Shown in pieces: positions 1-64,000 of a stretch of DNA of 64,000 nt (the first letter of the stretch is position 1; each line of letters opens with the position of its first letter). The notes under the pieces were generated by a model that ran no database searches, was not told the origin of the DNA, and saw nothing but the letters and a program-made list of their open reading frames with translations. This DNA is from Prostheceraeus crozeri. Lineage: Eukaryota; Platyhelminthes; Polycladida; Euryleptidae. A program made the position numbers and the translations under genes. Location: the NCBI GenBank assembly GCA_907163375.1, contig CAJQUW010008605.1, positions 248,001-312,000 of the forward strand, in the 5' to 3' direction.

Positions 1-34
1 CCTATTTAGTACATTAAAACACATCATATCTTAA

Positions 35-2130
35 CCCATTTAGCGCCAGTGTAACGTTTTCGTTACTGCACTTTTCGGAATCTGCTGTCTTCTCCAGTTT
101 GCGACATATGATAAAATATTTTGATTACCATACATTATTTATCACATATTTTCAGGTAAACAATCGCCAATTCAAAATTTATCACTTTTTAGTGCTTATA
201 TTTTATCACGAAATTAGACAAAAAATGGGCTTAAAATCTGCTAATATACTGAAAGCCTCAGTGTATGAACGTCCACATGTAATTCATTGTCAATGTCATT
301 TGCGTGATCTCATTATCCATCAAATACCGAAAATAGCAATCAATACTTGCTCGGATATTCATGACATGGCACGTAATTTTTTTGAACCGTAACGTTTTAG
401 TTACACTGGCGTAATATGATATACAAATGTTAAATACAGCAACAATATAAATGAAGTAAATGGTGGTGAATACTATCAATTTTCTTTAAAACTAATGTTT
501 GTTGAATACTGAAAACGAACAATTTCATTGGAATATTGCATTCTTAGTGTATTCTATGAGGCTGTAGTGCTTGTTGCTATTTATAGTCTATGGCTTTCCC
601 GTCACAAAACCAACCGAAGCCAATTGGCGTAGTAATTTCCTCAATATTAGACTTGTTAGTTCATGTACAGACTACAGAAGCAAGTCAAATAGAGATCAAA
701 TCTCAAGCATTTCCTCTTATGGCTTAATCATAAACATTGCAGGGTGCCAGTTCGCCTGGGCATAGAATACAAAGATGTCCTCCGACTCGAGCAATTTCAA
801 TCCAAAACTTCTTTGGCTGTAGACGATGCGTCTCTCCTTACAAGGGCACGCCAGAACCTCGAGATGGCCCAAACTAATTTAAAATATCTATAAAGGCTTA
901 GCTTGATTATATCAACCTGTGTAGCTATCTGAAGACAATAAGCTGTTGCTAACTATGGATAAAGAAGTTACTGAAATGTTGCCACAAAACCTCCATAAGT
1001 AAATGCTTCATCAGAGTTTTGAATCGATGATGAGTTTATGTGTCTCAGAGGTAAGTCTCTCAAACGATATCTCAGAGGTTAGTGACATCGTAAGGCAGTG
1101 TGAGATTGCAACGAAAGATTATTTGAATGATCAGTTCAGTAAACAGAAAAAGCAGTCAACATAATGGCAAATATCGGTAATTTCCATCTTCGCAGATAGG
1201 ACAAACATTCTCTGGATGCATTTCAAGGCAAGAATCTTTATGAGATGCTTGATGCGCATGCTGATGGTCTTATCGACCTCAGTGGCAGAAACCAGTGACT
1301 ACCCGGGACAAAAGAATTGTTTAGGCCTACATAATACTAAACAATCTCAAATGCGTTCATTTCTTGATGTTCTTTGTTTATGTGAACATTGCGAATGACC
1401 GAGGCGTCTCCAACTCTACCATGAATTTGGAGTCGATGCAGAAAGAGAATCAATTTCTCGATATGGCTTTCGAAATATGAAAACTTGTTCTCATTTCAAC
1501 GATAACGACTACACAGCAAACAGCAACGACAAGTAGCATAAAGCAGGCCTTTGATTAAATTGCTAATTCACAGTTTCGACAAATACCTCTGAAATATGAT
1601 GGAGAGCTTTTATGCTGAAATTATAACTCATTACTTCGGCAGGAATTGCTTGGAGCAATTCATAAGCTGCATTTGAAAAAAACATGCTTTTGTACATAGA
1701 AATAAACTGTTTATCTGAAGTTCGCTAGAATGGAAATTGACTCAAGGTCGCGGCACATCCGAGGGAACTAAGTTGGGGCATGAAGAACCAATTAAAAGCT
1801 TTGATTTACTCATGTGACTGATTCTAACCCAATGATACAGACGTTGGCAGGTGCATCTAAGTGAAAATGCGTGCGATTTATGTGCCGTTATTGTGCATTG
1901 CATGAAGCCTAATTTCCATTCTAGAGGTTTTATTATTGTCAATTTCTATGCTTTTGTATATTTTGACATCATATGACGCCATCGTAACGAAATCGTTACG
2001 GCTTTAATTTCTAAGATAGGGCTATTGTAATGAACTGGTCATCATATATTATTCTTAATAATAACATTCTGAAATACTTGCCGTTTTTGTAGAAAATTTG
2101 CCGATATTTACATAGGCGGCCTTAAATGGG
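35..2130. mobile_element. piggyBac-type non-autonomous element (TTAA target)
   Basis: The sequence TTAACCCATTTA at 31-42 is mirrored by TAAATGGGTTAA at 2123-2134, giving TTAA target copies at 31-34 and 2131-2134 and terminal inverted repeats that start CCCATTTA. TTAA targets and CC-starting termini are typical of piggyBac elements. Each end also has a subterminal palindrome-like motif: GTAACG-N4-CGTTAC type sequence near 51-66 and CGTAACGAAATCGTTACG at 1985-2002. CGCCAGTGTAAC at about 44-55 is repeated inverted at about 401-412. I find no DDE transposase in any frame. The small ORFs inside (99-392, 571-765, 1216-1398) resemble nothing I know, so the element is probably mobilised in trans or dead. 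The 3' terminus matches less well beyond the first 8 bp. Confidence 0.6.
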
Positions 2131-2585
2131 TTAAAATGCATAAATGATATCGCTATTTAGTATGTTGAATAAAACATCAAGCAAAGTGCAATGTCAAACC
2201 CATTAACATCAAACTTCTCATCAAGACTGAAAGCCCTTAATTTCGAGTGCAGGTAATAAACAAATAACTCCTGAAAATGATCAAACGCTCCTCATTTTCA
2301 AGTTATCCTCATTCCTCCTTCAGAAATTCATTTGGTATTTCTGACACTGCTACATGCACGTACTTTACCATTGGTTTTCAAGTTTCAATGTTGTTTCTTA
2401 GCCAATACTTTTAATGCACAAGAAAACAGGTCTGAAATTAAAATACAAGATGCTCCTTACAAAATTTACTTAAGAAAGACGCCACTTGAACCAAAAAAAT
2501 GAATCGTAGAAACAAATCGCGAAATATATTGCATCACTATTGACTTATTATTTGTTATTTCGATCAGAAGAAAGAGCTTGCACTT
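2131..2585. other. AT-rich spacer, nothing recognised
   Basis: No RNA gene, repeat boundary or family-like ORF is visible. The distal part may be diverged gypsy reverse transcriptase sequence, because the recognisable RNase H reading begins immediately after it, but I cannot support that from the frames. Confidence 0.4.
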
Positions 2586-2820
2586 GAGAATGACGCCCTT
2601 GAATATGACTTGGGTAGCATTATCAGCCAAGATGATGACTCCAGTAGCTTTTGCCAGCCGCCTTCTCACTTACTCAGAGAAAAATGACGCACAAATCGAG
2701 AATGAAATGATACCGTTAGTTTTCGATTTGTCTCAGGTCCATCACTATGCGTTTGGTAGAAATGTCAAGATCATTGCAGACCATCAACCATTGGTCTCGA
2801 TTATACAAAAGCTTCTGACA
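2586..2820 (+). pseudogene. Ty3/gypsy pol fragment, RNase H region
   Basis: The reading starts with a segment like the usual gypsy vDAsEyGLG motif (DALEYDLG), shifts frame once near 2637, then gives PVAFASRLL, SEKNDAQIENEM, HHYAFGR and ADHQPLVSI. These are classic signatures of the RT/RNase H junction in Ty3/gypsy polyproteins. It is a fragment: upstream RT motifs are missing and the downstream reading is cut by an inverted-repeat element. It belongs with the integrase fragment near 4.2-4.6 kb and the C-terminal fragment at 8.1-8.4 kb, which follow in the correct order on the same strand. It is not expected to be functional. Confidence 0.75.
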
Positions 2821-2821
2821 T

Positions 2822-4179
2822 GCCACGCGTGATTCACGCGTTATTACGGAACACCCCAAACATCCGTGTTTAAACCTATCTTACCCGGGCTATTTTGAGC
2901 GTCGAAATCCCGGGGGGGGGGCTAAAACAGCCACCCCTTAAGAAATCAATGTTCCAATGATCAAATCATTCTGAAAGTTACCTATCTACATAATTAGGAC
3001 ATGAGAAATTCAATGGTGGCATTCACTTTTGTTAAATTGATAGTCTTCGTTCTAAAAATAGCAATTCAAAATTTGAATTCAAATAATAGGAATCAATATC
3101 AACAAATCAATGTTCCAATGATCAAATCATTCTGAAAGTTACCTATAAACACAACCGATTTAGACGTGAAAAATTCAATGTTGGATTTTATTTTGGTTGA
3201 GTTGTTAGTTTTCATTCTAAGAATAGCAATTCAAAATTTGGATTTTGCTGATTTTATGAAAGGTTCAATATCAATATAAATCATTTTTTCACCTACATTG
3301 AAGAATTATCTAGCTCAAAATTTAAATCATCTTCTTGATAATTAATAATACCTCTCTAATTCTAATAATATTATAATTAATTCTAATAAAACCAGAAATC
3401 ATTTCAAGAACAGGGTAATTATTTTTCTAGCGAACTGTAGGTAAGCTGAACTTTCCAGATAGTTGCGTTATGTACTAAACGTCAGAATTAAGTCATCGCG
3501 AACACTGATAGAGAATATTCTGATAGAGATGCAGAAGTTAGAAAAACGAGAAAATTCATTTTTTGAAAAAGTACTTTTCACAATGACCCTCCAATTTGAC
3601 CTTCAAATGGGCCAATTGTAATCAAATTTGCACTGATGATCTGTCATACGACTAAACTTCAAAAAAATTCAGACTCCTAGCTAATATGGTTTATGAGATA
3701 TTTTAGAAAATGTAGAAGGGGGACTGTTTTAGCCCCCCCCCCCGGGTAAGATAGGGTTAAGGACATTCTATTCTTCTACGCGTGTACATACGCGCTGCAC
3801 TGTTAGAAATCACTTGATCTGATGCTGTTAAAACATGGGTAAAACATGGGAAATGTTTATGAATACACGCGGGTGAGCGTGTATAGTTTCGCGTCGTCCA
3901 CGGTTGTCTGCGCTGCCGCTTGAACCACTAAGATGAACCGCTAAGCATGTTCTGTCTTCCCTGAACATAAAATTGAGGTCCTATCACATTGTTTAGCCTC
4001 TGATACATGCAGACACATGAGACGCAAATTCTATATAACAGGACTGCCAACTAATGTATACTAACTTATATAACAGATGTTGCAGCAATATCCCGCATAG
4101 TCACGGATGTTTGGGGTCATGTGTAATTACGCATGGTTCACGCATGAATTACGTGGGATTGACTGTGGCATGTCACCTA
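2822..4179. mobile_element. Inverted-repeat element interrupting gypsy pol (CATGCCACG termini)
   Basis: The left side (ACATGCCACGCGTGATTCACGCG, given here only in part: CATGCCACGCGTGATT) and the right side ending GGCATGTCACCTAGTG are inverted copies. Both sides carry the block CCCCAAACA / TGTTTGGGG just inside. A second copy lies at 17208-17650 and shares the inner sequence (the stretch with CATGGGAAATGTTTATGAATAC and the GCATGTTCTGTCTTCC region), which shows this is a repeat family. The left terminus here appears shortened compared with the CACTAGGTGACATG start of the second copy. A further inverted-repeat element sits inside it (2871-3759). No protein is encoded. Confidence 0.6.
2871..3759. 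mobile_element. Nested inverted-repeat element with C/G homopolymer ends
   Basis: The 19-bp terminus TAAACCTATCTTACCCGGG at 2871 is repeated inverted as CCCGGGTAAGATAGGGTTA at 3741-3759, with one difference. Just inside are a run of ten G near 2911-2920 followed by CTAAAACAGCC, and at the other side GGACTGTTTTAG followed by eleven C near 3733-3743. The interior holds two direct tandem copies of a block of roughly 140 bp (about 2943-3080 and 3104-3245) sharing CAATGTTCCAATGATCAAAT. Comparison with the related copy at 17.2 kb, which lacks it, shows that it was inserted between the CCCCAAACAT block and the CTACGCG block. Confidence 0.6.
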
Positions 4180-4189
4180 GTGTGGTGCT

Positions 4190-4819
4190 ATCTTGCACGG
4201 AACACGGCTTGTTATTCCATAATCCATTAGATCTAAGATGAAAACGAACCTGATTCAGGCAGACCATTCGGGCATTAACTCGTGGTTGAGACGTGCTCGT
4301 CAATATGTCTGCAGGCCTGGCATGTCAACCGAAATTGGCCAAGAGGTCGAATCGTGTCATTCATGCAATAAGTATGCAGTCTCAAGAGAGTCACATTTTT
4401 CACGAAATGCTAAACAGACCTTAGGCAAAGGTAGGGGCGAGTGTGTTCAGTTACAAAGGTGAAGATTTTCTGGTCACGGCTGACTATTGTGGCATTTTTT
4501 TATTAGATCAACTGAATGACACGTCGGCACATAATAACAAAACTGAAAGATCACTTTTCACGTCCATATCATAGTTGCTCTGATGGTGCGCAGAAGCGGC
4601 GTTGAAAGTGTCCAAACATTTACTGATGAAGTGTGATAACTACAAGGAAGACTTCAGGTTAGACTGCTAAACTTAAGAAATACCCTACACTGTAAACTGT
4701 AGAGTACAAAAGCTGGCTGATTTTGACTACGAAACCGATGTACAAAACCAGACTAACAAAATGTACGAAAACGCTATTGTTTGTGCTCATACACTACGAA
4801 AGCGATTGCCTTACCTATT
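4190..4819 (+). pseudogene. Ty3/gypsy integrase fragment (zinc-binding and start of core)
   Basis: The reading includes HSGINSWLRRAR, VCRPGMSTEI and a CHSCNKYA segment, which together form the H2C2 zinc-binding module of gypsy integrase. It continues after a frame change into YKGEDFLVTADYCG, the beginning of the integrase catalytic core. Beyond about 4560 the frame is lost. A last recognisable stretch, MYENAIVCAHTLRKRLPYL at about 4761-4818, looks like the integrase C-terminal part just before the 288-bp array begins. The rest of this protein resumes after the array (8140-8424). Broken by several frameshifts and by the array. Confidence 0.7.
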
Positions 4820-5033
4820 AGCTATTTTCCGTCTGTTAAAATTATCATTGCAGCTTTCTTTGAATACTTGTGTGGACTAAGTCCCCGTTTCAAAGTATAA
4901 TGCTGGCTTTGAATTACTGATAACTTGCTTCAGTAGTTTGGCTTGACGGTTAATGCTATGTTGTCTTGGAGGATGAAGCTATCGGATTCTCTTACGCGGG
5001 TTCTTCAATTGAGGACTTATGTCGTTCTGTCGC

Positions 5034-5106
5034 TCGTCGATAGCTCAGTTGGTAGAGCGTTGGCCTAGAATGCCAGAGGTCGGTGGTTCAAATCCACCAA
5101 GACGCG
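5034..5106 (+). tRNA. tRNA-like gene, anticodon AGA, array copy 1
   Basis: Cloverleaf read from the sequence: D stem GCTC/GAGC with loop AGTTGGTA; anticodon stem TTGGC/GCCAG with loop CTAGAAT, giving anticodon AGA (U33 and A37 in place); five-base variable loop AGGTC; T stem GGTGG/CCACC with loop TTCAAAT. Internal Pol III promoters are present: A box TAGCTCAGTTGG and B box GGTTCAAATCC. A TTTT terminator follows at 5113-5116, seven bases after the discriminator position. The acceptor stem is poor: only positions 2-5 (CGTC/GACG) pair, while 1:72, 6:67 and 7:66 do not. AGA would decode serine codons, but serine tRNAs have a long variable arm, which is absent. The 5' half (TCGATAGCTCAGTTGGTAGAGCG) resembles eukaryotic tRNA-Tyr, shown here only for comparison. 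It may be a tRNA-derived RNA rather than a translating tRNA. Confidence 0.65.
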
Positions 5107-5321
5107 CAGCTATTTTCCGTCTGTTAAAATTATCATTGCAGCTTTCTTTGAATACTTGTGTGGACTAAGTCCCCGTTTCAAAGTATAATGCTGGCTTTGA
5201 ATTACTGATAACTTGCTTCAGTAGTTTGGCTTGACGGTTAATGCTATGTTGTCTTGGAGGATGAAGCTATCGGATTCTCTTACGCGGGTTCTTCAATTGA
5301 GGACTTATGTCGTTCTGTCGC

Positions 5322-5394
5322 TCGTCGATAGCTCAGTTGGTAGAGCGTTGGCCTAGAATGCCAGAGGTCGGTGGTTCAAATCCACCAAGACGCG
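5322..5394 (+). tRNA. tRNA-like gene, anticodon AGA, array copy 2
   Basis: Identical to copy 1 as far as I can read, with the same A and B boxes, imperfect acceptor stem and TTTT terminator 7 bases downstream. Confidence 0.65.
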
Positions 5395-5609
5395 CAGCTA
5401 TTTTCCGTCTGTTAAAATTATCATTGCAGCTTTCTTTGAATACTTGTGTGGACTAAGTCCCCGTTTCAAAGTATAATGCTGGCTTTGAATTACTGATAAC
5501 TTGCTTCAGTAGTTTGGCTTGACGGTTAATGCTATGTTGTCTTGGAGGATGAAGCTATCGGATTCTCTTACGCGGGTTCTTCAATTGAGGACTTATGTCG
5601 TTCTGTCGC

Positions 5610-5682
5610 TCGTCGATAGCTCAGTTGGTAGAGCGTTGGCCTAGAATGCCAGAGGTCGGTGGTTCAAATCCACCAAGACGCG
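5610..5682 (+). tRNA. tRNA-like gene, anticodon AGA, array copy 3
   Basis: Same sequence as copy 1. The flanking spacer is also the same, so the Pol III terminator TTTTCC is retained. Confidence 0.65.
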
Positions 5683-5897
5683 CAGCTATTTTCCGTCTGT
5701 TAAAATTATCATTGCAGCTTTCTTTGAATACTTGTGTGGACTAAGTCCCCGTTTCAAAGTATAATGCTGGCTTTGAATTACTGATAACTTGCTTCAGTAG
5801 TTTGGCTTGACGGTTAATGCTATGTTGTCTTGGAGGATGAAGCTATCGGATTCTCTTACGCGGGTTCTTCAATTGAGGACTTATGTCGTTCTGTCGC

Positions 5898-5970
5898 TCG
5901 TCGATAGCTCAGTTGGTAGAGCGTGGGCCTAGAATGCCAGAGGTCGGTGGTTCAAATCCACCAAGACGCG
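5898..5970 (+). tRNA. tRNA-like gene, anticodon AGA, array copy 4 (stem variant)
   Basis: The only tRNA copy with a visible change: GCGTTGGCC becomes GCGTGGGCC, which replaces the T28-A42 pair of the anticodon stem by a G:A mismatch. The other arms and both internal promoter boxes are unchanged. The substitution should weaken the anticodon stem. Confidence 0.6.
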
Positions 5971-6185
5971 CAGCTATTTTCCGTCTGTTAAAATTATCAT
6001 TGCTGCTTTCTTTGAATACTTGTGTGGACTAAGTCCCCGTTTCAAAGTATAATGCTGGCTTTGAATTACTGATAACTTGCTTCAGTAGTTTGGCTTGACG
6101 GTTAATGCTATGTTGTCTTGGAGGATGAAGCTATCGGATTCTCTTACGCGGGTTCTTCAATTGAGGACTTATGTCGTTCTGTCGC

Positions 6186-6258
6186 TCGTCGATAGCTCAG
6201 TTGGTAGAGCGTTGGCCTAGAATGCCAGAGGTCGGTGGTTCAAATCCACCAAGACGCG
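6186..6258 (+). tRNA. tRNA-like gene, anticodon AGA, array copy 5
   Basis: The tRNA part equals copy 1. The spacer upstream carries one substitution (GCTGC instead of GCAGC near 6003). Confidence 0.65.
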
Positions 6259-6473
6259 CAGCTATTTTCCGTCTGTTAAAATTATCATTGCAGCTTTCTT
6301 TGAATACTTGTGTGGACTAAGTCCCCGTTTCAAAGTATAATGCTGGCTTTGAATTACTGATAACTTGCTTCAGTAGTTTGGCTTGACGGTTAATGCTATA
6401 TTGTCTTGGAGGATGAAGCTATCGGATTCTCTTACGCGGGTTCTTCAATTGAGGACTTATGTCGTTCTGTCGC

Positions 6474-6546
6474 TCGTCGATAGCTCAGTTGGTAGAGCGT
6501 TGGCCTAGAATGCCAGAGGTCGGTGGTTCAAATCCACCAAGACGCG
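6474..6546 (+). tRNA. tRNA-like gene, anticodon AGA, array copy 6
   Basis: The tRNA part equals copy 1. The spacer upstream reads GCTATATTG instead of GCTATGTTG near 6400. Confidence 0.65.
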
Positions 6547-6761
6547 CAGCTATTTTCCGTCTGTTAAAATTATCATTGCAGCTTTCTTTGAATACTTGTG
6601 TGGACTAAGTCCCCGTTTCAAAGTATAATGCTGGCTTTGAATTACTGATAACTTGCTTCAGTAGTTTGGCTTGACGGTTAATGCTATGTTGTCTTGGAGG
6701 ATGAAGCTATCGGATTCTCTTACGCGGGTTCTTCAATTGAGGACTTATGTCGTTCTGTCGC

Positions 6762-6834
6762 TCGTCGATAGCTCAGTTGGTAGAGCGTTGGCCTAGAATG
6801 CCAGAGGTCGGTGGTTCAAATCCACCAAGACGCG
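6762..6834 (+). tRNA. tRNA-like gene, anticodon AGA, array copy 7
   Basis: Same sequence as copy 1, with intact A box, B box and downstream TTTT. Confidence 0.65.
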
Positions 6835-7049
6835 CAGCTATTTTCCGTCTGTTAAAATTATCATTGCAGCTTTCTTTGAATACTTGTGTGGACTAAGTCC
6901 CCGTTTCAAAGTATAATGCTGGCTTTGAATTACTGATAACTTGCTTCAGTAGTTTGGCTTGACGGTTAATGCTATGTTGTCTTGGAGGATGAAGCTATCG
7001 GATTCTCTTACGCGGGTTCTTCAATTGAGGACTTATGTCGTTCTGTCGC

Positions 7050-7122
7050 TCGTCGATAGCTCAGTTGGTAGAGCGTTGGCCTAGAATGCCAGAGGTCGGT
7101 GGTTCAAATCCACCAAGACGCG
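7050..7122 (+). tRNA. tRNA-like gene, anticodon AGA, array copy 8
   Basis: Same sequence as copy 1, in register with the 288-bp period. Confidence 0.65.
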
Positions 7123-7337
7123 CAGCTATTTTCCGTCTGTTAAAATTATCATTGCAGCTTTCTTTGAATACTTGTGTGGACTAAGTCCCCGTTTCAAAGT
7201 ATAATGCTGGCTTTGAATTACTGATAACTTGCTTCAGTAGTTTGGCTTGACGGTTAATGCTATGTTGTCTTGGAGGATGAAGCTATCGGATTCTCTTACG
7301 CGGGTTCTTCAATTGAGGACTTATGTCGTTCTGTCGC

Positions 7338-7410
7338 TCGTCGATAGCTCAGTTGGTAGAGCGTTGGCCTAGAATGCCAGAGGTCGGTGGTTCAAATCCA
7401 CCAAGACGCG
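7338..7410 (+). tRNA. tRNA-like gene, anticodon AGA, array copy 9
   Basis: Same sequence as copy 1, in register with the 288-bp period. Confidence 0.65.
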
Positions 7411-7625
7411 CAGCTATTTTCCGTCTGTTAAAATTATCATTGCAGCTTTCTTTGAATACTTGTGTGGACTAAGTCCCCGTTTCAAAGTATAATGCTGGCT
7501 TTGAATTACTGATAACTTGCTTCAGTAGTTTGGCTTGACGGTTAATGCTATGTTGTCTTGGAGGATGAAGCTATCGGATTCTCTTACGCGGGTTCTTCAA
7601 TTGAGGACTTATGTCGTTCTGTCGC

Positions 7626-7698
7626 TCGTCGATAGCTCAGTTGGTAGAGCGTTGGCCTAGAATGCCAGAGGTCGGTGGTTCAAATCCACCAAGACGCG
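7626..7698 (+). tRNA. tRNA-like gene, anticodon AGA, array copy 10
   Basis: Same sequence as copy 1, in register with the 288-bp period. Confidence 0.65.
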
Positions 7699-7913
7699 CA
7701 GCTATTTTCCGTCTGTTAAAATTATCATTGCAGCTTTCTTTGAATACTTGTGTGGACTAAGTCCCCGTTTCAAAGTATAATGCTGGCTTTGAATTACTGA
7801 TAACTTGCTTCAGTAGTTTGGCTTGACGGTTAATGCTATGTTGTCTTGGAGGATGAAGCTATCGGATTCTCTTACGCGGGTTCTTCAATTGAGGACTTAT
7901 GTCGTTCTGTCGC

Positions 7914-7986
7914 TCGTCGATAGCTCAGTTGGTAGAGCGTTGGCCTAGAATGCCAGAGGTCGGTGGTTCAAATCCACCAAGACGCG
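7914..7986 (+). tRNA. tRNA-like gene, anticodon AGA, array copy 11 (last)
   Basis: Same sequence as copy 1. The array breaks off 23 bp after this gene, at GTTAAAA|CTATTGAATG, so its TTTT terminator is retained but the spacer after it is lost. Confidence 0.65.
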
Positions 7987-8109
7987 CAGCTATTTTCCGT
8001 CTGTTAAAACTATTGAATGATAAAGATAATCCAAAAGGAAAGCCAATCACTTTCGTAGTGTATAGGCGCGAACAACAGCGCTTTCGTACATTATTCTGTT
8101 ATTTTCCTT

Positions 8110-8424
8110 TTGTACATCGGTTTCGTAAGTAGCTTTGGCATTGAACAGTTTACAGTGTACGAGGGTCTGGGCACGACACTATCTCAGAGACTGATTGGCA
8201 GACTCACCAAATCTCTGATACCAACAGCTCCTTCCACCTTGTTGCCAAGAAGACAGAACTTAGGTCATGATGTAGTAGAAATTGAGGCCAAGAGGCAAAA
8301 CACGGCTGAGAAGGTAAAAGTGACTCAAAGTAGAGACCTGGTGACCTTTCGTTCAGGTGATAGAGTTAGAGTGAGATACATTGGACGCAGAATTAATGGA
8401 AACCAGAAGAAGTGCAGTGGATGA
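8110..8424 (+). pseudogene. Ty3/gypsy integrase C-terminal fragment
   Basis: The reading has YEGLGTTLSQRLIGRLTKSLIPT, which corresponds to the well-conserved EGLG-(S/T)-P-AQRL-MGRRT-K segment of gypsy integrases, then a lysine-rich stretch and GDRVRVRYIGRR, the usual GDxVRV hydrophobic patch near the pol C-terminus. It continues the reading that was lost at the left edge of the array, in the same orientation, and so shows that one retroelement was split. The stop at 8424 is soon followed by the start of the A/B duplicated segment (8496). Confidence 0.75.
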
Positions 8425-8772
8425 ACAGTAGTGGGTAATATCTAATATATACAGTACAGGATAGAGTCTTTTGATTCAAAGCAGACAAGATTTACGATTT
8501 GAGAGCATCCACATGGCAAGAATGTGACCTGAAGTCCGGTGTTGTGAACAAGACGTGTCCAGACCTATCGTGGGAATCATCAAGCATGTGATGTGCGAGA
8601 AGGGTCAAACAAGCGAGAACGCCAATGTGCCATGAGAAGCGGAGGGTTAAATAGAGAGAACAGATGACACAGAGCGAAGTGAAGGAGCGGAAAATATCAA
8701 TCAACGGAACATCTCAAACTGGCCCAGTGGAGAATTCGACGGTAAATTCACGCAGCAGGCAATCAGTGTGTG

Positions 8773-8905
8773 AACCACAGAATTAGATTCATCTGCGCCC
8801 GCTTAGGTTTCTTAGAAAGGAAGAGTTATATGCAACCTTAATATCGAAATGGCACATCACAGAATTAGACAACTTGCTCCTTCTCGAATGGACAATTCGT
8901 GTATC
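8773..8905 (+). repeat. Left inverted repeat inside copy A (about 130 bp)
   Basis: AACCACAGAATTAGATT at 8773 through ATTCGTGTATC matches, in inverse orientation, 15732-15865, including the internal block AATATCGAAATGGCA and CACAGAATTAGACAACTTGC. The same pair is found in copy B at 49706-49838 and about 55420-55553. It could be the end of a large DNA transposon carrying the ZBED-like gene, but no target-site duplication is evident. Confidence 0.6.
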
Positions 8906-8991
8906 GCCTCAGAAATTTGAAACTGAAACGGGTGAGGATGTTCCGTGATGCCTTTTTAATATAATGCAGCATGACATTTTGTATATATATA

Positions 8992-10817
8992 CACTATCGG
9001 CCAAAAGTCTTACCCCAGTAGATCTAACTTTGACAAAGTCTCCACATTATGATGTAGAACATCTTTTGAGAAACATACAAGTAATTTTATGCATGTGATT
9101 GAATACAAAAGGAGATGCAGACATAGTACTTCACAACTTAAGGGCTATTGTCTAACATAGGATGCGTCGTGAGATTGATTAATTGCAAGATGCTAAGTTC
9201 TTAGTACTTAGTGTTACCTCCACGAGCACGAATTACTGCTTGACATCGGCGTGGCATAGACTCCACTAACGAATGGATAAATTCTTCCGGCATTTCCCTG
9301 TTCCATACAAGCAGAAGGTAGCTAATGAACTCTGACTTGCTTCTTGGAGCTTTTGCTGCGGCCTTCTCACCCAACCTCTTCCATGCGTGCTCAATAGGGT
9401 TCAGGTCTGGCGAGTTGCCGGGACAACCCATGGTTCGTACTCCTTTTTTCAGCCAGGAACGCCTTTACCTAGAAGTAATGAGTTATACTCGTTTTTCATG
9501 ATGATTTTACATCACAGATACAATTGAGTTTACTTTGCGAGCCAGATGACAAGGGGCGCTGTCATCTTGGAAGATGATATCATCTGTCGATAAACCTGAA
9601 GAGGTTGCCATATCCGTAATTGAGGGTATTGCTCGTGTCCTAAGAATCTTAAGATATTCATCTTGATTCACTGTGGACTCACAGAAGTGAAAACGCCCTT
9701 CACCGTTCCACGAAAAGCAGGACCACGCCATTACAGAAGTGGGATGCTTTGTGGTTCTTTCAATACAGTCCGGATGTAAAGCTTCTCCTTCTCGACGACG
9801 GACTAGTCGACGGCCATCATTAGCATAGAGGTTGAACCTGGACTCATCTGACCAAAGTACCCTTTTCCAGTCTTCCAGCGTCCATTCCATGTGCTCTCTA
9901 GCCCACTGAAGACGGGATTTTTTCATTTTTGCCGTTAATAATGGCTTTCGTAAGGGTCTTCTGGCACGGAAGCCGGCATCCAGTAACCTTCGTCAGACAG
10001 TCCGCACACTAAGATTAACTCCGCAATGGTGAATCTCTGCTTGGATAGAAGAAGCAGAAACTCTGCGGTCTCAGAGAACCATTCTCACGATCGCTGAGTT
10101 ATCCCTCATCGTTGTTGCACGTGGACGACCTGACTTACGGCGAGGCTGAATCGATTCACCCGACAAATGACGATTTATAATCCGATCTACTGTTCTTCGG
10201 TCACATTTGACACGAGCAGCTATTTGACGGTATGTGAAACATTCGTTGTGTAAAGCTACAATAACGGCCGGCGCTGAGGAGAAATCAATCTTCCAGGCAT
10301 TCTGAGGATATCTGTTAGCAGATATATAGTTCCGAGCTGCTATGATTCATCAAGTCACACAGGGAGACATCAAATCATCTCAGTTACTGATCGCGTAATT
10401 TCCGTTTGGAAGATTCCTCCTGTATCACGTGCTGCCTGGCGCATCCCTTAACCAAAGGAAACTTTTATGCAATCACGACCTTTATGTAATGCCATCTTTA
10501 ATGGAGATGGGATAACTCGCATAATGGCTGGGATTCAGTTGCTTATCATTGAAATATCCAAGGTCATTCTCAGGATATGACGAAAGTTTCCTCATAATCT
10601 TAATTCTCATACAATTTGACACAGATATTGTTTAATCACAATGCTTGACCTGCCTTTAGCAAAAGATGCAAATTAATTCATCGAAATGCTGTTTGAACAA
10701 CATTAGACTCCTTGTGAAAATAGTTTGGTGATTTAATTGATATTATTTCGGTAAAATTAAAAATACAGAAAAAAAACATTTAAACAAAAGGTGGGGCAAG
10801 ACCTTTGGCCGGTAGTG
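8992..10817 (-). mobile_element. Tc1/mariner element, inserted in copy A only
   Basis: The termini CACTATCGGCCAAAAGTCTTACCCCA (first 20 bases CACTATCGGCCAAAAGTCTT at 8992) and the inverse ending GGCCGGTAGTG at 10817 are flanked by TA on both sides (8990-8991 and 10818-10819). Copy B has the uninterrupted site GTATATATAGATCAC at 49914-49928, so both the boundaries and the TA duplication are proven by an empty site. It carries a broken DDE transposase on the minus strand. The insertion is later than the A/B duplication, unless B lost it by precise excision. Confidence 0.95.
9201..10290 (-). pseudogene. Tc1/mariner transposase, disabled
   Basis: Read 5' to 3' on the minus strand, an N-terminal helix-turn-helix region (FTYRQIAARVKCDRRTVDRI) begins near 10260, then a GRPR-type motif, then the catalytic core: WSDESRFNL (first Asp), IFQDDSAPCHLA (second Asp) and NSPDLNPIEHAWKRL (the DD34E-type Glu). 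The reading is interrupted by two TGA codons, one in MVL-stop-DRR near 10078 and one in VRTV-stop-RRLL near 9990, and by a frameshift between 9432 and 9506. The pieces 9507-9926 and 9201-9431 remain open. All catalytic residues survive, so inactivation is by nonsense and frameshift changes. Confidence 0.9.
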
Positions 10818-10819
10818 TA

Positions 10820-11395
10820 GATCACTTTATTCTTGTATATGTTTTTTAAAGTTCCAAATGAGAGTTTCAATAGAAAGCAAGCTTCTCATCTGATAACCCT
10901 GTTTTCTCTCATCCCACGCGCAACAATTGACATGCATCATTGAGCGCCAATAGCATTTCGATGCACTTTTGACTAGTGACACGAATTTTGCGTGCAAATG
11001 ACAGCTGACAAATTTAACACTTTCATGTTTTAAGATGTCGTAGTAGCCTTATTTGATTCTACTTTAAATTTTAATTGTCGGCATCAATATCAGGTGTCTC
11101 ACTTGGTCATGGAGTGAATTTACATGTTTTTTTTTCGATCCGTAATGAATTGATTCAATAATGTAGTCAGAGTTTGGCGATCAGAAATCGACGACCCAAT
11201 AGATACTTCACCAAAAGTGCAATAGGCCTATATCTAAGGCTTCCTGATCACCAATGGAGTAATTACTGTGACAGGAGTCTCATTTATTGTGACCAAAGAC
11301 AATTAGAACTTTTTTTATAACTTTGAATCTCGGTTGATGAACCACCAATACCTGCAGCAGAACTATCAGTCATTAAGCTAGTCTTCGCTTTAGGA
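10820..11395. other. Copy A spacer, nothing recognised
   Basis: Moderately AT-rich and present in copy B as well (49921-50506). No coding or RNA signal is visible. Confidence 0.4.
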
Positions 11396-11890
11396 CAGGG
11401 ATGCGGAGTCAGAGTCCCGGAGTACTATCACTCTTGCCGGAGTCGGAGTTCCCGCCTGTAACTAGACCCGAAATATAAAACAAACAAATTATTTATCCTC
11501 GTGCATAGCTGTCACTGTCTTGACGTCAACTTTCTCCGTCAAACAAAAGTGCAGAGACAGCAGTGCATGCAGAGCTTGTCATATAGTTGAGGGAATGAAC
11601 CGTGATAATGAAAAAATATTGTCACTTCACTCGGTGATTTAGCAGAGAAGACGAGCTTTCCTACCCTCGATCACACGCACCAAATGTCAGTCACATCGCA
11701 GACAAAAGTAAAATATTAGCTTGTTTGAGAACATCCACCTCCTGACCTAGATATCAATCGTGTGTGATGGTTCCTTCATAGTGCATACTAAAATCGAAAG
11801 TGCACTCATTTTTTTTTGGAGGAGGATGGGGGATTTTCCTGTCTGGTAGAGACTGGAAAAAAACCGTGTTAAGCACACACCAACAAGTGG
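11396..11890. mobile_element. hAT-family end fragment, copy A
   Basis: Starts CAGGGATGCGGAGTC, a CAGGG-type hAT terminus followed by repeated GGAGTC/CGGAGT motifs. The next 450 bp, with CTTTCTCCGTCAAACAAAAGTG and CGGTGATTTAGCAGAGAAGACG, is an inverse copy of the right part of the hAT MITE at 12400-12925. The 8 bp outside the terminus (CTTTAGGA) are not repeated at the other end of any copy here, so it is probably a truncated insertion. Confidence 0.6.
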
Positions 11891-12399
11891 TAAAAGTTGG
11901 TGACATTCATTAAAAAAAGATTAACTTCACAAATCATAATTGCACGCTTTCTTTACCAAGCTTTAGCATCTCTTTTTTGCAAAATTTAGCACAGTATTTT
12001 GCTACCCTAATTTATATCTTTTTACAAACTTCGAAGTACTACAGAACTAAAACATGATAGAAAACTACAAAAACAATCATGAATCGATACAAAGTTATTG
12101 GCATGAAGTATAGTATGCGAATGTGTTCACTGTCTCGCAGGCTGGGCTTGATGTGGTTTGATAAGCCTGTTTATGTCCGGTATCGGCTTTGTTAAAGAGT
12201 CTCAAGTCTCCGCGTTTCTCAACGTTTAGCATATTTCACTGTTTATTCAAAAGATAAGTCAATAGAGAAAATCCGTTCTCAACCAAGTACAGAAATGTAG
12301 GAATATGATGCAGGAAAATATCCATATTCTTGCTTCTTTCAATAATATCGAATATAGATCGGTTAATCTGCACCAAAAATTCTCGTAATTATCGGCTTT

Positions 12400-12925
12400 C
12401 ACACGGCTTTTCTCCAGTCTCTACCAGGCAGGAAAATCCCCATCCTTCTCCAAAACTATGAGTACACTTTCGATTTTAATATGCGCTTTAGAGGAGAAAT
12501 CACACACGATTAACGTGAGGGTGAGAGGTGATGTTTTCAAACAAGCTAGTATTTCATTTTTTTCTCTTATGTTACTTACCTTTGGTGCGTATGCGTGATC
12601 GAGGGTAGGAAGGCTTGTCTTCTCTACTAAATCACCGAGTGAAACGACAATCCTCTTTTCACTACCACGGTCCATTCCCTCAACTATAACAAGCTTGCAG
12701 ATTATATATTGCAAACTATAGACAATGCATGCAGCATTGTCTCTGCACTTTTGTTTGACGGAGAAAGTTGACAGCAAGACAGTGACAGCTTTGTACGAGG
12801 ATAGATAATTTGTTTGTATTATATTTCGGGTCTAGTTATAAGCCGGAGTCCGGAGTCATATCATTTGATAGGACTACGACTTCAGCAAAAATGATAGGAC
12901 TCCGGGACTCCGATTCCGCATCCCT
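12400..12925. mobile_element. hAT MITE, right part only, copy A
   Basis: Ends GATTCCGCATCCCTG at 12925, followed by GTATATAA, and equals the right part of the complete element in copy B (52044-52831). The left part has been removed by a deletion whose junction is at 12399/12400 (ATCGGCTTT|CACACGGC). A minus-strand ORF at 12421-12777 is open across most of it but has no similarity I recognise. It is conserved in B, which the duplication alone explains. Confidence 0.8.
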
Positions 12926-13436
12926 GGTATATAACGCAATGAATAGTTATGACGTCTGGTATTTCCCTTTTCAAAAAGGCAATGCGCCCTTGGTGTTTTC
13001 CAATCATTGCAAGGGCACCATCCGTAGCACATCGAATAATGTTTCTTAATTAATTTGTTTTGATGCATTGGAAACCGTACTGCCTTTTGTGTCGGTTGGA
13101 AGTTTCAGAACAAAGAGCATTCCTCTTGAATTTCTGATTTGAAGACAAATCGAAAAAAGCCAAGAAGCAAAGATTCATTATCTCGTAAGGTTGATTCGTC
13201 GATTTGCAATGAATGTTTTGTCTTCTCTAGAATTGTAGCCAGCTGATTTTCAACATCATTTATGCCGAAAATATAATATATCTTTCTTCCAAAATACTCG
13301 TATTTCCAAAAATTCTGAAATATATTAGAATATTTATCTTTACCCTTTGAAAAAAAATTTCCACTTAGTACATGTATAGTTGTTTCATCCATAAATACGG
13401 CATTTTTCCGCATCTCTCCTATATGAATTTTAGTTC
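12926..13436 (-). pseudogene. ZBED-like hAT transposase fragment, copy A
   Basis: On the minus strand the frame at 13105-13413 gives KTKHSLQIDEST, then LLLGFFRFVFKSEIQEE, matching the conserved (Q/L)LDEST and YVRFV-(x)-x-I-x-E segments of ZBED5/SCAND3/FAM200-type hAT transposase relatives. The first catalytic acidic residue of hAT transposases lies in this DEST region. Copy A has lost the C-terminal half through the deletion that also took part of the hAT MITE. Several frame changes follow 13105. Copy B (52840-53390 and 51500-52035) keeps more of the same gene. Confidence 0.6.
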
Positions 13437-13439
13437 GAG

Positions 13440-15219
13440 CATGTGGTTAGCTCACAAAATGAGTTAAAGTTTATTCAATTTCTAACTGTTGTTAGGCAAT
13501 TTTTATAATGCACTGTATGTCAAATGAAGAGGAAAAATATTTGGAATCAGAAAACATCACTTTTGTGATTCTTCATATTTACGGTGAAAAAGTTTGAGTG
13601 CACCCTCTTAGTAATCCTTTACTCTATGGTCATTACATTTTAGATCAATAATGTGTATGCTTATGAAAAGTTATTCAGAAGGACAGATTATCTCCCAATT
13701 ATTTCTTCTTCAATACGTTAACAATAAGGAAAATAAATTGAACGTCTTGTTCACTACTCGCATGAGACTTAAAAGTGAATCTTCATTTAGGTCCTTAATG
13801 TTTAATTTAAGTATTTTTTAAAATGTCAGTTTTTGCCATCGCCCGCCAACTAAGCATCGCTCCCTTTATCGCCCCGTAAAGTATTTTCGCCCATCAGAAT
13901 CTTTTCATCGCACACACCTTGAGAATCACTGGTCTAGATATTCCTTTATTCTAGCGCAGATTATTTAGGCAATTGTCATTCAAATCTTGACATCCAAATC
14001 ACTTTCTGCTATGTTTTTGACTTAGCTATTTTTCTGGCTGCAATTTTTCAACTGTACAAATCAAGAAAAGCAACTGTACATTTGAATTTAGAGCTGCACA
14101 AATTATGTCCAGTTGCAGGTTAAAAAAAGCCCTGAGATATTGGATTAAATTGGTGATGGTGCTTAGGACAAACGCCTTTAAAGAACTTCATATATTGTAG
14201 CTAATTTTCAGGTATGTTCAATGAATTTCCTCAGCCTAGAAAACATTGTCTCGTTTTCTACATTTATCAAAAAAGATCGAAAACGTGGAAATTAAAAGAC
14301 TTATTTTGTTCAGAAAGTGGGAGAAAAATCCGGATTTACCCAAGTACACTATCCAAAAATGCAACAAATTAGGAGATTAATACTGTGTTGACTTAAGCAA
14401 TAAAAATCATATTGTGCGTTGTAGATACTTAAATGTAATAATTACAGGTATGTGACAACTAAATGATAATGTAGAAATGTTTCCAACATCTGCAAAACAG
14501 CGGCAGAATTGCAGAGGGTTAACGCGAGTTACCAATAAGCAGGCGATAACTCCTGTTGACAGCAATCCTATAAAGATAGAATTGTTTTATCTTGAAGCGT
14601 TAAAGGACTGCATTACAGTGCTACATTCTGAAAATCAAGAGGATCGATAGCAATATTGAACTGTAGGAACGGCAAATCTCTACATTCTTGATAATGTTGT
14701 ACAAAACAACAATAAGATATTGTGAATCATTTTGAGCGTGACTTGTGTCCTGCATGTCAAAAACAATTCAATTTTCAAGAATAAGACATTGGAAGAAAAG
14801 ATTTGATATGTACACTTGCATGTTGACTTGGAGTAAGTCAAACCTTATGAAATAAAGAACAATGGTTAAATTTCATGTGTGTTGACAATACTTCCTTTTG
14901 AGAACAATGCATGAAGTGTTTGACTAATAACCTGGTGACCTACTTACCTCGTCTTTTACACATTCTTCTCCGATAGCATGACTTTAATAATGATATCCTA
15001 AATTATAAGAAAGTTCCTGCTTTCTGCTTGAAGTTGCTTATTACAAAATGTTCTAATGATTATGACAGAACGACTTAGGTTAGAAAACCTGAAATCATTT
15101 AAAAAGATAAACATGTCTCAGATAACTTTGATTATATCCTTTCATGGTCATCATCATAATTTCAATGACGATTGTTATTCTATTTCACACCTCAATAATG
15201 ATTTTTTTTGAAATTTTTT
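13440..15219. other. Copy A intergenic stretch
   Basis: No family-like ORF or RNA gene. The interval 14866-15104 is missing from copy B. Two short plus-strand ORFs that B shares (for example B 54400-54624) are broken here, so I do not call them genes. Confidence 0.4.
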
Positions 15220-15739
15220 TTATTGAAGCGCTTTATGCTTAAAGACAGCTGTTTTAATCACAGAATTAAATATCTTGTTTATCTGCTTCGGTTTGCTAGA
15301 AGTGTGATTAATACCAAATTGATGGCACATAGAGGAACCTATTAAGTGGGCAAAAAGGAATTCCTGATGCCTTTCAGAGATAGGAAAAAAGTCGTGCGTC
15401 GCTTGCGGATTAATATGAGTTACAGCAAAGTGCTTCGATTGCCAAAACTCCTTCAGATTCGAAGAATTCAGATCATTGCGCACAAGTTCTCTCCATAATG
15501 TTGGCCCTTCCAATCATTATTAAAAAAAGTAGCAGGCGTAGGAATATTACTTCAGTTGATGATTTCACCATCATCTCGGCATTGCTCACTGTATAGTGCA
15601 TACATTGAATCGATGCCAGGCATCGATGTATGTTTTGGTGTGTGCGAAGTGATATCACAGCACGCACGCATCTCTCACTGGCTCTGGTGTCCTCTGCTGA
15701 CAGCTTATTGTTTGCCATTTCCAATAGCAAGTGATACAC
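15220..15739 (-). other. Overlapping minus-strand ORFs of unknown nature, copy A
   Basis: Two overlapping frames, 15473-15739 (88 residues, start MYHLLLEMANNK) and 15220-15513 (97 residues, with HFAVTHINPQATHDFFPISERH), are open in both duplicate copies. They lie upstream of the ZBED-like remains on the same strand and next to the right inverted repeat, so they might be a 5' part of the same element. No domain is recognisable, and conservation between duplicates is not evidence of function. Confidence 0.25.
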
Positions 15740-15865
15740 GAATTATCCATTTGAGAAGGAGCAAGTTGTCTAATTCTGTGATATGCCATTTCGATATTAA
15801 GGTTACATACAATTTTTCCTTTCTAGGAAACCGAAGCGCGCGCAGATCAATCTAATTCTGTGGTT
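15732..15865 (-). repeat. Right inverted repeat inside copy A
   Basis: Inverse partner of 8773-8905. Together they bracket about 7.1 kb in copy A and about 5.8 kb in copy B, a difference explained mostly by the Tc1 insertion in A. Confidence 0.6.
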
Positions 15866-16385
15866 TTAATACTTCCGTAGTCTGTCTATTATCACAAGAC
15901 GGATAATGACGAGTAATTTTAGACAAGATATTCAATACTGCACTTGAAAAATTGAAAATTTATCTTTTTGGGATTATCGTTCATGCATTATATTGTTCAA
16001 ACCAATGCTAAGACAAACATGAAAGTTTTTCAAATTTCAAAAGTTCATACATTGTAGTAATTGGCGTAAATCATTTAGAAATTGTCAAATGTTTGTAATT
16101 ATCAAAATCATATGTCCTTCATGTTAAAAACTGCATTGTATACATTTTAATAGGAAAAGCCTGAAAGCATTATGTCTTTTATTAGATTTAATTGTATCAG
16201 ACTTGTGAGAGCGTTGGTGGTATGACAATATCGGGAAAGAATAAGGAGACTATGGCTATCATTTGCTTACAGTGGGGTAACATGACTGAGCAGAGCTGGG
16301 CGTCAATCCCAATCAAAAATTCAAAGTTTCTATTCGCGATTTTCGTCTGCTTGATGAATTTTCTTGAATATCAATAATAAATACT

Positions 16386-16500
16386 GAACATACGACGCGT
16401 GTATCAGGGTTGGAACCGGAACCGACTGACCGGCCCGGTCGACTGGTTGGATTGTGTCGATGTAAGTCGATCGGAAGACCGGCCCTGTTCGAAAACCGGT
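16386..16500. other. CCGG-rich patch, possible hAT-like end
   Basis: A locally GC-rich stretch in AT-rich sequence: CAGGGTTGGAACCGGAACCG at about 16406 is followed by repeated ACCGGCCCGGT, GACCGGCCCTG and AACCGGTCTG. The CAGGG start recalls hAT termini with subterminal repeats. No inverse partner is visible within the copy. It is also present at 56094-56190. Confidence 0.3.
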
Positions 16501-16772
16501 CTGTCAATCAATTGGCAACCATTATTGAGATCGATCAGACAAGAATTATGATGTATACACAACTGCACACGATTACATTACGATTTACGCAATTACATGA
16601 TTTGCATCCAAAATCAAACAGGCCTGCTTCACTCCACCTAATAACGATGAGATCTCCCTCTCTCGAACTTGATCTCCTATAACCCCCGCTGCGTGCCCTG
16701 ATGAAAGCACTTGAGATAGCATGACTGACAGACCGAATTTGTTTACATATCACCTAAATTTCTCAATAGGGA

Positions 16773-17207
16773 AATCATTCTCAATAGGCCTAATCATGGA
16801 ATTCTAGATAATAACACCTGGAATGGACACTCGCATTTCCCTAATACGGTGCGAGGCCAGTTATTCACGACGCATGCCGTCATTCATTTCAATGAAACTG
16901 TTGAGAATGAATATCTTCGTACGTTAATGCATGTATTAACATCTCATATTCTAAAACAAGTATATGTACAGTACATGTATCATCTATTTTGCAATATGTT
17001 CATTTACCTTTTAAAAGCTCTAAAGTAGAGGACATGCCTAGTAGGTGCGTTAAATCAATAATATTCTCAACTTCTAAAAAACTGAAACTTCTTTTCTTTG
17101 CAGTTGCTTTTCCTTTTACGTCAATTTCAGACAGACCCTGGAGAACTAATTTTGCGAAGCAATCATAGTAAAGATAGATCATTTCACGCACACGATATCC
17201 GATAGTA
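16773..17207. other. Spacer after copy A, nothing recognised
   Basis: Unique to this locus within the window. A minus-strand ORF of 63 residues (17000-17191) has no recognisable feature. Confidence 0.4.
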
Positions 17208-17650
17208 CACTAGGTGACATGTCACGCGTAATTACGGAACACCCCAAACATTCTACGCGCGTACATACGCGATACACTGTCAGAAATCACTTGATCTGAT
17301 GTTGTTAAAACATGGGAAATGTTTATGAATACTCGCGGGTGAGCGTGTATAGTTTCGCGTCGTCCACGGTTGTCTGCGCTGCCGCTTGAACCACTAAGAT
17401 GAACCGCTAAGCATGTTCTGTCTTCCCTGAACATGAAATTGAGATCCTATCACATTGTTTATCCTCTGATACATGCAGACACATAAGACGCAAAGTCTAT
17501 ATAACAGGACCGCCAACTAATGTATACCAACTTATATAACAGATATTGCAGCAATGTCCCGCATAGCCACGGATGTTTGGGGTCATGTGTAATTACGCGT
17601 GGTTTACGCGTGAATTACGTGTGATTGAGCGTGGCATGTCACCTAGTGAA
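17208..17650. mobile_element. Short inverted-repeat element, CACTAGGTGACATG termini
   Basis: CACTAGGTGACATG at 17208 and its exact inverse CATGTCACCTAGTG at 17637-17650 bound 443 bp. Further in, CACGCGTAATTACGGAAC faces GTAATTACGCGTGG. It shares its interior with the disrupted element at 2.8-4.2 kb. The termini start with CACTA, but the flanking bases (GTA on the left, AAG on the right) do not show the 3-bp duplication expected for the CACTA superfamily, so the family is left open. No protein is encoded. Confidence 0.7.
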
Positions 17651-17744
17651 GCTTTCATAGAAAATGTTTGATTTGATACAGCATGATCACTAAAATCAGG
17701 CTCAGGTAAGGCCCATAATCATCTGATGTAGCTTACCAGAACTA

Positions 17745-18400
17745 AGAGCAGAGAGAGACGTTTATTGATTCTTGAATGGTAATCAAAATATATCAAAGTG
17801 AAGATACAAATTGAGATTTGAAAATCATAAAATAAGTAAGTGACTCAATCATGAAGTGTAGATGACGCGATTATACACACTGATGGTAAAAAATAATTGC
17901 GACGCAAGGAGTTCTGCAAAAAGGCACTGAGATGCACTTGGTAGAAACACTGGATTCAGAAAATGCAACAGAGTTTTGGCATTGGAATTATTTCGCAGAA
18001 TGTTCTGCGACAAGCTAGACCTTCTCGAAGAAAGATCTTCAGACATAGTAATGCCCTTGATTTTTAGGCATCGTCTTTGAATTTTGTCTACGGAGTTTGA
18101 CTCTTCTTGAGATAGTCCGATGAAGGCAGGACAGGAATACTCCGTGGTAGATCTTATGATTCCATTGAATATCATCAAGAATTCCTCGTCGCTGGTAAAA
18201 GATTTAATTCTCCGCAGAATATAGATGCGCTGAGCACATTTTCGTTCAATCAGCTGGATATGACTTTTCCACTTCAAATCACTGTCCATCATAACTCCTA
18301 AAAACCTCACACTGTTTTTCAAAGATCACCAACGGAATCTTCGATTCGACATGCAATTGATCATAAAATGTACCTCGATAATAGACGAAGCCTCTATCGT
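17745..18400 (-). pseudogene. LINE reverse transcriptase, C-terminal fragment with 3' end
   Basis: The ORF at 17849-18322 (157 residues) contains SVRFLGVMMDSDLKWKSHI, a cysteine-arginine stretch (CAQRIYILRRIK), IFNGIIRSTTEYSCPAFIGLS and KIQRRCLKI. These correspond to the FLG(V/I)-x-(L/M)D-x-x-L-x-W motif and the following thumb region of Jockey/CR1/L2-like LINE reverse transcriptases. The catalytic palm is absent, so it is a typical 5'-truncated insertion. On the minus strand the sequence ends with AATCAATAAACG followed by TCTCTCTC around 17755-17770, consistent with a LINE 3' terminus carrying a polyadenylation signal and a short tandem tail. Confidence 0.75.
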
Positions 18401-19105
18401 CCTATTCAGCCATGTAACTGAGAAGTAATTGCAATTACTTTACGGTCAGCACTGTTGAATATTCTTTTTTACGCACTTCAAATTACTTTACTCTCCTGGT
18501 CGATGAGGTGGTCGATATTTAGATGTGTACCGGGTGTGTACAACCATGGAAAGTTTCATTCAAAGAATTTTACGACGAAACTTCCTGATCACAAAATGTA
18601 AATCAGAAACTAACATGACTTAATTTTCCCATCGGTAAAAGAGAGGCAATTATTGATTTCTTCTACAGTAGATACCTGGGTGAGTTATATATCCTTAAAT
18701 CAATTTCAAAAGGGGGCAGACTTAACTTAATAAAGTTTCCTAGAATCCATAAGTCTTGATATGTCAGCACCGCATTTTCACTTTGAATCTTAGATGTAAG
18801 GCGAAAGCACATGAGGAAAAATGCGGCAATTCTATATCAACGCTACAAGCGTGTTCGGTTTTTCGGGGAGCAATTGTAATTAACATAAGAATAACCCGGA
18901 CAAAGAAATGATGGGAAGACTTATAGTGTAGGAGAGGCAATTATCGAAAGTGATTGAAGTGTAATTGAACAAAAAAACGGAATAATTTGCAGTTGTTATC
19001 AATTACACTTCATAAGTAATTGACAAAAGTATATACATTATATACCTGTAAAATAACAGTGCCAGTATTTAGCCAGTTTTCTGCTGATGAGTTGCCATAA
19101 TCGCG
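18401..19105. other. Spacer, nothing recognised
   Basis: No gene or clear repeat. AATTAC-type short motifs recur (for example near 18430 and 18470), without clear boundaries. Confidence 0.4.
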
Positions 19106-19231
19106 GTGTGTGTTTATGATCAAGTCAGTTGTCATAGCAATTCCTGCTGCAATACATTACATGCTGGTTTTGTATATTTGGTTCATGAAATCACATCCAA
19201 TATTTTGGCGTCGCATATTGTATCGCAGATG

Positions 19232-19390
19232 ACCAGTCCTCCTATTCGTAAGCCCCAGTTTCCTTCTAATCCAACGCTTCATGATTTTTTCTATTTCAAA
19301 CACAAATTTGAGAACTTTCATGTACTTGCAAAGTTGGAAAATGAGTTCAAATTGCAGATGCTACATAACTGTCTTGTCAGGAATGGCTGA
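19232..19390 (+). pseudogene. Possible retroelement gag fragment
   Basis: The reading TSPPIRKPQFPSNP then DFFYFKHKFENFHVLA then LQMLHNCLVRNG has the pattern of some LTR-retroelement Gag N-termini (a proline-rich start, then W/F-x-x-F-K-x-(K/R)FE, then a leucine-rich LLH segment). It stops at 19390 and downstream readings are broken. The resemblance is only from pattern recognition over about 50 residues. It may be chance. Confidence 0.3.
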
Positions 19391-19511
19391 GACATCTTGG
19401 CTTCTCCCAAATCGAAGTATTCATAGGTTAGACATAGACTTGTGGAATATTTTCGGATATCCTCGTCTCTTCTACTATACAGACACTGAATTCTACATTG
19501 CTAGACAATGA

Positions 19512-20069
19512 GTGGAGCGGTTAATTCTGGTATATTATTTGGTTCAATAATCCAAAATCACATCCTCGTTGCCATTTTGTAATGCTTCTCACGTCAAATC
19601 TGCAGCTTTTATAATGCGACTTTTATAGCCATAGAAATAAGAAGCATGAAATAATTTTACATATGGAAGAAAGAGGCTCTCCTAATTTGCCAGCGATCAT
19701 TAACAAGAATTATTCTTTTATTTTATGTTTTATTTCATTTCTATTTTTCATGCCATACTACTTGGACCTATGTTGAGATGGCCATTGCGATGCATGTAAA
19801 TATTTTCTGTTTGTACGTAATTGCTTCCTTAGATATTTCTTTCAATTGGCTTTGTTAGTAGTAACTGTTTGTTATCTTGACTTTCACCGGTGATGGTAAC
19901 ACAGAAATCCAATGCAAACCTTCAGTTGTTGTGTTTTGCCCTCTATCTTTTCAATGCAAATCACACTCATTTCACTCTCATTTCACATGTTTGCACCTCT
20001 TGACTTCTAATAAAAACCATTATCTAATTATATTACAGCAAATAATATTGAAAATTTTCAGTACAAATC
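19512..20069. other. Spacer, nothing recognised
   Basis: AT-rich sequence without a recognisable ORF or repeat boundary. The 144-residue ORF that begins at 19877 is an accident of frame running into the foldback element. Confidence 0.4.
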
Positions 20070-20499
20070 ATTTAGTTCGTCTTCTGCACAAAGGCAACTG
20101 GGCGACAATGAGACTTTCACAGAATAATGTACACCCTATGCCTACTACGAATTCGCGCGTCTGCCGAGTTCTAGTGAGTTCCTCTTCTTGTCAGACAGGA
20201 TCAAAGAAATACACATGTAAATCCAGTGGGAGGCAGATTGCAGTTTTTGGTCAAAATGAAATTTTCAATGTTTTCGCTTATTACGGTAAAATACTCAGTC
20301 AAGAGCCATAATTTTTGGTATGAAATGTCTTCAAGTCATTTCTCATCAGGTTCATGAACATTTATCTATGAAACTACATGCATTCAGATTTGACAAGCCT
20401 CCTACTGTCGGCAAGCACCAATATGTTGGCCCACTTTATCCACATTCAACCACATTATCGTATACATCGCCGATCAGAAGCACATGGTAGGGGGATTCA

Positions 20500-20797
20500 A
20501 AGCCGGAGGCATTGAATCATTAGATCGATTGTCCGAGGTCGCCTGGAAGCGGTTGCTATTGTTATATAAACAAACCAGGAAGGTAACGTCATAATGCGCG
20601 CTGAAAGCTCGTACTTGCTCTTGACGCGATCATGGAGGGTGTGCTTCGCTGGTCTTGGTGATCTTCATGCCGCGTTAGCAGTTCGAAGACTGGGTTCGAT
20701 TCCCAGCCGGCAAGCCATTTTTCATGGTGGTGCCAAGAGCAAGGCGCATTGAAATATCATTTCGACCTCGTGAAAGCCGGAGGCATTGAATCATTAG
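20500..20797 (+). mobile_element. tRNA-like SINE or composite insertion
   Basis: Comparison with the intact foldback at 57.9 kb shows extra sequence between AGCACATG and GTAGGAAATGACCTGA. It is bracketed by a direct repeat of 26-27 bp ending GGCATTGAATCATTAGAT (about 20502-20527 and 20773-20798), and contains a B box GGTTCGATTCC within a T-arm-like hairpin followed by a TTTTT run. The long flanking repeat may be part of a SINE dimer or a target-site duplication. Confidence 0.45.
20648..20712 (+). ncRNA. Degenerate tRNA-like sequence (SINE head)
   Basis: GCTGG at 20648 can pair with CCGGC at 20707-20711. A T arm CTGGG-TTCGATT-CCCAG and the B box GGTTCGATTCC are clear, and TTTTT follows at about 20718. 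There is no proper D arm or anticodon arm, so this is a tRNA-derived fragment rather than a tRNA gene. Confidence 0.45.
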
Positions 20798-21085
20798 ATG
20801 GTAGGAAATGACCTGAAGACATTCCATGCCAAAAACTGTGGCTCTAGACCCAGTACTTTTTAATTGATAAGAGAAAACACAGAAAATTATATTGTTGACA
20901 AAAATTGCAATCTGCCTCCCATTGGATTTACATGTGTTTTTCTTTGATCCTGTCTGACAAGAAGAGGAACTCACTAGAACTCGGCAGACGCGCGAATTCG
21001 TAGTAGGCATAGGGTGTACATCATTCTGTGAAAGTCTCATTGTCGGCCTCGTTCCCTGCAGAAACTCGTTCTGGCTGCCGGACTA

Positions 21086-21640
21086 TAAGTGACGTGTTCT
21101 TGTTATCCTGAAGCTCTTATAAGCACATAGCTAGACAGGTCGTCTCTTGTTTTGTTCGTCTTGAAAGGAAGTATCGCACCGCGTAGTGCTAATGAAATGG
21201 CACACTCTGTTGACATGATACCATAGCTATCGAACAATAAGCAGCCAGTCCAACAGAAAACACGCCAAATTGTGTGAAGTTTCAGTGACTGTTAACAACA
21301 TAGAAATCGACAGCAATGAAACCTCTAGAACGGAGGTTAAGCTTCATGCAATACACAATAGTGAAACAGTTAAACAATGTATTTCTATGGTTAACAACTG
21401 GGTCACACAACAATGAGACGCAGACGACTTCAAGTTCTACAAAGAAGTTTTGTGAACGTTGTTTGTACTCCTTCTATCTTTTTAATAATAATTGGAAGGG
21501 CTAACAAAATAGATAAAGCTTTTGAACAATCATCTCAATTCCTTAAATATGAAGGAATCGTGGCAATCGGAGCATTTTGGAGGAATTCAAAGGTCAATCC
21601 GCATGTGATGAAAGACTATTTTTCCTATCTCAGGAAGGCC
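21086..21640. other. Spacer, nothing recognised
   Basis: Short ORFs at 21316-21504 and 21413-21652 have no recognisable features. A 30-bp block (TTAATAATAATTGGAAGGGC) recalls AATAATGATTGGAAGGGCC in the A/B duplicate near 15510, so part of it may be diverged repeat sequence. Confidence 0.35.
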
Positions 21641-22072
21641 TTAAGAATTTAATTTTGCCCACTTACTTATATGTAGTAAGTTCCTGCATGTGCCATCGCT
21701 TTGAATCAGTTTGCCTTCTAGTAAAGTGATGCGCTTATACAATTTAATTGTGTGACCATTAGCTTCAAGACGACACGCCAAGTGTAAGCGAAAGAACTCG
21801 CAAATTGCCTTCAATCCAACTTTCTTTGCCACAACTTGAATCTGCTCATGTACACCAGGCATATAAAAGATTCGTAATACTAGAGCCTTTTCTTCTCCTC
21901 TCTGTCTTGGACAATCGTTAACTATTATTTCCCTTACAACACCTTCTGGATATCCATTTTTCACAAAAATGTCCTTCAGTTTCATCTGTTGTTCTTGAAT
22001 CTGTGGACCTTCATGATTATTTTTACCCGCTTTCTCAAACACGAGATGACCCCCAACTTCATCTCGTATCAT
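21641..22072 (-). pseudogene. Penelope-like element: linker region between RT and endonuclease
   Basis: The minus-strand ORF of 143 residues contains VKNGYPEGVVREIIVND, then ALVLRIFYMPGVHEQIQVVAKKVGL. This is the pattern of the thumb/linker zone of Penelope-like polyproteins: an NGYP-type motif followed by a (I/F)-P-Y-(V/M)-PG-(L/V)-(S/H)-E-x-I segment before the GIY-YIG domain. The upstream RT and the downstream endonuclease are not on this strand; the endonuclease continues on the opposite strand from about 22130. The reading is open but only a fragment. Confidence 0.6.
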
Positions 22073-22149
22073 CTCGTATCGTGCGGCTAAGAAAAGTTGG
22101 ATTGATGGTGCGATGTTCCTTATCCCAGTCTCTGGGGGATGTAGTCAGC

Positions 22150-22455
22150 CATCAGAAGGTGGACAAGGCAGATATGATGGACATGGGAGGAGTGATTTAC
22201 AGACAGAAATGTGGAGACTGTGACAAATGGTATGTGGGCGAGACGCCACGAAAAGCAGGGGTGAGGGAGAAAGAGCATGCAGAGGATACGCGTGAGATGA
22301 ATCCTCGATCGGCTATAAGTGAATATTGTCACACAGCATGATCGCCGGCCCGAATTTGAGACTTTTGAAGTAGACATCGGAACAGAGACGGATTGGAGGA
22401 GATGACAAATCGAGGCAGGAAAACATATCCGCAGCAATATCAAATAAAGCTGCAC
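22150..22455 (+). pseudogene. Penelope-like GIY-YIG endonuclease fragment
   Basis: The reading GGVIYRQKCGDCDKWYVGETPRKAGVREKEHAED shows the GIY-YIG pair (GVIY and YVG), a CxxCxxxYVGET segment and the EH motif, as in the C-terminal endonuclease of Penelope-like elements. After the stop at 22341 it continues in another frame with PEFETFEVDIGTETDW, the usual DxETDW-type segment with the family glutamate region, then EAGKHIR. It has one frameshift and one internal stop. It lies tail-inverted relative to the linker fragment at 21641-22072, with the switch at a tandem ATCTCGTATC repeat (about 22059-22080). Confidence 0.7.
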
Positions 22456-22530
22456 TCAAACAGTTTTTAACTAATAGACCAATTAAATTGATGAAGAATA
22501 CTTGAGAAAATGCAGTCTAATGAAAATGTA

Positions 22531-23294
22531 CCCTCACGAACATTTTTCATGAGAACTCACGAAATTTAATGCGGATTCATGAGATTTTTATGAGAGCTCA
22601 TGAGGTTATGATGAATCTCATGATATTCTCATAAGATAGTATTAACTCATGATGTTCTCATGATGCCTTTATGAGAATATAATCAGTGGTAATAAGAACA
22701 TTCATGAGGATAATATTTCATGATGCGTTCATGAGAAAATCATGAGCATTCATGAGGTTTTTGTGGAAATAAGCTTATAAGTAGCAAGGCATGCATGTCA
22801 GCCGCGAAAGGGTAATGACATAAGAAGGCTTATTCAATCGATACAAATCTCCAAGTTTTGTCTATAAAGGATAAGAAGCAACAATATAGAATGTATCATA
22901 ACGATCTGCAACAGCCGTCTCTAGATGTGCATAGATAATTTGACTTTACAATTATATGCTGAAAATAGAGATATATACAATCACAATTCAATATCTTGTC
23001 ATGATAACAATACTGATTCTTTAGTGTGAATTCTGAATTAGCATTGTGAACATGGCGTGGTAATGATCAGGAGAAGGTGGTGGCGAGGCCAAGAATGCCT
23101 CAATAACTAAATGCCAGAAAAATAAGTTCAGAAGTATGAAAGAGCAACTGTTAATTTATTAATGAGATTTTCATGACAAAATCATGAAAGTTTATGAGAT
23201 ATTTTCTGCGAAAAAATCCCAAATCCGCATGAAATTTTATGAGATATATATGAGAAAAAATCTCATGAAAAATCATGAGGAATTTTCATGGGGG
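22531..23294. mobile_element. MITE with TCATGA-rich ends and TA flanks
   Basis: CCCTCACGAACATTTTTCATGAG at 22531 (first 20: CCCTCACGAACATTTTTCAT) faces an inverse end ATTTTCATGGGGG at 23294. Both are flanked by TA (22529-22530 and 23295-23296). At least eleven CATGA words lie in 22548-22760 and five more in 23170-23275, many as the palindromes TCATGA or CTCATGAG. ATGCGGATT near the left end is mirrored by AATCCGCAT near the right. No ORF. TA flanks with long subterminal repeats suggest a Tc1/mariner- or similar-type non-autonomous element, but the family is inferred. Confidence 0.6.
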
Positions 23295-23296
23295 TA

Positions 23297-25780
23297 GCAC
23301 ACACGGTTTTGGCTTCTTTAAAACAAAAGCCCTGATTTTCTGAAAATTGACTTTTTTATTGAAATTTTGGGGAATTAAATAATTTAAATTATCAGAGGAA
23401 TCATGTTTATTTGTTACAATAAACAATATCTTGACACTAGAAAGACCGAAACTGTGATTAACCTAGGAAGACCATGGTGTCAATTTTGTTACCTTCCATA
23501 AAATTCTGAGTATTTCATATTATCAGATGGTTTTATTAAAAAATTGAGCTCTAAATGCGATTTGATATTCAAACTTGAAGTCTTCAAGTTTAATTTCATC
23601 ACAATTTTCCATGACATATTGAATGTGTGCTCAACTGTAAGCTGATAGGCCTATTGAGACATAATCACGCAAACTGAAGTTGTTACCAGTATCAATCATG
23701 CATTTTTGCTATCTACCGTTACACACGTATGTGCATACTATTTCCAATAATATCCACAATATTGACAATAGCTTCAAGGTATCGCTTCTCTTATTTCAAC
23801 TGTTTGGATAAAACATTGTAGGCCCAGTGACTTCAAAGTTTGCCTGCATCATGGCACTACACATTCCTTTCGTGGATCGCGTACATGATACCCTCCACAA
23901 TTTCTGCAAGAATATCATTAATCGTAGAGCTTCTTACAACCTACCTGCAAGGATTTCCTTCTTATGTGGCAGATGAAGCAGATGGATGATCATACTCATG
24001 ACATCAGTACACATGCTTTCCATTGAGAATTTTACCAACTCATCGATGAGCAAGAGAAAGAAACTCCTTCGCGAAATTGTATACACTTTGACAATTCTTT
24101 TATGAAAGTTCAACTGCTGAACCCGAGGATGTTTGACCATTCGATAAAAGGCCGTCAACGTGAGGCTGAATGAACCGGTGACGTGACAGATGGTTGAAAA
24201 GTCAACACGACCATTTTATTCACGTTGCAGAACTACAATTACGCGAGGCATTTTGCCATCAGATGAAGATGAAGATCAGCGACAAACCGACATCCAATTT
24301 TGCATTGGTAATGCACAAGCATATATGAATTATCTTGTTGCCTATAGAAATTTGTTATACGAGCTAATTGCTACGTAGAGACTGCAGAAACTATCTATGC
24401 GGCGAGTTTACATTGTTTGATCTAAATGTACCAACTAATACAGTACCAATTGACTTCAGGTACCGAGCAAGGCGTGAGGACATGAAAAAAGTGTCAAATA
24501 AAACATTCCATCCGAAGCCAAGAATATGTGTAGTTACATGTACACTACACTCCCTGTATATGACAGATTCTAAATTGCTCAATGCTTCATAAACAAATTC
24601 AATTGTGGTATCAAAACTGACTCCTTGATCTTTGTAGGTAAACGTATTGTCATGGACCCCAAAAATACAAAAGTAGTTTTTAGTGTATCCGATATGCTTA
24701 GCACAGCAAATCAGGAAATTTCTGGACGCTAAATCATGATTTGACTCGATCTGCTACTGCTTTGACATGTCAACAGTTGGTTTGGTGTCAAAAAAGAAAC
24801 GTTATTCTTTCTAGTGCTAAATCATAAAGTTGCCACTATTTATAGTTTCGGAGAAGAGGCTGGTGGTTCTATGTCTCCCCTACATATAGTCAAAGCACTG
24901 ACCATAATTTTGTTCAAATCCTGAGCACTATCATTATCACAGGCGAGATAATGAGTATAAGTTAGATACATGTGAAAAGAAAATGCGGAATCAAAAAAGT
25001 CTTTCTCAAGTCCCGAATCGCATGGAGATGACAGAAACACGGTACGACAGAAGGAGGGACATTGCATTCTGCTCAATATCGTTCGAATTCAAAACTATCG
25101 AATTCGTCTCAATTTACAGCAGGCGATCAATAGAGACTGGGCAATTATTCGTAAATTCCTTTTGAGTTATGAATAAATTAAAACATTTACTATTCATGAA
25201 TTGGTTGCAAATACTGCAGATATTTGATTTTTTTTCAAAATTTGAATACAATATTTAATATTGTATTATAAAAATATAAATTATGTAATTATAATATTGT
25301 AATATTTAAATACACTCAACTGTAACGTTTTCCTCCATATAAATGTTCGTTACGCAATCAATCTTTGCTTGCAGCATCAGCTCAGTATCAAGGAATTCTT
25401 GTATGAATCTCAATGGGTGACTGGCATGTAGAACGGAGCTACATGGCTCTAAAGATGGTGAAAACACAGGGTCCGCTAAAAGACACAAAAAATTAAACTT
25501 ATCTCACAACTTCATGTATTCTTGTTACCCGCAATAACTATGATAATTGTGCTGCTGTATGTCAGTGTGGTTCACATCTGTGATATTAAGCGGTAACCAG
25601 AATATTGAAAGCTACACCAGGCTTTCGAAAAACGTGCTTTTTCAAAAAATGCCGAAAATGGTTGTTTTCAAGATGGGCTATCTTTTTTTTATATACCACC
25701 CGAGACTAACCGGCTAACTTGAACTTATAAATGTTTATAAGCGCTTAGAAGTTTATGATTAACTTGCAAACAGTTTAATA
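23297..25780. other. Unassigned 2.5 kb, no recognised gene
   Basis: Several short ORFs exist (23934-24158 minus, 24190-24378 plus, 24368-24592 plus, 24840-25076 minus). The adjacent plus-strand frames at 24190-24592 could be one disrupted reading because the second starts where the first stops, but I recognise no domain. From 25230 to 25320 the sequence is almost pure A/T. From 25700 the motif TTATAA begins to recur (see 27419). Confidence 0.35.
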
Positions 25781-25782
25781 TA

Positions 25783-27416
25783 CAGTCCGTTTCATAAAAA
25801 GTGGATCATCCTAAAATTTGACTAAATAAAACATAAGTATGATACAGAAAGCATTTTTCATGTTATTTCATGCCCCTAATATATTTAAATGTCCCTATGT
25901 AATCTGATAAGCTATGATACAGTAACGGTTCTTAAGAAGCTAATATTTTGTGGCCCTACCCTTATTGTCAATGACATTACCAATTCGTCTAGGCATTGAT
26001 TCGATGATATCGTTGATTTTTGACTGATCTAACTTTCTCCACTCTCTTTTTAAAAGTGACGTAAGTTGTGATACGCCATCTGTAGGTAGCAGTGAACGAC
26101 AAACGTTACGTTTTAGAATACTCCATACATTTTCTATGGGATTCAGATCAGGAGAACGAGCTGGCCAAGATAATGTCCTAATCCCTAATTGAGACTTGCA
26201 TAAGTTGACTCTACTACTCCTGTGACACGTAGCATTATCATCCATAAATAACCAAGTCGATGGATCACCAAGTTGATCTGTCATTTGGCCAATGTTCATT
26301 CGTAAAACATTCACATAGCGTTCAGAATTCATGGTTCCTTGCTGTATGTGAAGTTCAGAGCGGCCATTGGTCCAAATGCTACCCCAAATCAGTAGAGTCG
26401 CACCACCTTGTAGCCGGGGACGATGTAAATGTCTCGGAATTTCCTGATCAGATTTTATCCATAATCTCAATCGACCATCACTATCCTTCAGACGGACTGA
26501 TGCCTCATCAGACCAGACAACCCGATCCCATTGATTTCGCCAGTGACAATGACTCATTGACCATCTGAGACGTCTTTTTGTATGCTGATCTGATAATTCG
26601 ATCTGAGAGGGCCTCTTACAGCTCTTGAAATTCGACTCAATAAGTCTTCTACGAATAGTGGACTTAGAAATAGACGAGTCTAGTGCAGCCATCTCAGTTA
26701 ACGAGAGACTTGGATCAACTTTAACAAATCTCAAAATTAGGCGGTCTCTACGTTTGGATGTTTTGCGTGGACGACCAGAGCCCTCTTTACGACAGAGTCG
26801 AAAATCATCATTATGCCATCGATGCACATTTGTGTAAGGGACATTTAGTTATAGCAAGTTCTAGCAAGACTGACACTTTGCCTTTTGTGAATGCGATCTC
26901 GTTATTGTTCATTTGTGCTTTGTATTGTTTTCAACCGGTAAGAGATAGATTTCTAGCTGAAAGCAATCAGGACTGCTGCCAACACCACCGCAACGAAGTC
27001 AGGAAGCTATGGAACATGAAGTCCAGTTAATCACATGTAGCAGTTACATTATTGTTGATGAATAATGGTGCTATACTGGCTCTGATTGACCGATTTTCTT
27101 TATTTTTGTTTTGCTTGATAGCTTTTGGCTTGTAGAACAACATATTACATAACAAAGGAAACAAATGTAATTTTATAAGAGTGAGGTATGATTTTGTGTA
27201 ACATTGCTAAATGAAGATCAAATTATCTACTACTTTTTTTATCTATAACAGGAAAACAACTCAATATTCATGCTTGAAATTTCCGACAATGATATCAGTA
27301 AGCACAACTGACATATCTTCCAAATTTCAGAGAAATTCGTTCAATTTTGGCGGAGTTAGACAAAGTTGAAGTTAAGGCGATGTTTAAGGGTGATCCATTT
27401 TTTATGAAACAATCTG
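25783..27416 (-). mobile_element. Tc1/mariner element with near-complete transposase ORF
   Basis: The termini CAGTCCGTTTCATAAAAAGT at 25783 and the inverse ending TTTTATGAAACAATCTG at 27416 are flanked by TA (25781-25782 and 27417-27418). The internal blocks GGATCATCC and GGTGATCC mirror each other. The element carries one long transposase ORF on the minus strand with about 590 bp of leader and 157 bp of trailer. Its inverted-repeat wording resembles that of the foldback at 33.8-34.75 kb (GGACCACCTAAATTTC), so that smaller element may be a relative. Confidence 0.9.
25940..26827 (-). CDS. Tc1/mariner DD34E transposase, 295 residues
   Basis: Cut-and-paste transposase acting on the flanking inverted repeats. 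GSGRPRKTSKR near residues 17-27 is the usual GRPR-like minor-groove motif between the two helix-turn-helix subdomains; the second subdomain spans about 28-65. The catalytic triad is present: Asp107 in VVWSDEASV, Asp197 in FMDDNATCHRS and Glu232 in SPDLNPIENVW, with 34 residues between the last two (DD34E). The C-terminus ends in the family-typical MPRRI...GRATKY. Family members usually have 330-350 residues; here the first subdomain seems to be cut off by a frameshift. A second frame beginning at 26912 (MNNNEIAFTKGKVSVLLELA) ends near 26811 and looks like the missing start. Core intact but probably inactive through the N-terminal break. Confidence 0.9.
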   Translation of the reverse strand: MHRWHNDDFRLCRKEGSGRPRKTSKRRDRLILRFVKVDPSLSLTEMAALDSSISKSTIRRRLIESNFKSCKRPSQIELSDQHTKRRLRWSMSHCHWRNQWDRVVWSDEASVRLKDSDGRLRLWIKSDQEIPRHLHRPRLQGGATLLIWGSIWTNGRSELHIQQGTMNSERYVNVLRMNIGQMTDQLGDPSTWLFMDDNATCHRSSRVNLCKSQLGIRTLSWPARSPDLNPIENVWSILKRNVCRSLLPTDGVSQLTSLLKREWRKLDQSKINDIIESMPRRIGNVIDNKGRATKY

Positions 27417-27418
27417 TA

Positions 27419-28367
27419 CTTATAAAATTTACTAAACATTATAAATCATAAAACTGCTTATAAATTTTACAAATAATTTGTAAATGTATGATAACTTTTA
27501 TCCTCTAGTTAATAGATATAGGCAACTGTGACAGTTTACTACATAATTTACTTTCTGTTTCATAAGTGTTAGATTGTAAAAACATGTCACTTCAGTTTCT
27601 TTACAATACTTTTACAATAATATGATAAATTATCAAAATTATATTTAAAAAACTGTCAAATCTGTGTAGTTGTTACCAAGACCGCGAGGTGTTGCTCTTA
27701 TAAGTCTCACGTGAATATCATTGTCAATTTCCTCAGTATATTTTCGATATATATAATCAGCATATTTTCGATATGTTGGACACTTCTTACAGATACTTCT
27801 AAATGGAAATATAGTCGCATCATATTTTGACATCACTTGAAAATCGACATTGCACTAAAAAATCTCTGATATGAGTATTCATGTGTATGAATGTTGGGTT
27901 TATTTTCTTCGGTCTAATGAATCATTCCACTCCCTACTATGCATGATAGTTTGTGAGCAAATAAAATTAATTTGTTTTATCCATGGAAAATTTAATTACT
28001 TTCAATTGCAGTATCGTTTCATAAAGCATGTGTATCTTCGCTACTTCCCAAGCAATTGTATTCTGAAAAGTCAGGGTGAATCAGTATTAAACCATGCAAA
28101 TTCAGTAAAATCATTTCATTACAATATTTTCCGTCTAAATCAGTGTTAAACTGAATAAGATTCAGTAAGATTTAACTTGATTTATTTTACTTTGTCATTC
28201 TGCAAGATAACTATTTAGATTTCGGTCTGATTTTGCCTAAAATTTATGTGTGCTACGAATCAGGAAGAATAAGATCATGTTTTGAAAAAAAAGATTCAGC
28301 CGTATTTTAAAAGTAAGTTGTAATACGATTTTCCCTGAAATATCAGGAATTAGAATGATTTTTACAA
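27419..28367. other. AT-rich stretch with recurring TTATAA motifs
   Basis: The Tc1 element at 25783 sits in a sequence where TTATAA recurs on both sides (25724-25745 and 27419-27470). The same character returns at 32560-32950. No ORF is recognised; the 92-residue plus-strand ORF at 27871 and the 63-residue minus-strand ORF at 27645 have no family features. Confidence 0.35.
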
Positions 28368-28371
28368 TTAA

Positions 28372-29552
28372 CTCTTTGAACCCTACATGTGATACCGAGT
28401 TAACTCGGTATTGCTCAACAACCTCTCAGCCCTAATACCGAGTTAACTCGGTATCGGATATTTTTTCTTGGCTGCGACTATTAATCAAGCTGTTGGCAAT
28501 CAAATCATGTCAGCAACAACATTGGCTTATTGTTAACAGTCTGTCTGCTGTCTGCTGACTTGATGAGTCATTGGGAATGGGGTGCCAAGCATTGATTCTT
28601 TATGTCAGGCAGAATAACTGCGTGCGCTCATTTTCATCGTGGTGTGCGAAATGACAACACGACGTGCGACGATATCTCCCGCCGAGGTGCTCGAAATGCT
28701 TCTATCCATCGGTTCAGACATTGAACCGGAATCTGAAGAGGAAGATGATGCCTCATTGATTGATGATGTTGAAGAAGAAGACTTCGAAACGTCCGACGAC
28801 GGCTGGACACGCGACCTACGAGGATTTCCAAGTCGTTGTCAATTTACGGGAGACAGTGGCGTTGTCAATATACCAGATGACTGTGTGACTCCATATAAAT
28901 TCTTCTGTCTCTTCTGGACTCCTGAGATGATGAAGATACTGAAGCGTCACACGAACATGTATGCTACTCAGATGAGTCTTCAGAATCCGGAATCTCCGAA
29001 TTCTATATTCAGGAAATGGAAGCCTGTCTCTTTGAATGACATTCGAGGTTTTCTTTCGTTGCTAATACACATGAGTGAAGTCGTAAAAAGCCGCATAATC
29101 GATTACTGGTCCACGAAGGCTATGTCATGTCTGCTCGCTCATCAGAAGGAACAGGTCTGTCGTTGCTGAAGGACAATAGCGTCGTGAAACAAGGTATGAA
29201 TGCGCTCCATGTCAGAAAGCACTTTGTGTTTCTCCTTGCTTTGGTCTCTAGCACACAGTTGAAAGCTTTGATTAGATTTACCGATCATGTGTATCGACAT
29301 ATTTGAGCGATTTGCTTTTTTGAAAACCTTTTTTAGTCTATAAGCACATAGTTTTGTTAATCATTTTTTGCACTTTTTATATAAGAAATACCAATATAAC
29401 TATAATCACTTGAAAGGGGATACGCTAAACCTATTATATCTTAATTTACAATACAATCAGATAAATACTTAATAATTAGGAGCATCTCAAAATAGGCTAA
29501 AATCTCTAGGTTCTGGGTAACTGCTCGCTAAATGAGCGTAGGGTTCAAAGAA
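28372..29552 (+). mobile_element. piggyBac-like element, internally deleted
   Basis: CTCTTTGAACCCTA at 28372 and TAGGGTTCAAAGAA ending at 29552 are inverse (13 of 14 bases) and are directly flanked by TTAA at 28368-28371 and 29553-29556, the diagnostic piggyBac target. Two identical 20-bp palindromes ATACCGAGTTAACTCGGTAT stand at 28392-28411 and 28435-28454, just inside the left end. Only the N-terminal part of the transposase is encoded. The catalytic core is missing, so it is a deletion derivative that would need a transposase from elsewhere. Confidence 0.92.
28639..29169 (+). CDS. piggyBac transposase N-terminal part, truncated
   Basis: The 176-residue ORF starts with an acidic, disordered region (about residues 28-55, EPESEEEDD and VEEEDFETSDD), as is usual for piggyBac/PGBD transposases. 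It is followed by TPYKFFCLFWTPEMMKILKRHTNMYA, the conserved segment before the core (FxxFFT-type), then NDIRGFLSLLIHMSEVV, which is the (E)-(L/I)-xx-F-x-GLxxxMG-like helix. The DDD catalytic residues lie downstream in the family and are absent, because the frame ends at 29169. A short later reading (MNALHVRKHFVFLLALVSS, about 29198-29254) resembles the C-terminal part of related proteins, which points to an internal deletion. Start at 28639 or at the in-frame ATG 28651; there is no basis to prefer either. Confidence 0.75.
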   Translation: MVCEMTTRRATISPAEVLEMLLSIGSDIEPESEEEDDASLIDDVEEEDFETSDDGWTRDLRGFPSRCQFTGDSGVVNIPDDCVTPYKFFCLFWTPEMMKILKRHTNMYATQMSLQNPESPNSIFRKWKPVSLNDIRGFLSLLIHMSEVVKSRIIDYWSTKAMSCLLAHQKEQVCRC

Positions 29553-29556
29553 TTAA

Positions 29557-31097
29557 GAATCAGTCTTATTTTCGACGTATTCTTTTCAAATAACTACTAG
29601 GTATCTTAAAGATTTAGAAAAATCATATCATCAGTTTTAAATTACTGCCGACACGTTTAAAAAGAGTTCATCAAGAGAGTCATCGGGGTTTAGAATAATT
29701 GAAGAATCAGCTGTATGTGAGACAGAGTTAATTGTCAATTGATAATAATAAACAAATTTAGTTTTTAGCTCTACAACTTCTAATTTGTTTGTGGTAGAAA
29801 GTCATCCAAGATTCATTACCTTGTCACAACATATTTAATATTGATTACTATTGGTTAGCTTACAACTCGATAGTCTCTACTCCCTGGTACAATGACGGCA
29901 TCAATATGTAGATTTTTAAACATCCTTTTAACCTTATGTCTGAAATTATATTTTCTAAGTTATTTAAAGTAAATTTTGTAATAAAATGCTTTTCATATTA
30001 TCAGCGTCGAATAAAATATTCTAAACTAAATGATTTGCAGAAGATTTTATTGCATGGTATTTTTTGGCCAATCAGTGAATGAAACGTATGATCGTACTGG
30101 AGAGGAATTTGGTGCGAGTTATAATTTTGCCTTACCTTTGATCATGCCGTACCTCTAAAATTTGTCATTCCATGTTCTCAATTGTTGAATTCATTTTTGT
30201 CTGTATTAGATATTTGTAGTCACTCAAAGGTTACAAAAAATACTATATTGTAACAGAATGCATTTTGTAAGAATGTATTTATTAAAAACATCATAGTCAT
30301 CCAATATTCAAAATTATCTTGTCATACCCTAAGACAATGAAAATATCAAGACAGTAAACTCAAATGAAAATTGGAATTGCGCAATATCTATGATCGGTAG
30401 TTTAACTTTCTATGGTAACTCCTAATCTTCAAAGTTTAAAAAATTGTCCGACATTCAGTATAATAGTGTTTCAAAAAGTTAATCATGCAGAGATAGGGAA
30501 GCTTACAGTTTTAAAATGATTCATTGTCTTTGGTCATACCATTTTTAATATAGAAATTCTAAAATTTTTTATTTAATATTTCCAATTATTGAATTTATTT
30601 ATGTCTGTATTAGATATTTGTAGTCAATCAAAGTTTAAAAAAATAAATTGTAACAGAAAGATTTTGCAAAAATGTATTCTTTAAAAACGTGATGTTATTT
30701 GAAAATGTCATCTGTTTCATCAAAATAGCTAAGTATGTAAAGTGAATTTAATTGACAAATGCGTTGATAAAAAAATCATTGTCACACCATTCGTCAATAC
30801 TTAACCAATCATTCTTAAAAAAAAAGAAATATGCTACTATTAAAAAATTATATTAAATATATCAAATATTATTTAAAAAAGCTATTATGTACTCAAAGCT
30901 TGGTATCATTATTATTGAATTATAAAACGTTATATTTATTTATAAATGATGTAGCTAATAAATAAAATGCGTACTAAGAAGTTTTTAAAGAACCAATCAG
31001 AATCCGAATCAAAATTTACTTGCTTTTTAGTCTCACAAAAAAGTTAATCGTACCAGCTTACCGCGATTCAGTCTGCAGTCTCTGACAAGTAAAAGTT
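29557..31097. other. AT-rich stretch, no gene seen
   Basis: Two similar blocks occur: GAATTCATTTTTGTCTGTATTAGATATTTGTAGTCA near 30190 (partial word TCTGTATTAGATATTTGTAG) and again near 30603. Each is followed by a TTTGTAA/TTTGCAAAAATGTATT-type block, so an old local duplication of about 410 bp is likely. No ORF or RNA gene is recognised. Confidence 0.45.
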
Positions 31098-31388
31098 TTG
31101 TACAGGCAAATAATAAAATCTGTTAGAAAAAATAATTTTTACGAATGCCGTACAATTCACAGCCTCTCAGAAGATCAGGAAACAGACGATTCAATGAGTG
31201 ATGATGAAACTTATACAACAAAATATGAAGTCAGTGATAGAAAAGATGATTCAGTTGAAGTTCAATTCGAGAATGACAATGAATCAAGAAGTTCTACACC
31301 AACAAAAGACATGGTTAATTTGGATATTATAGATTTATCTATCAGCTCAATCGAAGAGCTGTTTATGAAATTACCATCAATAAGTTAG
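31098..31388 (+). CDS. Hypothetical acidic ORF, possible exon
   Basis: 96 residues, strongly acidic and serine-rich (EDQETDDSMSDDETY, then ENDNESRSS), ending LDLSISSIEELFMKL-type helix (IDLSISSIEELFMK). Composition and even codon structure look more like a real reading frame than its surroundings. A weak splice-acceptor-like tract (TTTTGTACAG) lies just upstream near 31094-31103. No domain is recognised. It might be a terminal exon of a host gene or the N-terminal region of a transposase, since acidic N-termini are common in piggyBac and other transposases. There is no supporting neighbour. Confidence 0.3.
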   Translation: MYRQIIKSVRKNNFYECRTIHSLSEDQETDDSMSDDETYTTKYEVSDRKDDSVEVQFENDNESRSSTPTKDMVNLDIIDLSISSIEELFMKLPSIS

Positions 31389-31603
31389 ATTATTGCTTAT
31401 TATAAAGATTTTTTGCATGTAGATGTATGTAAATTGTTATGAGACACGCACTACTTAGAATTTTGGGGAGATATATGATTACTTCCACACCTCTTTCGGT
31501 ACCCGCATTTCGGTCTGATAAAAAAATCAATCAGTATGGTGTACAAAATAAGCATGCACGTATAGACTCAAAGATATATAACCTAATATTTCTGTTTTTT
31601 CAG

Positions 31604-31762
31604 AGATTAGTCGACGCAATTGTAAACTTAACAAATGTATGTGAGAAGTTACGACATTCCGTGGATCAGAATACCAAAGAAATGAAAAAGAGACGAAAAG
31701 AATACGTATCGACTCCAGCCCCTACGGAACCGCTACGCCCTGTATTTTCAATATCTTGCTGA
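31604..31762 (+). CDS. Hypothetical exon-like ORF
   Basis: The tract ATTTCTGTTTTTTCAG ending at about 31602 is a strong splice-acceptor match. The frame after it reads DAIVNLTNVCEKLRHSV, then a lysine/arginine-rich stretch KEMKKRRKEY and a proline-rich end, stopping at TGA 31762. The helical heptad-like part suggests a short coiled coil. Without a matching donor upstream I cannot assign it to a gene. It may be chance. Confidence 0.25.
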   Translation, partial: RLVDAIVNLTNVCEKLRHSVDQNTKEMKKRRKEYVSTPAPTEPLRPVFSISC

Positions 31763-33229
31763 CGTGGGTGTCCATATGCAGTTTTCGTTTGAAATTGATC
31801 TCGAGGATTGTGATTTCTGTTGTTCTTCTGATGTTAGGAAGTTGTAACGGCCCCGTGTTGGTTCTGGGTCTTTGAAAGATTTGTGATTTTGTTTAGTTGA
31901 TGTTGAGGTTCTTATTTAATGCCCACTCCTTTACGTGCTGTAATTCGACTATTTCGAAATTCTCCTGCGATGCAATCAGATGTGTCAGCTGCACATTTAA
32001 TAATGACGCTGCCTTTTGATCTGCTTATCCTTCTTGGATGTTCATCACTAGCTTACCCCAAGATTCATCTATACTTAATCATGGTGTCCTTCACCTGTAT
32101 CATCGCATCGTTATTAATAGATAATATCTTTTTTCTCAGAATTTTCATTCAATCTGTGTAATTGTCATATATCATTTGTGTATTACCCAGCGTTTGTTGG
32201 GAACGTGAGGATTCTCACTCGTTGACGTTCTTTTTTACGAATGGGTATCCAGATAAAACCACAAAATCGGAATCCTCGAATTTGCCATTGTTTTGACCGA
32301 TAGCGATTCACTGTTTTTCATCAGCCTAATCATATCACAATTGTCATATGCTAAAGTTTTGTGTCTTTTACAGAATTTCAGACAGTCTAGTTGGCCATCA
32401 TTTGTTAGATAGAGCGTGAGCTTAATATCCATGTGTTCACGCTCTTTTCTACGAATGGGTTGGAAATCTAGATGAAACTACAAAAGCCGATAAAGCAGCA
32501 ATACGTAATACATCATGAGAACATGCTTGGCAAATGGCATCATCGGAAATGCTCTGTAGAGTGTTAGATGAATTTTATCAGCGATTTTAAGAATATTTAA
32601 ATTAGTAGTTACTTAAATAATAATTTACAAAAAGATTATAAGTAATTTATCTATAATACACGATTTTATAAGACATTTACTAGGTCTTGATAAGTTTATA
32701 AACATTTTATTAAATATTGAATAAAAAGTTTATAAATTATTGGCAAGTATTTACCAAATATTTAATAAAACTAATAAGTTGGGATGACACGGGCAGTTTT
32801 CACTCCAAATTGATGCTGAAACTCAGAAACATGGCCAATTCCTTTTAGAAGAAATTTGATCTGGTATCTGATAGTTAGAGTGGTATCAATTGGCCAATTT
32901 TGATTTTGCTCATTTTTTCAATATATGATGTCAACATTTTATAAGTGGTATCGAGATGTAGCATTTATAGTACAATAGAACTTGAAAACCTTAAGTTGGT
33001 GTGCAGAAAGACATTATTCCTTTTGATAGATATTATATATGAAACTTTGATATATTGCAATAGAGCCAGGTATGGCTTTCGATGTTCGAGCTTTGTTGGA
33101 TTAGATATACTTTATCAATCAACATTCGACATACAAGAAGTCTTCTACCATTACGCAGACGCTCAGCGACCTATTATAACTCTTTTGTAAAATACTCGAT
33201 GTATACATGACTTTGCCTTTGTGTATTTC
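31763..33229. other. Unassigned, AT-rich
   Basis: TTTTTTACGAATGGGT at about 32229 and TTTTCTACGAATGGGT at about 32446 form a direct repeat of the region around 32215-32250, with a GTTCACGCTC / CTCGTTGACG context. From 32560 to 32790 the sequence is extremely AT-rich with repeated TTATAA. The 81-residue ORF at 32945-33190 could be a decayed LINE 3' part because it directly precedes the tail at 33256-33291, but I see no motif. Confidence 0.3.
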
Positions 33230-33255
33230 ACCTGTCCTGTCATTACCGCCATTTG

Positions 33256-33292
33256 TTTTGAGAAAATAAAGAATTCTTATTATTATTATTAT
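33256..33292 (+). repeat. AATAAA followed by (TTA)n, probable LINE tail
   Basis: AAAATAAAGAATTC followed by about six TTA units looks like the 3' terminus of a CR1/L2/RTE-like LINE (a polyadenylation signal with a short microsatellite tail). It could equally be a simple microsatellite. Confidence 0.35.
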
Positions 33293-33610
33293 CGACATTG
33301 TGCTTTTGAATAGTCAAGTTTTTGCGAAATACTCAGGATAGATTTAGCATACTGTTTTCTGAAGTAATCAATTGCTTTTAAGAATTTCAATTATCCTAAT
33401 AATGAGATATCATTCCCAGCGAACCTGAGAAGAGCCAAAATGAATGAATTCCATGTTGTGATCGTGTAAATAGCTTTTGACTGACTCACTATTGCAGAAT
33501 GTTTTCTGAGTGAAACCCACGAACCATTGATATTAATCTAGTATTTTAGGCTGTTGACAACCTAAAAGTAGGAGAAATCTGTTATCTATGAATGTCACCA
33601 AAGTAAAAGG

Positions 33611-33727
33611 ATCTGTTATATTCTCACTTTTTCATCAAAAATGTTCATCTTTGGTATCTTCAGAATCCTTGTGATGTGAAGAGTATGAATACATAAGTTC
33701 AATAGTTCTTTTTTCAAACTTCTTCAC
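33611..33727 (+). repeat. Direct repeat, first copy
   Basis: About 115 bp (GTTATATTCTCACTTTTTCA to TTTTTTCAAACTTCTTCA) repeated almost exactly at 34183-34298, once outside and once inside the loop of the foldback 33826-34750. Confidence 0.85.
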
Positions 33728-33825
33728 TGATTATATTGTTTCTATTTACAACAACGCAAAGGTGCAATGATGGTATTTTGAGATTATCAGACGTTAACAA
33801 CTGTAATAAAATTATCCTTAAATTC

Positions 33826-34750
33826 CATTAAAAAACGGACCACCTAAATTTCATTGAGATTCAATCGATTCTCAATCGTGTCGCACAACAACATGCCATA
33901 CATCATTCGAGAGCGTGCATTTTCAGCTTTGAAATGAGCTATGATAGACTTGCATCCATTATTGTATTTTCTGAGCAGTTCTCAAAAAATGAAAATTACT
34001 CAATTTACAACTCACAATTTTTCAAAAAGAAAACATATGAGTGTGATAATGAATCAGACACGGAGAGAACGAACATTTTCTGAGCTATCCTTTGACATAC
34101 TGGTCATCAAAATTGGTAAACTGATGAAAAATGAGTGATATCGTGAAGTTATCACAAAATTATGACTTTTCTGGTTGAAAATGTTATATTCTCACTTTTT
34201 CATCAAAAATGTTCATCTTTGGTATCTTCAGAATCCTTGTGATGTGAAGAGTATGAATACATAAGTTCAATAGTTCTTTTTTCAAACTTCTTCAATATTT
34301 TTTCTCATTTCCGCAAAAATAGACAAACACCACAAGCTGAATTAATGTTCAAAACAAGACAATTGAGGCAGCGTTGTCTTTGTTCATTCATAGCAGCTGG
34401 CGATTGCTTACCTTCATTTTTTGTTTACTTTGTTTAATTTTTTATCAGTTGACCGATTTTGATGAACAGTATGTCAAAAGAGAGCTCAGAAAATGTTTGT
34501 TCCTTCCGTGCCTGATTTATTATCATACTCATTTGTTTTCTTTTTGAAAAATTGCGATTTGTAAATTGAATGATTTTCATTTTTTGACCACTGATCAGAA
34601 AATGCAATAACGGATGCAAGTCTATCATAGCTCATTTCAAATCTGAGAATGCAGCTCTCGAATAATGTATATCATGTTGTTGTGCGACACGATTGAAAGG
34701 CATGAGAATCGACTGAATCTGAATGAAATTTAGGTGGTCCGCTTTTTATG
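33826..34750. mobile_element. Foldback element (GGACCACC termini)
   Basis: CATTAAAAAACGGACCACCT at 33826 is inverted at 34733-34750 (GGTGGTCCGCTTTTTATG). Arms of about 310 bp (33826-34140 and 34430-34750) are inverse copies, including the block GCTATGATAGACTTGCATCC. As a consequence two mirror-image ORFs appear (33941-34138 plus, 34434-34628 minus); they are non-coding shadows of each other. The loop carries the second copy of the 115-bp direct repeat. The terminal wording is similar to the Tc1 ends at 25.8 kb, which suggests a mariner-type non-autonomous element, but a TA duplication is not clear. Confidence 0.65.
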
Positions 34751-34825
34751 TTCATCTCTGTAGAAGACATAGAGATCAAGTGAAGTTGTTTCCTTATAAT
34801 TCTTCTTTTCTTCCGACTTCTCAGA

Positions 34826-35119
34826 CACACCTACACATCTCACACATTGCACATCAAACTCATGCAATGCAAAGCACCACTCCTGTATCCTATAGTTTCG
34901 GCAACACCGCCGGTTGCTGATGTTCCGATTATGCCTCATTCTGAAATCTCAGCTACAGCAGATACCTTGCCACCTGCTGTTCCAATGCCTCCATCGACAG
35001 TTCGAGCATCTCAGCCACAGGCTTCATCTCCTGTTTCCTCTAGTCCCAATGTAAAAAAAAATACCGCATCAAATGTGCCGCAGTCAGAGAATGCACAAGC
35101 CTCCTGTGAAGTTAAGTGA
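34826..35119 (+). CDS. Proline/serine-rich ORF, candidate terminal exon
   Basis: A pyrimidine tract ending TTTTCTTCCGACTTCTCAG at about 34824 is a good splice acceptor. The open frame after it contains an Ala/Pro/Ser-rich sequence (SATPPVADVPIMPHSEIS, LPPAVPMPPSTV, SSPVSSSPNVKKN) to the stop at 35119. It has a higher GC content than its flanks. No domain is recognisable. It could be the disordered end of a host protein or of an element-encoded protein. A possible polyadenylation signal AATAAA lies at about 35404. No partner exon is identified. Confidence 0.3.
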   Translation, partial: HTYTSHTLHIKLMQCKAPLLYPIVSATPPVADVPIMPHSEISATADTLPPAVPMPPSTVRASQPQASSPVSSSPNVKKNTASNVPQSENAQASCEVK

Positions 35120-35454
35120 CTTCCCTAACGGAGGGGAATTGTGACAATGGAGCTTCAGCTGATAGAAACGAAACTCACTTTTGAATTTAATCCAAATATT
35201 CAAGTATCATTTTTCCTCGATCATCGCTTCTTCGTTGAATTCGCTTTATTTTATAGTGCAAGTTAGTGTATTTGATTTTGATAAATAATGCCACATTAAA
35301 GTTGAGTGACATCATTCTACCAATTATTTTCTTACAAATGTTTTAATGCTATCATAAGTTGTGTTCACTAAATTCTCGTATATAAGCAGCTGCCCGACAA
35401 CACAATAAACATAGCGCACTGATATGGTTCTCTGTACGGGAAGTCAGTCATGAT
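35120..35454. other. Spacer before the inverted arm
   Basis: Nothing recognised; possibly a 3' UTR if the preceding ORF is an exon. Confidence 0.3.
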
Positions 35455-35589
35455 GAAGTCGAATGAACAGTCTCTCCCAATTTTGCGACTGCTAATTTTA
35501 TTTCAAAATATTCGTAAATACATACGACACGCTTCGTCTACTGACTATTTCAGGGGTTACAAGCTGCTGCTGATGTACTAGTGGGTATA

Positions 35590-36076
35590 TATACAAATTT
35601 GCAAATGAAAGCAGCTCATCTGTTCAGCTCATGTCGTCTGTTTGGTTTTGGCATGTTCGTCGCAATTAACCGAGATTCAGCCACCCTAGTAGAAATTGTT
35701 GTTTGCTGTTTATCAATCATTTTGCAGTCGAAATTGTTAATGGTCATCACTTTATCACTGTGGGCTATCATCGCATGTTTACTCAGTGCACTTTTCTTGA
35801 TTTCATACCGTAAAGTGCGCTCATGTTCTCTATAGCGAACTTGAAATTGGCGACAAGTTTGACCTACGGAATTCCAGGTAATCTGAAATTCGAAGCTCGC
35901 ATTTTTCCAGGTTTACTAGTGATGCGCATTGGAGTATCATATTTATTTTTCATTTTATTGACTTTTCTCAGAACACCATCATCTCCAAGGAAATCAAGTG
36001 TCAAATTCACCTTGCTTTCTTCAATGTTTTTAAAATTTTGATTTCTATTTTTGCGACCAAACTCGCTAGGAACCAA
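35590..36076 (-). pseudogene. Penelope-like C-terminal endonuclease fragment (left arm)
   Basis: On the minus strand, after frame corrections, the sequence includes VGQTCRQFQVRYREHERT and KKSALSKHAMIAHS. This matches the (Y)VGQTGR-xF-x-R-x-EH-(K/R)-A/T and KSALSKHA segments of GIY-YIG endonucleases in Penelope-like elements. The frame at 35864-36076 (VNKMKNKYDTPMRI) supplies the preceding part. It is broken by frameshifts. The positive-strand hydrophobic ORFs at 35581-35835 and 35823-36041 are antisense shadows of this region. Confidence 0.55.
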
Positions 36077-36099
36077 AATCCTGATTCCTAGCGATATAA

Positions 36100-36620
36100 A
36101 ATCATTTATGGTTGGTGGTCCTAAATTTCAGCTTCCACATCGTTTTGACGATGATTTTCATAATGGTAGTGAAATTGCTATTGACAACTTATCCTATAAA
36201 TTACGTTGGTCTCATTCATCACTTAAACAACTGCGGGGTATCGAACATAAATAGAATGCGCATTCCTTTTGATAAAAATACCGTAGACTTACCTCCACGA
36301 ATGAGCGAACCCTTAGAAAATAATTTTAAACTGTTTGAAATAGAAGGTAAACGTGTTCTATACACGAAGAAGCTAAAATTCTTCAGAAAAACAAGAAATA
36401 AAAAAGTATCAATAGTATAAATAAAAAAACTTGAACCCTTTTGAAACAAAGCAAATTATCTGTTGTTCCGTCGGATAAATCTAATCGCATAGCAATTTGT
36501 GAAGAAGATAGTAGAAAATGCCGCATTGAAAGTCTCCTTCATGATACAAGCACTTACAAAACTAGAGATGCTTCAAAAAAATTCAGCAATAGAAAACCAA
36601 GCTAACCGCTTAGAATACTA
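36100..36620 (+). pseudogene. Penelope-like N-terminal RT-region fragment (left arm, inverted)
   Basis: On the plus strand GPKFQLPHRFDDDF and later QSKLSVVPSDKSNRIAI and LLHDTSTYKTRDA match the LGPKF-(x)-LP and (A/S)DK-(G/S)N-x-x-(V/I) plus LLxDxxTY segments at the start of Penelope-like reverse transcriptases. It is frame-broken. It reads in the opposite direction to the endonuclease fragment in the same arm, and to the RT of this locus at 37.0-37.5 and 39.7-40.6 kb. Confidence 0.5.
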
Positions 36621-36741
36621 ATCGCTTAGTTAGAATATTAAAATACAGTTCGTAACAGATAGCCACCCAGCCAAATTTCAACTGAACATAAAAGATCACA
36701 AAAACAAAGAAAATAGATTTTCCCATTGCTCCCAATAGCGT

Positions 36742-37050
36742 CTACACTGTAAATCGCTCAATGCGAATCACATACGAAGGATGCATACCAAAATCTTTTT
36801 TGGTATATTCCTGTATTCTCTTAGTATATATTTGTATGCTTTTCGTATGTTGTTTCAAATGTAGCATGCTTTACATACCAAAGGCATACCATCACAATGT
36901 TAAAAGAAATCATAAATCATGTCCAAAGTGTGTTGATTTTAGGCCTTTTGTCAATAAAGATCACAATAAAGACCATTGAATCTCGACGTATCAAGCACTA
37001 TTTTTTGTAAAATTATTTTTCACGTGATTCGGCAACCAGCTATCCTTGCG
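36742..37050. other. Loop side, no gene
   Basis: Short ORFs only. The motif CATACCAAA/CATACCATC recurs near 36783, 36878 and 36888. Nothing else is recognised. Confidence 0.35.
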
Positions 37051-37496
37051 TAAAGATATGCCAGAATGGCAAGGTTTACTGTACCAATTATGTTTTAATT
37101 TTTCTTTTACTGAAATGTTAATGTCTTTGTATGTTATCATCTATGGAGTTAGAAGTATCTTGGATAGTCTGAAGTGCATGCTTATCTTTCGGGAATGGAT
37201 CCAAGATGATGTCGCCGATATATCGTTTGTAAATTGTTGAGCAAATATTGTGATCATTCATCAATTTTTCTAGGACTTTATTTTCTACACTGCTCATATA
37301 AATTATTGCAAACGGAGGTGCAAGGTGTGTTCTCATCGGGCAACTATTTATTTGTAGGTATATCTTGTCATTATTCGTTATTTCATAATTATACGAGACA
37401 AATTTTTAAATATCTACGACATCTGTAGAACTGAAACCATACATGTAAGTCTCGATTTGATTCCAATGTTGCTTAGCAAACTATTCTGTCACTGTT
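37051..37496 (-). pseudogene. Penelope-like reverse transcriptase, motifs B and C
   Basis: On the minus strand: KIYLQINSCPMRTHLAPPFAIIYM (motif B, normally GTAMGSPLAPxFANxYM; only its type is described here) followed by ICSTIYKRYIGDIIL, where the catalytic YIDD is replaced by YIGD. Then PFPKDKHALQTI. The upstream half with motif A is at 39.7-39.83 kb; a short LTR retrotransposon (37497-39655) separates the two halves. The lost aspartate should inactivate polymerisation. Confidence 0.75.
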
Positions 37497-37711
37497 TGTA
37501 GAGAACATCCGCTCTGAAGGACGACAAACTTTATTGTGACATGCAGCATGAATAACATTCAATCGATCACGTACAAAGGATTCAACAAAGCGATTAACCT
37601 TTTCTATAGACAAATAGTGAAGAGCAGAGATACCACTTACTACAACGACAGTAACATGGATGCACGTTATATTCTTAACAGAGTATGAGAGCTTGACCAT
37701 AATATACAACA
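37497..37711 (-). repeat. 3' LTR (215 bp)
   Basis: Direct copy of 39441-39655. The AATAAAG signal and the TGTTG...TACA ends are visible on the minus strand. The ORF spanning it is an LTR artefact. Confidence 0.8.
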
Positions 37712-37744
37712 ACCTTATACGTCCCCCAAGTTTTTACAAAACTT

Positions 37745-38430
37745 AGCTTACAGTTTCGCAGTCCGGGTACCTAACAGGCGGCCTTCGAATCCTTGAACTT
37801 CTTCGTACTACTACCGATTCTTCTTCAGCATCTTCATAGGACATATCGCGATCTTCATCTGATACGTCTGTCCTTACCATTGAGTCTTCATCTATCGTCA
37901 TCGTTGAACGAGGAACCGGACGAATGTGAGAAACATGTTTGGAAATGCCGTCATAATTCAGAACAACCGTAACATCAGATCAAATGTCTGTTACCATCTC
38001 TGGACCGCTCCACAGTTTGTTACATTTTCCGCTAGGATCCGCTAGGAACCCACTCGTAAGGACTCAACTTCTCACCGGGACTCTTCGTGTTATTTATACA
38101 GAATACGGTCTCTTCGACTGTTCTACCCGACCGCCTCACTGCTCTCTTAACGGTCCTATGCATTCTTTCGATAATCCCATTTCCTTGAGGCCTATATGCG
38201 CACGTGAGGATTTGTTCCACATTCCATCTTCGCAGGAGTTCGAGAAACGGTCGACTTCGAAATACTGTTCCATTATCTGTCATGATACACTTTGGTGGTC
38301 CGAATTCTGAGAACACTTGATCGAATTTAGCCACGAATTCCACGCTTGATTCTCCAGATAATCGATGCCACATCGTAAATCTTGAGCAAGTGTCAACCAG
38401 ACTAAGATACGCGTACAGTGTTATCGACAT
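37745..38430 (-). pseudogene. Ty3/gypsy integrase core and C-terminus
   Basis: The frame at 38032-38430 has YLSLVDTCSRFTMW, CIMTDNGTVF (second catalytic Asp) and YRPQGNGIIERMHRTVKRA (catalytic Glu). The first Asp (AADLTHVD) is in the overlapping upstream frame at 38402-38677. The integrase continues after frame breaks into KLWSGPEMVT, a VLNYDGISKHVSHIRPVP segment (GPY/F-like to HVSHIRP) and an Arg-rich C-terminus RRSSRIRRPPVRYPD just before the purine tract and LTR. Catalytic residues are retained, but frameshifts near 37990 and 38410 break the frame. Confidence 0.8.
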
Positions 38431-38677
38431 GCGTTAGGTCAGCTGCAATCCGATGCCACACTGACGGCGTTGACAGTTCACCTTTGTTGTACCTATATCT
38501 CGGCGCAGGATAAATTCTACTACACGAATCACAGTTCGAAATAATTTTCTTAACCAGATCTTTTGAGACATCACCAAACTTTTCTTTCATTAAAGCATAC
38601 GTCCTTTCAATGCCGAAATGACTGATCTCATGTACCTCTTCTTGACTTCTTCCTCCGATATCCCTGTAGCAACACAC
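38402..38677 (-). pseudogene. Ty3/gypsy integrase zinc-binding region
   Basis: HEISHFGIERTYALMKEKFGDVSKDLVKKIISNCDSC shows the HHCC-type zinc module (H...H...C..C), followed by VWHRIAADLTHVD with the first catalytic Asp of the core. It overlaps the neighbouring frames and is part of one disrupted polyprotein. Confidence 0.8.
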
Positions 38678-39309
38678 GCAACTTCTGAACTCATCTTTGT
38701 CCAGTTACGAGGGATTCGCGTGAGACAATCCGCTCTGTTCTTAGCCGACGCTATCCATTTGACTGTGATAGATAATCTACGTTCTTGTATGATGTTCTCA
38801 ATGATGTCTAATCGTCTTCGTATCAACAGTTCATACAGGGATCGGGTCTTGATGTTGCTTGACTTGCTTATTGCTTCCAGACATCTAAAAACAGAAGTAG
38901 AATCGGTCATAATACAAATTTCTCGATCACCCCATCTCAGGGCCGTATTCAGACCTCGAATGATGGCCTCTAATTCGCATACGTTGATGTGATGACGTTG
39001 TTCACGCTTAGGACGTAGCCAGGATGCGTCCTCTACCACCTCTCCATCAATTTCGACAGCAACACCAATAGCTAGAGAACTAGCATCGACCCAGAGCGTA
39101 ATAGGAGAAACAGATGAGACCAACCATGAACCTTTTACCGGATCTGACTTGGACAAACGCAGTTTGATGTCATCCACAATCTTCTTAATGTGGCTAGATA
39201 CCGGCTGATCCCACTCTGTGTTTTCTTCAGCTGTACATCTTTGAACAAATGCAATCGCAACTCTGAACCATGACGCTACAGGATAATGGCCGATCCATTC
39301 TCCGACCAA
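38590..39309 (-). CDS. Ty3/gypsy pol: RT C-terminal end and RNase H
   Basis: 239 residues. IGHYPVASWFRVAIAFVQR is the end of the RT thumb/connection in this gypsy group. The RNase H domain then follows: ITLWVDASSLAIGVAVEI (first Asp), HINVCELEAIIRGLNTAL (catalytic Glu), CIMTDSTSVFRCL (second Asp) and KWIASAKNRADCLTR (last Asp). All four acidic residues are present. Upstream RT and protease are missing; the reading joins directly to an inverted gag piece. The plus-strand ORF at 38618-38992 is its shadow. Confidence 0.85.
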   Translation of the reverse strand: MVGEWIGHYPVASWFRVAIAFVQRCTAEENTEWDQPVSSHIKKIVDDIKLRLSKSDPVKGSWLVSSVSPITLWVDASSLAIGVAVEIDGEVVEDASWLRPKREQRHHINVCELEAIIRGLNTALRWGDREICIMTDSTSVFRCLEAISKSSNIKTRSLYELLIRRRLDIIENIIQERRLSITVKWIASAKNRADCLTRIPRNWTKMSSEVACVATGISEEEVKKRYMRSVISALKGRML

Positions 39310-39341
39310 CCATATGAACCTGCCTTCGAGTTATCACGACT

Positions 39342-39456
39342 ATGTCTCTAAAGTTGATTGATGTAGTGAAGAGGTTCAAAGGGGATCCAGCCGAAGATAT
39401 CAATATGTGGCTCGACAGATTTGAAACGGCCGTGATAGCTTGTGGAGAACAACCGC
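39342..39456 (+). pseudogene. Gag N-terminal fragment in inverted orientation
   Basis: Starting at ATG 39342 the plus strand reads SLKLIDVVKRFKGDPAED, then INMWLDRFETAVIACGEQ, the typical retroelement Gag start (F-x-G-x-x-x-D-x-x-x-W-(L/I)-x-RFE). It is opposite in direction to the pol genes beside it and runs into the LTR at a shared CCGCTC word, which suggests an inversion by template switching. Confidence 0.6.
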
Positions 39457-39655
39457 TCTGAAGGACGACAAACTTTATTGTCACATGCAGCATGAATAAC
39501 ATTCAATCGATCACGTACAAAGGATTCAACAAAGCGATTAACCTTTTCTATAGACAAATAGTGAAGAGCAGAGATACCACTTACTACAACGACAGTAACA
39601 TGGATGCACGTTATATTCTTAACAGAGTATGAAAGCTTGACCATAATATACAACA
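39441..39655 (-). repeat. 5' LTR (215 bp)
   Basis: Direct copy of 37497-37711, exactly the same length. Its inner edge is joined to an inverted gag fragment at a GAGAACAACCGCTC microhomology, so no primer-binding site is preserved. Confidence 0.8.
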
Positions 39656-39946
39656 ACCTTATATATACAACAACCTGCTATGCTAGTCACATGCATGCAT
39701 CATGCCATGAATAAATCCTTTCTTTCTTTCTTTTTTTCCTTCTATGCTTTCGGTACAACTTATCGGTATGCTAGGGTAGAGATTTTTGACGTCAAGCGAG
39801 ACGAAAACTTGATCAACTTCAGTAGTAGATCTTGACTATTCCTTTTCTATTCAGTTGTCAGTGCGTTAGTGCAGTTGATGTGTGCTGGGATATGTTTAAG
39901 AATGACACTCGACAGCCAATCTACTTTTTGGGTTGGTGTTCCTATA
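39656..39946 (-). pseudogene. Penelope-like reverse transcriptase, motif A part
   Basis: On the minus strand about 39770-39828 reads TEVDQVFVSLDVKNLYPSIP, the strongly conserved motif A of Penelope-like RTs with its catalytic Asp. Just upstream are SIGTPTQKVDWLSSVILKHIPAHI-type residues of the fingers (about 39860-39945). The reading is cut by the LTR retrotransposon and resumes at 37496 with motif B. A T/C-rich tract (TTTCTTTCTTTC) lies at 39719-39740. Confidence 0.7.
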
Positions 39947-40057
39947 GACGCTATTGGGCGCAATTGGAAAATCTATTTTCTTTGTTTTTGTGATCTTTTA
40001 TGTTCAGTTGAAATTTGGCTTGGTGTATCTGTTACGAGCAGTATTTTAATATTCTAA

Positions 40058-40640
40058 CTAAGCGATTAGTATTCTAACTAAGCGGTTAGCTTGGTTTTCT
40101 ATTGCTGAATTTTTTGAAGCATCTCTAGTTTTGCAAGTGCTTGTATCATGAAGGAGACTTTCAATGCGGCATTTTATACTATCTTCTTCACAAATTGCTA
40201 TGCGATTAGATTTATCCGACGGAACAACAGACAATTTGTTTTGTTTCATAAAGGTTCAAGTTTTTTATTTGTACTATTGATACTTTTTTATTTCTTATTT
40301 TTCTGAAGAATTTTAGCTTCTTCGTGTATAGAACACGTTTACCTTCTATTTCAAATAGTTTTAAATTATTTTCTAAGGGTTCGCTCACTCGTGGAGGTAA
40401 GTCTACGGTATTTTTATCAAAAGGAATGCTCATTCTATTTATGTCCGATACCCCGCAGAGTTTTAAGTGATGAATGAGACCAACGTAATTTGTAGGATAA
40501 GTTGTCAATAGCAATTTCACTACCATTATGAAAATCATCGTCAAAACGATGAGGAAGCTGAAATTTAGGACCACCATAAATGATTTTATATCGCTAGGAA
40601 TCAGGATTTTGGTTCCTAGCGAGTTTGGTCGCAAAAATAG
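40058..40640 (-). pseudogene. Penelope-like RT N-terminal region (right arm)
   Basis: Frames 40212-40634 and 40058-40249 on the minus strand contain KNTVDLPPRVSEPLENN, then NKLSVVPSDKSNRIAI and LLHDTSTCKTRDA, then continue towards motif A. This copy is in the correct direction for the RT of the locus, so it is likely to be the original N-terminus, with the left arm being the inverted copy. Confidence 0.55.
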
Positions 40641-40650
40641 AAATCAAAAA

Positions 40651-41080
40651 TTAAAAAAAAATTGAAGAAAAAAAGGTGACACTTGATTTCCTTGGAGACA
40701 GTGTTTTGAGAAAAGTCAATAAAATGAAAAATAAATATGATACTCCAATGCGCATCACTAGTAAACCTGGAAAAATGCTAGCTTCGAATTTCAGATTACC
40801 TGGAATTCTGTAGGTCAAACTTGTCGCCAATTTCAAGTTCGCTATAGAGAACATGAGCGCACTTTACGGTATGAAATCAAGAAAAGTGCACTGAGTAAAC
40901 ATGCGATGATAGCCCACATTGATAAATTGATGACCATTAACAATTTCGACTGCAAAATGATTGATAAACAGCAAACAACAATTTCTACTAGGGTGGCTGA
41001 ATCTCGGTTAATTGCGACGAATATGCCAAAACCAAACAGACGACATGAGCTGAACAGATGAGCTGCTTTCATTGACAAAT
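40651..41080 (+). pseudogene. Penelope-like endonuclease fragment (right arm, inverted)
   Basis: Inverse copy of 35590-36076: the plus strand encodes the broken VGQTCR / KKSALSKHAMIAH-type reading. The long minus-strand ORF at 40842-41264 is its antisense shadow. Confidence 0.45.
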
Positions 41081-41099
41081 TTGTATATATACACGTATG

Positions 41100-41136
41100 T
41101 ATGTATTGTATGTATATATTGTATATATATCCCCAC
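41100..41136. repeat. TATG/TATA simple repeat
   Basis: TATGTATGTATTGTATGTATATATTGTATATATAT-type tract (first 20: TATGTATGTATTGTATGTAT) inside the right arm; the left arm has a shorter version (GTGGGTATATATAC). Confidence 0.7.
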
Positions 41137-41332
41137 TTGTACAGCAGCAGCAGCTTGTAACCCTTGACATAGTCAGTAGACGAAGGGTGTCGTGTGTATT
41201 TACGAGTATTTTGAAATAAAATTAGCAGTCGCAAAATTGGGAGAGATTGTTCTTTCGACTTCACTAATACGTGCTCAGTACGAGGTCAGGTTGTTTTGAC
41301 ATTACGTCTGTTAGTTGCTGGAACAACCTACA

Positions 41333-41625
41333 TTAGTCAGGCAACTCACTATCAGCTTCATCACCTTGCTGATGCAGCGTATACTCCGGATGACCCTTGA
41401 CCATCCGAAGTAAAAAGGCAGTAGTTTCTTCAGCAACTTTAATGTGCTGCTGATGTAGCCGTCCTCGAGGCAGTGCAACTCTCCCACTATTCTCGTGTGC
41501 TCGACTTATGATAGTCCAGGTAGCTGTTCTTTTGATCCTCAACTGTTCTGCAAGAGTCACATAATCTTCATCTTCACCTCAAAGATAAACATCATACAAT
41601 CGCTGCTTTTCCGGGATAGAAATTG
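41333..41625 (-). pseudogene. Tc1/IS630-like transposase N-terminal fragment
   Basis: On the minus strand (41333-41560) TLAEQLRIKRTATWTII, then SGRVALPRGRLHQQHIKV and VKGHPEYTLHQ. This is the helix-turn-helix and linker pattern of a Tc1/IS630-like DDE transposase group common in invertebrates: a LA-x-x-L-x-(I/V)-x-R-x-T-A-x-x-I segment, an R-G linker and an (E/G)-x-(P)-x-(Y/F)-T-L-x-Q-(I) segment. An upstream YDVYL-stop-GEDEDYV reading extends it to about 41625. The catalytic domain is missing. Confidence 0.5.
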
Positions 41626-41857
41626 CATTGTAACAAGACAGTATAGTAACAATAACTGTGCGTCGCTCGCATTTGATAGAAATACTTCACAATTGTTCAA
41701 TATTCATCGATCAGATATCAAGTTGGTGAAAATTGTCACACAGTTTGTCATTTTCGTATTTGATTGGAAAATCTACATTAGATTGGAACTATTCACATTT
41801 GCAAAAATAAACTCGATATTTGATCTGTAAAACCGGCTTGATACATACCAGAAACGA

Positions 41858-44800
41858 GAAGAGAGAAGCGGTTTCATTTTAAAATTTCCTATTATATTTC
41901 TCGACGGTTTCTGATGTATTTTTGTATGACATTTTCGAAAATCATGGTTTAAAAATCATACGACCAGCCTTTTCGAGAAAATTGCAAAAATTCAAAATGG
42001 CAGACATAAAACCGAAACTGCATTCTGGGGCTAGAGTAAAAAATCTCAATTATTTCGTCAGCAACTTTCCTTGTAATTTTACACGCTCTTTTCAGTTATC
42101 ATTGTTGGAGTATCATGCGGCTTCGTATTTTTCGAGAAATGATAAAATTCAAAATGACGGGCATAAAGCCGAATCAGCAGTCTGGTGCTCGATTAATATC
42201 CATTATGCGTCAACAAGTCTTGGAGGTCCTAGGTTCTTAAAATTTCTTGGAAGTGTCATGTTCGCTTGTGCACAAACCAAAATATATGAACGGTTGTCCT
42301 GCGCGCCAATTACCCGTGCTAATGTTAATACATTTTGCCTCTTCTTATCGTTCTGTTTTGATAGCTTTCACTAGTAAATGGGTCAACATGTCTAAAGATT
42401 GCCTAAAAGAAAGATTTGCATATAGAGTATGGGTGATGATGTCCAATAACTATCAAATATGTGTAAATAGGCCTACAGGTACATGTATTCTGCTGATCAA
42501 ATGCACTGCCTACTTCTTTTTGCGTTATCGCAGTCTAGCATATTCAAGAGTAGTTGAAAAGACTCTTATTATATTAAATATGCATGGCAGATATGGCAGA
42601 TATTTATGCCAGTTAAACATGTAATAACCCCGGCATGTACCGGTAGTCTATACATGTCAATTATATTCTACGCATGTATTGTACATGTACATTTTACATG
42701 CATGTATGACATTTTTGTAATCATGAATAGAATTGTAAATAAAACACATAATTCCTGTAAAGACGTGTAGTTACAAGTTTCAAAAGATGATAGATAAGGA
42801 AGCTACATGCATTCCTTACAAAAGTCTAATCGACGACTATTGCAACGAGGCTTTTAATACTTGGCACAACAAACGAATGTCTTTCGATAAATTTGTGAAG
42901 GACAAAGAGCACATCAAACACTCTTTTCCAAACGACGTCCCTCGATATGTTCTGATTGAGAAAACGTATAGCCTAGGGGTTTATGGTAAGTTTTGTAGCT
43001 TCGCGCAGATTTACTGGTGTCTGGAGGCGTCTTTGAATCTGCCTACTCACCAACTGGTATCCTACATTCACAAGAAACTTGTATTGGTGTTGAGATTTTC
43101 CGGTCTCATCGTGATGCCTGCTGAAGTACACAATGCAGCTATTATTTCCAGCAATATCTACCATGTTGGAAAATATCGAGACCGGCCAACGTCGGCACTT
43201 CCGCTTGCAACCGACTCCACGAAGTCGTTTGTCTGCGTTGTCGACACCTGATTTCGTCCTGTTGTACTCGAGAACAGTACATGCTTTCGTATTTATTTCG
43301 GGTTCATGAACATGTCGATGAAAGTTATCAACGAGCAACACAGGTTTTCGTCCTTTGTCCCAGAATGAAACAATAGCACTACCCGGCTCATCGTAGAAAA
43401 CGTTCGTGTCATTTCTTTGATGACCCTCGATGGACTTGGTCGGTGCTCCTAGATTATTATTCCGGACGGTACCAATATAGGCCTACGTGGTATTATTTTC
43501 TCTAACTGCATCAACCAGTTCAATGGAAGTATACCAATTATCAGCAGTTAGCTGACGACCTGTGGCTAGGTAGGGTGCCATCAAATACATAGTGACGCCA
43601 ACTGTTGTGACATTTACTTTTGGCCTGTCATGACGGTTCCAACTCCAATGTAAAAAATTCCATTTAAGATATAGAATGTCTCAGCACAATTAACACAGCG
43701 GCAGAAATTTCATCACGAACTTTCCAGGCTTTGAGCTTTTATATTGCTGGAATCGGATTCTCCGGTGGAACTCAAGAACCTGCTCGTCTACTGTCAAGTA
43801 GAGACTGGTAATGAAGAAGCGATACAGATCTGCGTTGAATTCTTGAAATACATCTCGTACCGGTGTAAGTTTGTCACTGCGATCGAGACGTAATGGGTCA
43901 TCAAATCGTAGCACTGATTTTATTTGCAGGAATCTTTCGCTTGTCATGGTTGACTTGCAAATAGGAGAGCAATCACGTACACCCCAAAGTTCCGTCACAT
44001 CGTGATATCTCGCACGAAGCGCTCCAAGTAAAATAAGCAATCCTACAAAGGTTTCAAGTTCTGTCAAATCGATGGAAACAAACTTTTTTTGTTGTCAGGG
44101 TTCGCTCGATTGCAGTTTAGTGTGATTCAGCGATCTTGCAAATTGGAATAAATCAACGTGGTAGCAAGAGTCTTTGAATAGAACATCAATGCAGCCTCTA
44201 GTTCAGTCGATGGATCCACACCAGCAGCAGGTCCTTGCGTAAAATGTACAATGTTTCTAGCAGGTTCTCTGCTCGTAGCAGCACTAGTATTGGCGGTCTT
44301 CCACACACGTCCGGAGGGAGACACATATGAATCTGATTCTGTAGGTACATCGGCGCTTAGCTCATCGCCTGATTCACTTTCCGAATCGTTGTCCATGACC
44401 AAATCACTCTCATGTAGAGATTCGTCGTCCGAAGGCAACCCGTCGAACTGTTCCTCATGCATGATTTATTTGAACCTGTTCATCACCAGCGATGTTGTCC
44501 AATATCTGCATCGAGGAATCGTCCTTATAACTATCTTCGATGCGCCGTTGTACAAGTATATTCATAGCCTCAATCGCACGGTCTTTGCACTGATGCTTAG
44601 GACGGGAACCCATGCTACCACACGAAGAAATAATATGCGAGGTGGCTATTCACTGCTTTCCTGTTCTATACTTCGAATTAAAACGGTCTAGAACCCTCAT
44701 CAATGCTTCTGATTGGTCGCTTCACGGCCACGGCGTCATTTCACAAAAGCGTTGTGCGGTCGTTGTGTTCCAGCAGTGCGCATTTTTTCATCACAGAACC

Positions 44801-45465
44801 TAAAAGTCATTTCTTGTTACGAGTCGAAGAAGCAGTTTGCGTATACTACCAAGTCAGTATGCTTTGTCTTACATATGACAAAACATTGAGATAAACTGCC
44901 ATTCAAATTTTTAAATTTTGTTTATGTTTTTATGTTAAATAACGTTGTCTTTTAATGGCTTCTCACTCAACTTTTATGATGTACTATTTCGTAGATTATT
45001 GGGCATCAATCACTGCAGAGTTGGTCACAATTCCAAGATTGAACTGAAAACGAGCTACGGAAAATACTCGGGCATGACTCACCCGATCCGTTCTTAAACC
45101 ATTATCTAGTTTTATTTAGTTACATGTCTAGAACTGCGACGAAAGACTTCATGGTTTAATGAGCTCATATATTCATTAAAAGTCACTAACTTGGCTGATA
45201 GAATCACAATCGAAAATATCTTGCGTTGAAGATGGCGTCGGGTGCTGTTTATACCCGTAAAGTAGGACAACAGTTTATCACTGGTCTGCATCATATCAAT
45301 CAGACCTCCAAGACTTGTTCCTGATGCATAGTGAATATTAATCGAGCCCCAGAATGCAGTTTCGGTTTTATGTCCGCCATTTTGATTTTCCGTAATTTTC
45401 TCGAAAATTATTCGAAATTTCTCGAAATTTTCAAAATGAAACCGCCTCTCTTGGCATACCGTGAC
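41858..45465 (-). mobile_element. Inverted-repeat-flanked element with piggyBac transposase
   Basis: GAGAAGCGGTTTCATTTTAAAATTTC at about 41861 (first 20: GAGAAGCGGTTTCATTTTAA) and the inverse GAAATTTTCAAAATGAAACCGCCTCTC at about 45430-45456 bracket a piggyBac transposase gene. The ends share further blocks: AAAATGGCAGACATAAAACC, GCATTCTGGGGCT and CAAGTCTTGGAGGTC occur at 41995-42230 and inverted at 45290-45400. On the left, part of this end is duplicated (41970-42040 and 42128-42230). No TTAA target is evident at the outer edges, so either the true termini lie elsewhere or the ends have decayed. Confidence 0.55.
42960..44462 (-). pseudogene. piggyBac-like transposase, degenerate
   Basis: Read on the minus strand: an acidic N-terminus (44127-44462; DGLPSDDESLHESD, ESESGDEL), then the core frame 43690-44067 (ELETFVGLLILLGALRARYHDVTELW, FLQIKSVLRFDD, and LTVDEQVLEFHRR with the first catalytic Asp region). 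Further on a frame-broken QLTADNWYTSIELV segment near 43525-43560 has the second Asp. Then come WDKGRKPVLLVDNFHRHV and EYNRTKSGVDNADKRL...RRWP (42973-43341), the C-terminal DDE_Tnp_1_7 part. There are at least three frame breaks. Compared with usual 550-600 residue proteins most of the length is represented, but it cannot be expressed intact. The plus-strand ORFs at 42787-43251 and 44251-44691 are antisense shadows. Confidence 0.85.
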
Positions 45466-46910
45466 ACGAGCTCGGCCAGCCCTCGAAGCGAGGACAGTAG
45501 ATGAAGAAGAAGCAGAAGAAGAAGAAGTTTAAATCTAAGTTGGGTCAAACCCAAGACTTTTGAGATAGATATAAATAGAGCAACAGATACTCTGCATTGT
45601 TGCTAAACACCACGTGAGAATTAGAGTGGGATAAATAGAGCTCGTCCACATGGAAGAGTAGCGTACTCCTGAATGTGCATCCGAGTATGAAAAAGGAACA
45701 TTTGTACGCTAATCGGAATATCTAAAATACTATTTTGTGGTTTTAGAACTGCTATTGAAAACCTAACATACTTTTTAACAAAATCAAGAGCTTCTCGAAT
45801 CCGTCCAAAATGGTCTTCATTCGATTATAACATCGATAGTAGTATCATATCTGTGTCGCTCGAGTTGAAACTTTACTTTTTAAAGACTTAGTTTACGCAA
45901 TTTTACGCATAAAAAGTATAGCAGAAGCTGCAACAAAATGACCGCCTCTAAGTTATTAATAGATTTGTAATAATATTCTCATTGTATCTTATATCACAAT
46001 AGTTCCAAACAAGCCGCAATAATTGTTCTATGTTTCAATTAGATCGATGCTGAATGTTCGATACAGCATGACCACTCAAAATAGATGCAATTTTTTGCGT
46101 CAAATGATTAAAGACACATATTATTTCATATTACGTTATATAAAAATTGTATCACTATTGATCAGATGGCCGCAAGACTCACCGTTCTCGATAACATTTT
46201 CAAAACGAATCCATTTTTTTCAGCCGGCGTTTTACTGACAGAGCCTATTGGAAAATGATCCCCTGACTTTCTTTGTGATCTTTATTAACATTAAAAGGGA
46301 CAAATGTCGTGCTTGCTATCTCTTTGCTTTGAGAAGGACTGTCCTTGATGACGGATTTTTATAAATTCGCATTATTTCACATTGTGCGTAATTGAGCTAT
46401 GGTACAATGTGGAAAAAAGAAGGCAACAATGTATCCCGAAATGATCCCGATATCTATGAATGTGAAAGACATTTTGAGATCTCAATCAACTTATATCTAC
46501 ATAAGTAAAATCCAATGTTTTAGTGGCCATCGTGGAGTAAAATGATTTCTTTAAAATGATAAAATGACTTCTTTGGCTTAAAATTTGGCTTAGTGGTCCT
46601 TCTTCCGCGCAAAATCAAGAAATAAAAACTTACTAGATTTATAAGCAACACAAATTTTCGCACTGCGGCTTGATCACGGGCAATACAAATTATGTGTACA
46701 TAAAGATTTGAAACTTGAATCATAACATAAGAAATACTTAGAAATATTATGAGATATCACTAAAAATAACATAGACCTAGTTTATGCTTATTTCAGAATG
46801 AGAAGTGAAACAAAAAAATATAACGAACATAGAGATAGGGATACACATAGAGAGATCAACATATTAGAAATATAGATAAAGAATGTACTAAATAGAAGAG
46901 AAAGCATGCA
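45466..46910. other. Unassigned; contains a (GAA)n tract
   Basis: GAAGAAGAAGCAGAAGAAGAAGAAG-type simple repeat at about 45500-45529 (first 20: GAAGAAGAAGCAGAAGAAGA). AGATATAAATAGAG and GGGATAAATAGAG recur near 45565 and 45629. No ORF of interest; the 67-71 residue ORFs lack features. Confidence 0.35.
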
Positions 46911-47267
46911 TCAAGTCAAGAATTCAGGGACCTGACAACCTTTGCATTCATTCATCAAGTAGTTTGGATTGGCCCTTTGAATGTAGATGCTCTCAATAGA
47001 TTTTCTTTTTACACTGTTGTACTCTTTAGCTAATAGTCTCCACTCAAAACCACTAATGTTGTTATGATGTTCTTTCATGTGAATTCTTACATGTGATTGT
47101 TCTTGTTTGCTATGTTCTAAAATTATTTGTTGTATAGTCCTTCCTGTCTCACCAATGTAGATTTTCTTGCAGATGTTGCACTCGATTTCATATACGACAC
47201 CTTTTAATAAACATAGACCTTCTTTCTTTGCAGTTTGGCAGCTAACACAATTACTGGCACACGGCAC
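46911..47267 (-). CDS. Penelope-like GIY-YIG endonuclease domain
   Basis: 118 residues. CASNCVSCQ and KGVVYEIECNICKKIYIGETGRTI show the paired cysteines, the GIY (GVVY) and YIG (YIGE) motifs and the conserved GxT-G-R. ILEHSKQEQSHVRIHMKEHHN follows, with the usual R replaced by I in the (K/R)-x-R-x-x-EH helix. It is the C-terminal endonuclease that nicks target DNA during Penelope-like retrotransposition. It follows the linker and RT fragments on the same strand in the proper order, with a frameshift between 47204 and 47267 only, so this locus once held a nearly complete element. Confidence 0.85.
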   Translation of the reverse strand: MPCASNCVSCQTAKKEGLCLLKGVVYEIECNICKKIYIGETGRTIQQIILEHSKQEQSHVRIHMKEHHNNISGFEWRLLAKEYNSVKRKSIESIYIQRANPNYLMNECKGCQVPEFLT

Positions 47268-47717
47268 GGACGTTTCTCTTTGTCTGCTCTCAGTTTCCGT
47301 TGTAAAGGTTCATTAGTTACAAAAACAAAATTCATATAATCCTCCAGTCTCCATGTTCGTTTCTTAGTGTCATCATTTTCCTTTTTCATATTCATTGACA
47401 TACGGGACTTTCATAAAAATTCGATTATCTCTCTGTCGTTTATCTTTTCTTTCCTTAACTTCCTTTTCAATGAAAAACTTCCTCAAAAAGTCTTTTGGAT
47501 AACCATTTCTTCTGAATCTATTCAAAAGAATATTCATTGAGATATCTAAATTAAGATCGTCTGATGATAATCCTATTGCTCGTAATTTTTCTGAATGTAA
47601 TAGACCAATTTTTCTGGAAGTAGGAACAGCTGAATCAAATGGTAGACACGTATCACTATGAAGTGTTTTCACATACAATGATATGAAAATAAATTTTCTG
47701 AATTCACCTCTATCCAT
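47204..47717 (-). pseudogene. Penelope-like RT C-terminal/linker region
   Basis: Frames 47373-47717 and 47204-47401 overlap. Visible: YVKTLHSDTCLPFDSAVPTSRKIGLLHSEKLRA, then NILLNRFRRNGYPKDFLRKF (the NGYP motif of the linker), then RIFMKVPYVNEYEK and an arginine-rich segment. These lie between RT and endonuclease in the family. Confidence 0.75.
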
Positions 47718-48025
47718 GTATCAAGGAAAGGCATTCCACCACAAACAGGTTCTTCTGAGGTAAATTTGATATTTGGATGATACTGATTTGTCGGTTGTTC
47801 TATTTCTTTTATGTTGATATTCTTCTCAAAAATTATAGAAATGTCATCAATATAGCGTCTCCAATAAATAATTTCATGACGACTGCGAAGGAACGATTTT
47901 TCTATGTTATCCGTGAATGCGATTGCAGCTGGTGGTTCACAATTGTTTCCCATAGCAATGCCAGTACTTTGTTTGTTGACCTTTCCATTTATGAGATATG
48001 TATCTGATGTCAGTGCCATCCGCAA
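47669..48025 (-). CDS. Penelope-like reverse transcriptase, palm part
   Basis: 118 residues. SDTYLINGKVNKQSTGIAMGNNCEPPAAIAF is motif B. HEIIYWRRYIDDISIIFEK is motif C with the intact YIDD catalytic pair. HPNIKFTSEE and GMPFLDTWIEV are motifs D/E-like. It continues in a different frame upstream to motif A (48060-48290) and downstream to the linker. It is interrupted by frameshifts at both ends but has better-preserved catalytic residues than the copy at 37 kb. Confidence 0.85.
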   Translation of the reverse strand: MRMALTSDTYLINGKVNKQSTGIAMGNNCEPPAAIAFTDNIEKSFLRSRHEIIYWRRYIDDISIIFEKNINIKEIEQPTNQYHPNIKFTSEEPVCGGMPFLDTWIEVNSENLFSYHCM

Positions 48026-48049
48026 TAGTGTGTTGAAATCTTCTCATCT

Positions 48050-48290
48050 TATATCTGTAAGGCCTGTCTTTTCACGGTGATCCATGAAAACTTTCGTCAC
48101 AATTGAAATGGCTCTGTCGTAATCTGCTGTATCTTCTGTAGGTATCGAACCGTAGAGATTTGTGTCATCAAGCAGGCAAAAACGTTTATTTTCAATCGAC
48201 CAATCATTGACACTACTGAAGCACTTGGTCGGAAATTATCGATCTCAATTGCTAGTCTTCCAAATGATTTGATAAAGAAGCACGTCAATG
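48050..48290 (-). pseudogene. Penelope-like RT, motif A part (minus strand)
   Basis: On the minus strand the reading includes LDDTNLYGSIPTEDTADYDRAISIVTKVFMDH, i.e. motif A with a changed start, and REKTGL before motif B. The same residues are also encoded in the opposite direction by 48300-48512. Confidence 0.6.
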
Positions 48291-48512
48291 GTCATCTGTC
48301 ATCAACCACTGAATTTCTTGCATCCATAACAGACATTTAGATGGAAAATAAACGTTTTGTTTCGCTTGATGTTACAAATCTCTACGATTCGATACCTATA
48401 GAAGATACAGCAGATTACGACGGAGTCATTTCAATTGTGATAAATGTTTTCATGGATCACCGGGAAGAGACAGGCCTTCCAGACATAAGAAGAGAAGATT
48501 TAATACGCTATT
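48291..48512 (+). pseudogene. Penelope-like RT, motif A part, inverted copy
   Basis: The plus strand reads TEFLASITDI-stop-MENKRFVSLDVTNLYDSIPIEDTADYDGV, then ISIVINVFMDHREETGLPD. It is the mirror partner of the minus-strand segment, joined head to head near 48290-48300. This copy keeps the motif A Asp in FVSLDVTNLY. One stop lies before it, and the frame closes at about 48512. Confidence 0.65.
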
Positions 48513-48540
48513 GATGATGCCACTTACATCAGATACATAT

Positions 48541-49428
48541 CGGCCGTGAAATGGCAAAACAACGTATTTTGAAATACGCTGTTTGCCTTAACATGGTCAT
48601 ACGGGTAATTCAGTATGTGTATTTTCGTCTAAGATTAGTCAGCTACGAGCGTATTTTAAACAAGAAAAATCATGCTTCTTTTTGATAAAACAATTAGGAA
48701 TTGTAAGCTACACGTCAATAGAACTACCTCATCGAGGTCCGAAGAAATATCTTTTCTAATGAAACTATAAAACAACGTACTTCAAAATACGTTTCATCTG
48801 ATTGGTACGTTACAAAATACGTTACAGTTTCTGTGATACTTAGTTGACTTCTGCAAAGGCAGAACAATCACTTTGGCTTTTGTATTGATGTAACTTATAT
48901 TAAAGTATAGGCCTAGTGCATAAAGGTTGTATAATTAATATGATACCGCAGAGTTGACGGAGATTTTCTAAAGGATACCTTGAAGACAGAGTCACAATAC
49001 ACACATTTCACTGACTTTTGATCACAAGGGCACTGTCGAAAATGATCCCATATGCTTGAACGTTTTTTGTTATTGGTAACCATTTTGCTTCTTCGATGTC
49101 GCTGTCGTTGTCCATCACTAGAGTCACGCTCCCCATTTGATGATTAGGGATCTGCTATAAATATGATGCGGTTTTGCATTGCATGCCAACGGTGGGAGCA
49201 GGAGTGGGGGACTGTCCAATCAGGGCTGTCGCACCCGAAACCGCCTATATGGAATATCAGTGCAGTCTAATATGCTACCAGAAGACTAAAAATGAAGCAT
49301 AGTGACTGAATCAAGTGAGTCATTTATTTCCACACCTTTTTGTTCCGCACCGGAGAATTCGAATCTTCACACGAAACGCACTAATAGAATAATCGATTGA
49401 TTAACTTAATATAAAATTCATTCATTAA
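48541..49428. other. Spacer with CGTATTT/AAATACG hairpin words
   Basis: CGTATTTTGAAATACG at about 48567, CGTACTTCAAAATACG at about 48776 and CGTTACAAAATACGTTAC at about 48807 are imperfect palindromes that may mark the ends of a degraded small element of about 260 bp. Nothing else is recognised. Confidence 0.35.
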
Positions 49429-49487
49429 GATTTGAGAGCATCCACATGGCAAGAATGTGACCTGAAGTCCGGTGTTGTGAACAAGAA

Positions 49488-49709
49488 GTGTCCAGACCCA
49501 TCAAGGGAATCATCAAGCATGCGATGTGTGAGAAGGGTCAAACAAGCGAGAACGCCAATGTGCCACGAGAAGCGGAGGGTTTAATGGAGAGAACAGATGA
49601 TACAGAGCGAAGTGAAGGAGCGGAAAATATCAATCAACGGAACATCTCAAACTGGTCCAGCGGAGAATTCGACGGTAAATTCACGCAGCAGGCAATCAGT
49701 GTGTGAACC
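49488..49709 (+). other. Open reading frame of unknown nature, copy B
   Basis: 72 residues with a charged composition (CEKGQTSENANVPREAEG, ERTDDTERSEGAENINQ), open in B but closed by two stops in A (8637-8650 region). In A it directly follows the gypsy pol tail, so it may descend from the gypsy C-terminal tail or 3' region. No domain. Confidence 0.25.
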
Positions 49710-49838
49710 ACAGAATTAGATTCATCTGCGCCCGCTTCGGTTTCTTAGAAAGGAAGAGTTATATGCAACCTTAATATCGAAATGGCACATCACAGAATTA
49801 GACAACTTGCTCCTTCTCGAATGGACAATTCGTGTATC
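49706..49838 (+). repeat. Left inverted repeat inside copy B
   Basis: Partner of about 55420-55553, equivalent to the pair described in copy A. Confidence 0.6.
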
Positions 49839-50506
49839 GCCTCAGAAATTTGAAATTGAAGCGGGTGAGGATGTTCCGTGATGCCTTCTTAATATAATGC
49901 AGCATGACATTTTGTATATATAGATCACTTTATTCTTGTATATGTTTTTTAAAGTTACAAATGAGAGTTTCAATAGAAAGCAAGCTTCTCATCTGATAAC
50001 CCTGTTTTCTCTCATCTCACGCGCAACAGTTGACATGCATCATAGAGCGCCAATAGCATTTCGATGCACTTTTGACTAGTGACACGAATTTTGCGTGCTA
50101 ATGACAGCTGACAAATTTAACACTTTCATGTTTTAAGATGTCGTAGTAGACCTATTTGATTCTACTTTAAATTTTAATTGTCGGCATCAATATCAGGTGT
50201 CTCACTTGGTCATGGAGTGAATTTACATGTTTTTTTTCGATCCGTAATGAATTGATTCAATAATGTAGTAAGAGTTTGGCGATCAGTTCGCAATTTAAAT
50301 CGACGACCCAATAGATTCTTCACCAAAAGTGCAATAGGCCTATATCTAAGGCTTCCTGATCACCAATGGAGTAATTACTGTGACAGGAGTCTCATTTATT
50401 GTGACCAAAGGCAATTAGAACTTCTTTATAACTTTGAATCTCGGTTGATGAACCACCAATACCTGCAACAGAACTATCAGTCATTAAGCTAGTCTTCGCT
50501 TTAGGA

Positions 50507-50990
50507 CAGGGATGCGGAGTCAGAGTGCCGGAGTACTATCATTCATGCCGGAGTCGGAGTTCCCGCCTGTAACTAGACCCGAAATATAATACAAGCAAAT
50601 TATTTATCCTCGTGCATAGCTGTCACTGTCTTGATGTCAACTTTCTCCGTCAAACAAAAGTGCAGAAACAGCAGTGCATGCAGAGCTTGTCATATAGTTG
50701 AGGGAATGAACCGTGATAATGAAAAAAGATTGTCACTTCACTCGGTGATTTAGCAGAGAAGACGAGCCTTCCTATCCTCGATCACACGCACCAAATGTCA
50801 CATCGCAGACAAAAGTAAAATATCAACTTGTTTGAGAACATCACCTCCTGACCTAGTATCAATCGTGTGTGATGGCTCCTTCACAGCGCATACTAAAATC
50901 GAAAGTGCACTCATTTTTTTGGAGGATGATGGGGAATTTTCCTGCCTGGTAGAGACTGGAGAAACCGTGTTAAGCACACACCAACAAATG
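50507..50990. mobile_element. hAT-family end fragment, copy B
   Basis: Equivalent of 11396-11890: CAGGGATGCGGAGTC start, then an inverse copy of the right part of the MITE 52044-52831 through GAGACTGGAGAAA. It diverges after about 50990. Confidence 0.6.
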
Positions 50991-51499
50991 GTAAAAGTTG
51001 GTGACATTCATTAAAAAAAGATTCACTTCACAAATCATAATTGCACGCTTTCTTTACCAAGCTTTAGCATCTCTTTTTTGCAAAATTTAGCACAGTATTT
51101 TGCTACCATAATTTATATCTTTTTACAAACTTCGAAGTACTACAGAACTAAAACATGATAGAAAACTACAAAAACAATCATGAATCGATACAAAGTTATT
51201 GGCATGAAGTATAGTATGCGAATATGTTCACTGTCTGGCAGGATGGGTTGATGTGGTTTGATAAGCCTGTTTATGTCCGGTATCGGCTTTGTTAAAGAGT
51301 CTCAAGTCTCCGCGTTTCTCAACGTTTAGCATATTTCACTGTTTATTCAAAAGATAAGTCAATGGAGAAAATCCGTTCTCAACCAAGTACAGAAATGTAG
51401 GGCGATGATGTAGGAAAATATCCATATTCTTGCTTCTTTCAATAATATCGAATATAGATCGGTTAATCTGCACCAAATATTCTCGTAATTATCGGCTTT

Positions 51500-52035
51500 G
51501 AATTAACCTTTGGCCTCGATGTCATTTTTCAAATCGATGATATGTTCTTGGAGATGAATATCGAAAGTAGCGGGGTCAGCATCGAATGGTTGGAGTATTC
51601 TCTGCGGAACATCTTACGAGACATGCTCTTGCGGAACATCTCGTATTGCAACAGATCCTCGTATCGCTCTTTCAAATAATCAATCAACTTTCGTAGGTGG
51701 AAGGATACGTAATTCATAAAGTGAAAGATGTCTGCCAAGTATGCAATATCATTTCTCATATTATCAGCGGAGTTGGCTAATGATGGATCAGATGTTTGTC
51801 TCAGGAATACACTAACAGAGTCCAATATTTAATAAAATCTTGTCAGACATTGACCCCTAGAGAGCTATCTTGCTTCAGTATGAAGAAGGAGACGTTCATC
51901 ATTTTCCTGACACAGTTTGGGAAATGCGTATTCAGAGCATGTGCTTTGATTTTATTCACGATAACAATTTAAGATAACAATTTTCAGTGTGTAATGGAGT
52001 TCTGGGCTTAATTCCTTGGCAACCAAGTGCTGTCT
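51500..52035 (-). pseudogene. ZBED-like hAT transposase, C-terminal part (copy B)
   Basis: On the minus strand from 52035: QHLVAKELSPELHYTLKIV, then after frame changes LCQENDERLLLHTEARWLSRG-type sequence (one TGA in place of the Trp codon), and LDSVSVFLRQ, then the open frame 51529-51825 with NDIAYLADIFHFMNYVSFHLR. This string (LVAK-LSPEL, LLLHTE-R-LSRG, LAYLADIF-LN) is highly characteristic of the ZBED5/SCAND3/GTF2IRD2-type domesticated and mobile hAT transposases. The N-terminal continuation lies beyond the hAT MITE at 52840-53390. Disrupted by that MITE, frameshifts and stops. Confidence 0.75.
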
Positions 52036-52043
52036 GTATATAA

Positions 52044-52831
52044 CAGGGATGCGGAGTCCTATCACTCCGACTCCGACTCCGGGGGTTGATAGGACTCCGG
52101 CTTTCGATAGGAATCCGACTCCGGGTGGCAAGCATATAGCCTAGTTTTTTGAAAAAACGTTTTTACCTACATCATATCATAGGCTTACCTGAACCTATCT
52201 TTAGTGATTATTGCTTTATCAATTATCAATCATTTTCGATGAAAGTTTGTCAAATGTCGCTTTCAGTTTGATGCATACGACTCGGCTCCTCCCATCTTGT
52301 TGATGTGTTTTTCACACGGCTTTTCTCCAGTCTCTACCAGGCAGGAAAATCCCCATCCTTCTCCAAAAATATGAGTACACTTTCGATTTTAATATGCCCT
52401 TTAGAGGAGAAATCACACACGATTAACGTGAGGGTGAGAGGTGATGTTCTCAAACAAACTAGTATTTCATTTTTTTCTCTTATGTTACTTACCTTTGGTG
52501 CGTATGCGTGATCGAGGGTAGGAAGGCTTGTCTTCTCTATTAAATCACCGAGTGAAACGACAATCCTCTTTTCACTGCCACGGTTCATTCCCTCAACTAT
52601 AACAAGCTTGCAGATTATATATTGCAAACTATAGACAATGCATGCAGCATTGTCTCTGCACTTTTGTTTGACGGAGAAAGTTGACATCAAGACAGTGACA
52701 GCTTTGTACGAGGATAGATAATTTGTTTGTATTTTATTTCGGGTCTAGTTACAAGCCGGAGTCCGGCGTCATATCATTTGATAGGACTACGACTCCAGCA
52801 AAAATGATAGGACTCCGACTCCGCATCCCTG
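52044..52831. mobile_element. hAT MITE, complete, 788 bp with 8-bp target duplication
   Basis: CAGGGATGCGGAGTC at 52044 faces GACTCCGCATCCCTG ending at 52831. The 8-bp direct repeat GTATATAA flanks it exactly (52036-52043 and 52832-52839), the hAT signature. Subterminal repeats of ACTCCG/CGGAGT type occur at both ends. Removing the element and one GTATATAA reconnects the ZBED-like reading across HCVIY|RQHLVAK, so the insertion split that gene. The minus-strand ORF 52334-52690 lies inside and has no known domain. Confidence 0.93.
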
Positions 52832-52839
52832 GTATATAA

Positions 52840-53390
52840 CGCAATGAATAGTTATGACGTCTGGTATTTCCCTTTTCAAAAGGCGATGAGCCCTTGGTGT
52901 TTATTGCAAGGGCACCATCCGTAGCACATCGAATAATGTTTCTTTATTAATTTGTTTTGATGCATTGGAAACCGTACTGCCTTTTGTGTCGGTTGGAAGT
53001 TTCAGAGCAAGGAGCATTCCTCCTGAATTTCTGATTTGAAGACAAATCGAAAAAAGCCAAGAAGCAAAGATTCATTATCTCGTAAGGTTGATTCGTCGAT
53101 TTGCAATGAATGTTTTGTCTTCGCTAGAATTGTAGCCAGCTGATTTTCAACATCATTTATGCCGAAAATATAATATATCTTTCTTCCAAAATATTTCCAA
53201 AAATTCTGAAATATTTTAGAATATTTATCTTTACCCTTTGAGAAAAAATTTCCACTTAGTACATGTATAGTTGTTTCATCCATAAATACGGCATTTTTCC
53301 GCATCTCTCCTATATGAATTTTAGTTCGAGCATGTGGTGAGCTCACAAAATGAGTTAAAGTTTATTCAATTTCTAGCTGTTGTTAGGCAA
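52840..53390 (-). pseudogene. ZBED-like hAT transposase, N-terminal/middle part (copy B)
   Basis: The frame 53002-53346 has INDVENQLATILAKTKHSLQIDEST, then LLLGFFRFVFKSEIQEE, the first catalytic region of the hAT core. Near 52845-52870 the frame gives VITIHCVIY, which leads directly into the part beyond the MITE. Frame changes occur near 52900-53000. The BED finger was not found upstream. Confidence 0.65.
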
Positions 53391-54907
53391 TTTTTTATAA
53401 TGCACTGTATGTCAAATGAAGAGGAAAAATATTTGGAATCAGAAAACATCACTTTTGTGATTCTTCATATTTACGGTGAAAAAGTTTGAGTGCACCCTCT
53501 TAGTAATCCTTTACTCGATGGTCATTACGTTTTAGGTCAATAATGTGTATGCTTATGCAAAGTTATTCAGAAGGACAGATTATCTCACAATTATTTCTTC
53601 TTCAATACGTTAACAATAAGGAAAATAAATTGAACGTCTTGTTCACTACTCGCATGAGACTTAAAAGTGAATCTTCATTTAGGTCCTTAATGTTTAATTT
53701 TGAGTATTTTTTAAAATGTCAGTTTTTGCCATCGCCCGCCAACTAAGCATCGCTCCCTTTATCGCCCCGTAAAGTATTTTCGCCCATCAGAATCATTTCG
53801 TCGCACACCTTGAGAATCACTGGCCTAGATATTCCTTTATTATAGCGCAGATTATTTCGGCAATTGTCATTCATATCTTGATATCCAAATCACTTTCTGC
53901 TATGCTTTTGATTTAGCTATTTTTCTGGCTGCAATTTTTCAACTGTACAAATCAAGAAAAGCAACTGTACATTTGAATTTAGAGCTGCACAAATTGTGTC
54001 CAGTTGCAGGTAAAAAAAGCCCTGAGATATTGGATTAAATTGGTGCTGTTGCTTAGGACAAACGCCTTTAAAGGACTTCATATATTGTAGCTAATTTTCA
54101 GGTATGTTCAATGACTTTCCTCAGCCTAGAAAACATTGTCTCGTTTTATACACTTATCAAAAAAGATCGAAAAAGTGGAAATATGCCGTTTGATCCATTT
54201 TTGCGAAGTAATCATTAAAAGACTTATTTTGTTCAGAAAGTGGGAGAAAAATCCGGATTTACCCAAGTACACTATCCAAAAATGCAACAAATTAGGAGAT
54301 TAATACTGTGTTGACTTAAGCAATAAAAATCATATTGTGCGTTGTAGATACTTAAATGTAATAATTACAGGTATGTGACAACTAAATGATAATGTAGAAA
54401 TGTTTCCAACAGGTGCAAAACAGCGGCAGAATTGCAGAGGGTTAACGCGAGTTACCAATAAGCAGGCGATAACTCCTGTTGACAGCAATCCTATAAAGGT
54501 AGAATTGTTTTATCTTGAAGCGTTAAAGGACTGCATTACAGTGCTACATTCTGAAAATCAAGAGGAATTTGAATCAATAGCAATATTGAACTGTAGGAAC
54601 GGCAAATCTCTGCATTCTCGATAATGTTGTATAAAACAACAATAAGATATTGTGAATCATTTTGAGCGTGACTTGTGTCCTGCATGTCAAAAACAAGTCA
54701 ATTTTCAAGAATAAGACTTTAGAAGAAAAGATTTGATATGTACACTTGCATGTTGACTTGGAGTAAGTCAAACCTTATGAAATAAAGAACAATGGTAAAC
54801 ATGTCTCAGATAACTTTGATTATATCCTTTCATGGTCATCATCATAATTTCAATGACGATTGTTATTCTATTTCACACCTCAATAATGATTTTTTTTGAA
54901 ATTTTTT

Positions 54908-55427
54908 TTATTGAAGCGCTTTATGCTTAAAGACAGCTGTTTTAATCACAGAATTAAATATCTTGTTTATCTGCTTCGGTTTGCTAGAAGTGTGATTAAT
55001 ACCAAATTGATGGCACATAGAGGAACCTTTTAAGTGGGCAAAAAGGAATTCCTGATGCCTTTCAGAGATAGGAAAAAAGTCGTGCGTCGCTTGCGGATTA
55101 ATGTGAGTTACAGCAAAGTGCTTCGATTGCCAAAATTCCTTCAGATTCGAAGAATTCAGATCACTGCGCACAAGTGCTCTCCATAATGTTGGCCTTCCCG
55201 ATCATTATTAAAAAAAGTAGCAGGCGTAGGAATATTACTTCAATTGATGATTTCACCATCATCTCGGCATTGCTCACTGTATAGTGCATACATTGAATCG
55301 ATGCCAGGCATCGATGTGTGTTTTGGTGTGTGCGAAGTGATATCACAGCACGCACGCATCTCTCACTGGCTCTGGTGTCCTCTGCTGATAGCTTATTGTT
55401 TGCCATTTCCAATAGCAAGTGATACAC
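54908..55427 (-). other. Overlapping minus-strand ORFs of unknown nature, copy B
   Basis: Equivalent of 15220-15739 in copy A; both frames remain open (54908-55171 and 55161-55427). No domain recognised. Confidence 0.25.
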
Positions 55428-55553
55428 GAATTATCCATTTGAGAAGGAGCAAGTTGTCTAATTCTGTGATATGCCATTTCGATATTAAGGTTACATACAA
55501 TTTTTCCTTTCTAGGAAACCGAAGCGCGCGCAGATCAATCTAATTCTGTGGTT
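55420..55553 (-). repeat. Right inverted repeat inside copy B
   Basis: Inverse of 49706-49838 (CACAGAATTAGACAACTTGC block and AACCACAGAATTAGATT end). Confidence 0.6.
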
Positions 55554-56464
55554 TTAATACTTCCGTAGTCTGTCTATTATCACAAGACGGATAATGACGA
55601 GTAATTTTAGACAAAATATTCAATATTGCACTTGAAAAATTGAAAATTTATCTTTTTGGGATTATTGTTCATGCATTATATTGTTCAAACCAATGCGAAG
55701 ACAAACATGAAAGTTTTTCAAATTTCAAAAGTTCATACATTGTAGTAATTGGCGTAAATCATTTAGAAATTGTCAAATGTCTGTAATTATCAAAATCATA
55801 TGTCCTTCATGTTAAAAACTGCATTGTATACATTTTAATAGGAAAAGCCTGAAAGCATTATGTCTTTTATTAGATTTAATTGTATCAGACTTGTGAGAGC
55901 GTTGGTGGTATGACAATATCGGGAAAGAATAAGGAGACTATGGCTATCATTTGCTTACAGTGGGGTAACATGACTGAGCAGAGCTGGGCGTCAATCCCAA
56001 TCAAAAATTCAAAGTTTCTATTCGCGATTTTCGTCTGCTTGATGAATTTTCTTGAATATCAATAATAAATACTGAACATACGACGCGTGTATCAGGGTTG
56101 GAACCGGAACCGACTGACCGGCCCGGTCGACTGGTTGGATTGTGTCGATGTAAGTCGATCGGAAGACCGGCCCTGTTCGAAAACCGGTCTGTCAATCAAT
56201 TGGCAACCATTATTGAGATCGATCAGACGAGAATTATGATGTATACACAACTGCACACGATTACATTACGATTTACGCAATTACATGATTTGCATCCAAA
56301 ATCAAACAGGCCTGCTTCACTCCACCTAATAACGATGAGATCTCCCTCTCTCGAACTTGATCTCCTATAACCCCCGCTGCGTGCCCTGATGAAAGCACTT
56401 GAGATAGCATGACTGACAGACCGAATTTGTTTACATATCACCTAAATTTCTCAATAGGGAGATT

Positions 56465-56750
56465 TTCAATGACGCAAGTCGGACAATTTGACGCAGAAAA
56501 CCATTTTTACCAACTGAATTCGTCACTTCAGATACGTGACGTGACGCAAGTCGGTCTTTATGACGCAAATGGTATATTAGACGCAAGAAGTATATTTGAC
56601 TCAAGCTGAAGTAAATGAAAATTGAAGTCAGACTTTTTGACGCAGTTCGTATATTTGACTCAAAATCATGAAATATATTCTGAAAACTTCCTGACGCGTC
56701 CGAACAATTTGACGCATTTGGTATATTTGACTCAAAAACGATCGATAATG
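56465..56750 (+). repeat. Cluster of GACGCA/GACTCA repeats
   Basis: Irregularly spaced direct repeats, often preceded by TTT or ATATTT (GTATATTTGACTCAA three times). Likely transposase-binding sites at an element end. Confidence 0.75.
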
Positions 56751-57375
56751 CAATGAGGTATATTAATATCTAAATATACGGTCAGAAGTTCTCTCAGCAA
56801 TTCTATGTATGGAATGAAGCGATTATCTCAAAAGAACAAGTTAACATGGAATCAAATAGGCCTATATCAAATGATGCCCAAGATTTACAATCTTAGTTCA
56901 GACAGCGGTTCATGGTAAATTTTGCACAACAGAAATATGGCGATCATGCTTTCTTCCAATTGAAGGTTATCCACTGTTAGAATTATTTGTCAAGATAATT
57001 TGCTTTATTAAGTTTCAATGATCATCACACTATAAATGAGCTAATCGCAGGAGTAATTTTCTGTCATCTGGAACATTCATCGTAATCGAAATATAATTTG
57101 CAGAATGTTCGAATCGATTAATTAGAAAATTGCCATCTCATGTCAAGTAATGAGACCGAAAAGCTGACACTCTGTTTATCAGGAGGGCAACGACATGGCC
57201 TGAATAGTAGACCTTGCCTACATTCTTTGGCTCATTCAAGGGATCGTCAAGTAGGCAAGTCATTCCTTGAAAATGCATGAAACTGAAGGAAGGACTTGTG
57301 GAATTGAAACTCAGAAATTGTTTAGGTCTAATTTTTGGACTGTGAATTTAGCAAGGAAGTGGAGAGGAGCACAGT

Positions 57376-57537
57376 ATGGAAGTTACAATATCCGAAAGCA
57401 ATGGACCTATTGTCAATAAGATCTTTGTAAAGGGATATAGCAGCAGAGCATTTATAGGCCTCACACCAAGTGAGCAAAAATTAGAGGAAAAACTTGACAA
57501 CAATAATAAATATGAACAGGACAAAGAACAAGAATAG
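57376..57537 (+). CDS. Small ORF of unknown function (53 residues)
   Basis: ATG 57376 to TAG 57537. It encodes a hydrophilic peptide with IVNKIFVKGYSSRAFIGLTP, then a Glu/Lys/Asn-rich helix (SEQKLEEKLDNNN). Composition looks protein-like compared with the flanking sequence, but no family is recognised and no splice context is certain. It lies inside the putative large element and might be a remnant of its gene. Confidence 0.25.
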   Translation: MEVTISESNGPIVNKIFVKGYSSRAFIGLTPSEQKLEEKLDNNNKYEQDKEQE

Positions 57538-57909
57538 AAGGATATCAGCAGATGTCACTTCCCTTTCAGACTATGGTTTTCAATGATTTTTGTTATTTTC
57601 TTGATATTGTTATTTATGAATTGAAGCCAAAATAGGGTACCAAAATTCACTCTAGGCATTCGATAGGGCTCTGAGGTTCTTAAAGATATTTTTATATGCT
57701 GGGATTAGAAAATGAGAGAATCTAAAGAAGCAAGAAGTCGCAGTGGGCAGCAATGCCATGAATACACATGTAGCCATACGATAATTAGACTTCTAAAATA
57801 TCTGTCACATGCATGTGCAGATATCATCATTACGAGAAAACATTACTGTCTACTTTCGTCTACATTGTACCATAGCTAAGTTATGCACAATGATGATGCT
57901 GAAGCACTA

Positions 57910-58632
57910 GTCCGGCAGCCAGAACGAGTTTCTGCAGGGAACGAGGCCGAAAGTGAGACTTTCACAGAATGATGTACACCCTATGCCTACTACGAATCGG
58001 CACGTCTGCCGAGTTCTAGTGAGTTCATCTTCTTATCAGACAAGATCAAAGAAAAACACATGTAAATCCAATGGGACGTAGATTGCAGTTTTTGGCTAAA
58101 ATGAAATTTTGTATGTTTTCAATGATTAAACAAAAAGTACTAAGCCCAGAGTCATGATTTTTGGCATGGAATGTCTTCAGGTCATTTCCTTTCATTTTCA
58201 TGCACCCCTGTCTATGTAGCTAAACGCATTTAGATTTGGCGAGCCTCTTAATGTCGGCAAACACAAACATTTTGAGCAACTCTATCCACATTCAACCACA
58301 TTCTCGCATACATTGCCGACTAGATGCATGATAAAAGCACATGCATATAATAGGAAATGACCTGAGGACATTATATGTCAAAAATCATGACTCTGGGCTT
58401 AACACTTTTCGCTTAATCAGAGAAAACATGGAAAATATCATTTTAGTCAAAAACTGCAATCTGCGTCCCATTGGATTTACATGTGTTTTTCTTTGATCCT
58501 GCCTGACAAGAAGAGGAACTCACTAGAACTCGGCAGACGCACCGATTCGTAGTAGACATAGGGTGTACATCATTCTGTGAAAGTCTCACTTTCGGCCTCG
58601 TTCCCTGCAGAAACTCGTTCTGGCTGCCGGAC
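57910..58632. mobile_element. Foldback MITE (GTCCGGCAGCC termini), intact copy, 723 bp
   Basis: GTCCGGCAGCCAGAACGAGT at 57910 is exactly inverted at the right end (ACTCGTTCTGGCTGCCGGAC ending at 58632). TA flanks both sides (57908-57909, 58633-58634). The arms of about 260 bp remain highly similar, with the AGACTTTCACAGAATGATGT and CTGCCGAGTTCTAGTGAGTT blocks. The TA target and termini suggest a Tc1/mariner-type relation. Other copies: 20070-21083 and a diverged single arm at 60540-60690. Confidence 0.88.
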
Positions 58633-58649
58633 TATACTGCATGTCGCCT

Positions 58650-58940
58650 TCTTTAAATCGCACCCCTCCGAGCAAACGGATACCCGATCAGCATCTTATA
58701 GTTTCTCCGGATATCCACGGATCTTCACGGCTGAACGGATGCACACCATTATTTCTACGCCAGGAGCCGCTTGGATATCTAGTTTATCTCCGCGGATAAC
58801 AAATTTTTATCCCAAGGAGGTCCGTATCTTATAGCGGATATGGTTGATATCCAACCGATATCTGGTTCGTTGTTTTTGACGGATATCCGTGCTATCGGCT
58901 GTGCATTCTGGTTATCCGCCTGGCATCCCTTTGTTAATTT
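58650..58940. repeat. GGATATCC-rich patch
   Basis: Within about 290 bp the words GGATATCC, GGATATCT, GATATCC, CGATATCTGG, CGGATATCCG, GCGGATAAC and GGTTATCCGCC occur, many of them palindromic around GATATC. The patch is more GC-rich than its neighbours. It may be the subterminal repeat zone of an unidentified element. Confidence 0.5.
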
Positions 58941-58986
58941 GTTAACAATGGATATGTAGCAATCGCGACTTCGATGTCAGTTTGCT

Positions 58987-59476
58987 ATTAAATCAAAAAA
59001 GTTATCAGTTAGCCAAGCTGCTGTATTATTATCCAATCTTACAAATTTTCACCGATATGTAACGTAAAAAGGTTCACGTAAAAAGGATTTTCAAATTACA
59101 TCTTAAAAATCAAAATATCAATGTCTGATAAGTTGAACATTCATCTTTTGTTATTGAGGCTTGGTTTCATAGATTTTATTTATATGGCCTCTCTGAAACG
59201 TAGGTTAATGCTGTTTGTATCAAACGCTATGATTTTGACTGTAAACGGGAAAGCTATGTTAGGAGAGCAACTTAGGTGATGTTTGAGTACACTTGAATCT
59301 TTGTTTGTGGCATGTTCTTTAATTCGTGTATGGAGTGAACGGACTGTACTCCCGATATAATTACTTTTACACGTTTTGCATGTTATTTCATACACACTAC
59401 CATAGCTCTCAAACAGATGTTGTTGTCAGCAATAACGCACTGATTCAATTTACACTTATGTTTGGAATGTGATTTT
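58987..59476 (-). repeat. Left arm of near-perfect 490-bp palindrome
   Basis: ATTAAATCAA at 58987 to GTGATTTT at 59476 is inverted at 59498-59987 with a 21-bp spacer (59477-59497). I saw only one mismatch (AAAAAAG against the complement of CTTTCTTG). Confidence 0.92.
59180..59395 (-). CDS. GIY-YIG endonuclease fragment, left arm
   Basis: 71 residues: YEITCKTCKSNYIGSTVRSLHTRIKEHA shows the CxxCxxxYIG motif, the (T)-x-R-S/T-L-x-x-R-I-x-EH helix and, at the end, KIIAFDTNSINLRFREAI with the catalytic-region Glu (REAI/KEAI). It is the C-terminal endonuclease of a Penelope-like element. The fragment lacks the RT. It starts at the palindrome centre side and ends with a stop at 59180; the short in-frame stretch before ATG (upstream of 59395) also reads VYEIT, so the ORF may have begun earlier. 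Confidence 0.8.
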   Translation of the reverse strand: MYEITCKTCKSNYIGSTVRSLHTRIKEHATNKDSSVLKHHLSCSPNIAFPFTVKIIAFDTNSINLRFREAI

Positions 59477-59497
59477 CTATTTACGAATGGCTCTGAG

Positions 59498-59987
59498 AAA
59501 ATCACATTCCAAACATAAGTGTAAATTGAATCAGTGCGTTATTGCTGACAACAACATCTGTTTGAGAGCTATGGTAGTGTGTATGAAATAACATGCAAAA
59601 CGTGTAAAAGTAATTATATCGGGAGTACAGTCCGTTCACTCCATACACGAATTAAAGAACATGCCACAAACAAAGATTCAAGTGTACTCAAACATCACCT
59701 AAGTTGCTCTCCTAACATAGCTTTCCCGTTTACAGTCAAAATCATAGCGTTTGATACAAACAGCATTAACCTACGTTTCAGAGAGGCCATATAAATAAAA
59801 TCTATGAAACCAAGCCTCAATAACAAAAGATGAATGTTCAACTTATCAGACATTGATATTTTGATTTTTAAGATGTAATTTGAAAATCCTTTTTACGTGA
59901 ACCTTTTTACGTTACATATCGGTGAAAATTTGTAAGATTGGATAATAATACAGCAGCTTGGCTAACTGATAACTTTCTTGATTTAAT
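59498..59987 (+). repeat. Right arm of near-perfect 490-bp palindrome
   Basis: Inverse partner of 58987-59476. The two arms can form a very long hairpin. Confidence 0.92.
59579..59794 (+). CDS. GIY-YIG endonuclease fragment, right arm
   Basis: Protein identical to that of the left arm, encoded in the opposite direction, so that both copies read away from the palindrome centre. Same motifs: CxxCxxxYIG, RIKEH and REAI. Confidence 0.8.
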   Translation: MYEITCKTCKSNYIGSTVRSLHTRIKEHATNKDSSVLKHHLSCSPNIAFPFTVKIIAFDTNSINLRFREAI

Positions 59988-60530
59988 TTAAAAATGCTGC
60001 TTTAAGAAAATTATATCTCATTATTGAATATCATTACGCTGTCATCTGGTATTTGATTTCGATATTCGTTGGTTATACACTCGATGCGTGAAGCTATCAG
60101 CAAATGATGAACAATCCAAAAGCCAACTAATCCTCAGATCGGACAGATAATTGTAGTCTATACAATCCGGTGATCCACTGGCTTGTGGCACAGTTTTTGA
60201 CTGAAAGCCGAATAGCGATTCTCATCTTACCTACTTACACGTACACACAGCTAAAAACATTCAAGCAATTCATGCAGTAACAGAAGAAACAGACAAAAAT
60301 AACAGAGATGCCGACAAGCCTCAAGCAGCGAAATTTTTTATCCAGTGGATACAGCAACGCATCCATGAGGATTCAAAACTATCGACTTTGAGGTATACAT
60401 GAAAAATTACTGAAAATACTTGTATTTGTCAACATTAGGAGGCTTGCCAAATCTGAATGTGAATGGCCTCACAGACAGATTTGCATGCATAGAAAATGAT
60501 CTGAAGAAACTGAATATAAAAAATCTTCGT
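59988..60530. other. Spacer, nothing recognised
   Basis: No coding or RNA signal. Inside the putative large element. Confidence 0.4.
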
Positions 60531-60539
60531 CCTATTGCA

Positions 60540-60690
60540 TCGAAATGTGTTTTTCTTTGATCGTGTCTGACAAGATAAGGAACCGGATAGAACTCGGCAG
60601 ATGCGCAGCTTCGTGGTAGGCTTATTTCATTCTGCGAAAGTCTCATTTTCGGCATTGTTCCTAGCAGAATCTCGTTGTGGCTGTTTGACT
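60540..60690 (-). repeat. Diverged single arm of the GTCCGGCAGCC foldback family
   Basis: TGTGTTTTTCTTTGATCGTG, GAACTCGGCAGATGCGC and TTCTGCGAAAGTCTCATTTTCGGC match the right arm of 57910-58632 with many substitutions. The opposite arm is not seen, so it is a partial old copy. Confidence 0.6.
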
Positions 60691-63600
60691 ATTTCTGTGC
60701 AACTAGTGATCTTTGAACTCGTGCTATCAGGCCATAGAAATGGATTAGGCCTATTCATGTATTCGACCGCTTTGTGTCACTCGAAAGGAAGTAACACTGA
60801 AGATGCGTAGCGCCAGACAATTTAGGCTGATCATTTGAAAGGTATATGCAGTATTACTGAACTAAAAATCTATGACATCAAAAATCCAAGATTTTGATCT
60901 GTAAATGACTGAAATCAATGATAATTTTCTACAGAGCCCATGCAGCTCAGAACATTAAAGCATGTCAAGCTTGAGATATCTACTAATCATAACTGCGAAA
61001 CATAGGAATCTCCTCAATGCCATTTTCAATGGGAACGAGAAGATGGATGGTGAAATGCTCCTACCTCAATCTCTCGAAATCTGCACGAGCGAGATCAAAC
61101 AAAAATGGGAGACATTAATTTGGGACGGCAGAAAATGGGAAGCATCATCATCAAAGCTATAGCGAAGGATGTAAGCCTAATACAATCCATGAAGACTGGA
61201 AACAAATGGAATAAGATGAAAAGCAAGTAGGCCTATCCCTTGTACATGTAATCTAACAACTACGTTCAACTAGAATACTGCAGGTACTGGTACTGTCACA
61301 AATCGGAATTCCCAGCTAACACACATGTAAATACAAATCTACTTGATGCACCACACTATCCCGAAGAAGGATTCTTCAGATGCCCTCACCGACATGCCCT
61401 CAAGCAGAGTCTATTAATCAGGACTTTTGACTTTGATGCTCAGAGAAATTGATGAGCCAGTCGCTGCAGTGTCGATTTTATCCTTCTAGATGAATTTTGA
61501 TAACTATGAAGCAATGGGAAAAATTCTCCTAACAAATTATACTTTGGTGTAAATAGCGAATCCTTTTTAAGAGATGAAAGAAGAAATAGAGACGGGCTGA
61601 TGATACGGCAGTACATGAAAAAAGTACATGCATAGGCCATACCCTCATTCAGGCTAAAATTCAAACCGCAAGCCATATCCATTATTATAACAATGACATG
61701 AGACAAGTCATTGCTCAAAATGATGTATCTTTCAATACGACCGAATTTCAATTTCGACCGAAAGTCAGTGCTTTATTGTCTTAGAGTATGATAATAAAGC
61801 ATTTCTATTCTCTATCTGATTTAAACCATATTTACCATTTGAAAGCAGTGCTTTATTTTCTCTTAGAAAATATAACACCGGTGAGGAAAATAAAGTTCAG
61901 TTATCCTAGATCCACATTTGTCTCAAGTTAAATTATGTACATCTGTGATTTACGGCAACTCTAATTTCACAGTCCTAGATATATTTCAAGCATTGCACCA
62001 TTTGCATTCAATATTATTCTCCTGGTGTCTGCTTTTTGATTTGAAATCAAATTATGTGCTACTCTGAGAGATAGGCGAAACACTAATTTGCGCTATGCTT
62101 TCGACAGCAAAATGCAGCTTCAAAATCTGTTTCACGGCAGGCCTATGTGAAATGGAGAAGATCCTTTTCAAGAACTCATACCTAAAATGCTGCTTCGTTC
62201 CTATGCCGCTAGTTGACTGCTTCTTGACAAGCATCCTTCCTTTCGGTCCATATTTCTCTACAACCAAGTTTGTGTACATACGCATCAGGCTAATTGTATT
62301 GCTTAAATCGATGAATTAATTTATAGATCATTTGCTGGTGTTAACGATGACTTTACTGTGTTTTATAAGCTCACTGCTATATAGCCGTTTTTCATTTGAA
62401 GCAAAATATAAATTTATTAGATTAGAAATGTATTATAGTATGAAATTATTTTCTTGTCCATTCCTGCAAATGCGAATATGCATGTACCTATGTAACACTA
62501 TGCATATAAGGCTTATATTCGTAGCAGTAGGATGTTGACAATTTTATGTTGCATTTAAATTCCAATGAACAGACAGGCGGAACATGCCCATACACGCTTT
62601 CCAAAAGTTATATGTAATTGAAGCAGCTGCAAAAACGTGAATTGTGGTAGACGCCATTCTATGACACTAGTATGTAGAAATGACCAGCATGCAGCTACTT
62701 TGCCTTGGGGCTGGAAATGGACTTTCAATTAAGATATTGTTGAAATTTTGTTTCATAAGCATTAGAATGATAAGGTTGACCGGGGCATGCTGTTAACAAA
62801 GTGACCTTGTAGAGAAGAATGTCGAATAAAAGCACCTTAATTGACAAAGATGTCCCCTAGCTTTGTTAAAGTATAGGCCTTAATATTCAATTCATAGCAC
62901 TATTTGTAAATTGCAGATAGAATCTATGTTTTTCGTAGTGAGTAGTTCGGCATTTTTTTACTTTTTTGCCCACGTTATTACTGTATGCGTATCAATTCAT
63001 CATCTCAAACTAAAGGGTCATTTTCACAGTTTTCTGCTTGAGGCTCATGTGTGCTCTTAAGATTGCAGGTTTGTCAATTTTTCATGATTTTTATTGATTT
63101 CAGCTGTAGAGATTTTGCTATGGGAATGCTATTGTGCAAAATTCACAAGTGTGACGTGGCAAAATTCTTTCCCTGAGGAAGCGTTTTTTCAATGTGACAA
63201 ATAAGTGGAGATTGGATTCGCGCACGAGTCGACATTGAGAATTAGGCTTAGCTTAAAATGTCACGCTTGTGATTACAGAACATTCAAGAAATCGTATGAG
63301 ACTTGGCAGTTTTACTACCCGTTTGTTTATTTTCTGCACCCAGAAACTATGCAAATATTTTTATATTTTGTAGACCATTGAATATTGATACTTTGCGAAC
63401 TTCTGACAAATTATGGTTGCATTATTGTGTAAGGTGACCATTTGATCAAGATGAATAATTCTAGGATTTGTATGGCAACTTGCCCTGAGCATGCTGACGC
63501 AGTTTTCATTTTCTGTTTTTACTGCATTTGTGCAAAATTTCTGCATGTCGCTAAGTGACGACTAAAAATTGCTGAGAGTTATTTGCCAAATCTGTCTAGT

Positions 63601-63945
63601 GCTCTATCATCAGTGTCTAACATACATTGGAAAAAACTAATTTTTCGATTTAACATGATGCATTTATGCAAGACAGGCGGTCACCCTACTATACTGTATA
63701 GTCATGGAATTCGGCACCTTGAAATTTACCCACTTCAATTGGATTATGGTAGCCTATTTATTGACTATCTTGAATAATAAATTCTAAGGGGACCTCGTCA
63801 ACCAGTCCCTCTGATTCTACCAGGCTATATTTGCATGCAAGCCTAATCTATATGCTGAAGAGGTAGAGACGTTCTGTAACTTACTCTGTGATGGTTGATC
63901 GCGATTATGAATGCATAATTCTCCCCTCCAACTTATTATGCAATC
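60691..63945. other. Unassigned 3.2 kb of the putative large element
   Basis: No recognised gene. Short ORFs (60962-61162 plus, with KQKWETLIWDGRKWE; 61440-61751 minus; 62052-62285 minus) have no domain I can name. A block GAAGAAGGATTCTTCAGATGCC near 61361 (word GGATTCTTCAGATGCCCTCA) reads protein-like but is isolated. GTGCTTTATT(G/T)TCTTAGA occurs twice near 61770 and 61848. Confidence 0.35.
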
Positions 63946-64000
63946 GTGAGTCAAATATTCAATATGCGTCAAAACGTCTGACTTGCGTCTAATAGTCCAA

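Follow-up and report, generated by a model that had tools for sequence, protein, structure and literature searches.

Locus structure and nesting of the array

The window analysed here is a 64,000-nucleotide stretch of Prostheceraeus crozeri DNA. It carries a tandem array nested within a terminal inverted repeat (TIR) element, which is itself nested within a gypsy copy. The features of the locus are as follows.

2503..4459, plus strand: gypsy/Ty3 fragments left of the insert (Pfam RT_RNaseH at 2503-2829, Integrase_H2C2 at 4223-4459)
4686..4687, unstranded: left-hand TA of the target duplication that flanks the TIR element
4688..8157, unstranded: host TIR element, CACTGTAAACTG...CAGTTTACAGTG, 275 bp once the array and one CTATT are subtracted
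4815..4819, unstranded: target site duplication CTATT of the array, left copy (empty site CCTTACCTATTGAATG in sister copy L010)
4820..8009, plus strand: tandem array, 11 x 288 bp and a 22-nt partial unit AGCTATTTTCCGTCTGTTAAAA (TRF and unit-by-unit comparison)
4842..4849, plus strand: TTATCATT, continuation of the unit beyond the 3' end, which target sites resemble
5034..5106, plus strand: tRNA-like domain at positions 215-287 of unit 1 (Rfam RF00005), recurring every 288 bp up to 7914-7986
5041..5052, plus strand: A-box-like motif TAGCTCAGTTGG in unit 1 (unit position 222)
5085..5095, plus strand: B-box-like motif GGTTCAAATCC in unit 1 (unit position 266)
5113..5116, plus strand: TTTT, directly 3' of the tRNA-like domain, once per unit
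7993..8009, plus strand: 3' end of the array, TTTTCCGTCTGTTAAAA, the stop point of the copies read
8010..8014, unstranded: target site duplication CTATT, right copy (empty-site comparison)
8158..8159, unstranded: right-hand TA of the target duplication that flanks the TIR element
8158..8421, plus strand: gypsy sequence that follows the insert on its right side (YEGLGTT...), without a Pfam family

TRF reported a single array at 4820-8013 (period 288, 11.1 copies, 99% matches). Unit-by-unit comparison resolved it into 11 units of exactly 288 bp, a copy number that is the assembly's figure, followed by a partial twelfth unit of 22 nt terminating at 8009. Only three substitutions occur in total (T242G in unit 4, A33T in unit 5 and G141A in unit 6), and eight of the 11 full units, counting unit 1 itself, have the sequence of unit 1. 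The exact period, the copy number and the near identity given by the initial annotation are thereby confirmed. The GC content of the unit is 44.1%. Two other array stretches in the assembly are rich in indels, at ~85-88% in locus L101 and ~91-95% in L113.

Each unit was initially described as a tRNA-like gene, and the first half of this label stands. The Rfam tRNA model scored 47.1 bits against a gathering threshold of 29 in all three units tested (scan of 4600-5700). ARAGORN at default settings called no tRNA genes and, with thresholds lowered to 30%, gave five low-grade structures across two units; since it calls none by default, 'tRNA-like' is the correct label and 'tRNA gene' the wrong one. 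A cluster of working tRNA genes, for which the Rfam score, the box-like motifs and the TTTT after the domain might speak, is therefore dismissed as highly improbable on the ARAGORN result, and the three non-standard pairs in the acceptor stem (Rfam alignment) and the truncation of unit copies at many positions also count against it. In its motifs the unit resembles a Pol III unit, as proposed, with A-box-like and B-box-like sequences. Its sole T4 run, found at positions 6 and 294 of the unit extended by 20 nt and thus once per unit, is a possible weak Pol III terminator.

The gypsy identity of the surroundings was upheld by the two Pfam matches to the left. To the right, the YEGLGTT reading had been taken for the next part of the same protein; this is gypsy sequence that matched no Pfam family, and three sister copies have it in collinear order with the left part. 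In contrast, LRKRLPYL, initially read as gypsy integrase, falls in the left arm of the TIR element, which is 275 bp long and splits the gypsy copy. A survey of 52 loci with the TIR element yielded 35 other distinct copies with both ends found, 24 of which have TA at both sides. With a length of about 272 bp, terminal inverted repeats and a TA target duplication, the element is a Tc1/mariner-type MITE.

All three sister copies of the same gypsy and MITE combination lack the array. L010 has the empty site CCTTACCTATTGAATG, and CTATT is also found in L011 and L012, which show single-base differences nearby. Compared with the empty site, the window array is a single insertion that duplicated 5 bp of its target (CTATT). 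According to the initial annotation, a Pol III unit had inserted in, or been captured by, the retroelement and had then been amplified within its coding sequence. The array does have parts of one and the same gypsy copy on either side, but the empty sister copies, the target duplication and the loci elsewhere in the genome (see below) have largely replaced this reading: amplification inside gypsy is rejected on the empty sister copies, and capture followed by such amplification retains a negligible likelihood.

Genome-wide family and ends of its copies

The genome-wide search for the unit, proposed earlier as a check, found it at many loci. The 25-nt unit junction occurs exactly 1,328 times in the genome and its reversed control not once, so that chance is excluded for the tandem repeat. 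We read 16 other array loci, whose flanks, by eye, are not those of the window. The initial annotation had named as evidence against its reading that the unit might occur only as multicopy authentic tRNA genes elsewhere, unrelated to gypsy; this applies in part, as such loci were found but are not authentic tRNA genes.

The copies share a single 3' end. In all 16 array loci in which it was read, it lies at one common point (...GTCTGTTAAAA; TTAAAA), give or take bases that match the unit by chance or homology. The 5' ends, on the other hand, are different in each of 17 array loci. A further 25 distinct non-array copies, which were found through the shared 3' end, stop at the same point, and all are shorter than one unit apart from L118, whose extent is undefined. 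The shortest copies are stubs of 30 nt and the longest are rows of units; arrays span from fewer than two units to ~31 (C3597, span among the matches listed). In contig C9855, unit matches spread across 16 kb from the first base of the contig and may form one continuous stretch. A fixed 3' end with variable 5' truncation, as seen here, is a feature of target-primed retroposons.

The 5' ends are not evenly spread. Seven of 42 fall in one 3-nt window at unit positions 271-273, a concentration reached in 0 of 5000 random draws, although short target homologies may displace apparent 5' ends, and target sequence AATC adjoining the break can mimic ends at exactly these positions. Taken alone, array 5' ends are not significantly clustered (p 0.12). 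Three of the 25 non-array copies start at 70-71, which is 144-145 nt before the tRNA-like domain, and others start at 95-201.

Target sites

Flanks past the 3' end resemble TTATCATT, the unit's own continuation. In 16 arrays, 4.4 of 8 positions matched on average, compared to 2.45 further out (0/20000), although some of this agreement could come from a few bases that truly belong to the unit; the likeness was repeated over 47 junctions, 46 of them usable. Since the flank looks like what would follow in the next unit, reverse transcription probably primes inside a multimer or circle RNA running over the unit boundary.

Extra As are present at 24 of the 47 junctions (maximum 18). These A runs prompted us to consider L1-like priming at TT/AAAA, which was set aside as the flank past the As is rich in TCA (within 7 bases beyond the As at 23/47 junctions) and left flanks, inspected by eye, generally do not open the duplication with As. 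Target duplications were judged plausible by the author at four of the 16 array loci (the window, C5254, C11571 and C6205), with the window alone compared with an empty site.

Sequence variants within arrays

Several arrays are fixed, or nearly so, for one variant. For instance, 179A, private to C9951 among the 15 arrays compared for it, is found in 12/12 units there, 94G in all three units of C12477, and 80T in 3/3 units of C136 and at 17 of the 18 slots in C6039; the 21 full units of C9986 are identical. In C5287, T9C is carried by eight consecutive units, which thereby lose their only TTTT. Other arrays are mixed, such as C5254, with the unit order A,0,B,A,B, C1385 and C6205. Neighbouring units have variants in common in C136 and C6205, and 114A occurs in units 5, 9 and 15 of the 20 in C11571. 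Two units of C136 share variants that the first unit of that array lacks, which, like the mixed arrays, points to exchange in place.

Inner units of the arrays read are full length save for small indels and one 21-nt deletion in C11571. A run of 19 As was noted at one inner junction of L113. Such a run would suggest self-targeted in-phase insertion into existing arrays; this is not general, inner units being otherwise full length.

Proposed origin and alternatives

We consider it likely that the 288-bp family is a small non-autonomous retroposon, spread by target-primed reverse transcription of a template extending across the unit boundary. The window array is most likely one landing of a copy-and-paste element that spreads as rows of a tRNA-like unit. 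In our best reading, the family would be either SINE-like or a counterpart of metazoan retrozymes that lacks a ribozyme, and partly reshaped in place after insertion. The sequences show directly an insertion at the window, the common 3' end, the variable 5' ends, the target homology and the variant-pure arrays; an RNA intermediate, its form as template, the enzyme and transcription by Pol III or otherwise are inferences.

The process may be pictured as follows. The repeat unit of 288 nt would have its tRNA-like domain close to the 3' end of the copied stretch, and the RNA template, either multimeric or a circle of 288 nt, would span the unit boundary. A borrowed reverse transcriptase would prime at a target site roughly complementary to UUAUCAUU, begin copying at GUUAAAA and carry on over a single unit or many before stopping, with stops favouring the tRNA T-loop or the vicinity of unit position 70. 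The product could be as short as a stub of 30 nt or as long as a row of units, with a single 3' end and a variable 5' end. At the window, such a row would have landed in the Tc1-type MITE inside the gypsy copy and duplicated CTATT, and unit numbers could be altered later by unequal exchange. Counting against this explanation are the mixed arrays, the small number of plausible target duplications and the 16-kb span of matches in C9855, which exceeds what a single simple round of target priming would give.

As regards a partner LINE, an exact-tail search of the genome showed no enrichment of the 13-nt tail preceded by a non-T base (55, control 76). By eye, the same tail was absent ~610-650 bp downstream of the LINE-like fragment at 17849-18325 and the PLE-like ORFs at 46911-48043. 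The 17-nt tail has its sole match in the window outside the array at 31507, with 3 mismatches. The LINE-like fragment was itself named by eye, and Pfam gave two weak unrelated matches in it.

The strongest rival, which we regard as a serious possibility though somewhat doubtful, is that a retroposed piece just over one unit long, with a direct repeat of 22 nt or longer, inserts, and that unequal crossing over and conversion then build the row in place, the way ordinary satellites grow. It predicts variant-pure arrays equally well, and the wide range of array sizes, the variants common to adjacent units in C136 and C6205 and the scattered 114A of C11571 speak for it. Yet the seed itself already requires a template crossing the unit boundary, and copies of ~241-537 nt, the expected seed range, are lacking among those with both ends read, a non-random sample in which L118 and several fragment-edge arrays have no defined length.

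Retroposition might also insert a finished array in one event. Here a host pathway would circularise the 288-nt RNA via the tRNA-like domain, and rolling target-primed reverse transcription would follow, as in a retrozyme free of ribozymes. We think this version unlikely, since some arrays are mixed and the ends at 70-72 might reflect where a linear RNA begins. If it were true, T-loop stops near A58 would be the footprints left by an RNA that is tRNA-like and possibly modified. That m1A58 causes these stops is kept as speculation alone, because AATC beside the break can imitate the ends concerned.

Spread at the DNA level, by extrachromosomal circles or a Helitron-like process, would account for tandem units, near identity and dispersal. 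A circle inserted at random breaks, however, would not give the same 3' end in 16/16 arrays as well as in shortened copies, and clustering of 5' ends in the T-loop is unexpected; the common 3' end thus disfavours both Helitrons and random DNA circles, and we hold this route to be quite improbable.

How satellite arrays begin and get to scattered sites is an open question. The junctions described here argue that rows of the 288-bp unit, in which no hammerhead was found, were laid down by retroposition from a template crossing the unit boundary. With its abundant exact junctions, 5'-truncated and tandem copies side by side, and variant-tagged arrays, among them C5287 with its successive units lacking TTTT, the family offers natural test material.

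Comparison with known systems

tRNA-derived SINEs combine a tRNA-like domain, A and B boxes, 5' truncation and dispersed copies with short duplications in some cases, and the 288-bp family shares these, its boxes being box-like motifs and its short duplications established at the window and plausible at four of 16 array loci in all. Unlike in SINEs, the tRNA-like part lies towards the 3' end and is preceded by as many as 145 nt in 5'-truncated copies, so that the copied element does not begin with a tRNA-like promoter as a SINE does. The template, moreover, would cross the unit boundary, and the exact-tail search found no tail in common with an abundant LINE. Schistosome Sm-alpha repeats are tandem and SINE-like, with Pol III boxes and a hammerhead. 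The 288-bp family resembles them in its tandem, SINE-like units and Pol III box-like motifs but differs in that no hammerhead was found. The Rfam scan of 4600-5700, with E values up to 10, gave no ribozyme; exact CTGANGA occurs on neither strand of the unit and GAAA on the minus strand only, and a hammerhead or other ribozyme was therefore dismissed.

Squamate SINE-derived satellites (PMC10702118) are likewise tandem rows of a SINE-like unit in homogeneous long arrays, and most of those arrays have a longer terminal unit extending to the SINE terminus. In contrast, arrays of the present family begin anywhere in the unit and finish at one point, and no longer terminal unit was seen in the loci read, where BLAST matches to the unit stop at the flanks (a comparison that detects unit-like sequence only).

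Metazoan non-LTR retrozymes, as described in PMC7229834, comprise tandem units of 150-450 bp, from dimers to large multimers, with GC under 50%, and their circular RNA is proposed to yield tandem cDNA through a LINE or PLE enzyme. The 288-bp unit falls within these limits of size and GC content, whereas it has a tRNA-like domain in place of the type I hammerhead that each retrozyme unit carries. A further difference from metazoan retrozymes lies in the 3' start point shared by copies of the 288-bp family and in their target homology, both found at many loci.

Array unit and host element

Eleven units of exactly 288 bp, followed by a partial one of 22 nt, make up the window array (4820-8009); the 11 full units show three substitutions in all. 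This bears out the tandem array reported in the initial annotation. The tRNA-like domain occupies unit positions 215-287 and contains A-box-like and B-box-like motifs; the sole TTTT of the unit directly follows this domain. Rfam supports the tRNA-like nature of the domain (tRNA, 47.1 bits in all three units tested, within 4600-5700); ARAGORN at default settings found no tRNA gene.

The sequence immediately flanking the array is a terminal-inverted-repeat (TIR) element, not gypsy; this element has itself split a gypsy/Ty3 copy:

2503-2829, RT_RNaseH domain of the gypsy/Ty3 copy (Pfam)
4223-4459, Integrase_H2C2 domain of the gypsy/Ty3 copy (Pfam)
4688-8157, host TIR element with the array inside it, 275 bp after removal of the array and one CTATT, with ends CACTGTAAACTG/CAGTTTACAGTG

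Pfam assigned no family to the gypsy part right of the TIR element, and LRKRLPYL, earlier read as gypsy integrase at the left border, falls in the left arm of the TIR element. The arms are 81% alike over 95 aligned positions. Inspection of 52 further loci gave 35 distinct copies with both ends, most of about 272 bp; 24 of the 35 have TA on both sides, which resembles Tc1/mariner-type MITEs.

Order of insertions

In three other gypsy copies the TIR element occupies the same position but contains no array (L010, C7161:120479; L012, C7161:74954; L011, C10180:60914). Their similarity to the window is 92-98.5% in the longer segments of flank and 90.5% in one 316-base segment. The empty site in L010 reads CCTTACCTATTGAATG, and its window counterpart CCTTACCTATT-[array]-CTATTGAATG; CTATT is also present in L012 and L011, with single-base differences nearby. 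Three empty sister sites, together with CTATT on either side in the window, indicate that the array came as an insertion that duplicated CTATT. The earlier proposal that the unit was amplified within the retroelement is thus largely replaced: the window array is most likely a copy of a dispersed tandem retroposon, inserted as the innermost of nested elements.

Genomic distribution and ends of arrays

A one-unit search of the 2.05-Gb genome (14,165 contigs) returned at least 242 matches, the best 40 of 157 candidates being scored. The exact 25-nt unit-unit junction occurred 1,328 times (reversed control, 0), and among the 100 matches listed it was spread over 14 contigs.

Sixteen array loci were read at both ends and a 17th (C9855), which extends to the first base of its contig, at the 5' end alone. 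All 16 arrays end in ...CGTCTGTTAAAA, with a margin of up to six bases that agree with the unit; the array in C2270 continues TTATCA past this point. The 17 arrays start at 17 different unit positions (1, 25, 52, 56, 70, 71, 72, 80, 111, 137, 153, 235, 237, 241, 247, 256 and 271), and no unit-like sequence was recognised outside their repeated part in the loci read. At C5440:22910-30102 (L107-L110), four array ends with nearly identical right flanks lie inside 8 kb, probably a segmental tandem duplication including arrays.

The 3' end with a non-T base after it was found at 87 genomic sites (control, 1). Forty were examined in fragments of 458-1,031 bases and 20 more in 70-base fragments; five others belong to array loci already read, and C7241:49104 and C14158 were left out. 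The 40 sites comprise 13 that lie inside multi-unit arrays or at their ends, two duplicates of one locus, and 25 distinct other copies; among these 25, L118 is possibly part of an array and L105 is a 19-nt match only. The 5' ends of these 25 copies and the 17 arrays cluster at unit positions 271-273 (7/42) and 70-72 (6/42), the larger cluster being reached in 0 of 5,000 random placings; clustering among the arrays alone is not significant (p 0.12). Of the copies in the 20 short fragments, 11 reach the fragment edge and nine show a break, three of them at 271-272 and two (L146, L149) resembling inner deletions. Position 272 corresponds to T-loop A58 by manual count; 70-76 form one strand of a predicted hairpin. 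Folded RNA that halts a reverse transcriptase could account for both clusters, though apparent 5' ends may also be displaced by short homologies at the target. Starts at 23-69 occur in none of the 25 copies versus three of the 17 arrays, an absence that could reflect a linear RNA beginning near 70.

A probable template across the unit boundary

After GTTAAAA the unit continues with TTATCATT. The right flanks of the 16 arrays match on average 4.375 of these eight positions, compared with 2.45 farther out, and 0 of 20,000 random draws reached this value. A larger set of 47 junctions, biased by a search that admitted no T after AAAA, combined the 16 arrays with 31 of the 40 sites (duplicates L097, L127 and L108-L110 and inner junctions L101, L113, L118 and L125 omitted); its 46 usable flanks, stripped of As, scored 89 versus 0.6 (sd 11.3; 0 of 20,000 draws). 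A few bases of genuine unit may contribute to the match; the mismatched examples TTTTCATT, TAATCATT and TTCACATT suggest flank rather than unread unit.

In the simplest reading, the nicked target would pair imperfectly with UUAUCAUU and then be extended into AAAA, so the RNA would have to run beyond the 3' end of the copy. Between 1 and 18 extra As are found at 24 of the 47 junctions, as expected from slippage or a tail. A run of 19 As also occurs at an inner unit junction of the indel-rich array L113 (C7241), which may mark a second insertion event within a pre-existing array or an assembly error.

Pure and mixed arrays

Among the 15 arrays compared, several variants are fixed within one array and absent from the others: 179A in C9951 (12/12 units), 94G in C12477 (3/3) and 80T with 138A in C136 (3/3). 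In C9986, all 21 full units are identical. Genome-wide, 80T has 28 places: 17 of 18 positions along a 288-bp ladder in C6039, three in C136, two in C9727 (523 bp apart) and six scattered. Purity of this kind would be compatible with any of three origins: a circular template of one unit, a source array that was itself pure, or expansion of a small seed.

Purity is not general: C5254 units read A,0,B,A,B; 31A is found in units 1, 4 and 5 of five in C1385; 242G in two units of C6205 and once in the window; 114A in 3/20 units of C11571; and 114T with 133G in 2/3 units of C136. Exchange in place therefore occurs as well.

C5287 carries T9C across eight consecutive units (57446-59475), where C precedes CCGTCTG and the sole TTTT is thereby lost, making this stretch a candidate natural terminator mutant.

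Possible mobilising enzyme and age

The exact 13-nt tail preceded by a non-T base is not enriched genome-wide (55 versus 76 in the control), and the C5287 units account for eight of the 55; thus no abundant LINE carrying that tail was found. Penelope-like element fragments were recognised by eye in the window:

46911-48043 (-), fragments with a C-terminal ORF that resembles a GIY-YIG endonuclease (E 5.5e-4, narrowly missing the Pfam cut-off)
47672-48043 (-), ORF of these fragments, no Pfam match

Penelope-like elements appear in one account as a proposed helper of metazoan retrozymes (PMC7229834).

Older relatives include L076:141-263 (84.6%) and L046:2060-2184 (77%). Another is L050, where the copy likewise ends at GTTAAAA; used as a query, this copy yielded 706 first-look candidates, of which 40 were scored. 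The family as a whole is old; the window array, differing at three positions in 3.2 kb, is either young or homogenised, as originally suggested.

Other repeats and transposase genes are present in the window:

12421-15855 and 52334-55543, one set of three ORFs present twice about 40 kb apart, order and orientation kept, few differences; thus probably a duplicated element of several kb
9201-10346 (-) and 25940-26848 (-), Tc1-like transposase genes (Pfam coverage 9510-9992 and 25943-26848), the latter open over 302 codons at 25943-26848
43690-44094 (-), piggyBac-type transposase fragment (DDE_Tnp_1_7, E 2.8e-21)
~3780-4200 (+) and ~17240-17700 (-), apparently one repeat on opposite strands (by eye), possibly an LTR or MITE

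Comparison with known systems

No description of a ribozyme-free mobile tandem array like this one was found among the titles and abstract openings listed, in a search mostly of non-subscription papers and not specific to this organism. The nearest published systems in that search are metazoan retrozymes and squamate SINE-derived satellites. The dispersed tandem retroposon of the 288-bp unit is a variant of this retrozyme/SINE class; in a bolder reading, a circular RNA may serve as its template without a ribozyme.
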